Source: an uncultured Acetobacteraceae bacterium
GTDB lineage: Bacteria; Pseudomonadota; Alphaproteobacteria; Acetobacterales; Acetobacteraceae
Assembly (NCBI GenBank): GCA_903895595.1
Contig: CAITUP010000019.1
Coordinates: 1-64,000 of the forward strand
DNA: 64,000 nt
Reading direction: 5' to 3'
Each line of letters starts with the position of its first letter. Positions within the stretch are counted from its first letter, which is position 1. Made by a program: the position numbers and the translations under genes. A model generated the notes under the pieces. It did not search any database. It saw only the letters and a list, made by a program, of their open reading frames with translations, and was not told where the DNA came from. Below are positions 1 through 64,000 of this stretch, piece after piece.

Positions 1-147
1 ATGGAACCACGTCACTTGGCCGGCCGGCAGTTCCGTCAGCGCTTTGCCGGGCGGGTTGTACGCCACCGGTGCGGCGGCGGGAGCCGCAGCCCGCGGCTGC
101 ATCATTTCGCAGCCGGAGACGAGGGCCATCGCGGCGACCGGCAGCAT
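1..147 (-). CDS. Lipoprotein, partial (C-terminus lies outside the window)
   Basis: On the minus strand an ATG at 147 opens a frame that stays open to the window edge (49 codons). The N-terminus is short and hydrophobic and reaches a lipobox LVSGC at residues 9-13, so the mature protein would begin at Cys13 and be lipid-anchored. A Met/Ala/Pro-rich stretch follows and then AYNPPGKALTELPAGQVTWF, which reads like a real folded protein. Only 37 nt separate it from the divergent gene at 185. The leader is rather short, so an upstream alternative start is possible. Function unknown. Confidence 0.5.
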   Translation of the reverse strand, partial: MLPVAAMALVSGCEMMQPRAAAPAAAPVAYNPPGKALTELPAGQVTWFH

Positions 148-184
148 GACACGGTCTGCAAATCCCCAGGATAAAAGGTGTATC

Positions 185-706
185 ATGACCGAAGCCACAC
201 TGATCGCGACGTTCCCCAATCACCTGTTGGCGGAAATGGCCATCAAGGATCTCGCCGCGAAAAACTTCAAAATGCCCAGCATGAGCATCGTCGGCCAAGG
301 GTATCATACCGACGAACAAGCCGTCGGTTTCTATAATATGGGGGACCGCATAAAATTCTGGGGCAAGCGCGGCGCGTTCTGGGGCAGGCTTTGGGGCCTG
401 TTTTTCGGCGGTGTAGCGGTAACTGTGCCTGGCGTCGGGCCTATCATGGTTCTCGGCTATCTCGCCGCCGCCGTGGTCTCGGCTCTGGAGGGCGCGGTCG
501 TTGTGGGCGGTGTCAGCGCGTTGGCCGCCGCACTGAGCAGCATCGGTATTCCGAAAAACAGCATCGTCCAATACGTAACGGCGCTGAAGGCGGATGCCTT
601 CCTGGTATCGGTGCATGGTTCCGAGGAGGAATTGACCCGCGCCCGAGCCATTCTGGGGCATTCGGGACCGAGCAGCATGGAACTGCACCCGGCCGCGGCT
701 GCCTGA
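185..706 (+). CDS. General stress protein 17M-like / DUF1269-type membrane-associated protein
   Basis: 173 residues from the ATG at 185, preceded by AAGG about 7 nt upstream. The N-terminal TLIATFPNHLLAEMAIKDL and the C-terminal LKADAFLVSVHGSEEELTRA resemble the paired alpha/beta halves of the YflT/general-stress 17M family. Between them, about residues 55-115, lies a long Gly/Ala/Val-rich hydrophobic segment, as in DUF1269 proteins. It probably sits at the inner membrane. It is the first gene of a run of small envelope or stress-type genes on the same strand. The family has no known enzymatic reaction; the role in stress is inferred from family and neighbours. Confidence 0.7.
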   Translation: MTEATLIATFPNHLLAEMAIKDLAAKNFKMPSMSIVGQGYHTDEQAVGFYNMGDRIKFWGKRGAFWGRLWGLFFGGVAVTVPGVGPIMVLGYLAAAVVSALEGAVVVGGVSALAAALSSIGIPKNSIVQYVTALKADAFLVSVHGSEEELTRARAILGHSGPSSMELHPAAAA

Positions 707-805
707 GTGTATTCCGACTCTACCGTTCCTCGGCGTTGGGCATCATATCCATTCACGGAGCAAGAGGCGATATCCGCTTCGCAACAGTATCCCGGAGAAA
801 TCGAC

Positions 806-1084
806 ATGATCAAAACCTGGCTCGTTGCCGCGGCGGTAATCGCCGTAACGATCGGTGGGGCGCAAGCGCAAATGTCCTCGTCGACCACCACGTCGACCCA
901 AACGACGAACCCGCTGCCGGCCCCTTCGACGGCGACGACGGTGGATACCACCAACCAACGCACGACCGATGCCTATGGCAACGTGATCGACAGGAGCCGG
1001 ACGACCACGACCGGTACTGTTGTGTCCCCGCTTGGCGACGCGACAACGACCAAGAAGACCGTGGACACGATCACCACCCACTGA
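806..1084 (+). CDS. Small secreted Thr/Ser-rich protein
   Basis: 92 residues from the ATG at 806, which has GGAG about 8 nt upstream. Residues 1-22 form a Sec signal peptide ending AQA, so the mature protein starts near residue 23 and is periplasmic. The rest is low-complexity, dominated by Thr, Ser and Asn, with a TDAYGNVIDRSRTTTT stretch typical of small repeat proteins in acetic acid bacteria. No cysteine and no lipobox. It is part of the 185-2086 small-protein cluster. Function unknown. Confidence 0.6.
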   Translation: MIKTWLVAAAVIAVTIGGAQAQMSSSTTTSTQTTNPLPAPSTATTVDTTNQRTTDAYGNVIDRSRTTTTGTVVSPLGDATTTKKTVDTITTH

Positions 1085-1110
1085 CGATCCAGCCGCGAAG
1101 GATTTTTGCC

Positions 1111-1296
1111 ATGAACAACCGATCGTTCTCCCTCCGTCCGTTACTGGCCGTCGCGTTCGTCGCCGGCATCGCAACGCTGGCGGGATGCGGGTCCCCTCCT
1201 CAAACCCGAACAGTGACGACCGAGGAAACCACAAGAACCGTACCGGTGCCTCCGGTCATGTCGACAACGACAACGACCATTCGACAGGTTCAGTAA
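1111..1296 (+). CDS. Small lipoprotein
   Basis: 61 residues. The N-terminus MNNRSFSLRPLLAVAFVAG leads to a lipobox LAGC, giving a lipid-modified Cys at about residue 26. The mature part is only about 35 residues and is Thr-rich (TVTTEETTRTV, STTTTTIRQV). It starts 26 nt after the preceding secreted protein and resembles it in composition, so the two may share a transcript. Too short for a family assignment. Confidence 0.5.
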   Translation: MNNRSFSLRPLLAVAFVAGIATLAGCGSPPQTRTVTTEETTRTVPVPPVMSTTTTTIRQVQ

Positions 1297-1340
1297 CCGT
1301 CCTCCATCGAAGCCGCGTTATGCGGCATGAAAGGTTAGCC

Positions 1341-1589
1341 ATGAAACACGGAACCGCTATCGTATTGTTTCTAAGCGTCGCGGCTGTCGGTCTGACCGGA
1401 TGCGGCCGCAGTCCGGGAGACCGCGCGGTCTCCGGCGGCCTGTTGGGTGCCGGCGCGGGTGCCGTCATCGGCGCCGCCACGGGCGGAAGTCCGCTCGGCG
1501 GCGCACTGATCGGCGGCGCCGCGGGTGCCATCGGCGGCGCGGTGACCAGCCCCGATTCAATCAATCTCGGGCGCCCGGCGTGGCGCTGA
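1341..1589 (+). CDS. Glycine-zipper lipoprotein (OsmB/YMGG type)
   Basis: 82 residues starting at ATG 1341. A signal peptide ends in the lipobox LTGC (Cys about residue 21). Residues 31-70 carry a glycine-zipper pattern (GGLLGAGAGAVIGAAT, GGALIGGAAGAIGGAV), as in OsmB and YMGG-type outer-membrane lipoproteins. Such proteins are commonly induced by osmotic or envelope stress, which fits the neighbouring genes. Start chosen because the lipobox spacing is ideal. Confident on class, not on specific role. Confidence 0.65.
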   Translation: MKHGTAIVLFLSVAAVGLTGCGRSPGDRAVSGGLLGAGAGAVIGAATGGSPLGGALIGGAAGAIGGAVTSPDSINLGRPAWR

Positions 1590-1624
1590 CACCCCGTCGA
1601 AGGCTATTAGGAAAGGATAAGTCC

Positions 1625-2086
1625 ATGTTTGTAGCGAAATTCGCGGGTGGCGCATTACTGGCCATGGCGGCTGCATCGGCTTTGGCTCAGGTGCCCTCGA
1701 TGACGGACACTGGCGCTCGGCCCGGACACATTCCAGGGGTCGGCGAATCGTTGCCCCGTTCCGATAAAGCCGGCAGTATCCTGGAAGGAAACCCGCGCGT
1801 GACCATTGCCAACACATTGCCCGACCCGGGGATTTCCGATAATGCGCTGCCGGTCGATTACTTGCGGGCCGCACGCGCGTCCCTGCTTCTTGGGCACACG
1901 GGTCGGGCCCAGCAGTCGCTGGAAATGGCCGAGACCGGGGCGCTGAATACCACCGTTCTTCGTGGTACGGAGAATGTCCCGACGAACGGTCCGCTCATCG
2001 AACGCATACGAACGGCACTACAGACACTGGGTCATGGCGATAGCGCCGAAACAGTTCGGGTTATCGATTCGGCGTTAGCCCTGTAA
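1625..2086 (+). CDS. Secreted protein of unknown function
   Basis: 153 residues. A Sec signal peptide (MFVAKFAGGALLAMAAASALA) is cleaved at about residue 21-22. The first half of the mature part is Pro/Gly-rich and likely extended. The second half (DYLRAARASLLLGHTGRAQQ ... ALQTLGHGDSAETVRVIDSA) is helical and resembles the small periplasmic helical-hairpin proteins found beside stress lipoproteins. It lies 35 nt after the glycine-zipper lipoprotein. Function not recognised. Confidence 0.6.
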   Translation: MFVAKFAGGALLAMAAASALAQVPSMTDTGARPGHIPGVGESLPRSDKAGSILEGNPRVTIANTLPDPGISDNALPVDYLRAARASLLLGHTGRAQQSLEMAETGALNTTVLRGTENVPTNGPLIERIRTALQTLGHGDSAETVRVIDSALAL

Positions 2087-2403
2087 TTGCCGCGCCACCA
2101 CAATCGGCGTCCGACACTTACCCCCGTTCCTTTTGACGGAGCGGGGGCCGTAAAATACGCAGGTCATTAGCCCGCGTGCAGGTATCCCGGTCGGGGCCGC
2201 GCCGCCAGCTCAAGATCCCGCGCGTAGCGCCAACCGCGCGGACGCGGCCAGGGCCTTTGGCTCAGCCGCTTCAGGTCGGGCGTTTCGCCGCTGGCATCGG
2301 AAATGCGGACGAAATCGGATGGGCCGTCCGGTACCAGGTCCGCATAAATGGGATTGCGGGTTCGACAGCGCGACATTGTAGGGCGGGAAGGTCGAATAGG
2401 TGT

Positions 2404-2519
2404 GATACCAACGGACCTAACCATTGACACATCGGCGCGTGGTAAATCGTCATGCCGACGCAGGTCAGCATGACGATGTGGCGAATTCCGGTGCGTCAAT
2501 GGTTAGTTCGGTTGGTATG
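2404..2519. repeat. Palindromic element with 24-bp terminal inverted repeats
   Basis: The arm at 2405-2428 begins ATACCAAC and ends CCATTGAC; its inverse lies at 2495-2518, with 22 of 24 positions complementary. Inside, ATCGTCATGC and GCATGACGAT form a second 10-bp stem around a 12-nt loop. The whole unit can fold on itself and codes for nothing. An 11-bp match to its end (ATCATACCAAC) occurs near 60853, beside another mobile relic. It is probably a MITE or REP-like relic of a family different from the CAGGG elements. Confidence 0.6.
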
Positions 2520-2712
2520 ATAGTTCAGCCCCAGCAGCGAACCGGCGGCCAATGCGGCCGGTCCGAACGCCGTGGTCGGTTCCGGCACCATGACGCCGGG
2601 CGCGGAGCGGATCGCGTATTGCCCGAAATGGAACAGCAGGCGGAACCCCCAGGCAACGATAAAACCTGTTTGCCGGGCCGCCGAACGGATACGATCGCGG
2701 TGGCTGCGGACA

Positions 2713-2942
2713 TGGGGCTATCGCATATGACCTTTGGCGCCGCCGCTCGTCATGGTCGGGCGTGACCCTGTGTGACCGGGATGATCCCTGACACTTATAC
2801 CGAGATGATGGTTGACAGTATTCCTGCTTTGTTCCACCGGCAATTGGCAATCGCTCGCCGTTCTCCCCATTGGCGCGAGATGGTCGGGTCAGGCCCGACC
2901 ATGACGGAGAGTGTCGGAAATCCGCCATATGCGATCCCCCGG
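2713..2942. mobile_element. CAGGG-family MITE, copy 1 (degenerate)
   Basis: The left end reads GGGGCTATCGCATATG, the right end CATATGCGATCCCC, near-perfect inverses. The right arm contains the family hairpin TGGTCGGG-tcagg-CCCGACCA at 2881-2901. The flanking decamers 2703-2712 and 2943-2952 agree at 7 of 10 positions, as expected for an old 10-bp target duplication. Arm types: 'CCTTTGGCGCC' arm on the left, 'GGAAATCCGCC' arm on the right, the same orientation as the copy at 60637. It carries about 100 bp of unique DNA between the arms and no open frame of note. Confidence 0.7.
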
Positions 2943-3122
2943 ACTGCCGGCATGGGGCGACTTCCCTTCCTGTCGGCGATGCGCCGCGGATGACAAGAAG
3001 GGTCGTGGGCGGGTAGAGACGGCGGCAGGATAGGAAATTACGCAGGTTGCTCCGCAATTTCCGCCCCTCCCGATGGGGCCGCGCGACAGATACGAACGAC
3101 GACAGCCATTGGATAAATCGGA

Positions 3123-5696
3123 ATGAACGATCGTCCTGCCACTCCGGCGGCCCAAGCCGGAGAACCCGGTCCCGAGGACATCTGGCAAGCGCCGCGGATA
3201 CAGTTGCTCCAACGTCTCGAGGCGGAACCGTCCGGCCTGAGCGCCACCGAAGCGCGGGCGCGGCGGGCGCGGTACGGCGCGAACGACGCCTCCACCGTCA
3301 AACGCACGCCGCTCTGGCTGCAGTTCCTCGCCCGCTTTCGCAACCCTCTGGTCATCATCCTGATCGTGGCGAGCGCGTTGTCCGCGGCAACCGGCGATGT
3401 CGCGAGTTTCCTTATCATCGCGACCATCGTCCTGCTGAGCATTGTGTTCGATTTCGTGCAGGAAACGCGGGCGCAAAACGCGGTTGAGGCCTTGCGGCGG
3501 TCGGTCGCGGTGCGGGCCACGGTCCGGCGCGATGGCACCGCGATTTCGATCCCGACCGAGGAACTGGTGCCCGGCGATATCGTCGAGCTGATCGCCGGCG
3601 ATCTGGTGCCCGCCGATGCGCGGCTGCTGGAAAGCCGAGACCTTTACGTCAATCAAGCCCTGCTGACGGGGGAGCCGTATCCAGCCGAAAAGCACGCAAG
3701 CGATGCGGCATCGGGGGTGGAAAACCCCGCCGGTGCCTCCAACGCCGTGTTCGCGGGGACGTCGGTCATCAGCGGCACCGCCACCATCCTGATCTGCCGC
3801 ACCGGCGGCCGCACCGCGCTCGGGCATCTCGCCACCAGTCTGGCGGAGAAGCCGCCCGCCACTGCCTTCGCCACCGGCATCCGCCGTTTCGGCCTGCTGA
3901 TCATGCGCTTTACCGTGCTGATGGTTCTGTTCGTGCTGGTGGTGAATATCTCGTTCCACCGGCCCTTGCTGGAATCGCTGCTGTTCGCGGTCGCGCTCGC
4001 CGTCGGCCTGACACCCGAATTGCTGCCGATGATCGTCACCGTCACCCTCGCCCGTTCGGCGCTGGGGATGGCGAAGCAGAAGGTCATTGCGAAGCGGCTG
4101 TCCGCGATCCACGACCTGGGCGCCATGGATGTCCTGTGCACGGACAAGACCGGCACGCTGACGGAAGCGGCGATCGAGCTGGTGCGCGTCGTGGACGGAA
4201 ACGGGGCGGAGACCGCGACGGCGTTCGGCTACGCCTTCGTCAACAGCCAATTCGAAAGCGGCATGAAAAGCCCGCTCGACGCCGCGATCCTGGCGGCGCA
4301 TCCGTTCGACATGGCGGGCTGGACGAAGCTCGACGAGGTGCCGTTCGATTTCGAACGGCGTCGGGTATCGGTCCTGGTCGAACACGACGGAAACCGCCTG
4401 CTGATCGTCAAAGGCGCGCCGGAGGATCTGCTGCGCCTGTCCAGCAGCTACGAAGCAGCCGACGGGGTGCGACATCCGCTCGATGCCGCAACCCGTGGAG
4501 CTTTCGCGGCCACGCTCGATGGGTTGGGCGCGCAAGGGTTTCGCGCCCTGGGGATCGCGACCCGATCGGTGGAGACCACAACGGTCAATGCCCGGACAGG
4601 CGATGAAGCCGACCTGATATTCGCAGGTTTCGCCGTGTTTCTCGATCCGCCCAAAGCCAGCGCCGGCGCGACGATACGCGCCTTGGCGGCGGCGGGCGTC
4701 ACAGTGAAGGTGCTGACCGGCGATAACGAAAGCGTAAGCCGTCACGTCTTTCAAGAGATCGGGGTGCCGGTGACCGGCGTGCTGACCGGCTCGGCGTTGG
4801 AACACCTCAGCGATGAGGCATTGATCGGGCAACTGCCGAACGTGAACCTGTTCTGCCGCGTCAATCCGCAGCAGAAGCACCGGGTCCTGCTGGCGCTGAA
4901 GCGATTGGGCCACGTGGTCGGATTCATGGGCGACGGCATCAACGATGCGCCGGCGCTGCACGCCGCCGATGTCGGGATTTCGGTGGACGGTGCGGCCGAT
5001 GTCGCGCGCGCGGCGGCCGATCTGATCCTGCTGGAGCACGATCTTTCCGTCGTGCTGGACGCGGTCGCCAGCGGGCGCGGCGCGGTGCAGAACGTATCCA
5101 AATATGTGCTGATGGGCGCCAGTTCGAACTTCGGCAACATGTTCAGCATGGCCGGCGCCGCATTGATTCTGCCGTTTCTGCCGATGTTGCCCATTCAGAT
5201 TTTGCTGAACAATCTGATCTACAACGTGTCCGAGATCGCCATTCCGTTCGATCGCGTCGACCCGGAATCCATCGCTCGACCGGTCCGCTGGAATATCGAA
5301 CTGATCCAACGCTTCATGCTGGTTTTCGGCCCGGTCAGCTCGATCTTCGATTTCATCACGTTTTACGCGCTGATGCATCTGTTTCACGCCGGCGAGGCCC
5401 TGTTCCAGACCGGCTGGTTCGTCGAATCCATGACCACGCAGGTGCTGGTGGTCTTCTGTATCCGCACCCGCCGACGATTTTATCGCAGCAGCCCGCGCGG
5501 TTTTCTGCTGACCGCGACGGTCGCGGCGGTGGCTTTGGCGATCGCGCTGCCGTTGATCCCGGGGGTCGGGGCGTGGTTCGGCTTCGTGCCGCCGCCGCCG
5601 TTGTTCTTCGCGTTCCTGATCGTCGCGACGCTGGCGTATCTCGGGCTGGTGGAGGTCACCAAGGCGGTCTTTTACCGCGTGACGGCGACGCGATGA
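3123..5696 (+). CDS. mgtA: Magnesium-translocating P-type ATPase (P3B, MgtA/MgtB-like)
   Basis: 857 residues, the usual family length. An inner-membrane pump that imports Mg2+ using ATP. Visible in order: cation-ATPase N-terminal domain (about 20-90); first membrane pair (about 70-120); actuator domain with the LTGEP motif in VNQALLTGEPYPAEK; a second pair ending LTPELLPMIVTVTLA; phosphorylation motif DKTGTLT with Asp341; nucleotide-binding domain with KGAPEDLL; hinge motif TGDNE and MGDGINDAPAL; and the C-terminal membrane domain with NNLIYNVSEIAIPFD, characteristic of MgtA/B rather than Ca2+ pumps. It stands alone, with a possible structured leader upstream. Regulation by Mg2+ is expected from the family but not shown here. 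Confidence 0.93.
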   Translation: MNDRPATPAAQAGEPGPEDIWQAPRIQLLQRLEAEPSGLSATEARARRARYGANDASTVKRTPLWLQFLARFRNPLVIILIVASALSAATGDVASFLIIATIVLLSIVFDFVQETRAQNAVEALRRSVAVRATVRRDGTAISIPTEELVPGDIVELIAGDLVPADARLLESRDLYVNQALLTGEPYPAEKHASDAASGVENPAGASNAVFAGTSVISGTATILICRTGGRTALGHLATSLAEKPPATAFATGIRRFGLLIMRFTVLMVLFVLVVNISFHRPLLESLLFAVALAVGLTPELLPMIVTVTLARSALGMAKQKVIAKRLSAIHDLGAMDVLCTDKTGTLTEAAIELVRVVDGNGAETATAFGYAFVNSQFESGMKSPLDAAILAAHPFDMAGWTKLDEVPFDFERRRVSVLVEHDGNRLLIVKGAPEDLLRLSSSYEAADGVRHPLDAATRGAFAATLDGLGAQGFRALGIATRSVETTTVNARTGDEADLIFAGFAVFLDPPKASAGATIRALAAAGVTVKVLTGDNESVSRHVFQEIGVPVTGVLTGSALEHLSDEALIGQLPNVNLFCRVNPQQKHRVLLALKRLGHVVGFMGDGINDAPALHAADVGISVDGAADVARAAADLILLEHDLSVVLDAVASGRGAVQNVSKYVLMGASSNFGNMFSMAGAALILPFLPMLPIQILLNNLIYNVSEIAIPFDRVDPESIARPVRWNIELIQRFMLVFGPVSSIFDFITFYALMHLFHAGEALFQTGWFVESMTTQVLVVFCIRTRRRFYRSSPRGFLLTATVAAVALAIALPLIPGVGAWFGFVPPPPLFFAFLIVATLAYLGLVEVTKAVFYRVTATR

Positions 5697-5765
5697 CCGC
5701 GCCGGGGCGGATGTATGCCCGATCGTTCGCACTGTTTCTGGATCGGGTGAAGCTGGCGCCGGACT

Positions 5766-5804
5766 GAGTGGTTTCCGTTCCCGCCGCGCAGCCGCGGAAA
5801 CGCG
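5766..5804 (+). terminator. Hairpin downstream of mgtA
   Basis: GTTTCCG at about 5770 pairs with CGGAAAC at about 5796 around a GC-rich loop, 70 nt past the mgtA stop. No clear U-run follows, so this is a possible rather than canonical terminator. Confidence 0.3.
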
Positions 5805-5938
5805 TTGTTGGGGCCCGCCGACATTTCGGATGCAACCTCGGGAACACGCGCATGGACATGGACGGGAAACCGGGCGTCAGCACGTGCTTTGTTGCTCCGC
5901 TGCCTTCGGGCTAAGCTCCCCGCCAAGGAGAGAACGCC

Positions 5939-7645
5939 ATGCCCACCAACACCAACGTCGCCTTTCGCCTCGCCGAGGCCTTCGCCCGGCACGGCGTGAC
6001 TGTCACCTTCGGCCAGAGCCTGCCGAGCGCTTTTCACCTCGCGGCGCCGCATGTGGGGATTACGCAGGCGTCGTACCGGCAGGAGAATGCCGGCGGGGCG
6101 ATGGCCGACGGATATGCGCGCATCTCCGGCAAGGTCGGCGTGGTCACGGCGCAGAACGGGCCGGCCGCGACTTTGCTGGTGGCACCGTTGGCGGAGGCGT
6201 TGAAGGCCTCCATCCCCATCGTCGCATTGGTGCAGGAAGTGACTCGGGCGACCACCGATAAAAACGCGTTTCAGGAGATGGATCACCTGAACATGTTCGC
6301 CCCGGTGGCGAAATGGGTGAAGCGGATCGACCGCGCCGACCGGCTGGAGGATTACGTGGACATGGCCTTCACCGCCGCGGCCTCCGGCCGGCCGGGGCCG
6401 GCGGTGATCCTGGTGCCGGCGGATCTGCTGATCGAGGACGCTCCGCCGCCGTCCCCGCGTCGCGCGCATCTGGGGTTTTATCCGCTGGACCGGATGCTGG
6501 CGGACCCGGCCTCCATCGAGAAAGCCGCCGATCTGCTGGCCGCGGCGAAGCATCCGGTGATCGTGGCCGGCGGCGGGGTGCATTTATCCGCCGCCTCCGC
6601 CGAGCTGGCGGCGTTGCAGCAGGATGCGCATTTGCCGGTGGGGACGACCACGATGGGCAAGGGAACGGTGGACGAGGGGCATCCTCTGACCCTCGGCGTG
6701 GTCGGCTACGTCATGGGGCGCGGCGCCCGGACCTTCGCGATGCGGCCCATCCTGGACCGAGCGGATGTGGTGCTGCTGGTGGGGAACCGGACGAACCAGA
6801 ACGGCACCGACAGCTGGAAGCTGTTTCCTCGGGATGCGGTGTTTATCCATTTGGACGCCGACCCGATGGAGGTTGGGCGGAACTATGAGTCTCACCGTTT
6901 AGTGGGGGACGCGAAGCTGACGTTGGCGGCGCTGCGGGAGGCGATGTTACGGCGCGACCTGTCGGCGCGGGCCGCCGCGCGTCCGGCGATTGCGGCCGAG
7001 ATTGCGACCGCCGTGGCCGATTGGCGGTCGGTCGTGGCCGGTGTGCGGTCGCGCGACGGCGGGCCGGTGCGGCCGGAGCGGGTGATGGCCGAGCTGGAAA
7101 AGCGGATGACGGACCGGGATATCGCGGTTGCGGATGCGTCGTATTCGTCCATCTGGATCGTCGGCGGGCTGGAATCGCGGCGGGCGGGGCAGCGGTTTCT
7201 GACTCCACGCGGCATTGCCGGCCTCGGCTGGGGTCTGCCGATGGCGATCGGGGCGCAGTATGCGGCGCCGGGCACCCGCGTGGTGTGCCTGTGCGGCGAC
7301 GGCGGCTTCGCGCATAGTTGGGCGGAGCTGGAAACGCTGCGGCGGCTGGACCTGCCGATCACGGTGATGGTGCTGAACAACGGCATCCTCGGCTACCAGA
7401 AACACGCCGAGGACGTGGTGTTCGGCGAGCACACGACGGCGGTGGATTTCACGGAAGTCGATCACGCCGCCATCGCGCGTGCCTGCGGGGTGAACGGGAT
7501 ACGGGTGACGCGGGGCGAGGATGTGGGCGCGGCTTTGGACGCGGCCTTCGCCTCGGGCAAGCCGGCGCTGCTGGATATCGTCACCGACCCGGACGCCAAA
7601 CCGCCGATCAGTTTCTACGCCGGCCACTATCCGGAGCCGTTTTGA
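5939..7645 (+). CDS. Thiamine-diphosphate-dependent enzyme, acetolactate-synthase-like
   Basis: 568 residues with the three-domain layout of the TPP decarboxylase/acetolactate synthase superfamily. The N-terminal pyrimidine-binding domain has the catalytic Glu in SYRQENAGGAMADGYAR (about residues 40-55). The central domain has PVIVAGGGVH (about 200-210). The C-terminal pyrophosphate domain carries CGDGGFAHSWAELETL with the closing NN of MVLNN, the classic GDG-N(~25)-NN thiamine-diphosphate motif. An AAGGAGA ribosome site lies about 8 nt before the ATG. It overlaps the next gene by 4 nt. The substrate cannot be deduced; no small regulatory subunit is adjacent, so it is unlikely to be the biosynthetic IlvB. 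Confidence 0.85.
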   Translation: MPTNTNVAFRLAEAFARHGVTVTFGQSLPSAFHLAAPHVGITQASYRQENAGGAMADGYARISGKVGVVTAQNGPAATLLVAPLAEALKASIPIVALVQEVTRATTDKNAFQEMDHLNMFAPVAKWVKRIDRADRLEDYVDMAFTAAASGRPGPAVILVPADLLIEDAPPPSPRRAHLGFYPLDRMLADPASIEKAADLLAAAKHPVIVAGGGVHLSAASAELAALQQDAHLPVGTTTMGKGTVDEGHPLTLGVVGYVMGRGARTFAMRPILDRADVVLLVGNRTNQNGTDSWKLFPRDAVFIHLDADPMEVGRNYESHRLVGDAKLTLAALREAMLRRDLSARAAARPAIAAEIATAVADWRSVVAGVRSRDGGPVRPERVMAELEKRMTDRDIAVADASYSSIWIVGGLESRRAGQRFLTPRGIAGLGWGLPMAIGAQYAAPGTRVVCLCGDGGFAHSWAELETLRRLDLPITVMVLNNGILGYQKHAEDVVFGEHTTAVDFTEVDHAAIARACGVNGIRVTRGEDVGAALDAAFASGKPALLDIVTDPDAKPPISFYAGHYPEPF

Positions 7646-8826
7646 CCGAACGTCCGGTGTTGCGGCTTGCCCAAGGTCAGGGCAAGCGGCTGCGGGCGGG
7701 GTCGCCCTGGGTGTTCAGCAACGAAATCGCCATGAAGCCGGAATACCGGCAGATGGAGAAAGGCGGGCTGATCCGGCTGGAAAGCGACGACGGCGTGCGG
7801 TTCGGCACGTTCATGTTCAACCCGCACAGCCTGATCGCCGCTCGGCTTTTGGACCGCGACCCAGCGGCCGAGATCGATACCGCCTGGATGTTCCGGCGCC
7901 TGGAAACGGCGCTGGCGCTGCGGTCGCGCATCATGGAGGGCACGTTCTACCGGTTGGTGCATGCCGAGGCCGACGGGCTGCCGGGCTTGATCGTCGATCG
8001 CTACGACGACGTGGCCGTGGTGCAGGCGAACACCGCCGGGATGGACCGGCTGATGCCGCTGATCGTGTCCGGATTGCGGGCTTTGTTGCCATTACGGGCC
8101 GTCGTCGCCCGGAACGACGCGGCGGCACGGCAGCAGGAGGGGATGGCCGCGGATGTCCGGCTGCTGTTCGGCGACGATGCCTCGTCCGTCGTGGAGGAAG
8201 GAGGGGTCCGCTTCTCCGTCGATCCGCTCGGCGGCCAAAAGACCGGGTGGTTCTTCGATCAGCGGTTTAACCGGGATCGCGTCGCGGCTTTGGCGTCCGG
8301 CGCGCGGGTGCTGGACGTGTGCTGCCACGTCGGTGCCTTCGGTCTGCGCTGCGCGGCGGCGGGGGCGGCTTCGGTGACTTTGGTGGATTCGTCGGCGCCG
8401 GCTTTGGCGCAGGCGCGGGATACCGCTTTGGCCAACGGGTTCGCGGATGTCGTGACCTTGCGGCGAGAGGACGCGTTCGACGCGCTCGGTCAGTTGGCCG
8501 GGACGCAGGAGCGGTTCGATATCGTCATCTGCGATCCGCCCGCCTTCGCGAAATCCCGCAAAGACGCCGAGGCCGGGTTACGGGCTTACGGGCGGATGGC
8601 GCGTCTCGCCGCTTCCGTGGTGGCGACCGGCGGATTCCTGTTCACCGCGTCCTGCAGCCACCACGCGTCCGCCGATGCCTGGGCGGCACAGATTGCCTTC
8701 GGGCTGCATCGCGCCAAGCGGGAGGGCCGGATTTTGTTCAGCGGCGGTGCCGGGATGGATCATCCGGTGCATCCCCATCTGCCGGAGACGGCGTATTTGA
8801 AGGCGATGTTGTTGGGGGTGGCGTAG
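7642..8826 (+). CDS. rlmI: Class I SAM-dependent rRNA (cytosine-C5) methyltransferase, RlmI-like
   Basis: 394 residues from a TTG at 7642 that overlaps the upstream stop (TTGA), close to the 396 residues of E. coli RlmI, which methylates C1962 of 23S rRNA. An N-terminal PUA-like domain (LRLAQGQGKRLRAGSPWVFSNEI) is followed by the EEHD-like linker (EADGLPGLIVDRYDDV). The Rossmann methyltransferase domain has SAM motif ARVLDVCCHVGAFGLRCA, then FDIVICDPPAFAKS (DPPAF motif) and the catalytic-loop cysteine in TASCSHH. The start is fixed by length and overlap; no ATG lies upstream in frame near the junction. A diverged copy of its last 90 codons lies at 9856-10143. Confidence 0.88.
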   Translation: MTERPVLRLAQGQGKRLRAGSPWVFSNEIAMKPEYRQMEKGGLIRLESDDGVRFGTFMFNPHSLIAARLLDRDPAAEIDTAWMFRRLETALALRSRIMEGTFYRLVHAEADGLPGLIVDRYDDVAVVQANTAGMDRLMPLIVSGLRALLPLRAVVARNDAAARQQEGMAADVRLLFGDDASSVVEEGGVRFSVDPLGGQKTGWFFDQRFNRDRVAALASGARVLDVCCHVGAFGLRCAAAGAASVTLVDSSAPALAQARDTALANGFADVVTLRREDAFDALGQLAGTQERFDIVICDPPAFAKSRKDAEAGLRAYGRMARLAASVVATGGFLFTASCSHHASADAWAAQIAFGLHRAKREGRILFSGGAGMDHPVHPHLPETAYLKAMLLGVA

Positions 8827-8877
8827 GAGAAGATGACGGCATGGTGTCGGATTCGCGGGCGGCAAGATGTTTCAATA

Positions 8878-9300
8878 TCAGTCCGTTTTCCATGCCGCGC
8901 AAAACGGCGCATCCGCCGAGGGTTGCGACGTCAATTGGACGATTGCTTCGTAGCAAAAGCCCTTCTTTTCATCGCACCAAGCGGCTGTCAGACTTTTTGG
9001 ACAACCGGGCAGTGGCGTCAGGGTAAAGCCTCGCGAAGGTTCCGCCGGCAAACGGATCGAGCAGTTTCGTCCGTCATGCCGCTCCAGGATGGGTGGCACA
9101 TTCTCGGTAAAGGTCGCGTCGGGACGGGTCAGCCAGACCGACAGGCGCCGGTTGGCGACATCGATGGCAAGCCCCTCGGATACCAGTTTGGAATGGGACG
9201 GCGACGCCGCCAGAGGAGAAGGTGCTGGGCAATCGCTCGGTTCGGTTAACGAACATCCAGCGAGCCCGAGCACCACCAGCACCCAGGCTCGGGTTGTCAC
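8878..9300 (-). CDS. Lipoprotein of unknown function
   Basis: 140 residues. Signal peptide MTTRAWVLVVLGLAGC with lipobox LAGC at about 13-16. The mature part carries several cysteines (SDCPAP, RNCSIRL, PGCPKS, AWCDEKKGFCYEA, PFCAAW) that could form disulfides in the periplasm. It is translationally coupled to the upstream thioredoxin-like gene (ATGA overlap at 9297-9300), suggesting the two proteins work together, perhaps with the thioredoxin-like partner acting on these cysteines (inference). The pair sits between the two copies of the methyltransferase 3' end. Confidence 0.7.
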   Translation of the reverse strand: MTTRAWVLVVLGLAGCSLTEPSDCPAPSPLAASPSHSKLVSEGLAIDVANRRLSVWLTRPDATFTENVPPILERHDGRNCSIRLPAEPSRGFTLTPLPGCPKSLTAAWCDEKKGFCYEAIVQLTSQPSADAPFCAAWKTD

Positions 9301-9797
9301 GCCAAACCGACCTCCTTGCGGATCGCAGGGACGATGTCCGTGTTCCAGTCCTCGATGCCGTAGCCGGCCATCAAGTACTTGTTCTCCCGCGTCAACACGA
9401 ACAGCGGTGTCGCCATCAGGAGCTGGTGCTTATAGGCCTCGTCCAGAATCCAGCGATGGTTTCCGACCCAATCTGGGTTCAACTGGTACGAGAGTTCTCT
9501 CGTGGGCGAATGAAGCACGATGAGACGCACCTTCTGGCGTTCAACCGACTCCTTGAACCGCGGGAAATAGGCGCGTTCGAAATATGTGCAGGTGGGACAG
9601 GCATTACTGGCAACAACATACAATGTCGGTGCGCTAGATGGGAGTTGCGCTTCGCGCTCGGCGTCCTGTCCGGCGGCGTAGGACGGCGGCTCAGACGCGC
9701 AACCCGTCAGAAGACCGGAGCCTGCCAAGAACAAGCCGGTTAGAGCCGAACGGCGGGTCGGGTCGGTCAGGAGGGGAAAGGATGGGGTACTGGTCAT
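9297..9797 (-). CDS. Thioredoxin-fold lipoprotein with CPTC motif
   Basis: 166 residues from the ATG at 9797, chosen because purine-rich GTGAGAG lies directly upstream; an ATG at 9824 would add nine residues. The leader has Arg-Arg before a hydrophobic stretch and lipobox LTGC, so export by Tat or Sec with lipid anchoring is likely. TLYVVASNACPTCTYFERAY carries a CxxC redox motif at the start of a thioredoxin fold, and MATPLFVLTRENKYL gives the cis-Pro loop (ATP). It fits a periplasmic thiol-disulfide protein. It forms a two-gene operon with the downstream Cys-rich lipoprotein. Confidence 0.7.
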   Translation of the reverse strand: MTSTPSFPLLTDPTRRSALTGLFLAGSGLLTGCASEPPSYAAGQDAEREAQLPSSAPTLYVVASNACPTCTYFERAYFPRFKESVERQKVRLIVLHSPTRELSYQLNPDWVGNHRWILDEAYKHQLLMATPLFVLTRENKYLMAGYGIEDWNTDIVPAIRKEVGLA

Positions 9798-9855
9798 CTC
9801 TCTCACTTTCAGTGGTACAGACATAACAACGGAGTTTTACTCTCAACAGACTGTC

Positions 9856-10143
9856 CTCGCAAGGACGCGGAAGCCGGGTTGCGGGCGTATGGGCGTATGG
9901 GCGTATGGGCGGATGGCGCGTCTGGCGGCGACGGTGGTGGCGCCGAACGGGTTTTTGTTCACGGCTTCGTGCAGCCATCATGCGCCGGCCGATTCCTGGG
10001 CCGCGCAGATCGCTGCTGGGTTGTACCGAGCAAAGCGGGATGGACGGATTTTGTTCAGCGGTGGGGCTGGGATGGATCATCCCGTGCATCCGCATTTGCC
10101 GGAGACGGCTTATTTGAAGGCGATGCTGCTGGGGGTGGGGTAG
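9856..10143 (+). pseudogene. Truncated second copy of the rlmI-like 3' end
   Basis: From about 9856 the translation (RKDAEAGLRAYGR..., then LFTASCSHHAPADSWAAQIA and FSGGAGMDHPVHPHLPETAY) matches the C-terminal 90 residues of the methyltransferase ending at 8826. Nucleotide differences fall largely at third codon positions, so both versions evolved as working genes before this one was truncated. It has no start and is frameshifted by extra copies of an 8-bp repeat at 9883-9914. It is most easily read as the displaced original or a foreign 3' end flanking the inserted lipoprotein/thioredoxin pair. Confidence 0.85.
9883..9914 (+). repeat. 8-bp tandem repeat (GGGCGTAT)3 plus GGGCGGAT
   Basis: Three perfect GGGCGTAT units followed by one variant unit lie inside the methyltransferase 3' fragment. 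The intact gene has one related unit pair at the same place, so two units (16 bp) were added here, shifting the frame. Typical slipped-strand expansion. Confidence 0.85.
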
Positions 10144-10187
10144 CGACCGAACGGCACCGCGACGCGGTCGACGACACCGCGTTTTAA

Positions 10188-10219
10188 CCCAGAGACCCAG
10201 AGGCCCAGAGGCCCAGAGA
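10188..10219 (+). repeat. 8-bp tandem repeat (CCCAGAGR)4
   Basis: Four contiguous units with period 8 (CCCAGAGA or CCCAGAGG) in the non-coding gap between the methyltransferase fragment and the epoxide hydrolase gene. No function seen. Confidence 0.8.
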
Positions 10220-10369
10220 GGGAGTGACCGGATATGCCCCGGTCGCCGCGATGGCGAGAGGGTTTGTATTCGGCACTTCGATGTGTTTCGTCGCAGCGCG
10301 ACCGACGCCGCTCTTGACCACCCGCACCCCTTGCCGCTTGATCCCCCTGGCCACCGACGGAACCCATCT

Positions 10370-11518
10370 ATGTCCCCACGCCCCTTCACGCTGCATGTCC
10401 CGGACTCCGATATCGCGGATCTCAAGACACGTCTGGCCCTGACCCGGTTCCCCGACGCCGCGCCCGGCGAGGATTGGGCCTACGGCACCAGCGTGCCCTA
10501 CGCGAAGGAGCTGGCCGAGTACTGGCAGACGCAGTTCGACTGGCGGGCGCAGGAGGCCGCGTTGAATGCCTTCCCGCAGTTCAAGGCCGCACTGCATGGG
10601 ATCGACCTGCATTATCTGCATGTGCCGGGGAAAGGGCCGAACCCGACGCCGTTGCTGCTGCTGCACGGCTGGCCGGGATCGGTGTTCGAGTTTCTGGATA
10701 TCATCCCGCGCCTGACCGATCCGGCGGCGTTCGGGGGCGACCCGAAGGATGCGTTCACGGTCATCGCACCGTCGCTGCCGGGTTACGGGCTGTCGTTCGC
10801 ACCAGGGCAGAAGCGGTTCACATTGCAGGATATTGCTGCCTGCGTACACGATTTGATGACCCGGACGCTGGGGCATTCGAAATACGCGGTGCAGGGCGGC
10901 GACTGGGGCGCGGGGATTTCGTCCATGCTCGGCCAGACGCAGCCGGCCAGCCTTTACGGCCTGCACATCAACCTGCTGTTCGTCCCCCGCGACCGCCCGA
11001 CGGGCGAGCCGACCGAGGAGGAAAAACGCTACGGCGACGAACTGGTCTACTGGCTGAAGGAAGAAACCGGCTACCAGCAGATACAGGGCACCAAACCGCA
11101 AACCCTGGCGTTCGGTCTGACCGACTCCCCCGCCGGCCTGATGGCCTGGATCGCCGAGAAGTTCCGCACATGGTCCGACTGCGACGGAATCGCGGAAAAC
11201 GCCATCGCGCGCGACCGCATGCTGGGCAATATCGCGCTGTATTGGTTTACCGGCGCCATCGGGTCGTCGTTTTGGCCGTATTACGGGCGGATGCACGCGC
11301 CGTCCTGGCCGCTGCATCCCGGCGCGCCGGTCACCGCGCCCACCGGCTACGCGGCGTTTCCCAAGGAAATCCTGCAACCGCCGCGTTCGGTCGCGCAAAA
11401 GACCTACACCAATATCCAACGTTGGACCGTCATGAAAAAAGGCGGCCATTTCGCGGCCATGGAACAGCCGGCCGCGCTCGCCGAGGAGATCCAGGCGTTC
11501 TTCCGACCCCTCCGATAA
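10370..11518 (+). CDS. Epoxide hydrolase (microsomal EH-like, alpha/beta hydrolase)
   Basis: 382 residues from the ATG at 10370; the usual N-terminal sequence (RPFTLHVPDSDIADLKTRLA) follows directly, which fixes the start. The N-terminal EHN lid domain occupies about 5-110. The oxyanion motif is HGWPGS (about 98-103). The nucleophile lies in GGDWGAG, Asp178, where lipases have Ser, as required for epoxide opening through an ester intermediate. The charge-relay His is His360 in GGHFAAMEQP. It hydrolyses epoxides to diols in the cytoplasm; substrate unknown. The next gene, a flavin-dependent oxidoreductase 19 nt downstream, may be co-transcribed and suggests a terpene or xenobiotic route (inference). 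Confidence 0.88.
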   Translation: MSPRPFTLHVPDSDIADLKTRLALTRFPDAAPGEDWAYGTSVPYAKELAEYWQTQFDWRAQEAALNAFPQFKAALHGIDLHYLHVPGKGPNPTPLLLLHGWPGSVFEFLDIIPRLTDPAAFGGDPKDAFTVIAPSLPGYGLSFAPGQKRFTLQDIAACVHDLMTRTLGHSKYAVQGGDWGAGISSMLGQTQPASLYGLHINLLFVPRDRPTGEPTEEEKRYGDELVYWLKEETGYQQIQGTKPQTLAFGLTDSPAGLMAWIAEKFRTWSDCDGIAENAIARDRMLGNIALYWFTGAIGSSFWPYYGRMHAPSWPLHPGAPVTAPTGYAAFPKEILQPPRSVAQKTYTNIQRWTVMKKGGHFAAMEQPAALAEEIQAFFRPLR

Positions 11519-11537
11519 CCATCAAGGAAATACGATC

Positions 11538-12737
11538 ATGTCTCATGACGGCCTGCGCTTCGGCATCTTCCTGGCACCGTTTCACCGTGTCGGCGACAAC
11601 CCCACGTTGGCATTGGATCGCGATCTGGAGCTGATCCAGTGGCTCGATCACCTCGGCTACGACGAAGCCTGGATCGGCGAGCACCACTCGGCCGGCTGGG
11701 AAATCATCGCGTCGCCGGAAATCTTCATCGGTGCCGCCGCCGAACGGACCCGGCATATCCGTTTGGGTTCGGGCGTGACCTCCCTGCCCTATCACCACCC
11801 GCTGATGGTGGCGCAGCGCTTCGTGCAGTTGGATCACATGACGCGCGGACGCGCGATGCTGGGCTGCGGGCCGGGCGCTTTGGCGTCGGACGCGTATATG
11901 ATGGGCATCGAGGCCGACACGCAGCGGCCGCGGATGGATGAGTCGCTCGGTGCGATCATGGCGCTGCTGCGCTGCGAGGAGCCGGTCAACATCAAAACCG
12001 ACTGGTTCGAACTGCGCGATGCCCGCCTCCACCTGAAGCCCTGGACCAAGGGCGGCTTCCCCATCGCGGTGGCGAACGTGACGACTCCCGCGGGCGCGCG
12101 CGCCGCCGGCAAGCATGGCGTGGGCCTGCTGTCCATTGGCGCCGGTCTGCCGGGTGGGCAGGCGATGCTGGCGGAAAGCTGGAAGGTCGTGGAAGCCGAG
12201 GCGAAAGCCTACAACAAGACCGTCAGCCGCGATAATTGGCGCCTGGTCGTGAACATGCACTGCGCCGAGGACGACGAGCAGGCGATGCGCGAATGCCGCA
12301 TCGGCGAACGTCTGGAAACCCAGACGTATTTCTCCGAGACGCTCGGTCGCCCCCCGATGCGGAGCGAAAACCCGCTGGCCGAGGGTTTGGCGAACGGCAC
12401 CACTTTGGTCGGCAACCCCGACACGGTGGCCGACGGCATCCGCCGTTTGCTGGCGCATACCGGCGGTGGCGCGGGCGCGGTGCTGTTCCGGTCGCACGAA
12501 TGGGCGAACCGGAAGCAGACGTTGGACAGCTACGAGCTGTTCGCGCGCTGGGTCATGCCGCAGTTCCAGGACACCGCGACGCAGCCCATCGCGTCCCGCA
12601 ACTGGGCCAGCGACAACCGCGGCGGCATTTTCGCGCCGGCCATCGGCGCGCTGAAGAAGGCGTTCACCGACGCCGGCCAGCAAGCGCCAGAGCTGATGCG
12701 GTTCCAGCTGCACACCGGCAAGACGCCGGTGGAGTGA
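11538..12737 (+). CDS. LLM-class (luciferase-like) flavin-dependent oxidoreductase
   Basis: 399 residues, a bacterial luciferase-like TIM barrel. Features: RFGIFLAPFH at the N-terminus, DEAWIGEHHSAGW (the EHH loop of flavin/substrate contact), SGVTSLPYHHP, FVQLDHMTRGRAMLGCGPG, and a C-terminal extension EWANRKQTLDSYELFARWVM typical of the limonene-1,2-monooxygenase-like subgroup. It would use reduced FMN and O2 supplied by a separate reductase. Start is the ATG with AAGGAAA 8 nt upstream. It lies downstream of an epoxide hydrolase, a pairing that would open an epoxide made by a monooxygenase; that pathway link is inference. Confidence 0.85.
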   Translation: MSHDGLRFGIFLAPFHRVGDNPTLALDRDLELIQWLDHLGYDEAWIGEHHSAGWEIIASPEIFIGAAAERTRHIRLGSGVTSLPYHHPLMVAQRFVQLDHMTRGRAMLGCGPGALASDAYMMGIEADTQRPRMDESLGAIMALLRCEEPVNIKTDWFELRDARLHLKPWTKGGFPIAVANVTTPAGARAAGKHGVGLLSIGAGLPGGQAMLAESWKVVEAEAKAYNKTVSRDNWRLVVNMHCAEDDEQAMRECRIGERLETQTYFSETLGRPPMRSENPLAEGLANGTTLVGNPDTVADGIRRLLAHTGGGAGAVLFRSHEWANRKQTLDSYELFARWVMPQFQDTATQPIASRNWASDNRGGIFAPAIGALKKAFTDAGQQAPELMRFQLHTGKTPVE

Positions 12738-12741
12738 AATT

Positions 12742-12774
12742 CCGCCATGGTCGGGCCTGACCCGACCATGGCGG
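12742..12774. terminator. Bidirectional hairpin terminator derived from a repeat element
   Basis: CCGCCATGGTCGGG (12742-12755) pairs perfectly with 12761-12774 around a 5-nt loop, a 14-bp stem. It fills the 38-nt gap between the convergent stops of the flavin oxidoreductase (12737) and ppa (12776). The core TGGTCGGG-cctga-CCCGACCA is the same hairpin as in the CAGGG-family mobile elements elsewhere in the window, so a fragment of that family appears to serve as terminator. No U-run. Confidence 0.7.
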
Positions 12775-12775
12775 T

Positions 12776-13309
12776 TCAGGCCTTTTTCGCGGCCCGCTCG
12801 ATGGCTTCGGTAATGAATTTCCGAGCCTCGGCGGCGTCGCCCCAACCGATGATTTTGACCCATTTGCCTTCTTCGAGGTCCTTGTAGTGCTCGAAGAAAT
12901 GCCGGATCTGATCGAGCGTGATCTGCGGCAAATCCGTGTAGTTGTGGACGTTGACGTAGCGCTTGGTCAGCTTGGGCGAGGGCACGGCGATGATCTTTTC
13001 GTCCCCGCCGCCGTCGTCGTTCATTTTCAGCACGCCGACCGGGCGGACGTTGATGATCGCACCGGGGATAATCGGGCGGGTGTTGGCGATCAGCACATCG
13101 ATCGGGTCGCCGTCGTCGGACAAGGTGTGCGGCACGAAGCCGTAATTGCCGGGGTAGCGCATGGGGGTGTGGAGGAAGCGATCGACCACCAGGGTGCCGG
13201 CGTCCTTGTCCATCTCGTACTTGATGGGTTCGCCGCCGATGCCGACTTCGACGATGACGTTGATGTCCTCGGGCGGGTTGATGCCGATTTTGATGGCTTC
13301 GATGCGCAT
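12776..13309 (-). CDS. ppa: Inorganic pyrophosphatase (family I)
   Basis: 177 residues, typical for bacterial family I enzymes. Hydrolyses pyrophosphate to two phosphates with Mg2+ in the cytoplasm, driving biosynthetic reactions. Visible: [29 protein letters not shown] and the signature [10 protein letters not shown] with its three metal-binding aspartates, then DEKIIAVP and [11 protein letters not shown]-like [11 protein letters not shown] near the C-terminus. GGAG lies 6 nt before the ATG. It starts 12 nt after the PIN-domain gene on the same strand, so it could be read through from that module. Confidence 0.95.
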
Positions 13310-13321
13310 GGGGTGCTCCGG

Positions 13322-13834
13322 TTATTGGCGTCGGCGGGGAATAAGGGCCGGGGTGGTGGGTTGATAGGCTTTCAGGCCGGCGTCGCCGGTGAGGATTTCG
13401 ACGGCAAACCCGGCTTCGGCGTAATACTCGGCGACATCTTTGATGGTCGCATCGCCGATTGAGAGGCCGCCCGCGGCAAGGGCTGGCCATGACGCGGCAA
13501 GTGTCTTGAGTTGATCGGTGCGCCAGAGATCGTCCTGATCGGCGAACGCCGCCCATGGGGAGTTTGCGTCGGCGGCGGCGGCGATCAGCCTGGCAAGGTC
13601 AGTGGCCAAAGCGAAGCGGTCGCCAGGCGCCTGCGCGATGTGGTTGCCTGTTTCGATAATGCTGGCGAGCGGCAGCACGAAGGTGGCCTCCTGTTTTGTC
13701 TCATCGGCGACCAAGATGGCGATCCGGTCGTGATCCCACCGGTCGTCTCTCGGGCCAGCGGTGTCCTTTCCGGGAATTTTGAGAAGGCAACACAGGATCG
13801 ACGTGTCGAAGATCAATATCCGGCGTGGCATCAC
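13322..13834 (-). CDS. PIN-domain-like protein, putative ribonuclease paired with an ATPase
   Basis: 170 residues. The N-terminus RRILIFDTSILCCLL places Asp10 on the first strand as in PIN nucleases; Glu61 (IIETGNHI), Asp128 (SIGDATIKDVAEYYAE) and Asp151 (EILTGDAGLKAY) are well placed for the remaining acidic metal ligands. PIN proteins cut RNA and often act as toxins. The gene overlaps the end of the upstream ATPase gene by 4 nt, so the two are translationally coupled. No small antitoxin is present, so it is not a standard VapBC pair. Assignment rests on motif reading only. Confidence 0.6.
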   Translation of the reverse strand: MMPRRILIFDTSILCCLLKIPGKDTAGPRDDRWDHDRIAILVADETKQEATFVLPLASIIETGNHIAQAPGDRFALATDLARLIAAAADANSPWAAFADQDDLWRTDQLKTLAASWPALAAGGLSIGDATIKDVAEYYAEAGFAVEILTGDAGLKAYQPTTPALIPRRRQ

Positions 13835-15102
13835 GCTGCCTGTTCGGCTGGCGTCTTCAATTCCTGCTCGATCAGGCCTTCGCTCGACAACCGGCCGACG
13901 CGGCCGTGCGCCAACAGTTTGGGCAGTTGCTTAATGTCTTCCAGCAACGTCAGTTCGCTGGCTCCCGTGGTCGGGGCTCTGTGCGCGACGGTTATAAAGG
14001 GCAGCAGCGCCGTGCCCATCGCATCCAATAGCGCAGGGTTGTGGGTTGTCACGAGGATGTCGACGCCACGTTCCTGTCCGACTTTACGCAGCATTCTGAG
14101 CAATAATTCAGAGCGCGAAGGATGCAGGCCATTGTCCACATCTTCAATGATAAGCAAGCTATTGGAGGGCCTTGTCAGAAGCGCGGTCAAAATGGCAAGA
14201 AACCGCAATGTGCCATCGGACATTGTCCGCGCATCGACAGTCGATGGTTTGCCAGCCGCCTGAAATCGTTCATCGCAGTAAAGCATGGCATCGGTGTTGA
14301 ATTTCCCCACAGTCTCCGCATAAACGCGGGCGACATCGAGTTCGGGGAGTTTCGACGCATAATCGGTCAGTATGTTCGCGATTTCCGGTTGTTCGTCCGC
14401 AGACAGGGCAGCAATCACACCTGCGATATTGCTCCCATCCGATTCCAAGCGATGCGACAGCGACGAAAAACCACGCATGTGGTTTGGATTTGGATCGAGA
14501 AGGAATACCCCTTTAATGGCGTCTAATACGTCGCGGAGCCCTTGATCGAGTTGCGAATGGGTCCTTTGGCTCAGGAGTTGGGATGCGATGCTGTAGGACC
14601 TTTCGAATGTCTGTCGGCGTCCGTAATCCCCATTCAGTAAATGCGCGTCTATCGACTGCGCCGTAAGTAGCGCATTGCTGGTCTTGAACAGTATCTGTGC
14701 CCGATCTACCACCGCTATACGTTGGTTATTGGCGTTTAAATCGAATTCAGTGAAAGTTAGCTCCTCCGAAATTAGATCGCATCGATTCTCGTGAATTATA
14801 CATTCGATTCTGTAGGCGTGCTCCCATTTTCGACCTACCCCGTATGTAATGCCAATTGCGAAGCAATCTCCGGGCTGGTGGGCGGCCCACTCGAGGCCGC
14901 CTCGGAGCGGCAGGATCACTCCGTCTCCTCGCAACGCGGCAGTCAACGAGATCCCATGTGCTGTCCGGCTCAAGAAAGCCAAAGCTTCCAGCAGATTCGA
15001 CTTCCCGCTCGCATTCGTCCCGATCAGCACCGTCAACGCGTCGATGTTCAGCGTCGCCTTCTCGAAGCTTTTCCAGTTCTCGACGGTTAGGGAGGTCAGC
15101 AC
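13831..15102 (-). CDS. AAA_21/RecF-like ABC-type ATPase
   Basis: 423 residues. Starts MLTSLTVENWKSFEKATLNI, the typical opening of AAA_15/AAA_21 and RecF-like ATPases. Walker A GTNASGKS at 28-35; signature motif MSDGTLR at 294-300; Walker B LLIIED at 316-321 with the D-loop; His switch TTHNP at 352-356. All catalytic residues are present, so it should bind and hydrolyse ATP as a dimer. The gene is visibly richer in A/T than its neighbours, suggesting transfer. Coupled to a PIN-like gene downstream. ATPases of this type are sensors or regulators in OLD, Septu, PARIS and Abi systems; a defence role is inference. Confidence 0.75.
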   Translation of the reverse strand: MLTSLTVENWKSFEKATLNIDALTVLIGTNASGKSNLLEALAFLSRTAHGISLTAALRGDGVILPLRGGLEWAAHQPGDCFAIGITYGVGRKWEHAYRIECIIHENRCDLISEELTFTEFDLNANNQRIAVVDRAQILFKTSNALLTAQSIDAHLLNGDYGRRQTFERSYSIASQLLSQRTHSQLDQGLRDVLDAIKGVFLLDPNPNHMRGFSSLSHRLESDGSNIAGVIAALSADEQPEIANILTDYASKLPELDVARVYAETVGKFNTDAMLYCDERFQAAGKPSTVDARTMSDGTLRFLAILTALLTRPSNSLLIIEDVDNGLHPSRSELLLRMLRKVGQERGVDILVTTHNPALLDAMGTALLPFITVAHRAPTTGASELTLLEDIKQLPKLLAHGRVGRLSSEGLIEQELKTPAEQAA

Positions 15103-15232
15103 GGGGCTTCATTCCAATGAGGGTTAGGCCGGCCGCAACCGGCTGGACGCAGACGTCTTATAGCAGCCGGATGCCCGCCATATAACCCCCGACCGCATCC
15201 CGCACTCCGGGCTTCCATCGCGGCCGCGGAAA

Positions 15233-16393
15233 TCACCCCTCCCCGTCCTTCCGGAACGGAGACTCCTCCGCCAACGCTGCCATATCGCCGATAATCCCCG
15301 CCCGTTCCTCCACCAGGAAATGCGCGACCGCGCGTCGCAAGCCGGCATGTGCGATCCAATGCGCGGAATAGGTCGGTTTCGGCAGATAGCCGCGCTGGAT
15401 TTTGTGGCGGCCTTGGGCGCCGGCTTCGACGCGTTGCAGGCCGTGTTCGATGGCCCAATCGATCGCGCGATAATAGCAAAGCTCGAAGTGCAGAAACGGA
15501 AAATCGCCGCGGCAGCCCCAGTTGCGGCCGTACAGCGCCTCGGACCCCGCCAAATTCAAAGCGCCCGCGACGGGGACGCCGGCGTTCTCGGCGTACATCA
15601 GCACCACGCGGTGGCCGAGCCGTTCGCCCAACAACGAAAAGAAGCGGCGGGTGAGGTAGGCGGAACCCCATTTGCGGTCCACCGTCGATTGGTAGAAACG
15701 GTAGAACGCGTCCCAATGCGCCTCGGTGATATCGCTGCCGGACAGGGCGTGGAACGTCAGGCCGCAGGCGTTGGCGTCGCGGCGTTCGCGGCGCAGGACC
15801 TTACGCTTACGGGACGACAGCGCGCCGAGAAACCCCTCGAAATCGGCGTAGCCGTGGTTTTCCCAGTGGAATTGCATGCCTAGGCGCTGGAGCCAACCGA
15901 CTTCTCCCAGCGCGCCCCATTCGTCTTCCTGACAGAAGGTGACGTGGACGGAGGATAAATCCAGCGACTGGCACGCTTGTTCCAGCGCGTTCGCCAGGGC
16001 CGCGACGGGCACGCCGGTGCCGGGACGGCGCAACAGCCTCGGGCCGGGGACGGGGCTGAACGGGACCGCGACTTGCAGCTTGGGGTAGTAGGCGTTGCCG
16101 GCACGCTCCATCGCCTGTGCCCAGCCGTGGTCGAAGACGTATTCGCCGTAGCTGTGGGTTTTCGCGTACATCGGCATCGCGGCGACGATTGTTCCGTCGG
16201 CGGTGCGGAGCACCGCGTGCTGCGGCATCCAGCCGGTGCGGGAATTCGCCGATCCGCTGTCCTCCATCGCGCTGAGGAACGCGTGGCAGACGAACGGGTT
16301 GCCCTCGCCGGCGCAGGCGTCCCAGTCGGCCTCGGGGATTTCCTCGATCGCCGGGTGCAGCGTCAGAGTCAGCGTCGCGGAACCGTCCGGCAT
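15233..16393 (-). CDS. FemAB/GNAT-like protein (DUF482 family)
   Basis: 386 residues, the family's normal length. N-terminal half includes NPFVCHAFLSAMEDSGSA and HSYGEYVFDHGWAQA; the C-terminal half includes DAFYRFYQSTVDRKWGSAYL, GALNLAGSEALYGRNWGC and EAGAQGRHKIQRGY, the strongly conserved block of DUF482. The fold is related to the GNAT/FemAB acyltransferases, sometimes annotated as peptidoglycan-related, but the reaction is not established. The gene lies 10 nt upstream-coupled to RidA's end on the same strand, so both may be transcribed together. Confidence 0.8.
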   Translation of the reverse strand: MPDGSATLTLTLHPAIEEIPEADWDACAGEGNPFVCHAFLSAMEDSGSANSRTGWMPQHAVLRTADGTIVAAMPMYAKTHSYGEYVFDHGWAQAMERAGNAYYPKLQVAVPFSPVPGPRLLRRPGTGVPVAALANALEQACQSLDLSSVHVTFCQEDEWGALGEVGWLQRLGMQFHWENHGYADFEGFLGALSSRKRKVLRRERRDANACGLTFHALSGSDITEAHWDAFYRFYQSTVDRKWGSAYLTRRFFSLLGERLGHRVVLMYAENAGVPVAGALNLAGSEALYGRNWGCRGDFPFLHFELCYYRAIDWAIEHGLQRVEAGAQGRHKIQRGYLPKPTYSAHWIAHAGLRRAVAHFLVEERAGIIGDMAALAEESPFRKDGEG

Positions 16394-16403
16394 GGCACGT
16401 CCT

Positions 16404-16871
16404 TCAATCGATCTCGAACAATCCTTCGACCTCGACCGCCGCGTCGGCCGGCAGCGACGGCACGCCGATCGTGCTGCGGGCGTGGCGGCCGGCGTCGCCG
16501 AACACCGCCACCGCGAGGTCGGAGGCGCCGTTCATCACCACCGCGTGCTGGGTGAATTCCGATGGGGCGGAGATGAACCCGCCCAGCCGCACCACGCGGC
16601 GGACGCGATCCAGGTCGCCGTCGCAGGCGGTCTTCAAATGCACCAGCGTGTTGATGAAGCAGATACGCGCGGCCTCGACCGCGCGATCGATGGACACGCC
16701 CCAGCTGACCTTGCCGGTGACGACCACGACGCCGTTGAGCATCGGAATTTGGCCGGACACAACCACCAGATTACCGGTCTTCACGAAGGGCACGTAGTTG
16801 GCGATGGGCGTGGTGGGCAGCGGCAGGGTGATGCCGAGTTCCGCCAGCCGCGTGTCGATCCGTCCCGCCAT
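16404..16871 (-). CDS. RidA family protein (YjgF/YER057c/UK114)
   Basis: 155 residues. FVKTGNLVVVSGQIPM, the conserved LVHLKTACDGDLDRVRRVVRLGG and the C-terminal ARSTIGVPSLPADAAVEVEG are hallmarks of the longer YjgF/RidA subgroup. RidA proteins deaminate reactive enamine/imine intermediates formed by PLP enzymes. The pocket Arg (HARSTIGV) is present; the subgroup here is not the archetypal RidA, so its substrate is uncertain. Followed 10 nt later by the DUF482 gene. Confidence 0.85.
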   Translation of the reverse strand: MAGRIDTRLAELGITLPLPTTPIANYVPFVKTGNLVVVSGQIPMLNGVVVVTGKVSWGVSIDRAVEAARICFINTLVHLKTACDGDLDRVRRVVRLGGFISAPSEFTQHAVVMNGASDLAVAVFGDAGRHARSTIGVPSLPADAAVEVEGLFEID

Positions 16872-16919
16872 GGTGTCATGCTCCTGTCTTCAACAAGCCG
16901 GAGCGTAACCCGCCCTTCC

Positions 16920-18425
16920 CTACTTGGAAACAACCCGCAGCGCGCGCCTTCGTGCCCGTGGCGAGGCATCGGCCGGGAGTTCCAGCGGCAGCAGCGGCGA
17001 ACCGTCGCGGGGGCCGTTGCCGATGGTGTCTGCTTCCTCGATTTCGGCGTCCGGGATGTCGCGCCTTCCCAGGTAGTTCGCGGCGAGATTACGAAAAGTG
17101 TAGTCCAGCAGGGATGTGGCTTGGCGGACGGCGGGGTCGCCCTCGACCGATCCGGCGGGGCCGAAGCGGGTGAAGGTGAAGGCCTCCACGAAGGCTTCCA
17201 GCGGCACGCCGTGCTGCAGGCCGAGGCTGACGGCGGCCGCGAAATTGTCCATCAGGCCGCGGAAGGCGGCGCCTTCCTTGTGCAAAGCGATGAAGATCTC
17301 GCCCAGCGCGCCGTTGTCGTATTCGCCGGTGCGCAAATACATCTTGTGGCCGCCGACCAAGGCTTTCTGCGTGTAGCCGGCGCGACGGGCCGGCAAATCG
17401 GCGCGGGCGGCGACCGGCAGCGGTTGGGTCAGGACGCCGGGGCGCGCGGGCATGGACTCGATGTAGGGCGCGACAGCGTCGTACATCTGCGCGTGTTCGG
17501 CGCTGCCATAGCTCGGAATCGGCGTGCCGCCGGCCATGGACATCGCGAGCGCTTCCTCGGCTGTTACGCCGCTGACCGCGAGCCAGGCGCGGGCGGCTTT
17601 GCTCAGGCCGCCGGAGGGCAGCAGGGGCGAAAACGCCGGGGCGATGCCGCCGGTTTCGACGCCGAGCAGGGCCTCGGCGGGGCCGGGGGCGACGATGGCG
17701 GTGCAGGCAATGTGGCGCAGGCCTTCGACCGCAAGGGCCTGTTGGCGGGCGGCGCGGGCGGCCTCGGCGAGGCCGGGGACGGCGGTGCGCGTGGGCGGCA
17801 CCGGCCAGTCCATCGGGGCCGGGCGCATCGCGTCGGTCAGGCGGGCGATCCGGCCGGAGGCGATGTCGGCACGACCGCGCAGAATGGCGGCCAAGGCGCG
17901 GGCGATGTCGCGGGCGTCGTCCGATCCGTAAGCGATCCCCAGCGCGCACAGCAGGCCGGACAGATCGGCCATGGTGACGGACAAGCGGGCGGAGGCGGGG
18001 GCGGCGTAGCTGAGGGCGACGACGGCGGTTTCCACAGCTTCGGCGAAGGCACCGGCATCGAACAGGCCGGCGCTGTCGAGGAACGCCGGAAGATTGAGGA
18101 CGAAGCCGGGGTTGGGGGTGGGCAGGCCCTGCCAGACGGAATCCGTGGGGGCGCCGCGGCGGAGTTGCAGCAGCCAGTGCAGGCGGTCGGCGAAGGACGG
18201 CTCCATACCGGCTTTGCAGGCGCGTTCGGCGACGGGCCGGATCCAGGCCTCGGCGGCGGCGGGCAGCGCGGCGGGCCCGTGGCCGGGGGCGAGGGCGGCG
18301 AGGCCGGCGGCGGCGGAATCCTCCCACGACGCGGGGATGGTCACGGCCCGCGCGGGTTCGTCGGGATCGGCGCCTGCGTCGGTGCGGCGGAGGCGGACGC
18401 CGTGCCAGGAGCGGTGGATTTTCAT
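16920..18425 (-). CDS. TSCPD-domain protein related to B12-dependent ribonucleotide reductase
   Basis: 501 residues from the ATG at 18425 (a further in-frame start at 18521 adds a low-complexity Pro stretch and is rejected). Residues about 370-475 contain [38 protein letters not shown] and [14 protein letters not shown], which match the C-terminal TSCPD block of NrdJ class II ribonucleotide reductases. The middle part ([14 protein letters not shown]) is only loosely reductase-like. There are only three cysteines, none in a CxxC pair, so it cannot do the thiol-radical chemistry. It may be a regulatory or scaffold paralogue; such proteins occur in acetic acid bacteria. Confidence 0.7.
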
Positions 18426-18587
18426 GGGGGGATGATAGGGCGGGTTTGGCGGGGTTGGAAGCGTATTTAGGGGGTGGATGGGGGTTGGGGCACAATATCC
18501 TGTGGATAACGTTGCCCCCACGATGGCAGGCTATCCCGGCATCGCACGATACCGTAACACTGTCGCAAAGCGCTGCGCCGATCGTCC

Positions 18588-20411
18588 ATGGTGGACATAG
18601 GCACCGACTGCCGAATGGTACCGATGCCGCCGAGCCTGACCCAGTACCGGATTTTCCTCGCCGCCTCCGAAGGCATGACGAAAGAGCGCCAGCGTTTCCG
18701 GCAGGTCCTCGGCACCTACACCGCAACGAACAGCCAACCGCTTGGCGTCGCCTTCGTTCCCGTGGGACCGGACGACGAGGACCTTCGGCACTGCGACTAC
18801 GCGGTGTTCCTGCTGCCCGATCGCCGGGAACCGGCGTTGGGCCTCGCCGCCGCGCTGTACGACACCTATGACATCCGCAACATCTGGCTGTTTTCGCGGA
18901 CGGGCGATGCCGCCAGACCGCTCTCAACGGGTTTGGTCTTTGGAGGAAATGCCGAGGGCCCTCGGTATCGTCGCTTCACCTTCGGCGGCGCCGATTCGCT
19001 CGCCGACATCCTGGAACAGCAACTGGCGCGAAGCCTCCGTGCCCACGTGGCGGCGACAACCGACCCCTCCAAGCAGGGAGACCGCGGCGGGATCGCGCGA
19101 AGCCATCTCCGACGGTTCGGCGACGCTATCGCGGCCTTCGACACCCTCCACATGCGGCTCGGCGGTGCCACGGACGCGGATGCGCGCCACCGGGCTGGAC
19201 AGGCACGCGTCAATAAGGGGCTGACCCTCGCCGCCATGGGCCGGGAGGAGGAAGCGATCGCGGTTTACGACGATCTCCTGGCCGCCTGGAGCGAAACCGA
19301 GGACGAAGCCGTGGGCGTGCATCGCGCCAACGCACTTTACTACAGGGGTGTCGCGCTCGCCGCTCTTGGCCGGCACGAGGACGCGGCGGGCACGTTCGAT
19401 CGCTTTCTCGCCCGATACCGCAATGCCCCCGATACCCCGGATGGCCCGCCGGTCGCCTTGACTTACAGCGGCTTGGGCGGCGCGCTGATGGCCCTCGGCC
19501 GGCACGAAGAGGCCATATCGGTCCACGAGGACATGCTCGCGCGTTTCGGGTCCTCCGCCGAGCCGGCCTTGCGCGCGTCGATCGCCGACGCGTTGTTCCT
19601 CCTGGGTGTCGCGTTCGGCGCGCTCAACCGGACCGGGGCGGCGATCGCTGCCTACAACGAACTACTGACCCGCTTCGACGATGCGCCCGAAGCAGCGCTG
19701 CGGGAAAGAATCGCCCGCGCCTGGTTCAACAAGGCGGTCCGGCTTGGGATGCTGGGCCGGTTCGGGGAAGCGGTCGCGGCCTTCGACGCTTCGGTCGCCC
19801 GGTGCGGCGATGCCTTGGAACCGGCCCTGCGCGTGTTGATCGCCTCCGCCCTGTTCAATAAGGGCGTCGCCCTAAGCGCACTCGGCCGGGGCGAGGCGGC
19901 AATCGCGGCCTATGGCGATCTGCTGAGCCGGTTCGGCGCGGGGACCGAAACGCCGCTCCGCGAACATGTCGCCAAGGCGCTGGTGAACACCATCGTCTCA
20001 CTCGCCGCGCTCAACTTTGGGGAACAGGCGCTGGCGGTCTGCGACGAGATGCTGGCGCGGTTCGGCACGGCAACGGAAACGCCACTGCGCGAACAGGTCG
20101 CCATGGCCCTCGACACCAAAGCCATCACGCTGGGGATGCTCAACCGGATCGACGAGGCAATCGCAGTCTGCGACGATCTTCTGCGCCGGTTCGGGACTGC
20201 CACGGAACCGGCCTTCCGCGGCCCGCTCGCCAATGCGCTGCTGACCAAAGCGGTCGCGCTGGGCCTGCGCCACCGCACCGCGGAGGCGATCGCGGTCTAC
20301 GACGATCTGCTCGCCCGCTTCGGCACCGCCACCGAAGCCTCAATTCAAGAGGTCCTAAAAGTAGCGCTCGTCCGTAAACGGTCCGCCGAGGCGACACTGC
20401 CAAAATCGTGA
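18588..20411 (+). CDS. TPR-repeat protein with an N-terminal DUF4062-like domain
   Basis: 607 residues; in-frame Mets follow at residues 10 and 13, the latter (PPSLTQYRIFLAASEG) being where recognisable sequence begins. The first 140 residues (YRIFLAASEGMTKERQRFRQ ... LRHCDYAVFLLPDRRE) look like DUF4062/TIR-like Rossmann folds, with the 'ASE...ERQRF' opening of that group. Residues about 180-600 are eight or so TPR-like helical pairs with a period near 44 residues, each with an EAIAVYDDLLARFGTATE-type consensus. No transmembrane segment. Proteins joining such an N-terminal domain to TPRs are often sensors in signalling or defence; here it stands alone. No partner gene is seen. Confidence 0.65.
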   Translation: MVDIGTDCRMVPMPPSLTQYRIFLAASEGMTKERQRFRQVLGTYTATNSQPLGVAFVPVGPDDEDLRHCDYAVFLLPDRREPALGLAAALYDTYDIRNIWLFSRTGDAARPLSTGLVFGGNAEGPRYRRFTFGGADSLADILEQQLARSLRAHVAATTDPSKQGDRGGIARSHLRRFGDAIAAFDTLHMRLGGATDADARHRAGQARVNKGLTLAAMGREEEAIAVYDDLLAAWSETEDEAVGVHRANALYYRGVALAALGRHEDAAGTFDRFLARYRNAPDTPDGPPVALTYSGLGGALMALGRHEEAISVHEDMLARFGSSAEPALRASIADALFLLGVAFGALNRTGAAIAAYNELLTRFDDAPEAALRERIARAWFNKAVRLGMLGRFGEAVAAFDASVARCGDALEPALRVLIASALFNKGVALSALGRGEAAIAAYGDLLSRFGAGTETPLREHVAKALVNTIVSLAALNFGEQALAVCDEMLARFGTATETPLREQVAMALDTKAITLGMLNRIDEAIAVCDDLLRRFGTATEPAFRGPLANALLTKAVALGLRHRTAEAIAVYDDLLARFGTATEASIQEVLKVALVRKRSAEATLPKS

Positions 20412-20481
20412 ACGTCATGGACGTTCACCAAAAACAATACCAGCAGCCGCCCCATGGCGACTTGGAACACGCCGGGGTCGA

Positions 20482-20670
20482 CAGGGCTATCGCATATGGC
20501 GGATTTCCGACACTTTCCGTCATGGTCGGGCCTGACCCGACCATCTCGCGCCCATTGGGCACCGGGCGAAACACCCCGCCTTTTCAATGGTGCGTAAACG
20601 CGCAGAAGATGGTCGGGTCACGCCCGACCATGACGAACGGGGGCGCCAAGGGTCATATGCGATAGCCCTG
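20482..20670. mobile_element. CAGGG-family MITE, copy 2 (complete, perfect target duplication)
   Basis: 189 bp. Terminal inverted repeats of 17 bp are perfect: CAGGGCTATCGCATATG at 20482-20498 and its inverse at 20654-20670. It is flanked by an exact 10-bp direct repeat CCGGGGTCGA at 20472-20481 and 20671-20680, the mark of transposition. Each arm contains the family hairpin (TGGTCGGG pairing with CCCGACCA). The arm carrying GGCGGATTTCC lies on the left and the one carrying GGCGCCAAGGG on the right, so it is inverted relative to the copies at 2713 and 60637. No coding capacity. Confidence 0.88.
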
Positions 20671-20739
20671 CCGGGGTCGATGCGCCCAAGCAGACGGGTG
20701 CCGCGGGGGACGCCGATCGGGCAGGTTTTTTTCGGACGG

Positions 20740-20817
20740 TGCCCCATTGGCGTGAGATGGTCGGGTCAGGCCCGACCATGACGGGAAACGCGGGAAACCG
20801 CCCTATGCGATCCCCTG
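20740..20817 (+). repeat. Solo half-element of the CAGGG family (first)
   Basis: 78 bp starting TGCCCCATTGGC and ending CTATGCGATCCCCTG, with the hairpin TGGTCGGG-tcagg-CCCGACCA at its centre. It corresponds to one arm of the MITE ('GGAAAcCGCC' type) without its partner. A second direct copy lies 123 bp downstream. Confidence 0.75.
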
Positions 20818-20862
20818 CCCGCGATCTTACGCAGCATTGAGAACGCTGCATTTTTCTGACAT

Positions 20863-20940
20863 TGCCCCATTGGCCTGAGTTGGTCGGGTCAAGCCCGACC
20901 ATGACGGGTATGCGGGAAACCGCCCTATGCGATTCCCCTG
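20863..20940 (+). repeat. Solo half-element of the CAGGG family (second)
   Basis: 78 bp, the same length and orientation as the one at 20740, and about 88% identical by eye. Starts TGCCCCATTGGC and ends CCCTATGCGATTCCCCTG; hairpin TGGTCGGG-tcaag-CCCGACCA at 20881-20901. It is followed 55 bp later by the start of the HGGxSTGP protein gene. Confidence 0.75.
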
Positions 20941-20995
20941 GGGAGGGGCCGCGTCGTGCTTGCCTCGGTTGGGGGGTGGCCGATAAGAACGTAGG

Positions 20996-21856
20996 ATGAA
21001 CAAACCATCCGATCGCGCCTTGGGCGCACATCGTTCGTCGCCGGCTGGGCAGCGCTCGGCGAACTCCTTCGACACGCTGATGGGCAGCAGCGTTTTGGCG
21101 GCTGGGGCGTTGCCGCATGTGGGGCCGCCCGGGCCGGTGACGGTGCGCGGATTGCCGCGATGGGCGCAACACCCCTTACACCGTGAGCCTCCGGTGGAAG
21201 CGCTTGTGCGGGACGCCACGCGTATGTTGGAAATCCTCGCGACCTGTCGGGCACCGGCTTCGCCGTTGGATGTTTGCCTGAAGGAGGCCAACGGGCGCGC
21301 GCGTGCGACGGCGGTGCGGCAAGACCCCGTGCACCGTGAGCGGAGGGCCGGACCGCTGCGGAATGGGAACCCTCGGGGCAATCCGAACCTCGCGCCCCGC
21401 TGCGGCGCCAAGACCCGGCTCGGGTGTCCGTGCAGAAGCCCGGCGATGGCGAACGGGCGGTGCCGGATGCATGGGGGGGCCTCGACGGGGCCGAAAACGG
21501 CGGCAGGGAAGGCGCGAATCGCCGCCGCGCTGGTGCTTCGTGGGAACAAGGAGGCTCGGGTGATCGAGGCGCATGCTACGGCCACGATCCGGCGCGGCAA
21601 AGTTCTGGCGGCAGCAGTGGATGCCGGGCTGAAGCTGGAGTCTCTGGCCGCGCCGCTGCGGGCGGTGCTGGGGGTGCCGGCGACAAAGGGCGACGCGCGG
21701 CTGTTCGTCGCGGATACGCTGCTGCATCGCGATCTGACCTGGGCGGAAACGCGGCTGCTGGTGGCGGAGATTCGAGGGATGCAAAAGCCCATACAACGTG
21801 AGCGACGAATTCCCGCATCGCCAGGATGGACCTCGGCCCCCGGCCCGATTATATGA
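20996..21856 (+). CDS. HGGxSTGP-domain protein
   Basis: 286 residues. The core, about residues 130-185, reads RCGAKTRLGCPCRSPAMANG then CRMHGGASTGPKTAAGKARI: four Cys and one His spaced like a small zinc-binding knuckle followed by the HGGxSTGP motif. Proteins with this motif are common in phages, integrative elements and alphaproteobacterial chromosomes, and their function is unknown. Residues 1-125 lack family signatures and contain repeated short PLHREPP/PVHRERR segments, so the true start may lie further in. It borders a repeat-rich region upstream and a housekeeping operon downstream. Confidence 0.55.
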   Translation: MNKPSDRALGAHRSSPAGQRSANSFDTLMGSSVLAAGALPHVGPPGPVTVRGLPRWAQHPLHREPPVEALVRDATRMLEILATCRAPASPLDVCLKEANGRARATAVRQDPVHRERRAGPLRNGNPRGNPNLAPRCGAKTRLGCPCRSPAMANGRCRMHGGASTGPKTAAGKARIAAALVLRGNKEARVIEAHATATIRRGKVLAAAVDAGLKLESLAAPLRAVLGVPATKGDARLFVADTLLHRDLTWAETRLLVAEIRGMQKPIQRERRIPASPGWTSAPGPII

Positions 21857-21862
21857 GTGCCC

Positions 21863-22222
21863 ATGAACATCGGTACATGGCTGCACACCAAGCTGCACGG
21901 TCGTCAGGTCGGAACCGACTCGACCGGGAACATCTACTACGAAGACAAGCGTCCGGCTGTCGCCGGAGCGCGCGTTCGCCGCTGGGTCGCCTTCGCGGGT
22001 GCCGCGGAGGCCAGCGCCGTGCCGCCGGAATGGCATTCCTGGCTGCACTACACGACGGCGGAGCCGCTGCCGGATACCGGCCGCAAGGCTTGGCAGAAGC
22101 CGCATCAGGCGAACGCCACCGGCACCGCCGGCAGCTATCGGCCGCCGGGTCATGAATACCAGGGCGGCCAGCGCGCCAAGGCCACCGGGGACTACGAAGC
22201 CTGGACGCCAGGGGCGGAGTAG
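21863..22222 (+). CDS. NADH:ubiquinone oxidoreductase subunit NDUFA12 family
   Basis: 119 residues starting MNIGTWLHTKLHGRQVGTDS, the characteristic N-terminus; a GTG six bases upstream is possible but adds only two residues. Conserved blocks: GNIYYEDKR, RRWVAFAGAAEASAVPPEWH, WLHYTTAEPLP. This accessory subunit stabilises complex I in alphaproteobacteria and mitochondria. It heads a tight cluster with mlaD and a DUF2155 gene, the usual arrangement in this class. It starts right after the previous stop. Confidence 0.92.
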   Translation: MNIGTWLHTKLHGRQVGTDSTGNIYYEDKRPAVAGARVRRWVAFAGAAEASAVPPEWHSWLHYTTAEPLPDTGRKAWQKPHQANATGTAGSYRPPGHEYQGGQRAKATGDYEAWTPGAE

Positions 22223-22226
22223 GCCG

Positions 22227-22706
22227 ATGGCAAGCCGCGGCATCGCGGAGGTTGCGACGGGTGCCGCCGTGCTGCTGGTCGCGGCAGGGTTTCTCGGCTT
22301 CGCGGTCGCGCATTCCGGGCGGTCCGCGTCCGGCGGGTACGAACTCACCGCCAAATTCGACCATATCGACGGACTGACCCTGGGCGCCGACGTGCGCATC
22401 GCGGGGGTTAAGGTGGGCGCGGTCAGCGATCAGCGGATCGATCCGGCGAGCTACCTCGCCGTGGTCGGAATGCGAATCCGCGAGGACATCGCCCTTCCCA
22501 AGGACACCAGCGCGGAAATCGCCAGCGAAAGCCTGTTGGGCGGCAAGTACCTGAACCTGACGCCGGGCGGGGACAACGCAATGCTAAAGCCGGGCCAGGC
22601 GATCACGATCACCCAGTCGTCCGTCAGTCTGGAGCAGTTGCTGGGCAAATTCATCTTCAGCGTCACCAGCCTGAACGGCAGCAAACCGGCGGAGGGGCCG
22701 AAGTGA
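22227..22706 (+). CDS. mlaD: MlaD-family outer-membrane lipid asymmetry protein
   Basis: 159 residues. One N-terminal membrane segment (ATGAAVLLVAAGFLGFAVA, about 8-28) anchors it in the inner membrane with the MCE domain in the periplasm. The MCE domain shows YELTAKFDHIDGLTLGADVR, IAGVKVGAVSDQRID and SLLGGKYLNLTPGGD. MlaD is the substrate-binding component of the Mla system that returns mislocalised phospholipids. The ABC partners mlaE and mlaF are not beside it. It overlaps the next reading frame by 4 nt. Confidence 0.9.
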   Translation: MASRGIAEVATGAAVLLVAAGFLGFAVAHSGRSASGGYELTAKFDHIDGLTLGADVRIAGVKVGAVSDQRIDPASYLAVVGMRIREDIALPKDTSAEIASESLLGGKYLNLTPGGDNAMLKPGQAITITQSSVSLEQLLGKFIFSVTSLNGSKPAEGPK

Positions 22707-22774
22707 TCCCCTCCCCCCCGACCGTCTGGCCGGGCGCGGACGGGTCCCCCGTATCCTGCCGGGAGAAGATCAAG

Positions 22775-22924
22775 ATGCTCGCGGATAATCACGCCGAGCT
22801 GGCGCAGACGCTGCAGGATACGTTCGAGGACGCGGTCCTGATGGGCGTCGATGAGCAAGCCATGCGGGATGTTCTGATCGGCATGATCGGCGGCCTGACA
22901 TCGCCCAAGCGCGCCGGCAAATGA
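22775..22924 (+). CDS. Small conserved hypothetical protein
   Basis: 49 residues from the ATG at 22775, chosen because GGGAG lies 9 nt upstream; a GTG at 22703 overlapping the mlaD stop would give 73 residues with a Pro-rich start. Sequence NHAELAQTLQDTFEDAVLMG then EQAMRDVLIGMIGGL predicts two amphipathic helices. It overlaps the next gene (ATGA at 22921). Function unknown; probably translated as part of the mlaD-DUF2155 operon. Confidence 0.45.
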   Translation: MLADNHAELAQTLQDTFEDAVLMGVDEQAMRDVLIGMIGGLTSPKRAGK

Positions 22925-23343
22925 GATACGGCTGGCTGCTGCCGGCGCTGCTCGCGGTGCCGGCCTGGGCGGAAGACCCGATCGTGGCGACTCCCCTGCC
23001 CCCGGTTGGCACTGCCCCTGCGCCCGCCGCTCCACCCCCGCCCGTCCCATGGTTGCCCAAGCCGGTCGCCCAGGTGCAGGCGCTGGATAAGGTGAATGCT
23101 CGGGCCAGCCTGTTGACCATCAAGGTCGGTGAAACAGCGACATTCGGGTCCCTGACCATCGCGGTAAAAGGCTGTGCGGTGCGCCCACCCGACGTCCCGG
23201 CCGATGCCACGGCGTTCCTGGCGGTGACCGATTCGACGCCGAACGTGCCCGCGTTCTCCGGCTGGATGCTGAAATCGGTGCCGTCGGTGTCGATGCTGTC
23301 GCACCCGATCTACGATCTGCGGGTCGTCGGCTGCTCCGGCTGA
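22921..23343 (+). CDS. DUF2155-domain secreted protein
   Basis: 140 residues. Signal peptide (MRYGWLLPALLAVPAWA) cleaved near residue 17, a Pro-rich linker, then the DUF2155 domain: VQALDKVNARASLLTIKVGE, FGSLTIAVKGCAVRPP, FSGWMLKSVPSVSMLSHPIYDLRVVGC. Two conserved Cys in the mature domain may form a disulfide. The gene regularly follows NDUFA12 and mlaD in Rhodospirillales; its function is not known. Confidence 0.88.
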   Translation: MRYGWLLPALLAVPAWAEDPIVATPLPPVGTAPAPAAPPPPVPWLPKPVAQVQALDKVNARASLLTIKVGETATFGSLTIAVKGCAVRPPDVPADATAFLAVTDSTPNVPAFSGWMLKSVPSVSMLSHPIYDLRVVGCSG

Positions 23344-23346
23344 GCC

Positions 23347-24063
23347 ATGCTGCCGGCGTTTTCCCGTACCGCGCTGCTGCTCGATCTGGACGGGACGCTG
23401 CTGGATATCGCCCCGACGCCGGACAGCGTGGTGGTGCCGCCGGGTCTGACCGATACGCTGCGCACCTTGCGGGAGGCGCTGGGTGGGGCGCTGGCGATTG
23501 TGACCGGGCGAGCCATTCCGGTGGTCGATGGGTTTCTGAAATTTCCGCTGGCTGTCGCCGGGGAGCATGGGGGGGCGTTGCGGGCCTCGCCGGATGGGGC
23601 GGTCGAGCGGCCGAACCTCCCCTCCCCTCCCCCGGCATGGTTGGCGCGGGCCGAGGCGTTGGCGGGGGCGTATCCCGGGGCGCTGTTGGAACGTAAGGCG
23701 CGGGGATTCGCCCTGCATTTCCGGTTGGCGCCGGAGGCCGGGACGGTGTTTCGGGACGAGCTGGCGGCGCTGGTGGCGACGGAGCCGGGGTTCAACCTGC
23801 TGTCGGGCCTGATGCTGTGGGAAGTACGCCCGGCCGGCGCCGACAAAGGGTCGGCCGTCGCGACCCTGATGGCTCGGCCGCCCTTTCTGGGGCGGCTACC
23901 GGTGTTTATCGGCGACGACGTGACCGATGAGGACGGGATGCGGGTGGCCCGAGCGATGGGGGGCGCGGGGCTAAGGGTGGATACGGCGTTCGGCAGCCCG
24001 GCCGGGGTGCGGGCGTGGCTCGGTCGGGCGGCCGAGTCCGGGGACTGGCCGCCCGTTGGCTAG
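23347..24063 (+). CDS. otsB: Trehalose-6-phosphate phosphatase
   Basis: 238 residues. HAD-superfamily phosphatase that converts trehalose-6-phosphate to trehalose. Motif I LLDLDGTLLDIAP carries both catalytic Asps; motif II IVTGR; EHGGALR is the OtsB-specific substrate loop; KARGFALHFR and the C-terminal VFIGDDVTDEDGMR (motif IV) complete the set. The start is 3 nt after the DUF2155 stop. The synthase otsA is not in the window, so trehalose synthesis would need a distant partner. Convergent with the next gene, with no gap. Confidence 0.92.
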   Translation: MLPAFSRTALLLDLDGTLLDIAPTPDSVVVPPGLTDTLRTLREALGGALAIVTGRAIPVVDGFLKFPLAVAGEHGGALRASPDGAVERPNLPSPPPAWLARAEALAGAYPGALLERKARGFALHFRLAPEAGTVFRDELAALVATEPGFNLLSGLMLWEVRPAGADKGSAVATLMARPPFLGRLPVFIGDDVTDEDGMRVARAMGGAGLRVDTAFGSPAGVRAWLGRAAESGDWPPVG

Positions 24064-24669
24064 TTACATCGGCGGGGCAACGCCCTTGGTGCCGACGGTG
24101 ACGCGGGCGGCGGTCAACTTGCCCTCGGCGTTTTTCGTGGCGGACAGGAAGACCGGGGCGCCGGGTTTGAGGTCGTCGCGGGTCGCGGGGGCAAAGGTCA
24201 CGACCGGCGCGTCGGCGGGGACGACGACGTCATTGGAACTGTCCTTGAAGCCGATCGACAGTTCGCGGCCGGCCGTGGCGGTGACGGCGCCTTTGATGGT
24301 GCCGTTGGTCATCATGCTGCCGGGTTCCAGGTCCCATGCGTAGTTGCCCTCACCGGCGCCGCGCATGGCCTCCGGGAAGACCAGGACTTCCAAAGCGATG
24401 TTCTTGCCGTCGGGGCCTTTGCGGGTGGCGGTGCCGATGAAGGCGCCGACGGGAATATCGGCCAGCGCGACCTTTACCACGGTCGCGACGGTCGCGGTGT
24501 CGGCCAGGACGATGTCCAGCATCTGGCCGTCGCGGCTTTTGATGGACAGGGCGTTGCCGTTCACGGCGGCGATGGTACCGCGGACTCGGGTCGGGGGGGC
24601 GGTTTGCGCCCAGGCCCCTTGGATCGCGAGGAAGGACGCGGCGGCCAGCAGCAGAAGGCGACGGTTCAT
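24064..24669 (-). CDS. Secreted DUF5666-like protein
   Basis: 201 residues from the ATG at 24669 with AAGGAGAA upstream. Signal peptide MNRRLLLLAAASFLAIQGAWA. The mature part is all-beta, built from OB-like repeats: VRGTIAAVNGNALSIKSRDG and later GAVTATAGRELSIGFKDSSN, each followed by a 'DLKPGAPVFLSATKNAEGK' type turn, as in DUF5666 proteins. Periplasmic; function unknown. Its stop codon abuts the otsB stop. Confidence 0.7.
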   Translation of the reverse strand: MNRRLLLLAAASFLAIQGAWAQTAPPTRVRGTIAAVNGNALSIKSRDGQMLDIVLADTATVATVVKVALADIPVGAFIGTATRKGPDGKNIALEVLVFPEAMRGAGEGNYAWDLEPGSMMTNGTIKGAVTATAGRELSIGFKDSSNDVVVPADAPVVTFAPATRDDLKPGAPVFLSATKNAEGKLTAARVTVGTKGVAPPM

Positions 24670-24750
24670 GGGATGTTTCTCCTTGTGTTTGTTATACGCA
24701 CACCGCCGTGATCCATTCCCGGCGACACACCCTTTATTCGAGCGGCTGAC

Positions 24751-25467
24751 ATGGACCTGACCGGTATCACGACCCTGACCTTCGACTGCTACGGCACCCT
24801 GATCGATTGGGAGCGCGGCATCCTGGATGCTTTGCGCCCCCTGCGGTCTCGTGTCGCTTCGGCCCGCGCAGACGGTGCCGTACTGCTGGACTTCGCGGAC
24901 TGCGAGTCCCGGCAACAGGCCGCGACGCCCGCGATGCTGTATGCCCACGTGCTGACCGAGGTTCATCGGCAGCTATCGGAACGCTGGGGCGTGCCGAACG
25001 ATCCGGAGGAGGACCGGCGGTTCGGCGGCTCGATCGGCGATTGGCCGGCGTTTCCGGATACCGCGGCGGCACTGGCGTATCTGAAGCAGCACTTCCGGCT
25101 GGTGATTCTGTCCAACGTCGACCGCGCCAGCTTTGCCCATTCGAATGCGCGCCTGGGGGTTGCGTTCGATGCCATCTACACAGCGCAGGATATCGGGTCC
25201 TACAAGCCGGACCCGCGCAACTTTGCCTATCTGATCGAGCGGCTGGCGGAACAGGGCGTGGGGCGGGAGCAGATCCTGCATGTGGCGCAGAGCCTGTTCC
25301 ACGATCACGCGCCGGCCAACGCGGCGGGATTACGATCCGTGTGGATCGATCGGCGCGGCGATTCCGGCGGCTGGGGCGCGACGGCGGCGCCTCCGGCCGG
25401 GGTTCGCTACGAAGCGCGGTTTCCCAGCTTGGAGGCGTTTGCAGAGGCTCACCGTGGCGGCGGTTAA
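24751..25467 (+). CDS. HAD-superfamily hydrolase, haloacid dehalogenase type II-like
   Basis: 238 residues. Motif I TLTFDCYGTLIDWE is the type II haloacid dehalogenase form (D-x-Y-G-T), with the nucleophile Asp13. Then LAYLKQHFRLVILSNVDR (motif II Ser/Asn), DIGSYKPDPRNFAY (motif III Lys) and LHVAQSLFHDHAPANAAGLR (motif IV). Such enzymes hydrolyse 2-haloalkanoates or small phosphates; the substrate here is unknown. The stop overlaps the stop of the convergent FAH gene (TTAA). Confidence 0.83.
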   Translation: MDLTGITTLTFDCYGTLIDWERGILDALRPLRSRVASARADGAVLLDFADCESRQQAATPAMLYAHVLTEVHRQLSERWGVPNDPEEDRRFGGSIGDWPAFPDTAAALAYLKQHFRLVILSNVDRASFAHSNARLGVAFDAIYTAQDIGSYKPDPRNFAYLIERLAEQGVGREQILHVAQSLFHDHAPANAAGLRSVWIDRRGDSGGWGATAAPPAGVRYEARFPSLEAFAEAHRGGG

Positions 25468-26645
25468 CCGAGAAGACCTCGGCGCGCCAGGTTCCGCATC
25501 AGGGCGCCGGGGCCGAAGGTCCAGGCCTCGCAGGCATCGGTGGGGCGCATGCGGTTGACGAGGCGGCCGAGCTTGGGGGCGGCGATGGCGACGGTGTCGT
25601 TGGTTTTGTGGGTGAAGCCTTGACCCTGGAAGTCGCGGTCCTTCACCGGGGCGAACATGGTGCCCAGGAACAGCACGGCGCCGTCGGGGTAGCGGTGATG
25701 GGCGTTGACCATTTGCGCCACCAGATCGGCCGGGTCGCGGCTGATCATGGCGATGGAGGACGAGCCTTCCAGCGCGAACCCGTCCTCCCCATCCACGCGC
25801 AGGGTGACGGTGGTGGAGCGGATGTCGTCCAGGCCGAAGCCGGCGTCGAAGAAGCGCAGGAATGGGCCGATGGCGCAGGAGCCGTTGTTGTCCTTGGCCT
25901 TGCCGAGCAGGAGGGCGGACCGGCCTTCGACATCGCGGAGGTTGACGTCGTTGCCCAGGGTCGCGCCGACGATGCGGCCGTCGGAGGTTACGGCAAGCAC
26001 GACTTCCGGTTCGGGGTTGTTCCAGGAGGAATTGGGGTGGACGCCGGCATCCATGCCGGTGCCGACGGCGGCCATCGGTTGGGATTTGGTGAAGATTTCG
26101 GCGTCGGGACCGATCCCGACTTCGAGATACTGGCTCCAGGCGCCCTGGTCGATCAGGACCTGCTTGAGGCTGGCGGCTTCGGGGGAACCCGGTTTCAGCT
26201 TGGCCAGATCGTCGCCGACGAGGCGGGTGACTTCCTGCCGGATCGCGGCGGCGGCATTCAGGTCGCCGCGGGCGCGTTCCTCGATCACGCGTTCGAGCAT
26301 GGAAATGGCGAAGGTGACGCCCGCGGCTTTGATGGCTTGGAGGTCGATGGGCGTCAGCAGCCACGGTTTCGCGGGATCGCGCGTATCGATGGGCGTGTTG
26401 GCGAGGATCGCGTCGAGGGTGCCGATCGGTTCTCCATCCGCCTCGGCCAAGGCCTTGGCGGGATCGGGGGTTTCGCAGAGGTCGCGCATGGTGGGGTAAT
26501 GGCGGGTCACGTCGATCAGCGCGCTGCCGCGCACCGCGACGACCGACGGGCCGGCGACATCGGGACGCCATACCCGGCCGGCCAACGTCGCCTTGTCGGC
26601 GTCATCCGGCAGAACGCGGCGCGCGGATTCGGCGAATGGGATCAT
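25464..26645 (-). CDS. Fumarylacetoacetate hydrolase-family protein
   Basis: 393 residues from the ATG at 26645; a GTG nine codons upstream is rejected because an AGAGGA site precedes the ATG. The C-terminal half is the FAH fold: HPNSSWNNPEPEVVLAVTSD carries the metal-binding Glu pair (E-x-E in NPEPEV), GATLGNDVNLRDVEGRSALL the invariant Asp, then LGKAKDNNGSCAIGPF and DGEDGFALEGSSSIAMISRD. The family hydrolyses C-C bonds in acylpyruvates or isomerises them. The long N-terminal portion is typical of the subgroup near 390 residues. Substrate unknown. Confidence 0.83.
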   Translation of the reverse strand: MIPFAESARRVLPDDADKATLAGRVWRPDVAGPSVVAVRGSALIDVTRHYPTMRDLCETPDPAKALAEADGEPIGTLDAILANTPIDTRDPAKPWLLTPIDLQAIKAAGVTFAISMLERVIEERARGDLNAAAAIRQEVTRLVGDDLAKLKPGSPEAASLKQVLIDQGAWSQYLEVGIGPDAEIFTKSQPMAAVGTGMDAGVHPNSSWNNPEPEVVLAVTSDGRIVGATLGNDVNLRDVEGRSALLLGKAKDNNGSCAIGPFLRFFDAGFGLDDIRSTTVTLRVDGEDGFALEGSSSIAMISRDPADLVAQMVNAHHRYPDGAVLFLGTMFAPVKDRDFQGQGFTHKTNDTVAIAAPKLGRLVNRMRPTDACEAWTFGPGALMRNLARRGLLG

Positions 26646-26744
26646 GGCGTCTGGTTTCCTCTGAAATTTCACGCTGTCAGGTTACGATGGGACTCGCAGC
26701 GAGCCAAATCCGGCCTATATTGCCGCGATGCAGGAGCCTGAGAC

Positions 26745-27176
26745 ATGAAACGCTTGTTCGGCGGGGGGCATGAGACATCGGACACCGTCTACCCGGTCGC
26801 GATGCCGGATGAGGCATGGCGCCAAAAGCTGACGCCGACGCAGTACCAGGTGCTGCGCAAGCATGGGACGGAGCGCGCTGGCACCAGCCCGCTGAACGAC
26901 GAAAAACGGGCGGGCATTTTCCAGTGCGCGGGGTGCGGCAAGGAACTGTTTGCTTCGTCCACCAAGTTCGAAAGCGGAACCGGTTGGCCGAGTTTCTGGG
27001 AACCTCTGGATGGGGCCGTTGGCACCACCGAGGACCGCAGCTTTTTCATGACCCGCGTGGAAGTCCACTGCGGCGGTTGCGGTGGCCATTTGGGGCATGT
27101 TTTTCCGGATGGTCCGCGTCCGACCGGATTACGCTATTGCATGAATGGCGTGGCAATGGAATTTAAGCCCGCCTGA
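26745..27176 (+). CDS. msrB: Peptide-methionine (R)-S-oxide reductase
   Basis: 143 residues. Repairs oxidised methionine (R-sulfoxide) in proteins in the cytoplasm using thioredoxin. Zinc-binding pairs C61-x2-C64 and C109-x2-C112; FESGTGWPSFWEPL and GHLGHVFPDGP are diagnostic; the catalytic Cys132 lies in RYCMNGVAMEF. Complete and of normal length. Followed 13 nt later by a small unrelated gene on the same strand. Confidence 0.95.
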   Translation: MKRLFGGGHETSDTVYPVAMPDEAWRQKLTPTQYQVLRKHGTERAGTSPLNDEKRAGIFQCAGCGKELFASSTKFESGTGWPSFWEPLDGAVGTTEDRSFFMTRVEVHCGGCGGHLGHVFPDGPRPTGLRYCMNGVAMEFKPA

Positions 27177-27189
27177 CCAGGAGTTGCCC

Positions 27190-27588
27190 GTGCGTTACGT
27201 TCCGCCTTTCGAAAATATCAAACAACTGCTCCGCTTCGGCACCGTCCGCGGCGAAACCGTCGTGACATTGACCTATGAGGAAATGCAGACTCTTCTCCGG
27301 ACGCTGTTGACAGCGTTCGAGGTGGATGAAGCATTTTATCTGTCGCAAAATCCCGATGTCGCGCAGGGCGTGAGAGACGGAACGATCCAATCGGCCCGCG
27401 GTCACTTTATCGACCACGGCTATTTCGAGGGGCGGCAGGCGTCGCACGTCGTTATCGACGAAGCTTGGTACCTGGAACAAAACCCGGATATCGCCGAGGT
27501 CGTGCGGCGCGGCGAATACGAATCCGCTCAGGCCCATTTCGACGGGTCGGGCTATCGGGAGGGGCGGCTGCCGTTTCCGTTACGGTAA
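27190..27588 (+). CDS. Protein with two 'YLxxNPDVA...HFxxxGxxEGR' repeats
   Basis: 132 residues from a GTG at 27190 with AGGAG 7 nt upstream. Two tandem copies of a motif: FYLSQNPDVAQGVRDG then HFIDHGYFEGR, and WYLEQNPDIAEVVRRG then HFDGSGYREGR. This repeat is common beside polysaccharide or secretion genes in proteobacteria, usually as a module in larger proteins; its role is not known. No signal peptide and no membrane segment. Confidence 0.7.
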   Translation: MRYVPPFENIKQLLRFGTVRGETVVTLTYEEMQTLLRTLLTAFEVDEAFYLSQNPDVAQGVRDGTIQSARGHFIDHGYFEGRQASHVVIDEAWYLEQNPDIAEVVRRGEYESAQAHFDGSGYREGRLPFPLR

Positions 27589-27916
27589 CCACCCTTGGCC
27601 CGATCAGAGGTTCGCGGTAAGTTCCCGCGCCGAGATCGACTGAATGGCCGACAGGCGCTTGAACAGGACATCGGCGGGAATTTCGGACCCGCCGAAATCC
27701 AAGCAGTCGGCGAATTTGTCGAATCACTGCTGTTCCGTCACCGGCCGGCTGGCGTGGCGTGGCGTGTTTCCTTCGCGATTTGTGGCTGGCGTCCCTTGTA
27801 AACGGGTTTGGCCACACTATCTCTGTGTCCGCGCAGGCCCGAACCGCGCGCGGTGGTGACCCGAACCTACGCCTTGGACAAGCCGGGTGAAAGATGCGAG
27901 GCTTCGCACCTGTGCC
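27589..27916. other. Intergenic region with a possible gene remnant
   Basis: No intact gene. On the minus strand 27604-27723 reads FDKFADCLDF then IPADVLFKRLSAIQSISARE and a stop, a plausible C-terminal fragment of a protein, but an in-frame stop lies immediately upstream and no start exists. Could be a decayed gene or chance. Confidence 0.3.
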
Positions 27917-28918
27917 ATGTCCGATTTTTTTCTATCGTTCTCGATGACATCCTTTGGACTTGCGCTGCGCCGTCCCGCCACGGTCGCCGTGCTTGCGGTG
28001 GCGATGTGGGTCTGTTGGCCGGCTCAGGCCGAGCCGCGGAAGGCCCTGCGCGACTGCCCTTTCTGCCCGGAGCTGGTGCTTATTCCCGGCGGTATGTTCG
28101 CAATGGGGCTGCCCGACCGCGCACCCGGACCGGAAACCTTGGACGACGATGCGCGTCCGCGGCACGATGTGACCATTCCCGGCCCGTTCCATCTCGGCAA
28201 ATATGCCATTACGCGCGGGGCATACGCGGCCTTCGTGCGTGCGACGGGACCGCGTCCTTTTGGGACCTGCTGGGCGTTCGAAAAAATTCCAGGCGGCATG
28301 TTCGATTGGAAGGAACGCAAGGACCGGGACTGGCAGCATCCCGGATTCGTTCAGACGGATCGCGACCCGGTGGTTTGCGTCGATGCCGCCGATGCGCAGG
28401 ACTACGCCGCGTGGCTCAGCCGGGAGACGAAACAGGTTTATCGGCTGCCGAGCGAAGCGGAGTGGGAATATGCCGCGCGGGGCGGGACGACGGGCGCGCG
28501 ATATTGGGGGGATAACGAGAAAGATATTTGCCGGTATGCGAACCTTGCCGATAGGACTCTGGCGCGGGTGGCTGGGGCGAAGCGGCTCGATCCTGAACAA
28601 TATGGCGCGTGTTCGGACCGGTTTGCCTATACGGCCCCGGTGGGATCGTTTCGGCCGAATGGGTTCGGGCTTTACGACATGCTGGGCAACGTATGGCAAA
28701 CGACCGCCGATCCCTGGCACGACAATTACCAGGGGGCACCGTCCGATGGGTCGGTTTGGGCACTGAATGGGATGGCTGGAAAGCGGGTATTGCGGGGCGG
28801 ATCGTGGGGTTTTCCGCCATCGGAGGTGGGGGTGAATACGCGCTTCATGGGCGTGACACGGATGCGGATGAATACGGTTGGGTTCCGGTTGGTTCGGAAT
28901 GCCGGGGCTCTCGACTGA
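27917..28918 (+). CDS. SUMF1/FGE-fold (formylglycine-generating-like) secreted protein
   Basis: 333 residues from the ATG at 27917; an in-frame GTG at 27887 and ATG at 27944 are alternatives. A signal-like hydrophobic stretch (TVAVLAVAMWVCWPAQA) ends near residue 40. The SUMF1 domain follows: ELVLIPGGMFAMG, FHLGKYAITRGAYAAFVRAT, YRLPSEAEWEYAARGG, NGFGLYDMLGNVWQTTADPW, RVLRGGSWGF and NTVGFRLVR. These proteins are structural relatives of sulfatase-activating enzymes; most bacterial secreted members have no oxidase activity. No sulfatase gene is near. Confidence 0.85.
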   Translation: MSDFFLSFSMTSFGLALRRPATVAVLAVAMWVCWPAQAEPRKALRDCPFCPELVLIPGGMFAMGLPDRAPGPETLDDDARPRHDVTIPGPFHLGKYAITRGAYAAFVRATGPRPFGTCWAFEKIPGGMFDWKERKDRDWQHPGFVQTDRDPVVCVDAADAQDYAAWLSRETKQVYRLPSEAEWEYAARGGTTGARYWGDNEKDICRYANLADRTLARVAGAKRLDPEQYGACSDRFAYTAPVGSFRPNGFGLYDMLGNVWQTTADPWHDNYQGAPSDGSVWALNGMAGKRVLRGGSWGFPPSEVGVNTRFMGVTRMRMNTVGFRLVRNAGALD

Positions 28919-28927
28919 GGCACGCCA

Positions 28928-29080
28928 TCATTCTGCCGGTGCCGCCGCGATGTCGAAACTGTTCTGCATACGCATAAGGGTTTCCATGGATACGCCGGAC
29001 GCTTTCTCGATCAGGATCGCCATCTCCGGCGACAAGGATGCGCGCTGGTTCCAGAAAACGGACAGCGCCGGGGTGGGGTC
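28928..29080 (-). pseudogene. Remnant of a HigA-type antitoxin
   Basis: The last 45 codons read FWNQRASLSPEMAILIEKAS then GVSMETLMRMQNSFDIAAA, which is the conserved C-terminal part of HigA addiction-module antidotes (LNGRAxLSPEMAxRLEKAFG..., LLRMQxxYDxA). The N-terminal helix-turn-helix is missing; upstream sequence is unrelated. No HigB toxin is adjacent. A dead toxin-antitoxin relic. Confidence 0.6.
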
Positions 29081-29138
29081 CCTTTCACTGCGGGAGATCG
29101 AAGGGCTTGGGACCGTCCAGACCTCTGGTTTCGATGCG

Positions 29139-29360
29139 CTATATAAGGAACAGGTCGCCATCTTCCGGCGTCGTCGGAGGCAGCCCATTGTAGACCTTGT
29201 TATAGTGCGATGGCCGGCATTGCACCGGGTCCACGACCGTGAACTTCCCCGCTTTGGCGAGCAGGCAAGTTCCAGGAGGGTAAGCGCCAGGAGCGGTTCC
29301 GCAGCCAGCCACACTTGTTACGGCCAGGATAGACACCATCGACAATCGAGCGAGATGCAT
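29139..29360 (-). CDS. Small lipoprotein
   Basis: 73 residues from the ATG at 29360. Signal peptide MHLARLSMVSILAVTSVAGC with lipobox VAGC, then a 50-residue mature part with two further cysteines (GTCLLAK, VQCRPSHY) and YNGLPPTTPEDGDLFLI. An in-frame ATG at 29525 exists but the sequence before 29360 shows no export signal. Function unknown. Confidence 0.5.
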   Translation of the reverse strand: MHLARLSMVSILAVTSVAGCGTAPGAYPPGTCLLAKAGKFTVVDPVQCRPSHYNKVYNGLPPTTPEDGDLFLI

Positions 29361-29550
29361 CGTTTTAGTCCTCCATTCTGCTGGTAAGCGCCCGTTTGCG
29401 TGCGGCTTCCTATCGGCGAAATCGACAGTCCCAATCGCCTGCCGGCCGATCCGGCAGGTCAAGCACCGATTTTCCGTAAAACCATCGATACGACACCCCG
29501 CGACGCCGAAGCGGCACGGCAACACAAGCGGCTGCCGTGCCCCCGGAAAC

Positions 29551-30384
29551 CTACCCCTCCTGCACGATCCCGTTGCGCAGGACGCCGATGTTCGTGATCT
29601 CCACTTCCACCGAATCTCCCGGCTTCATCCACAGCGGCGGCTTCTGATACGCGCCGACGCCGCCGGTCGTGCCGGTGACGATCACATCCCCAGCCTCCAG
29701 CTGCGTGAACGTCGAGCAATATGCGATCAGCGTCGGAATATCGAAGCACAGATCGTCGACGGTGGCGTGTTGCTGCTCCACCCCGTTCAGGCGGGTCATC
29801 AGATGCGCCTTGGTGGGATCGCCCATTTCGTCGGGCGTCACGATCCAGGGGCCGAAGGCGCCGGACTGGAAGAAATTTTTCCCCGGAATGAACTGGCTGG
29901 AGTGCCGCTGATATTCGCGGATCGAGCCTTCGTTGTAGCAGGAATACCCCGCCACCACGCTCTGCCAGTCTTCCTTGGCGACGTGACGGCAGCGCTTGCT
30001 TACGATCACCGCCATCTCGCCCTCGTAATCGAACGTCACGGACGCGTTCGGGCGCACCATCGACGCGCCGTGTCCGACCTGGGACGACGGGAAACGGGTG
30101 AACACGATCGGCTTCTCCGGCGGCTCCCGCCCGCCTTCCAGGATGTGCGACAGGTAGTTCAGCCCGATGCACAGGATTTTCTCGGGGTCGGGGATCGGCG
30201 GCAGGAACGTGACGTCGGCCAGCTTGAACGTGGCATGGGCCGAGGCCTCATCGGCCAGCGACGCTGTTGCCCACAGCGCATGCTTCAGCGACGGCGCTCG
30301 GCTGCCGAGGTCGATGACCCCGTCGCCCTTCACGATACCCCAGCTGGCCGTCCCATCCGGGCGGCGGAAGCTCATCAGTTTCAT
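29551..30384 (-). CDS. Fumarylacetoacetate hydrolase-family protein (short form)
   Basis: 277 residues from the ATG at 30384 (GAGGAGAAT upstream). ILCIGLNYLSHI opens the FAH fold; FDYEGEMAVIVSKRCR carries the metal-binding E-x-E; YSCYNEGSIREYQRHSSQFI and GAFGPWIVTPDE follow; ITGTTGGVGAYQKPP-type VTGTTGGVG completes the active site. Relatives include ureidoglycolate lyase and 5-carboxymethyl-2-oxo-hex-3-ene dioate decarboxylase. It is divergent from the TPP-enzyme gene with 109 nt between starts, so the two probably share regulation and pathway (inference). Confidence 0.87.
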   Translation of the reverse strand: MKLMSFRRPDGTASWGIVKGDGVIDLGSRAPSLKHALWATASLADEASAHATFKLADVTFLPPIPDPEKILCIGLNYLSHILEGGREPPEKPIVFTRFPSSQVGHGASMVRPNASVTFDYEGEMAVIVSKRCRHVAKEDWQSVVAGYSCYNEGSIREYQRHSSQFIPGKNFFQSGAFGPWIVTPDEMGDPTKAHLMTRLNGVEQQHATVDDLCFDIPTLIAYCSTFTQLEAGDVIVTGTTGGVGAYQKPPLWMKPGDSVEVEITNIGVLRNGIVQEG

Positions 30385-30493
30385 CGGTATTCTCCTCAGG
30401 TGCACTGACGTCCGCATACGCCGAGCCGCGACCTCTGGCCAAGTCCCCCCGAACGCGATACCCACAGCGCAACCTCAACAGGAGACCCCAAGC

Positions 30494-32035
30494 ATGAATG
30501 GCGCCGAAAGTCTGGTGCACTCGCTGCTGAAAAGCGGCGTCGATACCTGTTTTTCCAATCCCGGCACGTCCGAGATGCACTTTGTCGCGGCCTTGGACCG
30601 CGTTCCCGGGATGCGGTGCGTCCTCGGCCTGTTCGAAGGCGTGGTGACCGGCGCGGCCGATGGCTATGCCCGGATGACCGGCAAGCCGGCGGCGACTCTG
30701 CTGCATTGCGGCCCCGGTCTCGCGAACGGCTTGGCCAATCTGCACAACGCCCGCCGAGCGGCGACGCCGATCGTGAATATCGTCGGCGATCATGCGACGT
30801 ATCATCGGCCGTTGGATGCGCCGCTGACAGCCGACACCGAAGGCTGGGCGCGCGGCGTATCCGGCTGGGTGCGCACGGCGATGGAATCGAAGACCGTGGG
30901 TGCCGACGCGGCCGCCGCCGTGCAGGCCTCGATGATCGCACCGGGGCAGATCGCCACGTTGATTTTGCCGTCCGATACGTCGTGGAACGAGGGCGGCGTG
31001 GTGGCCGAAGCTCTGCCGCGTCTGCCGACGCCGTTGGTTTCGCCCAATCAGGTGGATGAGGCCGTCTCCGCCCTTCGCCGCGGCGGATCGTCCATCGTGC
31101 TGCTGCTCGGCGGCGCGGCGCTGACGGAAGAAGGCCTGGACTACGCCCACCGCATCCAGTCCGCGACGGGCTGTCGGGTGTTCGCCCAGGGGTCGAACGC
31201 CAAGATCGCCCGCGGCCAAGGCCGCCTGTCGATGGAGCGTGTGCCCTATGTCGTCGATCAGGCCGTCAAGGCGCTGGCCGGGACGAAGCACATGATCCTC
31301 GCCGGCGCGCGCAAGCCGGTAACGTTCTTCGCCTATCCGAACAAGGTGCAGACCTCGGTGCCCGAGGATTCCGAAATCCATGTCCTCGCCCGAGCGGAAC
31401 AGGACGTGGTGGAGGCGCTGGCGCGTCTGGCGGATGCGCTGCATGCCCCGAAAGTGCCGGCGCCGAACAATGGCGAACGCCCCGAAGCCGGCCGCGGCGC
31501 CCCGACCCCGGAGGCCATTGCCGCCGTGCTCGGCGCGCTCATGCCGGAGAACGTGGTCATCGCCGACGAATCCGTGACCTTCGGCCGCGGTTTCTTCCAG
31601 AACACCAAGGCGGCGCCGCCGCACGACTGGCTGAACGTCACGGGCGGCGCGATCGGTGGCGGCATGCCGATGGCGACCGGTGCGGCAATCGGCGCCCCCG
31701 GCCGGCGGGTGCTGAACCTGCAGGCCGATGGCTCCGCGATGTACACGGTTCAGTCGCTGTGGACGCAGGCACGGGAGAAGCTGGACGTCACCACCGTCAT
31801 CTTCTCGAACCGAAAATATGCCATTCTGTTGGGCGAGTTGGCGAACGTGGGTGCGAACCCCGGCCGCACGGCGCTGGACATGATGGACCTGGGCAATCCC
31901 GACATTAACTGGCCGGGGATGGCGAACGCGATGGGGGTGGAAGCCGCCCGCACCGATTCGGCCGAGGGATTCGCGGACCTGCTGGCCTATTCGCTGAAGC
32001 GTCCGGGGCCGTTCCTGATCGAACTGGTGATCTAA
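30494..32035 (+). CDS. Thiamine-diphosphate-dependent enzyme, IlvB/benzoylformate-decarboxylase-like
   Basis: 513 residues with AGGAG about 9 nt before the ATG. N-terminal domain: TCFSNPGTSEMHFVAALDR and the catalytic Glu in LFEGVVTGAADGYARM. Central domain: SIVLLLGGAALTEEGL. C-terminal domain: TGGAIGGGMPMATGAAIGAP, the cofactor motif with ADG in place of GDG (LQADGSAMYTVQSLW) ending VIFSN. The order and length match the 'acetolactate synthase large subunit-like' group without FAD-binding detail. Substrate unknown; the divergent FAH hydrolase suggests catabolism of an oxo-acid. Confidence 0.85.
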   Translation: MNGAESLVHSLLKSGVDTCFSNPGTSEMHFVAALDRVPGMRCVLGLFEGVVTGAADGYARMTGKPAATLLHCGPGLANGLANLHNARRAATPIVNIVGDHATYHRPLDAPLTADTEGWARGVSGWVRTAMESKTVGADAAAAVQASMIAPGQIATLILPSDTSWNEGGVVAEALPRLPTPLVSPNQVDEAVSALRRGGSSIVLLLGGAALTEEGLDYAHRIQSATGCRVFAQGSNAKIARGQGRLSMERVPYVVDQAVKALAGTKHMILAGARKPVTFFAYPNKVQTSVPEDSEIHVLARAEQDVVEALARLADALHAPKVPAPNNGERPEAGRGAPTPEAIAAVLGALMPENVVIADESVTFGRGFFQNTKAAPPHDWLNVTGGAIGGGMPMATGAAIGAPGRRVLNLQADGSAMYTVQSLWTQAREKLDVTTVIFSNRKYAILLGELANVGANPGRTALDMMDLGNPDINWPGMANAMGVEAARTDSAEGFADLLAYSLKRPGPFLIELVI

Positions 32036-32043
32036 GCTCCCTG

Positions 32044-32081
32044 CCTCGCCGCAAGTTTGTGTAGACAAACTTGCGGCGAGG
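32044..32081. terminator. Perfect 17-bp hairpin downstream of the TPP-enzyme gene
   Basis: CCTCGCCGCAAGTTTGT at 32044-32060 is exactly complementary to 32065-32081, loop GTAG. It begins 8 nt after the stop codon. No U-run follows; the downstream sequence is AT-rich (TATATATTAC). A terminator is the simplest reading, but the right arm overlaps a possible promoter for the next gene (TAGACA, 18 nt, TATATA at 32086). Confidence 0.6.
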
Positions 32082-32245
32082 AGCGTATATATTACTATGA
32101 TTTGAACTAATATTTACGCGGCGCGACGCTACATGTGTCCATACTGCCTGTTCCGCGACACCGGTCCCATGTTTGGGCGCGAGTATTTTCCGCACTGGAC
32201 TTGCCTGAAATCCTCGACAAGATTGCCCACGCAGGAGGTCTGGTA

Positions 32246-32572
32246 ATGGCGAAGATTCAAGGCGGTAAGGGTGCGCCGATTAGCGCCCAAGCGAAACAAC
32301 CACGCCGCGGGTCGGTTATGCCTGTCCAGAAAGCCGAGGCGAACGCTGCGGATGCCTGGCTGGCCTCGGTCGTATTTGGGCCGAACGAAGCCAAAATACC
32401 GGTCAATATTCGCCTGGACGCCGATATCGTGCGGTATTTCCGAGCGGGCGGGGCCGGATATCAGACGCGGATCAACGATGTGCTGAAAGCGTTCGTGCAG
32501 GCCCGGATCCGCGCGGGGGACATTCCGGGCGCGCCGCCGAAACCGCGCGCCAGCGGGCGGAAGCGGGGTTAG
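32246..32572 (+). CDS. BrnA-like antitoxin (orphan)
   Basis: 108 residues from the ATG at 32246 with a strong AGGAGG site 8 nt upstream. The C-terminal half, KIPVNIRLDADIVRYFRAGG then AGYQTRINDVLKAFVQARI, is the ribbon-helix-helix block of BrnA antitoxins (R-L-D-x-D-V-x-x-F, G-x-G-Y-Q-T-R-I-N). The N-terminal half is basic and unstructured. BrnT, the usual partner toxin encoded just upstream, is not visible in the 210 bp before it. It may regulate DNA elsewhere or be a toxin-antitoxin remnant. Confidence 0.7.
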   Translation: MAKIQGGKGAPISAQAKQPRRGSVMPVQKAEANAADAWLASVVFGPNEAKIPVNIRLDADIVRYFRAGGAGYQTRINDVLKAFVQARIRAGDIPGAPPKPRASGRKRG

Positions 32573-32724
32573 CCGCGTCCGCTCGTTCTGCGTCCGATTT
32601 CCAGTGCCGCGAAGGACGGCACCGGTGCCGGCATCAACCAGCGGAACCCCTGCGACATCGGCGGTTCCACGTTCTTCGCGTTCCCATGCGGCCAGATCAC
32701 GCCGTTCAGGCGGGGGATTTCCAT
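32569..32724 (-). pseudogene. Internally deleted HpcH/HpaI-type aldolase remnant
   Basis: A 51-codon frame: MEIPRLNGVIWPHGNAKNVE then QGFRWLMPAPVPSFAALEIG and RRTSGRG. The two parts look like the N-terminal start plus an internal WPH piece and the extreme C-terminus ('GFRWLMPAPxRSFAALEIGR') of citrate lyase/HpcH aldolases, with about 250 residues missing. It lies 12 nt downstream of the lacI-type gene on the same strand, so it was likely the regulator's target gene. Assignment from memory of the family; moderate certainty. Confidence 0.45.
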
Positions 32725-32736
32725 GGCAGATATCCC

Positions 32737-33762
32737 TCAGGTGGTCGCGCGTTCCAGGATACTGAAGGGCACGTGCACATGCCCCTCCACTTTGGGGCCG
32801 TTGCCGGTCAGGCGTTGCAGCAGAAAGCCGGCGGCGATCCGCCCGGCCTCGGCGCCTTCGACATTCACCGTTGTGAACGCCGGTTCGCTCGCGGAGCTGA
32901 GTTCGAAATTGCCGAACCCGCAGACCGCCAAGCGTTCGGGAATCGGAATACCGTGAAACCGCGCCTCGGTCATGGCGCCGAATGCCAGCAAATCGGAGCT
33001 GCAGAACAGCGCCGTCGGTTCCGTCAGCGCCGGCAGCATCCCGCGCAGGGCCTTGCGGCCCGCCATGATGGTGCTGGGGGCCGCGATCGTTGCCTCGCCC
33101 ACGATCGTGCCGCCGGAGCGTGCGATTTCGGCCGCGAAGGAGTGCGTGCGCTGCACCGCCCGCGGATCGTCGGCGGAAATCGTGGCGAAACGCGTGTAAC
33201 CCTTGGTCAGAAAGAATCGAGCGACAGCCTTGCCCACGTCCTCGTGGTCGAAACCCACCAGCATGTCGATCGGGCGGCGGGAAACATCCCAGATTTCCAC
33301 AACGGGGATACCGGCCTCGGAGATCATCTGGAACGCGCCCGGCGTATGCGCGGCGCCGGCGATCAGCAGCGCGTCCGGCCGCCGGCCCAGCAAGGTGCGC
33401 AGCAGGGCTTCCTTGTCGTTCTCGCCGTAACCGGAGAGCGACAGCATGACCTCGTATCCGGCCACGCGCATGGAATCCGTAAAGGTTTGGATCAGGCCGG
33501 CGAACATCGGGTGGGCGATGGTCGGCACCACGGCGGCGACCATGCGGGACCGGCGGGACGACAGGCCTCCGGCGATCAGGTTGGGCACGTATCCCAGTTG
33601 CTCGATCGCGGCGCGCACCTTGGCGGCGGTGGCGGGGGATACGCGGTCCGGGGTGTTGATGACCCGCGAGACGGTCATCGGCGCCACGCCGGCGAGCGAC
33701 GCAACATCGGTAATCTTCACCGGTACGCGTGCGCGTTCGGTTGATGGTTGGTCTGATTGCAT
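32737..33762 (-). CDS. LacI-family transcriptional regulator
   Basis: 341 residues. N-terminal helix-turn-helix VKITDVASLAGVAPMTVSRVINTPDR with hinge helix region RSRMVAAVVP; then the periplasmic-binding-protein-like sensor domain (about 70-340), with LFCSSDLLAFGAM and AVCGFGNFELS in the ligand-binding clefts. It probably binds a small metabolite and represses the adjacent operon. The upstream neighbours on the same strand are the amidohydrolase genes and the twofold-repeat protein; the downstream neighbour is an aldolase remnant. Confidence 0.9.
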   Translation of the reverse strand: MQSDQPSTERARVPVKITDVASLAGVAPMTVSRVINTPDRVSPATAAKVRAAIEQLGYVPNLIAGGLSSRRSRMVAAVVPTIAHPMFAGLIQTFTDSMRVAGYEVMLSLSGYGENDKEALLRTLLGRRPDALLIAGAAHTPGAFQMISEAGIPVVEIWDVSRRPIDMLVGFDHEDVGKAVARFFLTKGYTRFATISADDPRAVQRTHSFAAEIARSGGTIVGEATIAAPSTIMAGRKALRGMLPALTEPTALFCSSDLLAFGAMTEARFHGIPIPERLAVCGFGNFELSSASEPAFTTVNVEGAEAGRIAAGFLLQRLTGNGPKVEGHVHVPFSILERATT

Positions 33763-33824
33763 GCGGGAAGCTTAGCCCCTCGGGTTCCGAGGGGCCAGCC
33801 ACACACGCGGCGCGAAACCGGTCG

Positions 33825-34775
33825 TTAGTCGGCGACCAGATTCGGCGTCGGCTTCTCGGGCAGACCGCCGTGGCCGGTCAGGCGGATGCCTTCGTTCCAC
33901 ATCTCGTAGGCCCGCTTCTTCATCGCCGGCAGGACCGCGGCGACCGTATCGAGGTCCACGTCCGCCGCAACGCCGGGATAGCCCGCTCGGTCGAGCATGG
34001 CTGCGAGTTTGCGGTTTTCGAGCTGTTCGAACACCCAGTCCAGCGGCTCTTCGACCAGAGTCATGTCCCAATAGATGCGGTGGTTCTTGTTGCGCGGGCC
34101 GTAATGGTAGTGCGCGCCGTCCCAGAAACAGTCGAACGCCAGCAGCTCGGTTTCTTCCACGTAGGTCTTGCGGGTCGAGCCGCCGATGTCGCCGAGGACA
34201 TGGATCGCCAGTCCGCCGTCGCCGATCGGCAGGCGGCGCATTTCCAGACCGAAGCGGACGTTGCCGGCTTCGAAGATGTCGGTGCCGCGGTTGTGCTTCA
34301 CGGTGTTGCGCATGGAGCCATGGATCTTGCGCGCGGTGGCTTCCACCTCGGGCAGGATCTTCTGCACGGCCGCCATGTCGGTCTTGGCCGCGACCTGCTC
34401 GTAGCCGGCTTTGGCCAGCATCTTCGGCAGTTTGGCGCTCAGGGTCCGGCAGGTCCAGCCGATCGGGTTGCCGTCCGTGACCGGGTCCATACGGAACAGT
34501 TGGCCGGCGCCGTTGTTCGTGCGCTCCATCTCGCCCAGCATCGCCGGAGCGGCGATTTTGAGGGCGGTATTTTCCGGGCCGTAGATGTAGCTGCGCTCGA
34601 TATCGAAGCAGTTGAACCGCAGCAGCGCGGTTTCGCGGTTGTCGACGTCGGCGGCGACATCGATGGTCACGCCCTGGTCGGCATGATCCTGAATGTTGCC
34701 GTCCCACAGCTGGTGCCTGACGATGAACGTCAGGGGGTCAACCGTGAACCGGGTGCCTTGCATTGTTTGGGACAT
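33825..34775 (-). CDS. Unknown protein with an internal twofold repeat
   Basis: 316 residues from the ATG at 34775 with AAGGAG 8 nt upstream. Two halves align: ETALLRFNCFDIERSYIYGP (about 48-67) matches ETELLAFDCFWDGAHYHYGP (about 204-223), and PIGWTCRTLSAKLPKMLAKA matches PLDWVFEQLENRKLAAMLDR. So it is a duplicated domain of roughly 150 residues. Each half has HYGP/IYGPE-type acidic and aromatic residues that might line an active site. I do not recognise the family. It sits between hpxZ and lacI on the operon strand, suggesting a part in the same pathway. Confidence 0.65.
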   Translation of the reverse strand: MSQTMQGTRFTVDPLTFIVRHQLWDGNIQDHADQGVTIDVAADVDNRETALLRFNCFDIERSYIYGPENTALKIAAPAMLGEMERTNNGAGQLFRMDPVTDGNPIGWTCRTLSAKLPKMLAKAGYEQVAAKTDMAAVQKILPEVEATARKIHGSMRNTVKHNRGTDIFEAGNVRFGLEMRRLPIGDGGLAIHVLGDIGGSTRKTYVEETELLAFDCFWDGAHYHYGPRNKNHRIYWDMTLVEEPLDWVFEQLENRKLAAMLDRAGYPGVAADVDLDTVAAVLPAMKKRAYEMWNEGIRLTGHGGLPEKPTPNLVAD

Positions 34776-34930
34776 ATGGCCGCTCCTTTCCGCGTGTTTG
34801 GTCGCACTATAATCAGCCTCAGCCGAGGATGCCAAGCTGGAGGCCGATCGGACCGTTTCGTGTTCCCCGGTTCCCGGACGGGCGTCTTTGATCTGGATCA
34901 AGGCTGTCCCGCGGTGGCGAGCGCGAACCG

Positions 34931-35311
34931 TTACGCGTCGATCACGCTCACATGTGCCGCCACGACCCGCCAGCCCTCGGGCATCCGCACCCAGGTTTGC
35001 ATCTGCCGCCCGACCTTCCCCGGCATCGCGTCCCGGTAAAACAGCGTCGCGGCAATCGCCATATCTTTCCCGTAAGCCGTGATCTGGGTCCGAGCCAATG
35101 TCCGGTTCAACCCGACGGGGGACCGTCCGGCTCGGAAAGCGGCGATTTCGGCGGGGCCGTACAGGTTCTCACCGATGCCATAGCGGATCGTGTGCGGGCC
35201 GTCCCAGAACAGCTCGTCCAGAACAGGGACATCGTTACCGATCAGCGCGGCTTCGTAGCGTTCGAACGCGGCGGCGACCTCGGCGACGACATCGGGATCG
35301 TTGGTTGTCAC
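34931..35311 (-). CDS. hpxZ: AtzH-like/HpxZ protein (NTF2-like fold)
   Basis: 126 residues. The AtzH-like family (PF11533, formerly DUF3225): FERYEAALIGNDVPVLDELF, TIRYGIGENLYGPAEIAAFR, LARTQITAYGKDMAIAATLF and RQMQTWVRMPEGWRVVAAHV. The AtzH of Pseudomonas ADP is reported to convert 1,3-dicarboxyurea to allophanate; the Klebsiella HpxZ homologue belongs to oxalurate use. It overlaps the atzE-type gene by 4 nt, so it is in the same operon as atzF-atzG-atzE homologues. Confidence 0.85.
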   Translation of the reverse strand: MTTNDPDVVAEVAAAFERYEAALIGNDVPVLDELFWDGPHTIRYGIGENLYGPAEIAAFRAGRSPVGLNRTLARTQITAYGKDMAIAATLFYRDAMPGKVGRQMQTWVRMPEGWRVVAAHVSVIDA

Positions 35312-36630
35312 GGGAAATCCTTCGGGGTCTGGGCCATGGCGGCGCCGGTTGCTTCCAAATGCCGAGCGATCCGCAGGGCGATGTCTTCTCGCCAGGCGGG
35401 GGCGATGATTTGCACGCCGATGGGCATCGGGCCGGCGACGGGCACCGCCACAACCGGCAGCCCGATGAACGAGATCGGCTGGGTGAAGATGCCCATGTTC
35501 GGGCGGACCGGCAATTCCACGCCGTCCAGCACGAACGTCTTCTGCCCGATCAGCGGGGCGGAGCAGGGCGTTGCCGGGGCGATAATGGCATCGACCGTTT
35601 CGAACAGCCGCACCATCGCTTCCTGGAACCAGCGGCGGAATTTCTGCGCCTGGATGACCATGCCGGCCGGAACCATGGTGCCCGCGATCAGGCGGTCTCG
35701 GACGTCGGGGTCGAAATCGGCGGGGCGTTCGCGCAGGCGGCCGAGGTGCAGGGCAGCGCCTTCCGCCGTGGTGATCAGATAGGCGGCAGCGCGGGCGCGG
35801 GCGGCCTCGGGGATTTCCACGTCGGTGGTTACTCCAAGAGCGGCGCAGATATGGCCCACCGCGGCCGTTGCCTCGGGCATTTGCATCGTGCGGAAATAGC
35901 CGCCAGCGCGGGCAATGCGAAGGCCCTCGATGCCCTGGTTCAGCAGCGGGGTCGTGGGTTCGGCGGGGCGGGTGGCACAGAACGGGTCCTCGGGGTCGTG
36001 GCCCTGCATCGCGTCGTAGGCCAGGGCCAAATCCCTGACCGAACGCGCCAACGGGCCGAGGTGGTCCAGGCTGGACACGAACGGGAAGCTACCGGTGCGC
36101 GGCAGGCGTCCGAAGGTCGGTTTCAGGCCGAACAGCCCGCACAGCGATGACGGCACGCGGATCGAGCCATTGGTGTCCGACCCCAGCGCCAACGGCACCA
36201 GCCCTCCGCCAACCGCGCCGCCGGACCCGCCGGAGGAACCGCCGGTCATGCGGGCGGTGTCGTGGGGGTTGCGGGATGGGCCGTCGTGGCGGTTCTCGCC
36301 GGTGAAATCGTAAGCGTATTCGCCCATGTTTAGGGCGCCGACGAGGATGGCACCGGCTTTTTCCAGGCGTTCGATCAGCACGGCGTCCCGTTTCGCGGGC
36401 GGGCGGTCACGGTTGATGGCGCTGCCGGCTCGGGTGGGCAGGCCTTTGACGTCGAACAGGTTTTTGACCGCGAAGGGCATGCCGGCCAGGGGACCGGTGA
36501 CCTGCCCGGCATCCACCGCGTCGGCCTGTGCCAATGCGCGTTCGGCGGTGACGTCGGTAAAGGCGTTCAGGACCCGGTCCTTGTCGGCGATGTTCGCCAG
36601 CGTGGCTTCGATGGTGGCGCGTGCGGTCAT
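35308..36630 (-). CDS. atzE: AtzE-family amidohydrolase (HpxY/1-carboxybiuret hydrolase-like)
   Basis: 440 residues, amidase-signature family. Catalytic Ser-Ser-Lys triad: Lys in FAVKNLFDVKG, and the Gly/Ser-rich GGSSGGSGGAVGGGLVPLAL segment holding the cis-Ser and nucleophilic Ser; SDTNGSIRVPSSLCGLFGLKP completes the signature. AtzE works with the small AtzG subunit in cyanuric-acid catabolism, deaminating 1-carboxybiuret to 1,3-dicarboxyurea. It is flanked by atzG- and atzH/hpxZ-type genes, the same set as in Pseudomonas ADP. The exact substrate here is inferred from homology. Confidence 0.9.
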   Translation of the reverse strand: MTARATIEATLANIADKDRVLNAFTDVTAERALAQADAVDAGQVTGPLAGMPFAVKNLFDVKGLPTRAGSAINRDRPPAKRDAVLIERLEKAGAILVGALNMGEYAYDFTGENRHDGPSRNPHDTARMTGGSSGGSGGAVGGGLVPLALGSDTNGSIRVPSSLCGLFGLKPTFGRLPRTGSFPFVSSLDHLGPLARSVRDLALAYDAMQGHDPEDPFCATRPAEPTTPLLNQGIEGLRIARAGGYFRTMQMPEATAAVGHICAALGVTTDVEIPEAARARAAAYLITTAEGAALHLGRLRERPADFDPDVRDRLIAGTMVPAGMVIQAQKFRRWFQEAMVRLFETVDAIIAPATPCSAPLIGQKTFVLDGVELPVRPNMGIFTQPISFIGLPVVAVPVAGPMPIGVQIIAPAWREDIALRIARHLEATGAAMAQTPKDFP

Positions 36631-36633
36631 GGC

Positions 36634-36816
36634 TCAGGCCTGGAACACGGGAGCGGGTTCGGCTTCGTCGAGCAGCGGGAATGCCATGACGGCCGCGCCG
36701 AGACGGTAGGTAACAGCGAGGTTCATGCGGATCGCGTCGCGCCACGCCGGCTGCGCATGCAAGCCCAAGGCCGGCAGCATGGCATCGATGATCGCGTCGA
36801 GTTGGGCGTCGGTCAT
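36634..36816 (-). CDS. atzG: AtzG-like small subunit (DUF4089)
   Basis: 60 residues: MTDAQLDAIIDAMLPALGLH then RDAIRMNLAVTYRLGAAVMA. AtzG is a short helical protein that forms the (AtzE-AtzG) complex and is needed for its activity; the hpxX product of the oxalurate locus is the same family. It ends 3 nt before the atzE-type start and begins 11 nt after the atzF-type stop. The start is the ATG with AGGAGATAT just upstream. Confidence 0.85.
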   Translation of the reverse strand: MTDAQLDAIIDAMLPALGLHAQPAWRDAIRMNLAVTYRLGAAVMAFPLLDEAEPAPVFQA

Positions 36817-36827
36817 GCGGATATCTC

Positions 36828-38558
36828 CTAGGTCCGGGATGCTAGCCAGGCGCGCCAGCCGCCGAACGAGGTGATGTCCGGCGCGTCGGCCAGCGCCTGC
36901 GGTTCGGCGAGGAAGCCGAGGCACGGCCCGTCCTCCAGCGCGACCGTCCCGAAACCGAGGGGCGGCGGGACCTGGGCCAGCAGCGCGCCAATGGCGGCGG
37001 TTGGCAGCGCCCAGACCTCACCCGCGATACTGGCGCCGGGCGTGGCACGGGCCATGCCGGGGCGGTTTCCGAGGGCGTGCAACCGATAGACGGGTTCGGT
37101 CCGCGCGGTCCGCAGAAAGCGGCCGCCCAGCGCGGTGACTTGGGGGTTCAGGGGCAGACCGGCCATGTGGGCGCCAATGCAGAACAGCGGCGTTTCATCG
37201 GCCGCAACAGGATCGGAGGCGGCGGGCGGTGCGAGACCGTCCGTGAAACTGCGATGGATGTGGTCGGCGATGGCGGCCAGCCGGCCCTCCGACCATGCGG
37301 GGCCGATCACGGTGACGCCGACGGGCATTCCATCAGAGCCAAACCCGGCGGGGACGGCGATGGCGGCGAGGTCGCACAGGTTCACGAAATTGGTGAACGT
37401 GCCCAGCCGCGTGTTCGGGCCGATGGGGTCGGCCTCCAGCTTGGCCAAAGTGGGACAGAACGGCGCCGTCGGCAGGATCAGCGCCTCGCAACGGGCGAAC
37501 AGGGTCGCGGCGAGGCGGCGGGCGTGGGCGAGTTGGTGGAAAGCGTCGAACGCATCGACGGTTTTACGGGTCAGGCCGCCCTCGACGATCGCGCGTGTCG
37601 TGGGGTGCATGATCTCCGGCCGTTGCGTGACGATATCGCGCAAAGCGGCGGTGCGTTCGGCGACCCAGGGGCCGTCGTACAGCAGACGTGCGACGGCGAG
37701 GAAGGGCGCGAGGTCGATGGTTTCCGTCGCGAACAGCGACGCGGAACGGCGATACAACGCCGCGACTTGCGGTTCGCACAACGCATCCACATCGGCCATA
37801 GCGATTTTGGCCCCAGCAGCCAGTGCGCCTCGGGTCAAATACCGAAACGGCGGCTGCCGGGAATACGGATCGTCCGCGTCGTAGCCGCCGATGACCCGCT
37901 GCACCGCGAGCGCGGCATCGACAGTCCGAGCGAACACGGAAATCGTATCGATGGACCGGCAGGCGGGGACCATGCCGGTCGTGGAAATCGCACCCACCGT
38001 CGGTTTCAGCCCCACGATGTTGCCGAACGCCGCCGGAACGCGACCGGACCCGGCGGTATCGGTGCCCAACCCGAAATCCGCGATCCCGGCTGCGACGGCC
38101 ACCGCCGACCCGGACGACGACCCGCCCGGCACATACGCGGGATCGAAAACGTTCCGAGGAATACCGTAAGGACTGCGCACCCCTACCAAGCCCGTCGCGA
38201 ACTGATCGAGATTGGTTTTGCCGAGGATCAACGCTCCCGCATCGATCAGCCGCCGCACCGCCGGCGCCGAATCGCTGGGCATATGGCTGAAATCGGGGCA
38301 GGCGGCGGTCGTCGGCAGGCCTGCGACGTCGATATTGTCCTTGATGACGCAGGTCAGGCCCCAGAGCGGGCGTCCGCGGGGGCCTTCATCCTCCAGCGCC
38401 TGAGCCTGAGCAAGCAGCACGTCGTCCGCCACACGGGCGATCCAGATCGCGGAATCGCCGGTCCCGTGGTCGGCGGCGATGGCCTGCCGAGCCGCTGCGA
38501 GCGGGCTTGGTATCTTGGAGTTCGAGGGCACATTGTTCGCGGCACGATCCGTTTTCAT
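36828..38558 (-). CDS. atzF: Allophanate hydrolase (AtzF/DUR1-type)
   Basis: 576 residues from the ATG at 38558, normal for the enzyme; a TTG six codons upstream is rejected. Amidase domain (about 1-440): the Lys of CVIKDNIDVAGLPTTA, the signature PGGSSSGSAVAVAAGIADFG with Ser pair, and GTDTAGSGRVPAAFGNIVGLKP. C-terminal domain (about 450-576) includes PLFCIGAHMAGLPLN and GNRPGMARAT, typical of the AtzF/allophanate hydrolase extension. Splits allophanate to ammonia and CO2 by way of N-carboxycarbamate. First gene of the operon. Confidence 0.93.
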   Translation of the reverse strand: MKTDRAANNVPSNSKIPSPLAAARQAIAADHGTGDSAIWIARVADDVLLAQAQALEDEGPRGRPLWGLTCVIKDNIDVAGLPTTAACPDFSHMPSDSAPAVRRLIDAGALILGKTNLDQFATGLVGVRSPYGIPRNVFDPAYVPGGSSSGSAVAVAAGIADFGLGTDTAGSGRVPAAFGNIVGLKPTVGAISTTGMVPACRSIDTISVFARTVDAALAVQRVIGGYDADDPYSRQPPFRYLTRGALAAGAKIAMADVDALCEPQVAALYRRSASLFATETIDLAPFLAVARLLYDGPWVAERTAALRDIVTQRPEIMHPTTRAIVEGGLTRKTVDAFDAFHQLAHARRLAATLFARCEALILPTAPFCPTLAKLEADPIGPNTRLGTFTNFVNLCDLAAIAVPAGFGSDGMPVGVTVIGPAWSEGRLAAIADHIHRSFTDGLAPPAASDPVAADETPLFCIGAHMAGLPLNPQVTALGGRFLRTARTEPVYRLHALGNRPGMARATPGASIAGEVWALPTAAIGALLAQVPPPLGFGTVALEDGPCLGFLAEPQALADAPDITSFGGWRAWLASRT

Positions 38559-38595
38559 ACAGCGAAGGGGGTGCAATTAAGATGCCAGAGGTAAC

Positions 38596-38685
38596 TGGCG
38601 GAGAGACAGGGATTCGAACCCTGGGTACGTTTGCACGTACACACGCTTTCCAAGCGTGCGCCTTAAGCCGCTCGGCCATCTCTCC
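38596..38685 (-). tRNA. tRNA-Ser (anticodon GGA)
   Basis: 90 nt on the minus strand, with encoded CCA at 38596-38598. Acceptor stem GGAGAGA pairs with TCTCTCC and discriminator G; the anticodon loop TTGGAAA holds GGA, reading UCC/UCU. The long variable arm (GTACGTGCAAACGTAC) and 90-nt length are typical of class II tRNA-Ser. TTCGAAT in the T-loop is intact. It lies between atzF and lepA with its own short gaps. Confidence 0.95.
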
Positions 38686-38689
38686 GGCG

Positions 38690-38720
38690 CGCGGGAGGCG
38701 CTCTGTAGCAGCCTCCCGCG
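38690..38720 (-). terminator. Hairpin between lepA and tRNA-Ser
   Basis: CGCGGGAGGC (38690-38699) pairs with GCCTCCCGCG (38711-38720), loop 11 nt, just after the lepA stop at 38727 and before the tRNA 5' end. No U-run, so it may be a terminator or a processing structure. Confidence 0.55.
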
Positions 38721-38726
38721 AACGCC

Positions 38727-40532
38727 TCAAGCGTCCATCTTCAATGCGGCCAAAAATGCCGACTGCGGGATTTCCACCTTCCCGAACTGGCGCATCCGCT
38801 TCTTGCCCTCTTTCTGCTTGTCCAGCAGCTTGCGTTTGCGGCTGATGTCGCCGCCGTAGCACTTGGCGGTCACGTCTTTCGACAACGCCCCAATCGTCTC
38901 TCGCGCGATCACGCGGGACCCGATGGCGGCCTGGATCGCGATCTTGAACAGCTGCTTCGGGATCAAGTCTTTCAACCGAGCGCAGATGGAACGGCCACGC
39001 CCCTCCGCCACGGATTTGTGGGCGATGAACGACAGCGCATCCACGGGGTCGGCATTCACGAGGATAGAGATGCGGACCAGATCGCTTTCCTCATAGCCGT
39101 CCATCGCATAGTCGAAGCTGGCATACCCGCGGGAGACGGATTTCAGCCGGTCGTAGAAGTCGAACACGACCTCATTCAACGGGATACGATAAACCGCCAT
39201 GGCGCGATTGCCGACATAGGTCAGGTCCACTTGGGTGCCGCGCCGTTCGTTGCACAGCGCCAGGACGTTACCCAGATACTCATCGGGCACCATGATCGTG
39301 GCCCTGATCCAGGGTTCCTCCATCTTCGCGATGACGGAGCCATCGGGCATGTCCACGGGATTGTGCAACTCGCTGACATCGCCGTTCGTCTTGTGCACCT
39401 TGTAGACGACCGACGGCGCCGTCGCGATCAGTTCCAGGTTGAACTCGCGGGTCAGACGCTCCTGGATGATCTCCAGATGCAGCAGCCCCAGAAAGCCGCA
39501 GCGGAAACCGAAGCCCAACGCGGCAGATGTCTCAGCCTCGAAATGGAAGCTCGAGTCGTTCAGCCGCAGCTTGCCCAGGCTTTCGCGCAGCTTCTCGAAA
39601 TCGTCGGCATCGATCGGATAGAGACCGCACCAGACCACGGGAATCGACGGCTTGAAGCCCGCCAGGGCGTCGGCGGCCGGATTGCGGTCGTCGGTGATGG
39701 TGTCGCCGACGTTGCAATCCGCCACGGTTTTGATCGCCGCGGTGATGAATCCCATCTCCCCCGGCCCGAGGTCGTCGGTCGGTACCATTTTGGGGGTGAA
39801 AATACCGACCTGCTCGATCTGATACGCCGCCCCAGTGGACATCATGCGAATCCGCATGCCGCGCTTGAGCCGCCCGTCCCGTACCCGCACCAGGATCACC
39901 ACGCCGAGGTACTGATCGTACCAGCTGTCCACCAGCAGCGCGGTCAACGGTTTGGTCGCATCGCCCTTCGGCGGCGGCAAACGGTGGACCAATGCCTCCA
40001 GCACGCCCTCGATGTTCAGGCCGGTCTTGGCGCTGATCTCCACCGCGTCCGACGCGTCGATCCCGATCACATCCTCGATCTGCTGCTTCACCCGTTCGGG
40101 TTCCGCCGCCGGCAGATCGATCTTGTTCAGGATCGGCACGATCTCATGGTTGTTGTCCATCGCCTGATAGACGTTCGCCAAAGTCTGTGCCTCGACCCCC
40201 TGGCTGGCATCCACCACCAGCAAGGACCCCTCGCACGCCGCCAATGACCGGCTGACCTCATACGCGAAGTCCACATGGCCGGGTGTGTCCATGAGGTTCA
40301 GCTCATATGTCTCGCCATTCTTGGCCTTGTAAGACAGCCGAACGGTCTGCGCCTTGATGGTGATCCCGCGCTCCCGCTCCAGATCCATGCTGTCGAGGAT
40401 CTGGTTGGTCATCTCCCGCGCCGCCACCGCGCCGGTGAACTGAATCAACCGGTCGGCCAAGGTCGACTTGCCATGGTCGATGTGCGCGATGATCGCGAAA
40501 TTGCGGATATGGTCTAAGGGCGTGTCGGTCAT
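38727..40532 (-). CDS. lepA: Elongation factor 4 (LepA)
   Basis: 601 residues, the usual length. GTPase that back-translocates stalled ribosomes. G1 [16 protein letters not shown]2/effector with [15 protein letters not shown]3 DTPGHVDF; G4 [14 protein letters not shown] (NKxD); G5 SAKTGLN. The later domains include [11 protein letters not shown] and the LepA-specific C-terminus ([14 protein letters not shown]). The start [20 protein letters not shown] is canonical. Complete. Confidence 0.96.
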
Positions 40533-40672
40533 TCTGGGTCTCGTGGCGCCGGAACGGGGCCGTTGGCGTTCCCATAGGGAAAAACGGGCGGCGTGTCAGC
40601 CGGGTTGTAGCCCATGAACGTCCATGGTACCCATGCATTTGGAATGCCAGCCAATCTCTGACGACAATTCTC

Positions 40673-41026
40673 ATGCGAATTCCATTTTCCGATAAGGACG
40701 TGGTCAAAGAGTTGGGCAAACATGGCCCGACTCCCTTGGTCATGATCGCGTTATTCGTGTTGATCGTTGTAGCTGGCTTGATCGGTAGCGACTCCTACGT
40801 GGTCTTGCCTGGATTGGTGCTGATTTTGCTCGCCTATTACTTTCTTCGGCGCGCCGAAATCGCTGCAGCCGAACGCGCAGAGACGTTGCCGGTCGCGGCC
40901 GCCGAGCGTAAGCTACAAAGCGTCGTGGAGTCTCATCGCGCAGGCAGCGAACCTCTACAGCCCCCGCTGCCGTTGGGTCCCCCCGGTCGCCGGCCAAAGC
41001 CTCGAACAGGGAGCGAAAAATCATGA
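40673..41026 (+). CDS. Small membrane protein of unknown function
   Basis: 117 residues. Two close membrane segments (about 22-40 and 45-60: PLVMIALFVLIVVAGLIG, YVVLPGLVLILLAYYFL) followed by a basic, Pro-rich cytoplasmic tail. Overlaps the start of the next gene by 4 nt, so the two are co-translated. The upstream gap to lepA (140 bp) holds nothing I recognise. No family recognised. Confidence 0.5.
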   Translation: MRIPFSDKDVVKELGKHGPTPLVMIALFVLIVVAGLIGSDSYVVLPGLVLILLAYYFLRRAEIAAAERAETLPVAAAERKLQSVVESHRAGSEPLQPPLPLGPPGRRPKPRTGSEKS

Positions 41027-41589
41027 TGCATCTGACCTTCAGTTCGTCCGCTCCCATGCTGACGATCACCGGCACAAGCCTGATAGCGCTGTGTTGGTAT
41101 ATATGTGCCCGCGCTGCCTCGGCGTCCCAACAGCGAATTGACCGGCTCAGACAAGTCGCCATCTTCCTGGACCGGCACGCCGATCTCCTTGATGAATTTC
41201 TCACCGCGCCGGAGGCGCCCCAGGAACTGAAAGACCTGCTGGTGGCCTTCAGCGATGCCATGGCACATAAGGAAATCGTGCTGGCAGTCGCCGAGTCCAT
41301 GGCGCGACGTACAAGTCTGTCAACCCCATTCAGCCCGGAGACCATGGCGCTTCTTTCGGCCCTGGACGACCTCCGGCGCCAACGCAGCGACCTCGTGGAC
41401 ATCTTCTACCATGCGGTCGGCACCGGAGTGGCGGCCGCTCTCCTGCGCTGGCCCGAATCGGATCGCGCTATTGAATTGGCAGCAACTCGGGCCATCGCCG
41501 ATCCCAGGCGCAGCATCGCTACCGCGACCGAAAGCGCCCGCCTCGGGGCGGGAATCCGTTTCGGCATGCCGGCGCACGCGCCAGCTTAG
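41023..41589 (+). CDS. Hypothetical protein, translationally coupled
   Basis: 188 residues. One N-terminal membrane or signal anchor (TITGTSLIALCWYICARAASA), then mainly helical sequence (QRIDRLRQVAIFLDRHADLL, DDLRRQRSDLVDIFYHAVGT). Probably an anchored cytoplasmic or periplasmic helical protein made together with the preceding small membrane protein. No family recognised. Confidence 0.5.
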   Translation: MMHLTFSSSAPMLTITGTSLIALCWYICARAASASQQRIDRLRQVAIFLDRHADLLDEFLTAPEAPQELKDLLVAFSDAMAHKEIVLAVAESMARRTSLSTPFSPETMALLSALDDLRRQRSDLVDIFYHAVGTGVAAALLRWPESDRAIELAATRAIADPRRSIATATESARLGAGIRFGMPAHAPA

Positions 41590-41622
41590 CCAAACTGGCC
41601 AGTCCAGCGATTCATCCTTCCA

Positions 41623-42431
<809 letters not shown>

Positions 42432-42435
<4 letters not shown>

Positions 42436-43040
42436 GCGTGTGCTCCCAGAGGAAAGCGCGGTTTGAACCGCGCGGTCAGTTGGCCGAATCGCGCCACGCC
42501 AGCCAAGCGGCGGTCGACGAAAGCGAGTGTCTCTGCATCGTCCTCGCTGTTATCGCGCAGCCAATACAGCAGCGAGGCGGCGTAGACGCCTGTGAGGATC
42601 GCGCGCTTGGTGTACCAGGAGAAATCGCTGCTGCGGTCGCCGGCGGCATACCAGATGGAATCGACCGTGCGCGCGGTGCAGCCGGCGGCAGTCCGAGCAT
42701 TGCCCGGCAGCGCGAACACCCCCAGCGCTCGGCGGACCGCTTCTTTATGCGGTTGCAGCGCGGCGAAGCGAAGGGCGATGACGGCTTTCACCCGCTTGCT
42801 GAGCCGCGTTTCCGTCAGTGCCGCGGCGGCTTCTTCCATCCGCCGGTCGGTCAGATCGCAGAAGGTCGCGACCATGTCGGCGGCACCGAGGGGAAACAGC
42901 AGATCGGCATCGTCTTCGGGTTGGCCGATATCGGCCAAGCCCATCGCCAAAGCTTTGCGGGTCCAGCCATCGAACGGCACATGCGCCAGCATGGCGTCGA
43001 CGGCCGCATCCCGTTCCGCGCTGCGTTCGGGGTGTGCCAT
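42432..43040 (-). CDS. COQ9 family protein
   Basis: 202 residues from the ATG at 43040. [60 protein letters not shown] and [15 protein letters not shown] are the COQ9 signature. COQ9 binds isoprene lipids and helps ubiquinone biosynthesis; found in alphaproteobacteria and mitochondria. Its ATG overlaps the def stop (TGATG). Strong marker of the alphaproteobacterial origin. Confidence 0.93.
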
Positions 43041-43576
43041 CACAGCTTGCCTTCCGCCGCGCGGGTCAGTTCTTCGTTGAAGCCGAACAGGCTGAAATCG
43101 GTCAGGCGCATCGTGTAGAGGACGCCGTCCAGATGATCGTATTCGTGCTGCACCACGCGGGCGTGGAAGCCCGAAACCTCCCGCGTGACAATGTTCCCGT
43201 CGCAATCGACGCCTTTGTAGCGGATCCGCGTCGCACGAGGCACGGCGGCGCGCATGCCGGGGATCGACAGGCAGCCTTCCCAGCCCAGCACGCGCTCATC
43301 GCCGATCAGCTCCAATTCCGGGTTGATCAGCACACTGTTGCCGATCGGCGTGTCGCCGGGATCATTGGCCGAACGGTCGCCGGGCACGCGGAAGACGAAC
43401 AGGCGCAGCGGCTGAAAAACCTGCGGCGCGGCGAGGCCGACGCCCGGCGCGTCCTCCATCGTCTCCATCATGTCGGCGACGAGGCGGCGGATTTCCGGCG
43501 CGCCGGGGTCGGGGACCGGATCGCATTCCCGGAGAAGCACCGGGTGACCCATGCGGGCGATTTTCAGGATGGCCAT
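43040..43576 (-). CDS. def: Peptide deformylase (first of two)
   Basis: 178 residues. Removes N-formyl groups from nascent proteins, Fe/Zn metalloenzyme. Motif 1 GVGLAAPQ (45-52), motif 2 WEGCLSIPG with Cys102, motif 3 QHEYDHLDG with His144, Glu145, His148. It heads a def-COQ9-enoyl-CoA hydratase operon. A second deformylase gene lies at 59910-60470 beside fmt; this one is the diverged copy away from fmt. Confidence 0.93.
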
Positions 43577-43721
43577 GGCGGACTCGCGAAACGGGGTTGG
43601 TAAGCGGGATCCACCGTGTTATAGCGCCTGCCTTCGCCCCTGGGGACCCCATTGTCGCCCGGGCGGCTTTTTGTACGTGCCCGATTGTCGGGTTCGGCAA
43701 AAGACAGGAGTAAGCGGCCAA

Positions 43722-43925
43722 GTGCAAGTTCTCGTGCGTGACAACAACGTCGATCAGGCGCTCAAGGCGCTCAAGAAGAAGATGCAGCGCGAAGGCATTT
43801 TCCGTGAAATGAAGCTCCGGCGGCACTACGAAAAGCCGTCCGAACGCCGCGCCCGTGAGGCAGCCGAAGCTGTGCGCCGGGCCCGCAAGATGGAGCGGAA
43901 GCGGGTGGAACGCGAAGGCTTCTAG
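43722..43925 (+). CDS. rpsU: 30S ribosomal protein S21
   Basis: 67 residues from a GTG at 43722: [60 protein letters not shown]. The start is fixed by the invariant N-terminus; AGGAG lies 11 nt upstream. Divergent from def across 145 bp, which holds a GC-rich hairpin-and-T stretch (43655-43672) that could act as an attenuator. Confidence 0.96.
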
Positions 43926-43966
43926 CCGACAGATACGTCCCCGCGCGACGCGGGATCGAGAATACC

Positions 43967-44003
43967 ACCGCGGCCTGGACAGAGCGTCCATTGGCCGCGG
44001 TTT
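43967..44003 (+). terminator. Terminator hairpin downstream of rpsU
   Basis: ACCGCGGCCTGGAC pairs with GTCCA-tt-GGCCGCGGT (43967-43980 with 43986-44001), loop AGAGC, one 2-nt bulge, and then TT. It lies between rpsU and the convergent mepA, so it may stop both. Confidence 0.7.
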
Positions 44004-44028
44004 GCGCGTGTACGGTCAAATCGTGCCC

Positions 44029-44868
44029 CTACCCCGTCCCACCCATGATCGCTCGGCACGCTGCCGGCAGTGCGGGACGCGGCTTCGGCTTGGCGGGCGG
44101 CCCCTCCGGCCTCGCCGGTGCATCCAACTGGTCGAACCACCATTGCAGGGTCGCGTCGCAGCCATCGCCGGGTGGCGGAGGCGGCATCGACACACATTCT
44201 GCCTGACCCGCGGGGCAGCGGAAGGCGATATGCATATGCGCCCGATGCCCATACCAAGGGCGGATCAGCCGCAGCCAGGACCGGTCGCCCGTCACCTCCT
44301 GACACAACTGCCGCTTGATCGCCGGGTTGACCAGAATGCGATCGACCTCCGGCAATCCGGCGGCCAAACGCAGCAATGTCGTCACCGCCGGAGACCAGCG
44401 TGCCGGATCGACGCCCCGCTGATCGGCCCGCACCACACTGACAACCTCAACGGTTTCGCGTTCGCCTGGGGTCAAAGCGGGCTTTGGGCGCGGATCGAGG
44501 CCGATATCGGCATCCAGCCCGACTTGATGCGCCGCATGCCCGCCCGCCATCGGGCCGCCGCGCGGGTTCGACAAATCCTCCACATAGAAATCCGCCAGAC
44601 CGGCGGCCCGCGCCGCGCCTGCTAGGCGTTGAATGCGCTCGACAACCGGCGGCGCCCCCCAGAAGCTGCTGTGGCCGAGGTGAATGGTTTGGAACCCCGG
44701 CCCGGCCGCCGGCAGACGTTCGGCACCCGCGATGCAGCCGCCCGTACCGTCCCCGCCGACAATCCGCAGCGGCCCCGGCGCGGGGGTCGAAATCGGCCCG
44801 GCGGCAGTCAGAAAGAAAGCCGCGAAAACAACGAGAAGACGCCGCACGCTCAGAACCGCCGTTCGCAA
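44029..44868 (-). CDS. mepA: Penicillin-insensitive murein endopeptidase
   Basis: 279 residues. Periplasmic zinc endopeptidase (LAS family) that cuts cross-links in peptidoglycan. Signal peptide about 1-22; SFWGAPPVVERIQRLA; metal motif GGHAAHQVGLDADIGLDP (H-x6-D); RLIRPWYGHRAHMHIAFRCP with the H-x-H. Six or so Cys in the mature part suggest disulfides. Slight overlap (19 nt) with the end of the upstream lipoprotein gene. Complete. Confidence 0.92.
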   Translation of the reverse strand: MRTAVLSVRRLLVVFAAFFLTAAGPISTPAPGPLRIVGGDGTGGCIAGAERLPAAGPGFQTIHLGHSSFWGAPPVVERIQRLAGAARAAGLADFYVEDLSNPRGGPMAGGHAAHQVGLDADIGLDPRPKPALTPGERETVEVVSVVRADQRGVDPARWSPAVTTLLRLAAGLPEVDRILVNPAIKRQLCQEVTGDRSWLRLIRPWYGHRAHMHIAFRCPAGQAECVSMPPPPPGDGCDATLQWWFDQLDAPARPEGPPAKPKPRPALPAACRAIMGGTG

Positions 44869-45395
44869 ATGGTGATGACATCGCCGGGTTGCACGAAGGC
44901 CTGCCGCATGGCTTTACCTTCCTCCGCTCCACCCTCGCGTGTCCGTACCACCGCAGCATAGTCCTGCACCGCCCTGTATGTGAACCCGCCCGCGACGGCG
45001 GCGGCGGTGACCACGGTCATGCCGGGCTGGTAGGGGTATTGGCCCGGTTTATTCACCTCCCCCAGCACGAAGATCGGGCGATACGCGATGATTTCCGCCA
45101 CGACCGAGGGGTTCCGCAGCAGATCGGCCTTCTTCAGCGCGGCCGTCACCGCGGCCTCCAGTTGGTGCGTCGTCAGGCCGGCGGCGCGGACGGTGCCGAT
45201 CAGCGGCACGGCGATGGAGCCGCTGTCGTTGACATGGAACTCGCCGGTTAGGGCTTCCTCTCCGAAGGTGATCAAGCGCACCCCGTCGCCGGGGCCCAGG
45301 CGGTAGCCGTCGGTGGTGGCCGGCGGCAGCGACGGAAGGCCTCGGCCCGGCGCACAAGCGGCGAGGGTCAACAGAAGCAACAGGAACAGACGCAT
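44850..45395 (-). CDS. Wza-like polysaccharide export lipoprotein
   Basis: 181 residues from the ATG at 45395. Lipobox LAAC after a short leader. The Poly_export domain: DGYRLGPGDGVRLITFGEEA, FHVNDSGSIAVPLIGTVRAA and an SLBB domain IFVLGEVNKPGQYPYQPGMT. Such proteins form outer-membrane channels for capsule or exopolysaccharide. The gene stands without the usual Wzc or glycosyltransferase neighbours, so the pathway it serves lies elsewhere. Confidence 0.87.
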   Translation of the reverse strand: MRLFLLLLLTLAACAPGRGLPSLPPATTDGYRLGPGDGVRLITFGEEALTGEFHVNDSGSIAVPLIGTVRAAGLTTHQLEAAVTAALKKADLLRNPSVVAEIIAYRPIFVLGEVNKPGQYPYQPGMTVVTAAAVAGGFTYRAVQDYAAVVRTREGGAEEGKAMRQAFVQPGDVITICERRF

Positions 45396-45447
45396 GGCGA
45401 CCTCGGTGAAGCGTGTTATCCTCGGCAATGGTCATAGGCATGAATGT

Positions 45448-45467
45448 GTTGATAATTCGTTAACAAC
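45448..45467. promoter_or_regulatory. AT-rich dyad upstream of the ABC importer genes
   Basis: GTTGATAATTCGTTAACAAC is an imperfect 20-bp dyad, the only AT-rich spot in the 190-bp gap between the divergent wza-like and substrate-binding-protein genes. It might be an operator or promoter; no further support. Confidence 0.25.
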
Positions 45468-45586
45468 CGCGGGAAAATTTGCTGCGCGGCAGGCATTCGT
45501 GCGCGCCCCCCGGGGATCATGGCCGAACCGGAGAAGATCAAGTAAGAGGCCCGCCAACCTTCACGCCCCCATCCAGGAGTTCCCCA

Positions 45587-46546
45587 ATGTCCCAAACCCT
45601 GAGCCGCCGCACGCTTGGCGGCGCCGCCCTCGCAACCTTCGCAGTCTCCCCAACCCGCGCCGCCGCGCCAACCGAAATCCGCATCGACTGGGCGACCTAC
45701 AACCCCGTCAGCCTGATCCTGAAGGACCAGGGCCTGCTGGAAAAGGAATTCGCGACGGACGGCATCAAGGTCCGCTGGGTCATGTCGGCCGGCTCCAACA
45801 AGGCGCTGGAGTTCCTGAACGCCGGCTCGCTCGATTTCGGCTCCACCGCCGGCGCGGCGGCGCTGATCGGCAAGGTCAACGGCAACCCGCTGAAGTCGGT
45901 CTACGTTTACTCCCGCCCGGAATGGACGGCGCTGGTGACGCAGAAGGACAGCGCCATCAAGACCGTCGCCGACCTGAAAGGCCAACGCGTGGCCGTCACC
46001 CGCGGCACCGATCCGCACATCTTCCTCGTCCGAGCGCTGGCGACCGCCGGCCTGACGGAGAAGGACGTGAAGCTGGTGCTGCTGCAGCACGCCGACGGGC
46101 GCACGGCGCTGGAGCGCGCCGATGTCGTCGCCTGGGCCGGCCTCGACCCCATGATGGCGGCGTCCGAGGTCGAAAGCGGCGCGCGCCTGTTCTACCGCAA
46201 GCCGGAAGCCAACACCTGGGGCATCCTGAACGTCAGCGAGTCCTTCGCCGCCGCCAACCCCGCCTTGGTCCGCCGCGTCCTGGCCGTCTACGAAACCGCG
46301 CGTAAATGGTGCCTGGCTCATCCGGCCGAACTCAAAGCCAGCATGATGACGGCGACCAAGCTGTCCGACCCGGTGATATCCAAGCAGTTGGAGCGGACCG
46401 ACATCTCCTCCGGCAAGATCGGCAAGACCCAGGCCGACACCATCATCGCCGCCGGCAAGGCCTTGCAGGAGGCCGGGGTACTGGACGCGAAACTGGACAT
46501 GGCGGCGATCGCCAACGGCATGATCGACCCGTCTTTCCTGGCATGA
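45587..46546 (+). CDS. ABC transporter substrate-binding protein, aliphatic sulfonate/nitrate type
   Basis: 319 residues. Tat-type leader (MSQTLSRRTLGGAALATFAV, twin Arg at 7-8) with cleavage after about 26. The mature part is an NMT1/SsuA-like fold: EIRIDWATYNPVSLILKDQG, SAGSNKALEFLNAGSLDFGS, VADLKGQRVAVTRGTDPHIF. Binds a small sulfonate, nitrate or pyrimidine-type ligand in the periplasm. Overlaps the permease start by 4 nt. Ligand not predictable. Confidence 0.88.
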   Translation: MSQTLSRRTLGGAALATFAVSPTRAAAPTEIRIDWATYNPVSLILKDQGLLEKEFATDGIKVRWVMSAGSNKALEFLNAGSLDFGSTAGAAALIGKVNGNPLKSVYVYSRPEWTALVTQKDSAIKTVADLKGQRVAVTRGTDPHIFLVRALATAGLTEKDVKLVLLQHADGRTALERADVVAWAGLDPMMAASEVESGARLFYRKPEANTWGILNVSESFAAANPALVRRVLAVYETARKWCLAHPAELKASMMTATKLSDPVISKQLERTDISSGKIGKTQADTIIAAGKALQEAGVLDAKLDMAAIANGMIDPSFLA

Positions 46547-47298
46547 AGCCGACGGGGTTCATCATCCCTGTCCTCCTCGGCGTGACGTGGGAGGTCGTGG
46601 TGCAATCGGGTCTGGCGACGGGGCGGCTGATGCCGCCGCCGTCGCATTTGCTGCACAGCGCCATCGGCCTCGCGGCGTCGGGGGAGCTATGGACGCACGT
46701 CGCCGCGACCATGACGCGGATCGGGCTCGGCTTCCTGTTCGGCGCCGCCGCCGGCACCGCGTGCGGCGTATTGGCAGGGGCGAGCGGGCTGGCCCTGCGC
46801 CTGCTCGACCCATCCATCCAGGCCCTCCGCGCCATCCCCTCCCTCGCCTGGGTCCCCCTGTTCATCCTCTGGCTCGGCATTTTCGAAACATCCAAGCTGG
46901 CGCTGATCGCCATGGGCGTGTTCTTTCCCGTGTATCTGGGCGTCCTCAGCGCCATCCAGGGCGTGGACCGCAAACTGATCGAGGTCGGGCGCGTCTTCGG
47001 TCTTTCATCCACTGGCATCGCCCTCCGCATCACCGGCCCCGCCGTGCTGCCGAGCTGGTTCGCCGCTTTGCGGACGGGCCTGGGCCTCGGCTTCATGTTC
47101 GTCGTCGCGGCCGAACTGATGGGCGCATCCGAGGGCCTGGGATACATGCTGCTGGACGGCCAGCAGATGGGCCGAGCCGACACCATCCTGGTGGCCATGA
47201 TCGTGTTCGCGCTGTTGGGCAAAGCCTGCGACAGCATCCTGGTCGCCATCAGTATTCCGCTCCTGCGCTGGCAGGACACGGTCAGGGCATCGCTGTGA
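46543..47298 (+). CDS. ABC transporter permease (SsuC/TauC type)
   Basis: 251 residues with six predicted membrane segments. The EAA loop is VFGLSSTGIALRITGPAVLP, and RAIPSLAWVPLFILWLGIFE plus VVAAELMGASEGLGYMLLDG are diagnostic for the SsuC/TauC group. Forms the inner-membrane channel with the ATPase encoded next (GTGA overlap at 47295) and the binding protein before. Confidence 0.92.
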   Translation: MKPTGFIIPVLLGVTWEVVVQSGLATGRLMPPPSHLLHSAIGLAASGELWTHVAATMTRIGLGFLFGAAAGTACGVLAGASGLALRLLDPSIQALRAIPSLAWVPLFILWLGIFETSKLALIAMGVFFPVYLGVLSAIQGVDRKLIEVGRVFGLSSTGIALRITGPAVLPSWFAALRTGLGLGFMFVVAAELMGASEGLGYMLLDGQQMGRADTILVAMIVFALLGKACDSILVAISIPLLRWQDTVRASL

Positions 47299-48089
47299 CC
47301 AACCTCGCGATCGATCATATCGGGAAAACCTACGCCGACGGTACCGAGGCCCTGCGCGATATCCAGGTCCACGCGGCCGAGGGGGAGATCGTGGCCATCC
47401 TCGGCGGCTCCGGCTGCGGCAAGACCACGCTGCTGCGGCTGGTCGCCGGGCTGGATACGCCCAGCATCGGTGCCATATCGGTCGGCGGACAGAAGATCGC
47501 CGGCACGCATCCCGCGATCAGCGCCGTGTTTCAGGAGCCGCGGCTGCTGCCCTGGCTCAAGGTCGGTGCCAACATCGCCTTCGGCGGCCAGCGGCTGGAC
47601 CCCACCGAACGGGACCGCCGCGCCAGCGCCCTGATGGAGCGGATCGGCCTGTCGGGCTACGATCACCGCTGGCCCCGCGACCTGTCGGGCGGCCAATCCC
47701 AGCGTGTCGCCATCGCCCGCGCCCTGATCGGTCACCCCGGCGTTCTGCTGCTGGACGAACCGTTCTCCGCCCTCGACCCCTTCACCCGGGCCAGCCTGCA
47801 CGAGTTGGTGCTGGGCCTGTGGAAAGAGCTGAAACCCACCATCCTGATGGTCACCCACGACGTGGATGAGGCCGTCACTTTGGCCGACCGCATCGTGGTG
47901 ATGAAGCCTCGGCCCGGACGGGTGCACGAGAGCATCCAGGTCGACATCCCCCGCCCACGCGACAAGCTGTCGTCCGCGTTCGAGCTGATGAAGCGGCGCG
48001 TGATGCGGGCGATCGACCGGTCTCTGGCCGATGACCGGCCGGCAGGGCCGAGGGCGTTCGGGCCTGGCGGCACGTCGCCCTGGCTGTAG
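47295..48089 (+). CDS. ABC transporter ATP-binding protein (SsuB/TauB type)
   Basis: 264 residues from a GTG overlapping the permease stop. Walker A GGSGCGKTTLLRL, Q-loop VFQEPRLLPWL, signature LSGGQSQRVAIARAL, Walker B LLLDEPFSALD, His switch VTHDVDEAV. Energises uptake through the permease. Final gene of the importer operon; the next gene begins 206 nt later. Confidence 0.94.
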   Translation: MTNLAIDHIGKTYADGTEALRDIQVHAAEGEIVAILGGSGCGKTTLLRLVAGLDTPSIGAISVGGQKIAGTHPAISAVFQEPRLLPWLKVGANIAFGGQRLDPTERDRRASALMERIGLSGYDHRWPRDLSGGQSQRVAIARALIGHPGVLLLDEPFSALDPFTRASLHELVLGLWKELKPTILMVTHDVDEAVTLADRIVVMKPRPGRVHESIQVDIPRPRDKLSSAFELMKRRVMRAIDRSLADDRPAGPRAFGPGGTSPWL

Positions 48090-48103
48090 CGACGGCCAAC
48101 CAC

Positions 48104-48135
48104 CGTCATGGTCGGGACCATCTCCGGCCCATGAG
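48104..48135 (+). repeat. Decayed fragment of the CAGGG-family repeat
   Basis: CGTCATGGTCGGG then ACCATCTCCGGCCCAT matches the arm of the MITE with the hairpin's second half deleted. It lies just past the importer operon, in the 206-bp gap before ygfZ; nothing else is seen there. Confidence 0.45.
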
Positions 48136-48295
48136 GCCCAGGTCGCTCACGTTGCATGGGCTGTTGCGACCGCCGCCCGCGGAGCCTTCTCCGCACTCAG
48201 CCGCCGCGCCAAGCGGAAACGCGTCGGCGGCGCTTTCCCCCAGCCCGATAGGCCCGCCCCCTTGCGCCGCCCCCGCCAAGCCCTACCTTTAACCC

Positions 48296-49108
48296 ATGAC
48301 ATACGTGGCGGAATTGCCCGACCGGGGCGCGATCGCGATCGAGGGAGAGGACCGGGTCTCCTTCCTCCAAGGCTTGGTCTCCAACGACGTCGAACAGGCG
48401 TCGCCGGAACGCGCCGTATGGGCAGCGTTCCTGACGCCGCAAGGCAAATGGCTGGCGGATTTCTTCATCCTGACCGACGGCGACCGGTTGCTGCTGGATG
48501 CCGAACGGGCGCAAATCGCTGGCTTGGTCCCCCGCCTGTCCCGCTACCGCCTGCGCGCCAAAGTGACGGTGAAAGCCGATGACTCACTGCGCGTTTACGC
48601 CGCCTGGGACGGCGCCCCACCCCCCTGCCCCATCGCCGCGCCGGACCCGCGTTTGCCGGCAGCCGGCTGGCGCCTGATCGCGGCCGCACCGCTCCCCACC
48701 AACGCCACCCCCGCCGCCTACGACTCCCACCGCCTGTCGCTCGGCCTCCCCGACGGGTCCCGCGATATGGAGACCGAGAAGACCGTGCTGCTGGAGGCCG
48801 GGTTCGACGAACTGTCCGGCGTGTCCTGGACCAAGGGCTGCTACATGGGGCAGGAGCTGACGGCCCGCACCAAATACCGCGGCCTGGTCAAACGCCGCCT
48901 CGTTCCGGTCGCGGTGCAAGGCCCCGCCCCCGCACCCGGCACCCCCATCCTGCGCGGCGGCATCGACCTCGGCACTATGCGCTCTGCCCACGACGGCACC
49001 GGCATGGCGGTGCTGCGGCTGGACGCGCTGAAAGGCGGTGCTCCGCTGATCTGCGGCGAGGCAACGCTGACGCCGCGCATCCCCCCTTGGATGAATTTAC
49101 CGGCCTGA
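48296..49108 (+). CDS. ygfZ: Folate-binding protein YgfZ (GcvT-like)
   Basis: 270 residues. GcvT-fold protein that supports iron-sulfur cluster assembly or repair using tetrahydrofolate. The diagnostic C-x-GQ-E block is WTKGCYMGQELTARTKYRGL; other conserved parts are VSFLQGLVSNDVEQ and AFLTPQGKWLADFFILTDGD. Start ATG at 48296. Complete and of usual length. Confidence 0.92.
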   Translation: MTYVAELPDRGAIAIEGEDRVSFLQGLVSNDVEQASPERAVWAAFLTPQGKWLADFFILTDGDRLLLDAERAQIAGLVPRLSRYRLRAKVTVKADDSLRVYAAWDGAPPPCPIAAPDPRLPAAGWRLIAAAPLPTNATPAAYDSHRLSLGLPDGSRDMETEKTVLLEAGFDELSGVSWTKGCYMGQELTARTKYRGLVKRRLVPVAVQGPAPAPGTPILRGGIDLGTMRSAHDGTGMAVLRLDALKGGAPLICGEATLTPRIPPWMNLPA

Positions 49109-49213
49109 CCGGGCATTGATAAATCCGTTGCCTTTGGCTATCGTTAAACCACCGCGCCGCACCCGGCGGACAATTCTGTTCGACACGCCAACGTCAAAAC
49201 AAGGGAACGTTCC

Positions 49214-50014
49214 ATGCCCCGGCAAACAATAGCCCTGATCGACAAAACCGGTTCGATCTCCTCCACGTCTTTGCGGGCGGTGGCGGCGGCGGTCGAGATT
49301 CAGGCCAAACGGGACCTGCAACCGTTTTGGGACCACGTCGACGCCAAGATTTCCGTGCTGTCGGCGAACGCCAAAATTCCAACCGGAGTCTGGCCGGTTT
49401 ACATCGGGGCGAACCTCCCCGGCGGCCTGGAAGGCGTGCATCAGGACGACAAGGGCGTGCCTTATGCCAACGTCGAAATGGCGGCGGGCGAAGCCTGGAA
49501 ACTGACCGTCAGCCACGAGGTTTGCGAGATGCTGGTGGACCCTACGCTGACGCAAGCGGTGTACGGGCCCGCGATCGCGGTCGTGCAGGGACAGGTCCAC
49601 GACGCACCGGGGCAATTCCATTATTTGGTCGAAGTATGCGACCCCAGCGAAAGCGCCGATCACGGCTACGTCATCAATGGTCAGCCGGTGTCCGATTTCT
49701 ACACCCCGCATTTCTTCGATGCGCAGCCGAATCCCGGCACGAAGTACAGCTACACCGGCGCACTGAAGGCGCCACGGCGGGTCCTGAAAGGCGGCTATCT
49801 GTCCTGGCGCGATCCGGTAAAGAACATCTTCCAGCAACTGGTCTGGATCGACTCCGATACCCCGACAATCCGAACGGTGGACTACACGCCCCCGGCCGGC
49901 GCCCAAATGTCGCGCGAGCACATCGATCGCCACACCGGAACATCGCGCCTGCTGTCGCACACACACAAAAACCACCCGCTGTTCCTGCGCGCGGCCAAGG
50001 AGCGCGGGGAGTAA
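49214..50014 (+). CDS. Putative HE-motif protein of unknown function
   Basis: 266 residues. TVSHEVCEMLVDPTLTQAVY contains an H-E-x-x-E-x-x-x-D arrangement like metallopeptidase-related domains; FHYLVEVCDPSESADHGYVI gives a second acidic-Cys cluster and YTPHFFDAQPNPGTKYSYTG another conserved-looking block. The C-terminus is polar and basic (HIDRHTGTSRLLSHTHKNHP). No signal peptide. Similar proteins occur scattered in soil bacteria without known activity. It is convergent with asnB with a 4-nt gap. Confidence 0.55.
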   Translation: MPRQTIALIDKTGSISSTSLRAVAAAVEIQAKRDLQPFWDHVDAKISVLSANAKIPTGVWPVYIGANLPGGLEGVHQDDKGVPYANVEMAAGEAWKLTVSHEVCEMLVDPTLTQAVYGPAIAVVQGQVHDAPGQFHYLVEVCDPSESADHGYVINGQPVSDFYTPHFFDAQPNPGTKYSYTGALKAPRRVLKGGYLSWRDPVKNIFQQLVWIDSDTPTIRTVDYTPPAGAQMSREHIDRHTGTSRLLSHTHKNHPLFLRAAKERGE

Positions 50015-50018
50015 CCCT

Positions 50019-51782
50019 TTACCGCACCGACAACGTCGCGAACACGTCGCCCGCCGACTCCAGTCCCAGAATGTGCCGGCGGTGCCAAAGCGCGTAGAAC
50101 AGCAGTTTCCAGCACGCGAAACCGTGCCGCCAGCGGCCGATATTGGCGAACAGAGCCTCGACCTTCTCGGGATGGGCGATCTCCGCCACGCCCGGCTGAG
50201 CCGCGACCAACTTCCCCAGTTCGGCGCCACGCCCCTTGATCCATTCGCCGACCGGCACGGTAAAACCTTGTTTCGGCGCGAAGGGGCGCGCCATGGGAAG
50301 GTTCTTTTCCAGCCATTTGCGCAGGATCCACTTGCCCATCCCGCCGCGCACTTTCAGGCCATCGGGCAAACGGAACGCGGCCTCGGCGATGCCTTTGTCC
50401 AGGAACGGGGTACGCCCCTCGATCGCGTGCGCCATCAGGCAGCGATCCAGCTTCAACAGCAGATCGTGCGGCAGCCAATCGGCGATATCCAGCGCCTGCG
50501 CCGACGCCAGCCGCGACAGGCCGAGTTCCGCGACCCGAGCCTCGGCCGCCGCCATGCCGTCGCGCCAGCCGGTGGGTTTCTCCCGCAGCACGTTCACCTT
50601 GTCGAAACTGCCGCCGGCCCAGGCCGTCTGCCCCCCCAGCCACCACGGCCGCATCGCGCGGCGGTAGCGGTCGTAGCCGCCGAAAATCTCATCCCCGCCC
50701 TCCCCGCACAACACCACCTTGACATCCTGCCGTGCTCGGCGAGCGAGGAACCAAGTAGGAATGATGGCATAATCGGCGGTGGGGTCGTCCATGCAGGCGA
50801 CGATTTCGGGCAGATGGTCCCACACCATCTTCTCGTTCACTTCGATCGTTTCATGATGCGCGCCGACTGCTTTCGCCACGGCGGCGGCATGCTCGCGTTC
50901 GTCGGCGGCTCCAGGGGCGTCGAATCCGGCGGTGAAGGCCACCACCGGGTCCTTGTTCAACCGAGCCATCAGCGTGATCAGGGTTGCGCTGTCGATGCCG
51001 CCGGACAGGAAAATGCCGTAGGGCACGTCGCTGCGCTGGTGCAGATCGACGGATTCCTCCAGCGCCTTGTCCAGCCGCTTCAGGGCCGCGTCCTCATCGA
51101 TCGTCTCCGGCCCGCCTTCCGGCAGCGGCGAGAGGCGGCGGCGGTCGATGATATGGCCCTCGGCGCAGGTCAGGGTTTCCCCTGGCAGCACGCGCTGAAT
51201 CCCCTCGAAGATGGTGTCGGCGCCGGTCGTGAATTGCAGTTGCAGCAGCTCATCGCGCGCGGAGGGGCGGACTTTGCGGGCCACGAGACCGGATTCCAGC
51301 AAAGCGCGCGGCTCGCTGGCGAAGGCCATGCCGCCAGCGACCTGCGCGGTATACAGCGGCTTGATGCCGAACGCGTCGCGGGTCAGCGTCACGGTCCGCG
51401 CGTTCCGTTCGTGAATCGCGACGGCATACATGCCGCGCATGTTCTTCGCGAAATCGGCGCCGTCCTGGAGCCAAAGATGCAGCGGCGGCTCGCAATCGCT
51501 GTTGGTGGCGAACTTCACGTCCGGCATGCCGGCGCGGAGTTCGCGGTAGTTATAGACCTCTCCATTACAGACCAGCGTCGCGGCGCCGGCGAACAAAGGC
51601 TGGTCGCCGGTCACCAGATCGATAATGGACAACCGATTGTGCACCAATGCGACACGCCCCACCACGGCATGGCCGGTGCCGTCGGGGCCGCGATGGTGCA
51701 GGCTGTCGATCAGTTTGGACAGCACGGCGGGATCGGGCGGCGCGGCATTGGACGAAAGAATCAAACCGGCGATGCCGCACAT
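50019..51782 (-). CDS. asnB: Asparagine synthase, glutamine-hydrolysing
   Basis: 587 residues from the ATG of MCGIAGLI at 51782, which gives the essential N-terminal Cys2 after Met removal; a start five codons upstream would block it. Class II glutaminase domain: HHRGPDGTGH, VHNRLSIIDL, VCNGEVYNYREL, NSDCEPPLHLW. Synthetase domain: GIFLSGGIDSATLI (PPi-loop, SGGxDS) and VVLCGEGGDEIFGGYDRYRR. Makes Asn from Asp, Gln and ATP. The complete family set is visible. Confidence 0.93.
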   Translation of the reverse strand: MCGIAGLILSSNAAPPDPAVLSKLIDSLHHRGPDGTGHAVVGRVALVHNRLSIIDLVTGDQPLFAGAATLVCNGEVYNYRELRAGMPDVKFATNSDCEPPLHLWLQDGADFAKNMRGMYAVAIHERNARTVTLTRDAFGIKPLYTAQVAGGMAFASEPRALLESGLVARKVRPSARDELLQLQFTTGADTIFEGIQRVLPGETLTCAEGHIIDRRRLSPLPEGGPETIDEDAALKRLDKALEESVDLHQRSDVPYGIFLSGGIDSATLITLMARLNKDPVVAFTAGFDAPGAADEREHAAAVAKAVGAHHETIEVNEKMVWDHLPEIVACMDDPTADYAIIPTWFLARRARQDVKVVLCGEGGDEIFGGYDRYRRAMRPWWLGGQTAWAGGSFDKVNVLREKPTGWRDGMAAAEARVAELGLSRLASAQALDIADWLPHDLLLKLDRCLMAHAIEGRTPFLDKGIAEAAFRLPDGLKVRGGMGKWILRKWLEKNLPMARPFAPKQGFTVPVGEWIKGRGAELGKLVAAQPGVAEIAHPEKVEALFANIGRWRHGFACWKLLFYALWHRRHILGLESAGDVFATLSVR

Positions 51783-51871
51783 TCGGAAAAGCTCCATCGC
51801 GCTCGGGCACCCGCCGTCGCGTGATATTTCCTAGCGAAGGCGGTCACGACGGCGCAAGGGGGACGAAGACC

Positions 51872-53071
51872 TTATGCCTGCGCCGACACGGGTTCGGCCG
51901 CCGCCAAGGCCGTCGCCCGATCCGGCGGCGGCGGGTAGATCAGAATGCGATTGACGTATTCCTTGCGAACCTTCGATTCCGCGCCCGTCAGCACCACCCG
52001 CCGGTCCCAGCCATCGGTATGGACCGCGCCCCAAGGTCCTAAATCGAGACCCGTCACATAGCGCTGCTGCCGATAGGGCAGCGGCGGCAGCCCCAATAAG
52101 GCGGCCGCGGCGTTGTGACCGGCAAAACGCCCGAGTTGAAGCGCATGCTGACACGACATCAGCGTGCGATGCCCCGCATCGTCGGTGACCGCCGATGCCG
52201 TATCGCCCGCCGCGAAGATGTTCGCACCCGGCGAAGCCCGCAGATCGGGACCCACGCACAGCCGCCCCAACCGGCCGCGCTCCCCGGGGATCTGGGCCGT
52301 CAGGGGGCTCGCGCGCACGCCGGCGGTCCAGATCGCGGTTTGGGTCTCGATGGTTTCGCCGTCGGACAGCACGACGCGGTCGGCGGACATGGCCGTCACC
52401 GAAACGCCCAGGCGGCACGCGACGCCCAAATCCGACAAAGCCTGCAGAATGACCGGACGCGGCCCAGGCCCGAGATCGGGTCCGATCTCGGGCGCCTGTT
52501 CGACGACGATCGTGCGCGGAGACGCCGCGGTGCCGAGGATCGCGCGCAAACGGGCTGGCATTTCCGCAGCGATTTCGATGCCGGTGAAGCCACCACCCGC
52601 GACGACAACCGTGTCGCGGGCCACGGAGGCAGGTCGTTGCGCCAAGCTGTGGCAGTGCGCTTCCAGCGCCACCGCTTCGTCGATTCGATCGACGTTGAAC
52701 CCATACTCGCGCAGGCCGGGAATGTCCGGCCGGTGCGCTTGGCTGCCGGCCGCCAATATCAGACTGTCGTAGACGATCGCCGAACGGGTCCCATCCCGCC
52801 GCACGATATCGACTGTGTTGTCCACGTGCCGGATCGTCTCGACATGGCCTTGGATGAAACGGATGCCGGTGGCCGCGAATAGTGGACCCAACGGTGCCGT
52901 CATGTTCGCCGCCCCGGCTTCGTAGAGCCTTGGCCGGATAACAAGCGTCGATTCCGGGGCGACCAGCACCACCTCGATCCCACCGCTTTCGCGGTCGTTG
53001 AGCCGTTCGGCCGCCAATGCCGCCCACATACCGGCGAATCCCGCGCCGATCACAAGAATTGTTTTGCCCAT
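51872..53071 (-). CDS. NAD(P)/FAD-dependent oxidoreductase, NDH-2-like
   Basis: 399 residues from the ATG at 53071 (GAGGTG at 6 nt); a GTG three codons upstream is possible. N-terminal FAD site [20 protein letters not shown]; second nucleotide site [23 protein letters not shown]-contact [11 protein letters not shown] and C-terminal [10 protein letters not shown]. No obvious membrane helix, so binding by an amphipathic tail is likely. Such enzymes pass electrons from NADH to quinone or another acceptor; specificity unknown. Confidence 0.87.
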
Positions 53072-53233
53072 ATCGGTCACCTCGCTGATCCACCGTTAAC
53101 GCCGCGCTATTGCGGCCGAAAGGGCCAAAAATCCGACGTTCGACCGATCCATGCCGCAAGGCGAGAGCGGCGCGTTGACATCCCGCCCCCCTCTGCGCAA
53201 GTTCCGCCGCGACCAATAAGGGACCCCCAGAGC

Positions 53234-54073
53234 ATGACCGAGAACAGCCTTCAGCGCCCGATCGAGGATTTGTGGGAACAGCGGGATACGCTGACATCCG
53301 CCACCAAAGGCCCCGCGCGCGACGCGGTGGAAGCCGCTTTGGAAGCGATGGACAACGGGTCCGTCCGCGTTGCCGAGAAGATCGACGGCGACTGGCATGT
53401 GAACCAATGGGCCAAGAAGGCCGTACTGATGTCCTTCCGCCTGACCGACTCCGCGCCGATGGAGGGTTCGGGCGGCGCGCCCGTGTGGGACAAGGTGCCG
53501 ATGAAGTTCGCCGGCTGGGGCCAGAACCGCTTCAAGGAAGCCGGCGTGCGCGCCGTGCCGGGTGCGGTCGTGCGTAAATCGGCCTTCATCGCGCCGGGCG
53601 CGGTGCTGATGCCCAGCTTCGTGAACCTCGGCGCCCGCGTCGGTGCCAACACGATGGTCGATACCTGGGCCACCGTCGGCTCCTGCGCGCAGATCGGCGC
53701 CAACTGCCATCTGTCCGGCGGCGTCGGCATCGGCGGCGTGCTGGAACCGCTCCAGGCCAATCCGGTCATCATCGAGGACGATTGCTTCATCGGCGCCCGT
53801 TCCGAAGTGGCCGAGGGCGTGATCGTCGAGCAGGGCGCGGTGCTGTCGATGGGCGTGTTCATCGGGGCGTCGACCAAAATCATCGACCGTGCGACAGGCC
53901 AAATCTACATGGGCCGCGTACCGGCTTACTCGGTGGTCGTTCCCGGCTCCCTGCCGGGCCGGCCGCTGCCGGACGGTTCGCCGGGTCCGTCGCTGTATTG
54001 CGCCGTGATCGTGAAGATCGTCGATGCGCAGACACGGGCAAAGACGTCGATCAACGAATTGCTGCGGGACTGA
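53234..54073 (+). CDS. dapD: Tetrahydrodipicolinate N-succinyltransferase
   Basis: 279 residues. Left-handed beta-helix acyltransferase of lysine/diaminopimelate synthesis: [80 protein letters not shown]. Succinyl-CoA donates the acyl group. Its normal partner dapE is displaced 1.7 kb downstream by two restriction-modification genes. Complete. Confidence 0.95.
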
Positions 54074-54078
54074 GCGAA

Positions 54079-55089
54079 GTGGGGGACAAGGCACGCGCGC
54101 CGCGCAACCGCACGCTGACATTGTCGGCGTCGGACGTGGCGCGTCTGTCGCCAGGGTTACTGACGCTCGACGGACCGGTTGGAACTGCCGGCTGCGACGG
54201 CCGAACCATTCACGGCGATTGCTCTGCGATTCTGGATTATCTCCCTCACCGAGCATTCGATCTGGTCATCGCCGATCCGCCGTATAACATGACGAAATCG
54301 TTCAATGGCACGGTGTTCAACCGTGTCGCCGCACAGGACTACGAACACTGGCTGCGCGCTTGGCTTACGGCCGTCCGCGAACGCATGACGGCGACGGCGT
54401 CGATCTACATTTGCAGCGAGTGGCGCACCTCGTCGATCGTGCAAAGCGTCGCCCAAGACCTGTTCAACGTCCGTAACCGCATCACGTGGGAACGGGAAAA
54501 GGGGCGCGGCGCCAATGCCAACTGGAAGAACGCGTCGGAGGATATCTGGTTCTGCACCATGTCCGACGATTATGTTTTCAATGTTGAATCCGTCAAATTA
54601 AAGCGCCGCGTGCTGGCCCCCTATCGGCATCAGGATGGCCGCCCGAAGGACTGGCAGGCTGGCCCAGAGGGCGACTTCCGGGAAACGCACCCTTCCAATC
54701 TTTGGACCGACCTCACCGTGCCCTTCTGGTCCATGCCGGAAAACACCGATCACCCGACGCAAAAGCCGGAGAAATTGATCGCGAAGCTGATATTGGCCAG
54801 TTCCAGGCCGGGGCAGTTGATCCTCGACCCATTCCTGGGCTCCGGGACGACTTCTGTCGTCGCAGCGAAATTGGGGCGCCGGTTTGTTGGAATAGAAATC
54901 GAGCGGGAATATTGTTTGCTAGCGGAGAGACGTTTGGAATTGGCGAAGCACGATCCCACGATTCAGGGTTATGTCGATGGGGTATTTTGGGATCGAAACA
55001 CATTGCCGCCAGTACCTGGGCGCGGCTCGCCGGTTGTTCAGGTCGACGTGGATTCTCAGCAAATGTTCGAATTGGTCCCAACCGGATGA
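54079..55089 (+). CDS. Type II DNA methyltransferase, beta class
   Basis: 336 residues from a GTG at 54079 (weak SD; the start is uncertain by a few codons). The beta-class motif order is shown: catalytic DPPY at 66-69 (LVIADPPYNM), target-recognition region in the middle (KGRGANANWKNASEDIWF, TDLTVPFWSMPENTDHPTQK), then SAM-binding FLGSGTT at 252-258. The Pro-Tyr DPPY form fits N6-adenine or N4-cytosine methylation. Overlaps the putative endonuclease start by 4 nt, forming an R-M operon inserted between dapD and dapE. Target sequence unknown. Confidence 0.87.
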   Translation: MGDKARAPRNRTLTLSASDVARLSPGLLTLDGPVGTAGCDGRTIHGDCSAILDYLPHRAFDLVIADPPYNMTKSFNGTVFNRVAAQDYEHWLRAWLTAVRERMTATASIYICSEWRTSSIVQSVAQDLFNVRNRITWEREKGRGANANWKNASEDIWFCTMSDDYVFNVESVKLKRRVLAPYRHQDGRPKDWQAGPEGDFRETHPSNLWTDLTVPFWSMPENTDHPTQKPEKLIAKLILASSRPGQLILDPFLGSGTTSVVAAKLGRRFVGIEIEREYCLLAERRLELAKHDPTIQGYVDGVFWDRNTLPPVPGRGSPVVQVDVDSQQMFELVPTG

Positions 55090-55760
55090 GAAGCCCAATT
55101 TTTAGCACAGACTGTTACCGCGAGATAGAGGACAGGGTGCGGAATCTTATCAATAAGAATCCCAGCTTTCTGTCGACCAATACCGCGCGAAGTCCCCGCG
55201 CGGCCGGCGATGCGATCGAAGACATCGTCTCCCGCTCGTTCGGTGATATTCTCGGTTCGCTATGCTCAGATTATTCGTCCGATTTTGCCCGACGCGCAAT
55301 GGCGGATTTGGCATTCAACGATACTGCCGGAGGCTATTATCGGGTTGACGTCAAGACGCACCGAACGGACACGAAGTTCAATATGCCCAATCTGACGTCT
55401 GTCGAGAGATTGGCCCGTTTTTACGAATCCGATGCAAATTATTTTGTCATTCTCATGGTTAGCTACTCGGTCGCGGACAATGCGGTTCAGGTGAGCGACG
55501 TGAAGTTCGTACCCATCGAATTTTTGGCATGGGATTGCCTCACATTAGGCGCATTGGGCTGGGGTCAAATCCAGATAGCCAATTCCAACGCGATCCGAAT
55601 CAACCATGGGTACTCCCGTAAACGCTGGATGTTGGAATTTTGCGACGAGATGCTATCCTTCTATCCCAAGGAGATCGCGAAAATTGGCGAACGTATTCAT
55701 CGGTTCGAGCAGGTTCGAGAGTTCTGGGAAAGCCACGCTGATGACGATGACACAACCTGA
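55086..55760 (+). CDS. Putative type II restriction endonuclease (PD-(D/E)XK)
   Basis: 224 residues from the ATG at 55086, overlapping the methyltransferase stop. The core GYYRVDVKTHRTDTKFNMPN has D-V-K at 88-90 as the second half of a PD-(D/E)XK active site; Glu45 (DAIEDIVSRSF) and an upstream Asp would complete it. NLTSVERLARFYESDANYFV resembles several uncharacterised R-M endonucleases. Base composition is richer in A/T than the flanking dap genes, as in transferred R-M modules. It overlaps the dapE start by 20 nt. Specificity cannot be stated. Confidence 0.72.
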   Translation: MRSPIFSTDCYREIEDRVRNLINKNPSFLSTNTARSPRAAGDAIEDIVSRSFGDILGSLCSDYSSDFARRAMADLAFNDTAGGYYRVDVKTHRTDTKFNMPNLTSVERLARFYESDANYFVILMVSYSVADNAVQVSDVKFVPIEFLAWDCLTLGALGWGQIQIANSNAIRINHGYSRKRWMLEFCDEMLSFYPKEIAKIGERIHRFEQVREFWESHADDDDTT

Positions 55761-56886
55761 TATAGACCTCCTCGACCCCCTCCCGCTCGCGCAGGAACTG
55801 ATCCGCTGCAATTCGGTCACCCCGGCCGACGGCGGATCGCAAGCAGTGCTGGCGCGCGCGCTGGAAAGCCTCGGGTTCACGGTCCATCGCCTTAAATACG
55901 GGGAGATCGAGAACCTCTACGCGCGCCTCGGCACCGGCGGGCGACACCTCTGCTTCGCCGGCCACACCGACGTGGTGCCGGTCGGCGCGGCGAACTGGCG
56001 CGACAACCCCTTCGCCGCGGAAGTCCGCGACGGCGTCCTGTACGGCCGCGGCGCCTGCGACATGAAAGGCGCCATCGCCGCCTTCGTGTCCGGCATCGCC
56101 CAGCATCTGGCCGAAAATCCGCTGAACGGTTCCCTAAGCTTCCTCATCACCGGCGATGAGGAAGGTCCCGCCATCGACGGTACCGTCAAGGTGCTGGAGT
56201 GGATGAAGGAAAATGGACAGATCCCCGACTTCTGCCTGGTCGGAGAACCCACCTGCCCCGTGAAACTCGGCGACATGGTCAAGATCGGCCGCCGCGGCAG
56301 CGTGAACATGTGGATCGAAGTCTTCGGCACTCAAGGACATGTCGCCTACCCGCATCGCGCCGATAACCCGATCCATCGGTTAATCCGAGCGCTCGACGCG
56401 CTGACCAGCGCCCCGGTCGATGCCGGCTCCGATTGGTTCGAGCCGTCGTCGCTTCAGATCACCGACATCGACGTCGGCAACCCCACCGTCAACCTGATCC
56501 CGTCCTCCGCCAAGGCGCGGCTCAACATCCGGTTCAACGAGAAACACTCCGGCAAATCGCTGATCGCCTGGGTGAACAAAACGGTCGCGCAATACGCCGA
56601 CACGTTCGAAGTCAAAGGCATCGTCTCCGGCGAGTCCTTCGTCACCCAGCCCGGCCCAATGGTGGATATTCTGCGCAACGCCATCGTCGCCGCGACCGGG
56701 GTGGAACCGAAGCTGGATACCGGCGGCGGCACCTCCGACGCGCGCTTCATCGCCAATTACTGCCCGGTGGCCGAGTTCGGTCTGGTTGGCGCCACCATGC
56801 ACCAAACGGACGAGCGCGTGCCGGTGAACGAACTCAGGGACCTCGCGCGCATCTATCGCGGCGTGGTCGCGGCGTTCCAGGCATGA
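55741..56886 (+). CDS. dapE: Succinyl-diaminopimelate desuccinylase
   Basis: 381 residues from the ATG at 55741 (a second ATG two codons on is equally possible). M20 zinc peptidase: metal ligands in HLCFAGHTDVVPVG, GRGACDMKGAIAAF (Asp), ITGDEEGPAIDGT (catalytic Glu), VGEPT, and ATMHQTDERVPV (His). Makes LL-diaminopimelate for lysine and cell wall. It overlaps the restriction gene by 20 nt and the next membrane protein gene by 4 nt. Confidence 0.95.
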   Translation: MTMTQPDIDLLDPLPLAQELIRCNSVTPADGGSQAVLARALESLGFTVHRLKYGEIENLYARLGTGGRHLCFAGHTDVVPVGAANWRDNPFAAEVRDGVLYGRGACDMKGAIAAFVSGIAQHLAENPLNGSLSFLITGDEEGPAIDGTVKVLEWMKENGQIPDFCLVGEPTCPVKLGDMVKIGRRGSVNMWIEVFGTQGHVAYPHRADNPIHRLIRALDALTSAPVDAGSDWFEPSSLQITDIDVGNPTVNLIPSSAKARLNIRFNEKHSGKSLIAWVNKTVAQYADTFEVKGIVSGESFVTQPGPMVDILRNAIVAATGVEPKLDTGGGTSDARFIANYCPVAEFGLVGATMHQTDERVPVNELRDLARIYRGVVAAFQA

Positions 56887-57479
56887 CCGAAAGGCCGTTC
56901 GGCCCCCCTCCCCGTTCCAACAACCTGTTGGCGCTTTTACGTCTCGCCCGTGGCGACCGGTCCGGCATGCAGTTGTTCGGCGCGACGACCGGCGCCTTTT
57001 TCGCCAGCCTGATCCCGCTGGCCGCCCTGCCTTTGGTAGTCGGCCTCGCCACGCTGGCAAAGGGCGAGGTGCTGCGCGCGGCGACCGATCTCGTGGCGGC
57101 CCTCTGCGTGCTGCTGCTGCCGCCCGTTGTCTCCCACGCGTTCGCACGCCGCTGGGGGCGGGAAGAGGCTTGGGCGCGCTACGCCGTGGCGTTCAACTGG
57201 AGCCAGTTCGCCCTCTCTGTCCTGTTCATGGTCCTGCTCACGCTCGTTGGCCTGCTGCTCTCCGGTGGCGGTCCGGCGCCGGTCGCGGATGGCACTGCCA
57301 GCCTGTTCGTCCTTCTGTGCCTCATCCCGGTCGGCTACGGATTATGGCTGCAATGGTTCCTCGCCCGAGCGGGCCTGGGGGTGTCAGGCGGACGCGCCGC
57401 GCTGCTGGTGCTGGCGACCTGCCTCTGCACCATGGCGGTGGTGTTCGTTCACGCCGCCTTCGGGGCGGACCACGGATGA
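56883..57479 (+). CDS. Multi-pass membrane protein of unknown function
   Basis: 198 residues with about five membrane segments, e.g. GAFFASLIPLAALPLVVGLA, VLLLPPVVSHAFARRW and SLFVLLCLIPVGYGLWLQWF. Located between dapE and truA in this clade. It resembles the neighbouring gene at 57476 in length and topology, so the two are probably paralogues or partners. It overlaps dapE and the next gene by 4 nt each. Role unknown. Confidence 0.6.
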   Translation: MTERPFGPPPRSNNLLALLRLARGDRSGMQLFGATTGAFFASLIPLAALPLVVGLATLAKGEVLRAATDLVAALCVLLLPPVVSHAFARRWGREEAWARYAVAFNWSQFALSVLFMVLLTLVGLLLSGGGPAPVADGTASLFVLLCLIPVGYGLWLQWFLARAGLGVSGGRAALLVLATCLCTMAVVFVHAAFGADHG

Positions 57480-58045
57480 CATTGCTGCCGTCGCTCTCGG
57501 CGAGCCTGCACGGCGCCATGCTGCTCGGCCGAGGCAAAGCGCATGGCATCCTGCTGATGCAGGCGGACGCCCGCGGTGTCGCCCGCAGTTTTTGGGCGAT
57601 CTTCTTCGCGCTGCCGTCGGTGGCGTATATCGCGACCACCGAGTTCCCGCCGGACATCCATCGGGCCGCGGCCGTCCTGTTCCTCATCCGCCACCTCGCC
57701 GTCTTCGTCGTCGCCTGGCTCGGGTTCGCGGTATTTTCCCACCGGCTGGCAGGGCGGATAGGGCGTGGGCCGCTCTGGCCGCGCATGATCGTCGCCTGGA
57801 ACTGGTGCGGCGTGCCGGAGAACATGCTGGTGTTCCTGGGTGTGCTGCCCGGCGTGCTGGGGGTGCCGCATATCGTCGATCAGGTCGCGCAGGTGGCGAC
57901 GTTCGGCTGGGCGATCTGGATCGAATGGTTCGTGTTCCGCCTGACCTTCGGCGCCGGACCGCTGCTGGCGGTTTGGCTGGTGATGGTGGATCAGTCGATC
58001 GGGGTGCTGGTGACGCTGGCGGCCTCGGCGTTCAGCGGGCAATAA
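57476..58045 (+). CDS. Multi-pass membrane protein of unknown function
   Basis: 189 residues with several membrane segments (SFWAIFFALPSVAYIATTEF, AAAVLFLIRHLAVFVVAWLG, WAIWIEWFVFRLTFGAGPLL, LLAVWLVMVDQSIGVLVTLA). Shares the polar-hydrophobic pattern of the preceding protein. Last plus-strand gene before the convergent truA; about 180 bp of intergenic DNA follows. Confidence 0.6.
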   Translation: MTLLPSLSASLHGAMLLGRGKAHGILLMQADARGVARSFWAIFFALPSVAYIATTEFPPDIHRAAAVLFLIRHLAVFVVAWLGFAVFSHRLAGRIGRGPLWPRMIVAWNWCGVPENMLVFLGVLPGVLGVPHIVDQVAQVATFGWAIWIEWFVFRLTFGAGPLLAVWLVMVDQSIGVLVTLAASAFSGQ

Positions 58046-58180
58046 CGATCGGGCCGCGCCAGTACCCCATCCGGCGATCTTGCCGATCCAGTCGTCGTTG
58101 GCGACGATTTTCGCGGCCAAATCCGCCCGCAGCGCCGCATGGACAGGCTTCGACACACCCGCCGCGTCCCGCGGGAGCAT
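58034..58180 (-). pseudogene. Possible frameshifted small gene
   Basis: The frame from ATG 58180 reads MLPRDAAGVSKPVHAALRAD then LAAKIVANDDWIGKIAG and loses sense, while an adjacent frame continues GYWRGPIVIAR and stops at 58034. Joining them would give a coherent 48-residue protein, so a 2-nt frameshift is possible. No family recognised; could be chance. Confidence 0.3.
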
Positions 58181-58225
58181 GGAGATTGACCGCGTCCAAT
58201 CCCCATTTCGCGACCGGACGGGGGG

Positions 58226-58984
58226 TCAGGCGAAGGGATCGACCGGATATGTCACGGCAACCAGCGCCAAACCCTCGGCCGGCGCGGTCGGGCCGGCTTT
58301 GGAACGATCGCGCGCCGCCAACGCCGCCGCGACGCGTTCCGCCGGCCAACTGCCGTCGCCGACCAACCGCAACGTGCCGACGAAATTACGGACCTGATGA
58401 TGCAGGAAGCTGCGGGCTTCCACCGCGATCGCGATCAGGTCGCCATCGCGCGTCACATCCAGCCGCTCCAGCGTGCGGATCGGGCTTTTCGCCTGACACG
58501 CCGCCGCTCGGAATGAGGTGAAATCGTGCTGGCCGAGCAGCAGTTTCGCCGCTTCGTGCATGGCGGCGGCGTCCAAGGGCGCGGCGACGTGCCACACTTG
58601 CCCCTCCAGCAGCGCCGGGCGGGCGCGGCGATTCAGGATACGGTATCGGTAGGCGCGATGGATGGCTGAAAAGCGGGGATTCCAGCCCTCCGGTGCCACG
58701 GCGGCCTGCCGCACGACCAGCAGATGCGGCTTCATGTGGTAGTTCAGCGCGTCGCGGACTTGCCGGGGGTGGTAACCATCCGGGAGCGCGATCATGGCCA
58801 CCTGCGCCTCCGCATGGACCCCGGAGTCCGTCCGGCCGGCGACGATGCTGGCGACCGGGGATCCCTTGTTCAGGTTGGTGGCCGCGTTCTCCAGCACCTC
58901 CTGCAACGACAGCCCGGAATCCTGGCGCTGCCAGCCGACGAAGGCGGTGCCGTTGTATTCCAGTTGCAGCGCCCAGTTGGTCAC
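58226..58984 (-). CDS. truA: tRNA pseudouridine synthase A
   Basis: 252 residues. Makes pseudouridine at positions 38-40 of tRNA anticodon arms. Catalytic Asp in [40 protein letters not shown] at the N-terminus; [20 protein letters not shown] and [20 protein letters not shown] downstream. It overlaps the fmt stop (ATGA at 58981). Complete. Confidence 0.95.
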
Positions 58985-59907
58985 GGGCCTAACACGGTGC
59001 CGGCCGGCACTGCCCTGCCCCGCAAAAACGCCGCCGCATCCATCGCGGCGCGGCCGGGCGCCTGCACGCGGGTCAGACGGAGTGCGCCTTGGCCGCAGGC
59101 GACGGTCAGGGCGGTGTCGAGGGTGGTTCCCGCCTTAGGTCCCCCCGTCAAGCCCGGCCATGACGGGATGCACTGGACCGCCAGAACCTTCAACACCGCG
59201 CCATCCAGCGTCGTGAAAGTTCCCGGCCAGGGATCGAACGCCCGTACCCGCCGGTCCAGCGCCGCCGCGTCCTGCGTCCAATCCAAACGGCCGTGATCGC
59301 GCTCCAGCTTCGGGGCGTATGCCACGCCGTCCTCCGACTGCGGGACCGCGACCGGGTGTTCCGCCAAGGCTCGGACGATCAGGCGCCCGCCCATCTCCGC
59401 CAGCACGTCGTGGAGCGTCGCCGCCGTCGTCTCCGGCCCAATCGGCACGGAATCCCGCAACAACATCGGGCCGGTATCGAGCCCGGCTTCCATCTGCATG
59501 ATCGTCACGCCGGTTTCCGCATCGCCAGCGAGGATCGCCGCCTGGATTGGCCCCGCCCCCCGCCAGCGCGGCAGCAGGCTGGCATGGATGTTCAGGCAGC
59601 CGAGGCGCGGCGCGTCCAGCATCGCCTGAGGTAAAATCAGTCCGTACGCCGCGACCACCGCCACATCGGCGCCCATGCTCGCAAACGCCGCCTGCGCCTC
59701 CACGTCGCCACGCAACCGTGGCGGCGTATGAACCGGAATGCCCAATTCGTCCGCCGCGACGTGCACCGGACAACGGCGCACCGCCTGACCTCGGCCGGCG
59801 GGCCGCGGCGGCTGGCAGTAGACGGCGATCACGCGGTGCCCCGCCGCGATCAGCGCCCGCAACGCCGGGACCGAGAAATCCGGGCTGCCCATGAACACAA
59901 TACGCAT
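58981..59907 (-). CDS. fmt: Methionyl-tRNA formyltransferase
   Basis: 308 residues from the ATG at 59907 ([11 protein letters not shown], canonical); a GTG two codons upstream overlaps the def stop. HSLL-type [20 protein letters not shown] is the signature; [18 protein letters not shown] and the C-terminal [20 protein letters not shown] follow. Formylates initiator tRNA. In the linker [20 protein letters not shown] there is an unusual segment that looks like translated palindromic repeat DNA (59144-59167). Coupled to def upstream and truA downstream. Confidence 0.95.
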
Positions 59908-59909
59908 GG

Positions 59910-60470
59910 TCACGACCGCTTCAGCTTCTGCTCCTTGGCCAGCTTCCGCATGATGATGTTGCGTTTCAGGATGGAGAGGTGATCGACGAACAACACGCCG
60001 TCCAAATGGTCGACCTCATGCTGGATGCAGGTGGCCAGCAGATCGTCGGCCTCCAGCTCTTTACGGGCGCCGGTTGCGTCCATGTAGCGGACTTTCACCC
60101 GCGCCGGACGTGTGACCTCGGCATACATGCCGGGGAGCGAGAGGCACCCTTCCTCCCGCATCGACAGTTCATCGCTGACGGCCAGGATTTCCGGGTTGAT
60201 CATCGCGAGCGGCGCCGGCTTGTCGTTCGGCATCAGGTCGATCACCAGCACCCGCAGCCCGAGGTCCACCTGCGGCGCGGCCAGCCCAATCCCGGGCGCA
60301 GCATACATGGTCGCGAACATGCGCGGCAGGATCGCCCGCACCGCGTCGGCATCGGTGTCGCCATTCGCGACGGCTCGGGCTTTGGCCTTCAGGCGCGCAT
60401 GCGGCGCGATGAGGATCGGGAGCAGCGGAGCATCGCTCACAGGGTAGGGTTTGGTTGCCATGGCGCGCAT
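59910..60470 (-). CDS. def: Peptide deformylase (second of two)
   Basis: 186 residues (or 183 from the ATG at 60461). GIGLAAPQ at 61-67, EEGCLSLPG with Cys109, [10 protein letters not shown] with His151, Glu152, His155, so catalytically complete. It is the fmt-linked deformylase; the other one is at 43040-43576. The start is uncertain because neither ATG has a good ribosome site. Confidence 0.94.
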
Positions 60471-60927
60471 TTAGCGACGCGGCGACCGCGGATCAACCAT
60501 GTGTCATTGGGTCACCGGTATTGGCGAGGCGCGCTCGCACCGAACGGGTGGGGCCGGGCCGCGTTATTCCAGAGGCCCGAATTTCCGACTTGTGCCACGA
60601 TTGTACACTTCCCGTCATGGCCGAGCGTGTCCCGGCCAGGGCTATCGCATATAACCTTTGGCGCCCCCGCTCGTCATGGTCAGGCGTGACCCGACCATGA
60701 CGGAAAGTGTCGGAAATCCGCCATATGCGATCCCCCTGGTGTCCCGGCCACTTCTGGCCGATGGGACGCCAACAGAAAGCCGTGCGGTTTCACTACCATC
60801 CTCAAATCGCAGGCGGTGGTCGGGTTAAACCCAACCATGACGGGAGGGGTCAATCATACCAACTGCCGGCATGCTGGACCCGTGGTCGGCGGCATTCTCT
60901 CGTCCTACGCGCGAAACAACAGACTGC
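60471..60927. other. Intergenic region with a MITE and repeat relics
   Basis: 457 bp without a convincing gene, between two minus-strand genes. Contains the intact MITE at 60637-60738, a degenerate family hairpin at about 60817-60847 (TGGTCGGGTT pairing imperfectly with AACCCAACCA), and an 11-bp match to the other palindromic family near 60853. Confidence 0.75.
60637..60738. mobile_element. CAGGG-family MITE, copy 3 (compact, perfect target duplication)
   Basis: 102 bp. Ends CAGGGCTATCGCATAT and ATATGCGATCCCCCTG; exact 10-bp direct repeat GTGTCCCGGC at 60627-60636 and 60739-60748. The two arms meet at one central hairpin (CGTCATGGTC pairing with GACCATGACG), with the internal spacer found in other copies deleted. 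Same arm order as the copy at 2713. Confidence 0.88.
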
Positions 60928-61767
60928 CTAAACCGGCACAGTCCCCTTCAACATCACCCGGTATAAATACCGCAGCTGATCCATATCGTAATCGCCGTTC
61001 GCCTTATGCAACAGGCAGCGGTTGTCCCAGAACACCAGATCGCCCTTGCGCCATTGGTGGCGATATTGGTTCTCCGGCTGGATCGCGTGTTCCAGCAATT
61101 CGTCCAACAGCGGCAACGCTTCGGCATGGCTGAGGCCGACGATCCCCTCGATACGGATCGGATTGATATAAATCGCCTTGCGGCCGGTCTCGGGATGGGT
61201 GCGCACGATGGGATGCAGCACGGCGTTGGGCACGCGTTCTTTCGCGGCCTCCGACAGGCCCATCAGTTTCCGGGTGCTGTGGCTGTTCTGATAGACGTGG
61301 ATCGCCTGCAAATCGGCGATGCGCGCCTGAGTCGCCGCCGGCAGCGTGTCGTAGGCGCGGTGCATATTCACATACTGCGTGTCGCCGCCACGGTCCGGCA
61401 GAGTCACCGCGAACAACACCGTCGCCTTGGGCGGACGCGCGTCGTTGGAGTGATCGGTGTGATAGCCCTCGCCCGGGATATATCGCGTGCCGTCCGGGAA
61501 TTTATCCTGGTTGGAGATGTAGTGAATGGAAGGGCATTCCGGCAGCGCGAAGCGGGTGTTGTGTTGAATGAACACCTCGCCGATCAGCTGCACGGCCTCC
61601 AGCACCTGATGCGGGTCCATTTGCTGGTTCCGCACCACCAGCACGGAATGATCCGTGAAGGCCTGATTCAGCCGCGCGCGCGTGTCCGCGTCCACCGGTT
61701 TGGTGAGATCGACGCCGGTCGATTCGACACCGGTATGATCGGACAGTTTCGTCAGAGTTAATGTCAT
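60928..61767 (-). CDS. TauD/TfdA-family Fe(II)/2-oxoglutarate dioxygenase
   Basis: 279 residues. Iron ligands H-x-D in GEGYHTDHSNDARPP and a distal His in NRCLLHKANGDYD; the 2-oxoglutarate Arg lies in LRYLYRVMLKG. TGVDLTKPVDADTRARLNQA opens the family fold. It hydroxylates a small organic acid or sulfonate; substrate unknown. 4 nt overlap with moaE but different function, so grouping may be accidental. Confidence 0.87.
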   Translation of the reverse strand: MTLTLTKLSDHTGVESTGVDLTKPVDADTRARLNQAFTDHSVLVVRNQQMDPHQVLEAVQLIGEVFIQHNTRFALPECPSIHYISNQDKFPDGTRYIPGEGYHTDHSNDARPPKATVLFAVTLPDRGGDTQYVNMHRAYDTLPAATQARIADLQAIHVYQNSHSTRKLMGLSEAAKERVPNAVLHPIVRTHPETGRKAIYINPIRIEGIVGLSHAEALPLLDELLEHAIQPENQYRHQWRKGDLVFWDNRCLLHKANGDYDMDQLRYLYRVMLKGTVPV

Positions 61768-62228
61768 GTCCAGCGCTCCGCCGCCGCGTCATCGGAGTCC
61801 TTGGCTTCCACCCAGGCCGATGCGCCATCGATAAATTCCTCGCGCTTCCAGAACGGGGCTTTGGTTTTCAGCCAGTCGATCAGGAACGCGGTCGCATCCA
61901 AAGCCGCCTGCCGGTGGGCGGAGGCAGCCAGCACCAGCACGATGTTCTCACCGGGTGCCAGGCGTCCGACACGGTGGATCACCGTGCAGCCCAGCAGCGT
62001 CCAACGCCGTTCGGCTTCCGCCACGATCCGCCCGATCGCGCGTTCGGTCATCGCGGGATAGTGCTCCAGCGTCAAAGCGGAGACCACGGGCGCGTCGGCC
62101 TGCGGCACCGCGTCGCGCACGGTGCCGATAAAGCAGCCGATGCCGCCGATATCGGTGCGGCCGGCGGTCAGCAGGGCGATCTCGGCGCCCACGTCGAAAT
62201 CGGCTTCGGACACCAGGATGCGCGCCAT
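61764..62228 (-). CDS. moaE: Molybdopterin synthase large subunit
   Basis: 154 residues. Converts precursor Z to molybdopterin with MoaD. CFIGTVRDAVPQ, the conserved LEHYPAMTERAIGRIVAEAE, HRVGRLAPGENIVLVLAASA and the reactive Lys segment WLKTKAPFWKREEF are present. Five nt after moaD. Complete. Confidence 0.93.
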   Translation of the reverse strand: MARILVSEADFDVGAEIALLTAGRTDIGGIGCFIGTVRDAVPQADAPVVSALTLEHYPAMTERAIGRIVAEAERRWTLLGCTVIHRVGRLAPGENIVLVLAASAHRQAALDATAFLIDWLKTKAPFWKREEFIDGASAWVEAKDSDDAAAERWT

Positions 62229-62233
62229 GGCGG

Positions 62234-62488
62234 TTACCCTCCGGTGACCGGCGGGAAGAACGCGACCTCATCGCCGGAGCGCAAGACGGTCGCGGGATCG
62301 GCGAATTCCTGGTTCACGGCGCAGCGGACGGTGCGGCGGTTCTGGAACGCCGCCGCATGGCCGGGACCGCGTGCCGCCAGCAGCGCGATCAGGTCCGCCA
62401 CCGTCATGCCGGCGTCTGGCAGCGCCAGGGTTTCTTCCGACAGCCCGGTGCGTTCCCGCAGCCAGGCGAAATACAGGATGGTGATCAC
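62234..62488 (-). CDS. moaD: Molybdopterin synthase sulfur carrier (MoaD)
   Basis: 84 residues from a GTG at 62488 that overlaps the previous stop (GTGA). Ubiquitin-like fold: ITILYFAWLRERTGLSEETL, VNQEFADPATVLRSGDEVAF and the C-terminal PPVTGG, whose Gly-Gly is thiocarboxylated. Located directly upstream of moaE as usual. Confidence 0.93.
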   Translation of the reverse strand: MITILYFAWLRERTGLSEETLALPDAGMTVADLIALLAARGPGHAAAFQNRRTVRCAVNQEFADPATVLRSGDEVAFFPPVTGG

Positions 62489-63051
62489 TTCGGGGTGGGT
62501 ATCGTCTCGATATGGCCATCCGGGTGGATGACGGTGCTGGTGCCGTTGCCGTTCGGCACGACAATCGCCGATCCGCCGCCGGGCGTGATGGCGGTTTTGT
62601 AGGCCGCGGTGCCGCCGGTGACGACCGACGGGCCATTCGCGGTCGGCAGGGTTTGACCGGCCGGGTTGCGCGCCGCCGGTGCGACAAAGGCGTTCGGCGT
62701 CGAACTGCCCGGCGCCATGGTGGCGGGCGGCTGATACGGCGGAACCATGGCACCGCTGCCACGAGCCGGGTTGGGAGAGGAGAAAACGGTGGAGCCGGCA
62801 CCGTTCGGCCCCTCCATATCCCGCAGCGTGGGCGAGGGCGGCAGCGGACCCGGCCAGACGTCGCCGGGTTCGGCTTCCAGCGCCGCGGTCGGCGCGTCCT
62901 GGCCCGTGATGCGGCGCAGATTGTCCGAATCCCCCACCGGCCGGTGGGGGTTGTAACCGCCGGTCAGCGGTGGATTCCACCAAGTGTCGCCGCAGCCGGT
63001 CAGAGCGAGGGGCAGCAAAAGGGTCAGGCCGAGCAGGGCGGTGGGCCGCAT
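62485..63051 (-). CDS. Lipoprotein of unknown function
   Basis: 188 residues from the ATG at 63051. Lipobox LTGC (Cys about 20). The mature part is Pro/Gly/Thr-rich: YNPHRPVGDSDNLRRITGQD, GPLPPSPTLRDMEGPNGAGS, and the conserved-looking C-terminus SAIVVPNGNGTSTVIHPDGH. Members of this kind are found beside mobB/moaE in acetic acid bacteria. Stop overlaps the moaD start. Function unknown. Confidence 0.7.
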   Translation of the reverse strand: MRPTALLGLTLLLPLALTGCGDTWWNPPLTGGYNPHRPVGDSDNLRRITGQDAPTAALEAEPGDVWPGPLPPSPTLRDMEGPNGAGSTVFSSPNPARGSGAMVPPYQPPATMAPGSSTPNAFVAPAARNPAGQTLPTANGPSVVTGGTAAYKTAITPGGGSAIVVPNGNGTSTVIHPDGHIETIPTPK

Positions 63052-63128
63052 GAAGGATGGCTCCGAGTCAGGCCGCCGGAAACGGGGCAGCGATTTCCAG
63101 GACAGTGTGCCCGTTGAACGCCGCCGGC

Positions 63129-63626
63129 TCAAGCTGGGGTGTTTGCATGATGCAAAACCCAGCGCGCGATGGCGGCGGGGTCGTTCAGCGGCAGCGTGGT
63201 CCGTGCGCCGCAATCGATGGGCTGGTCGGTCGCCACCGCCACCACGTCCGGCGCATCCGGCCAGATCGGCGGTTTGCCCAATGCCGGACGGTAGACTTCC
63301 AGCTTCGGGTAGGGGTGCGCCTTGAAACCTTCCACCAGGACGATATCGACCGAGTCGAGCTTGGTCAGCAGGTCGGGCAGAGTCGGTTCGGGGCCGGCGA
63401 CCTCATGCAGCAGCGCCCAGCGGGTCCCGGAGGCGACCAGCACCTCATGCGCGCCGGCTTCGCGATGCCGGTAGGTGTCCTTGCCGGGGCGGTCCATGTC
63501 GAAGACGTGATGCGCGTGCTTGATGGTGGAGACTGTCAGCCCCCGCGCGCGCAGCAGCGGCAGCAGCGCCACCAGCAGCGTGGTTTTGCCGCTGCCGGAC
63601 CATCCCACGATTCCCAGAACCTTCAC
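63129..63626 (-). CDS. mobB: Molybdopterin-guanine dinucleotide biosynthesis protein MobB
   Basis: 165 residues. P-loop GIVGWSGSGKTTLLVALLPL; TVSTIKHAHHVFDMDRPGKD; LVEGFKAHPYPKLEVYRP. GTP-binding protein that helps attach GMP to molybdopterin. Overlaps pgsA by 4 nt at 63623-63626. Confidence 0.93.
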   Translation of the reverse strand: MKVLGIVGWSGSGKTTLLVALLPLLRARGLTVSTIKHAHHVFDMDRPGKDTYRHREAGAHEVLVASGTRWALLHEVAGPEPTLPDLLTKLDSVDIVLVEGFKAHPYPKLEVYRPALGKPPIWPDAPDVVAVATDQPIDCGARTTLPLNDPAAIARWVLHHANTPA

Positions 63627-64000
63627 GGCTCGCGCGGCGTTTTGGCGTGGTGCAGGCCGGCGGTCAGGTAATCCCAGCCGGTGACCAGGGTCAGCGCGGC
63701 GGCGACCCAGAGCATCGCTTCACCGATAAGGGAAACCGGCAGGAACCCGAGATGCACGATCGGCGCGCCGGTATCGCCGGCCAGCAGCGACCCGAGCGCG
63801 CCCATCTGAAAACCGGTCTTCCATTTCGCGAGGTTGGTGACCGGCAGGCGCACGCGGATGCCGGCCAGATATTCGCGCAGGCCGCTGACCAGAATTTCCC
63901 GCAGCATGATGACAATCGCGGGATACAGGGCCAGAGCGGACAGCCGGTCCAACCCCACCAGCATCATCAGCGCCGCGGCGACCAGCAGTTTGTCGGCGAT
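63623..64000 (-). CDS. pgsA: CDP-diacylglycerol-glycerol-3-phosphate 3-phosphatidyltransferase, partial
   Basis: Only the C-terminal 125 codons are in the window; the N-terminal CDP-alcohol phosphotransferase motif lies beyond 64000. Visible: ADKLLVAAALMMLVGL (the tail of the DG..D motif region), PAIVIMLREILVSGLREYLA, RLPVTNLAKWKTGFQMGALG, which are diagnostic. Inner-membrane enzyme that makes phosphatidylglycerophosphate. Confidence 0.9.
   Translation of the reverse strand: MADKLLVAAALMMLVGLDRLSALALYPAIVIMLREILVSGLREYLAGIRVRLPVTNLAKWKTGFQMGALGSLLAGDTGAPIVHLGFLPVSLIGEAMLWVAAALTLVTGWDYLTAGLHHAKTPREP

Follow-up and report, generated by a model that had tools for sequence, protein, structure and literature searches.

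A short element with perfect inverted ends and a 10-bp target duplication

The window, by which we mean the whole stretch of 64,000 nucleotides that was analysed, carries a 189-bp element at 20482-20670 whose terminal inverted repeats agree at 17 of 17 positions and which is flanked by exact copies of the 10-mer CCGGGGTCGA. These copies, identified by reading of the sequence and by the duplication tally described below, occupy 20472-20481 on the left and 20671-20680 on the right, with no strand assigned to either. The left terminal inverted repeat, CAGGGCTATCGCATATG (20482-20498, + strand), is of the right-type variant, with CT at positions 6-7. The right repeat (20654-20670, - strand) is its exact reverse complement and reads CATATGCGATAGCCCTG on the + strand. 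The first-pass annotation had described perfect 17-bp ends starting with CAGGG and an exact 10-bp duplication, and both can be read directly in the sequence. The perfection of the ends, however, is peculiar to this copy. In the consensus of the 187-191 bp class, the ends differ at positions 6-7 (GG on the left, CT on the right) and are therefore identical at 15 of 17 positions, whereas the window copy has the right-type CT at left and right alike, making the perfect match a trait of this copy that is absent from the family consensus. Over its whole length the window copy is 92.9% identical to that consensus, compared with 99.5% for the best copies of the class. In one MAG, two contig ends (L200 and L201; JANYDF010000103.1 and JANYDF010000033.1) each bear a right-type ISAs1 end adjoining an identical 10-mer in opposite orientation, as if they belonged to one element with two right ends, resembling the window copy.

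The element starts about 70 bp downstream of a TPR-like frame (18588-20411). Two 23-bp palindromes lie in its arms (20522-20544 and 20609-20631). Together with its CGTC tag, the first occupies 20518-20544 on the + strand and reads ATGGTCGGG-CCTGA-CCCGACCAT, a 9-bp stem with a 5-nt loop. The second (20609-20635, - strand) also has its tag facing outward, seen as GACG on the + strand, and is separated from the first by a spacer of 64 bp (20545-20608, no strand assigned). Both arms contain units of the form CGTC-ATGGTCGGG-nnnnn-CCCGACCAT. Folded as single-stranded DNA, the element reaches -70.1 kcal/mol, whereas shuffled sequences average -34.3 (z -11.0). An Rfam search of 20000-21200 returned no match up to E 1.

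At up to 3 mismatches, the 17-mer end motif matched 7 times in the window, with 0.14 matches expected from shuffles, and the palindrome pattern matched 8 times against 0.10 expected. A second complete copy, belonging to a 102-bp class with a single palindrome, lies at 60637-60738 (- strand) between exact copies of the 10-mer GTGTCCCGGC. The window also contains a degenerate copy of 230 bp (2713-2942, - strand), whose ends have 2 and 1 mismatches to CAGGGNNATCGCATATG and whose flanking 10-mers differ at 3 positions. Two half-element relics, likewise on the - strand, are found at 20730-20819, with one palindrome and one degraded end, and at 20827-20940, with one palindrome and the end CAGGGGAATCGCATAGG.

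Copies and target duplications across the genome

The genome to which the window belongs (G000; 5.46 Mb, 99.6% complete) is a draft of 170 contigs. Scanning it at up to 1 mismatch revealed 153 end motifs, against 0 for a reversed control pattern. We counted a copy as complete when both ends were found within 60-260 bp, with at most 3 mismatches per end and at most 4 in total. The 56 complete copies come from stretches of this genome that were picked by matches and cover part of the 153 ends; for 53 of them at least 20 flank bases were available on both sides, and these were used for the duplication tally. A 10-bp target duplication was exact in 19 of the 53 copies and present within 1 mismatch in 30, whereas none of 2756 pairings of flanks across different elements agreed at length 10. 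At other lengths, exact matches numbered 0 at 5-9 and at 11-14 and one at length 4, while a tolerance of 1 mismatch added one copy at length 8 and one at length 9. The other 23 copies had no 10-bp duplication within 1 mismatch, and the 30 target sites share no strong consensus. Further copies with 10-bp duplications, which the first-pass annotation had proposed to look for, are thus present in numbers.

Two size classes account for most complete copies: 34 of the 56 are 187-191 bp long and 12 are 102 bp. The 189-bp class has two palindromes, 87 bp apart, and the 102-bp class one. In the 102-bp class (12 copies of exactly this length), 6 copies have the loop CCTGA, 4 have TCACG, and one each has TCAGG and TCAAG. 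Since left-type and right-type loops both survive in this class, we infer that the pair collapsed several separate times and not once. An 82-bp copy on C26 retains an exact duplication although it has no whole palindrome. In two copies, C1:32022 and C17:18602, the palindrome loops come in the opposite order with respect to the ends, as would follow from an inversion of the core. Being short and devoid of a transposase gene, with terminal inverted repeats, target duplications, many copies and ends of a known IS family (see below), the elements constitute a family of MITEs.

For ten sites, the joined flanks were used as a single query in a search of the 33 genomes of the genus that scored 9 candidates in each. 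At the locus of the copy at C16:82509, G028 (71% identity) and G010 (66%) align across the junction and lack the element, although at 66-71% identity the target 10-mer of these empty sites is not comparable letter for letter. None of the remaining nine sites aligned across the junction in these 33 genomes; for the window's own site, no other genome matched that part of the query. The comparison with empty sites in relatives that had been recommended for the window element therefore yielded a syntenic empty site in two relatives at the locus of another copy. We also read nine long frames across reconstructed empty sites as candidate insertions inside genes; they looked mostly antisense or spurious, and we claim no gene disruption.

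The ends match ISAs1-family insertion sequences of relatives

ISAs1 ends are described in a Frankia paper as 14-22 bp long and starting with CAGGG, and 10-bp duplications are reported there (PMC11946415). The window element has ends of 17 bp that start with CAGGG, a 10-bp target duplication, and ends homologous to those of insertion sequences (IS) of relatives that encode an ISAs1 DDE transposase (L163 and L164/L128). It differs from ISAs1 IS in having no transposase gene, in its size (family members are mostly 189 or 102 bp, against about 1.2-1.3 kb) and in its palindromic core.

Of the 33 genomes of the genus, 27 gave a match to the NCBIfam model of the ISAs1 transposase, in 25 cases above the cut-off; G000 was not among the 27. 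The ISAs1 IS of the genus have related ends in some cases and different ends in others. An IS of 1328 bp in G028 (C151, L128; L164 in record JANXTL010000044.1) is bounded by CAGGGCTATCGCATATG and CAGGGGATTCGCATATG and contains an ISAs1 transposase gene, a 278-aa frame of which matches NF033564 (E 2e-100) as well as the Pfam families DDE_Tnp_1 and DDE_Tnp_1_assoc. In L128 the frame is broken into two overlapping pieces, with a TGA in one. A second IS, of 1211 bp, in the MAG of the uncultured Acetobacteraceae KR_bin-3349 (L163), holds an open frame of 382 aa that ends in ...KGHMR* and whose stop codon falls inside the right inverted repeat. Over its last 235 residues this protein shares 86% identity with the L118 protein, whose own match to NF033564 has E 1.3e-71.

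We compared the MITE consensus with the ends of these IS. The left-end segment, 20482-20509 on the + strand of the window, corresponds to consensus positions that match L163 at 27/31 and L164 at 27/31. The right-end segment (20645-20670, + strand), which derives from the 3' end of the transposase gene, matches L163 at 25/26 and L164 at 24/26, and the TAG within the right terminal inverted repeat of the window element stands at the stop position of the parental transposase (..HMR*). As a chance control, the best 31-mer match to the left end on the + strand of window positions 1-20000 was 18; for the right end the same control (best value 24/26) was compromised, since the stretch contains a relic copy. 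L103, which represents an ISAs1 group with different ends, matches the MITE consensus at 14/31 and 13/26. The guess that the element is related to ISAs1, made earlier from its CAGGG ends and duplication, is therefore borne out by IS of relatives in which an ISAs1 transposase lies between ends that correspond to the first 31 bp and the last 26 bp of the element.

Duplications were also sought at the IS themselves. L103 has an exact 10-bp duplication, TGCGCTGCAA, and two IS halves at contig ends of RH-23may17-181 (L192 and L196), which probably belong to one IS copy, have matching 10-nt flanks, GAGAGGCCCT. Among the complete IS with both flanks (L128, L110, L103 and L163) a clear 10-bp duplication is present in L103 only, a member of the group with different ends.

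Other transposase families make duplications of 9-13 bp, and no intact transposase was found in G000 to be named directly, so that mobilisation by another DDE family making 10-bp duplications has to be weighed. We regard it as very improbable, because the likeness between the MITE and the ISAs1 IS extends past the 17-bp ends: on the right it takes in the 3' end of the transposase gene, and on the left it continues as far as about base 28-31.

A transposase fossil in the host genome

The window had been noted to contain no transposase, and by model and translated searches we found no intact ISAs1 transposase in the whole of G000, window included; in a draft of 170 contigs a copy may have been missed. 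A translated search with the 382-aa protein detected one fragment in G000, of 42 residues and 79% identity (C147:12357-12482), corresponding to residues 337-378 of the transposase. An IS-type left end, CAGAGGATTCGCATATGACGG, lies upstream of the fragment, with other repeat sequence between them, and the two together indicate that such an IS was once present in this genome. The search for an ISAs1-family transposase with the same ends, as the first-pass annotation had advised, was thus successful in relatives but not in the genome itself, where no intact one was detected. Since the 189-bp element encodes no transposase and no intact one was found in G000, we file it as an ISAs1-derived MITE and not as an ISAs1 IS.

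Two candidates for the missing source were considered, of which the first was not supported and the second was rejected. The first was ISAs1 copies hidden at contig ends of this genome. In the copies compared there by eye, the sequence does not run on as in ISAs1 ends, although several have 41-61 bases left, which is too short to tell. This argues against many unassembled IS copies and leaves room for one. The second was the gene beside the right end on C120/C75, which proved to be a multi-copy host gene followed by an ISAs1-type remnant, old and about 90 bp long. Its 87-aa C-terminal fragment had no match in Pfam and one in NCBIfam, at E 0.087; its copies on C45 and at C156:58267 are without the remnant, and no CAGGG left end was seen upstream of the gene. 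This gene of about 260 codons occurs in G000 in L061 (1-412), L062 (1-600), L091, L092, L093, L094, L096 and L069, and the copies on C120, C75, C78 and C112 have the old ISAs1-type remnant behind the stop codon. A stretch conserved upstream of it, TTCTTGCTTTGTTC, recalls what we take to be the spacing of the alphaproteobacterial LexA box.

The palindromic core is a CGTC-tagged, REP-like pair

The hairpin in the arms had been read earlier as REP-like, and the palindrome does occur in G000 as a separate dispersed repeat too, with 395 palindromes of the type ATGGTCGGG/CCCGACCAT (at most 1 mismatch, tag not required). Among the first 50 listed, all perfect and located on C1-C32, 24 lie inside CAGGG-ended elements and 26 outside, one of the latter (C19:20757) in a half-element relic. 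We read 19 stretches covering 22 of the 26 outside sites and found single or paired palindromes with no element end at up to 3 mismatches; the same stretches contain two chance-like end hits at 4 mismatches, and in two of them a contig edge hides one side. In a twentieth stretch a contig end truncates an element, which was counted among the 24 inside. Since palindromes occur without element ends, they form a repeat that does not depend on the MITE, in which two of them are carried as a pair. Further short palindromic repeats, GTCATGCCGACGCAGGTCGGCAT-like and others, are nested in ISAs1 remnants and MITEs (L062 at about 390-580, L206 at 1331-1500, L078 at 1850-2300).

The units have the CGTC tag, the stem starting with AT (9 bp, within the 8-9 bp range) and the loop (5 nt, within 4-5 nt) of the CGTC REPs described by Di Nocera et al. 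2013 (PMC3733652), and they are paired in the same way, with a spacer in the range of 20-100 bp. They differ in that the pair is enclosed by transposon ends and in the unpaired tail, which is CTC in the element consensus, whereas most, though not all, tails of the CGTC REPs in that description fit CCA (PMC3733652). Because of this tail we call the unit CGTC-tagged and REP-like and assign it to no numbered CGTC family. By the same account, the CGTC REPs lack a dedicated transposase, their links to other transposase genes being few and fortuitous, and are missing from the Acetobacteraceae (PMC3733652), the family of the host and, by record title, of its relatives studied here. A palindrome pair inside a longer inverted repeat is also seen in the REP dimers CGTC-1 of H. 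neapolitanus and GTAG-15 of A. variabilis, for whose outer palindromes no transposon family is named in the section describing them (PMC3733652).

With a REP-like pair as the core and 26 of the first 50 listed palindromes outside complete elements (one in the half-element relic), the element could instead be a REPIN/BIME-like pair that owes its dispersal to a REP-associated tyrosine (HUH) transposase, the CAGGG ends being incidental. A search for Y1_Tnp (PF01797) gave 0 matches in G000, so no such HUH transposase was detected there, while 5 of 14 control genomes gave one. Moreover, inverted ends and 10-bp duplications are foreign to IS200/IS605 transposition, the known members of this group being described as without terminal inverted repeats or larger duplications (PMC2817692). 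Spread of the element by an HUH transposase is accordingly most unlikely in our judgement.

A second element family in the genus

Elements of 195-196 and 115 bp in G026, of the same genus, have a left end similar to that of the G000 family. Their palindrome is CGTC-ATCCTCGGG-nnnnn-CCCGAGGAT, and their spacer and right arm are also unlike those of the G000 family. In the five complete copies with both flanks (L257-L260 and L274) the 10-bp duplication is exact in 1, has one mismatch in 3 and is absent from 1. The exact pattern of the second palindrome occurs at 51 distinct sites in G026, 29 of which have an exact end no more than 200 bp away on their outer side. When the surroundings of the remaining 22 were read, a degraded end (at most 3 mismatches) was found at 12 and no end at 10, so that 41 of the 51 sites are in elements. 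G008 has 19 hits of this palindrome, and in G000 itself a 175-bp copy at C156:59536, with an exact duplication, carries it. The only ISAs1 transposase match in G026 adjoins a different, CAGGCGAATCGCTTGAA-like end. No cognate IS is therefore at hand in G026 either, which counts against the MITE serving as a vehicle for the palindromes, as may the 19 hits in G008.

The families built on ATGGTCGGG in G000 and on ATCCTCGGG in G026 share one layout, in which IS-type ends enclose a palindrome pair whose tags point outward, and each has a two-palindrome and a one-palindrome size class. They may reflect two captures, or else a single ancestral element that exchanged its palindromes later. In G023 (C184; L273, 385-666) a 282-bp element combines ISAs1-type ends with a palindromic core of a further kind; its duplication, CCGCCGGCGG, is exact.

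Origin and mobility

We propose that an ISAs1 DDE transposase, supplied in trans, would recognise both ends of the element and would move it, leaving 10-bp target duplications. We hold this with high confidence, on the strength of the ISAs1 ends, the duplications, the copy number, the IS of relatives with their transposase, the fossil IS and the empty sites at one locus. Multiplication of an immobile intergenic repeat through recombination or duplication of larger segments is the least credible alternative and can be given almost no weight. A few copies do have common flanks (C15/C38, and C120/C75, where the host gene in front of an old remnant has been duplicated), but the cleanly duplicated copies have mutually different flanks (0 of the 2756 cross pairs agree at length 10). 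Two relatives lack the element at one locus, and the duplications exclude this origin for the 30 copies having them.

With ISAs1 ends accompanied by a transposase in relatives, and only a 42-residue fossil in G000, the element is a non-autonomous ISAs1 derivative that was most likely moved in trans. That it is such a relative was the first-pass reading, and the duplicated copies and the IS ends of relatives support it; the movement itself was probably the work of an ISAs1 transposase, whose source would have been lost from G000 or is missing from the draft. MITEPye1 of Paracoccus yeei is comparable in being short and non-autonomous, with terminal inverted repeats, duplications and a long stem-loop, and it too is thought to be moved in trans, as we propose for the G000 MITE (PMC11578231). 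It differs in its ends, which are ascribed to the IS1182 family, and in being rare, with 1-3 copies reported in chromosomes (PMC11578231).

In the open-access literature searched, ISfinder being outside that search, we found no description of an ISAs1-derived MITE with REP cargo. An ISAs1-derived MITE alone is an ordinary kind of object; the palindrome cargo and the recurring layout are less so. G000 in addition harbours a numerous MITE family whose sole detected cognate transposase is a fossil. The MITE may have acted as a vehicle for the palindromes, and we suggest tentatively, at somewhat less than an even chance, that CGTC-tagged REP pairs spread in the genus as cargo of ISAs1-type transposition. 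The presence of palindromes in cleanly duplicated, transposon-derived elements, in two families within one genus, makes the question of REP dispersal testable with one transposase and one mini-element. If the cargo reading is true, DDE transposition would be one route by which CGTC-tagged REPs are dispersed, and collapse of the palindrome pair would be a source of single units.
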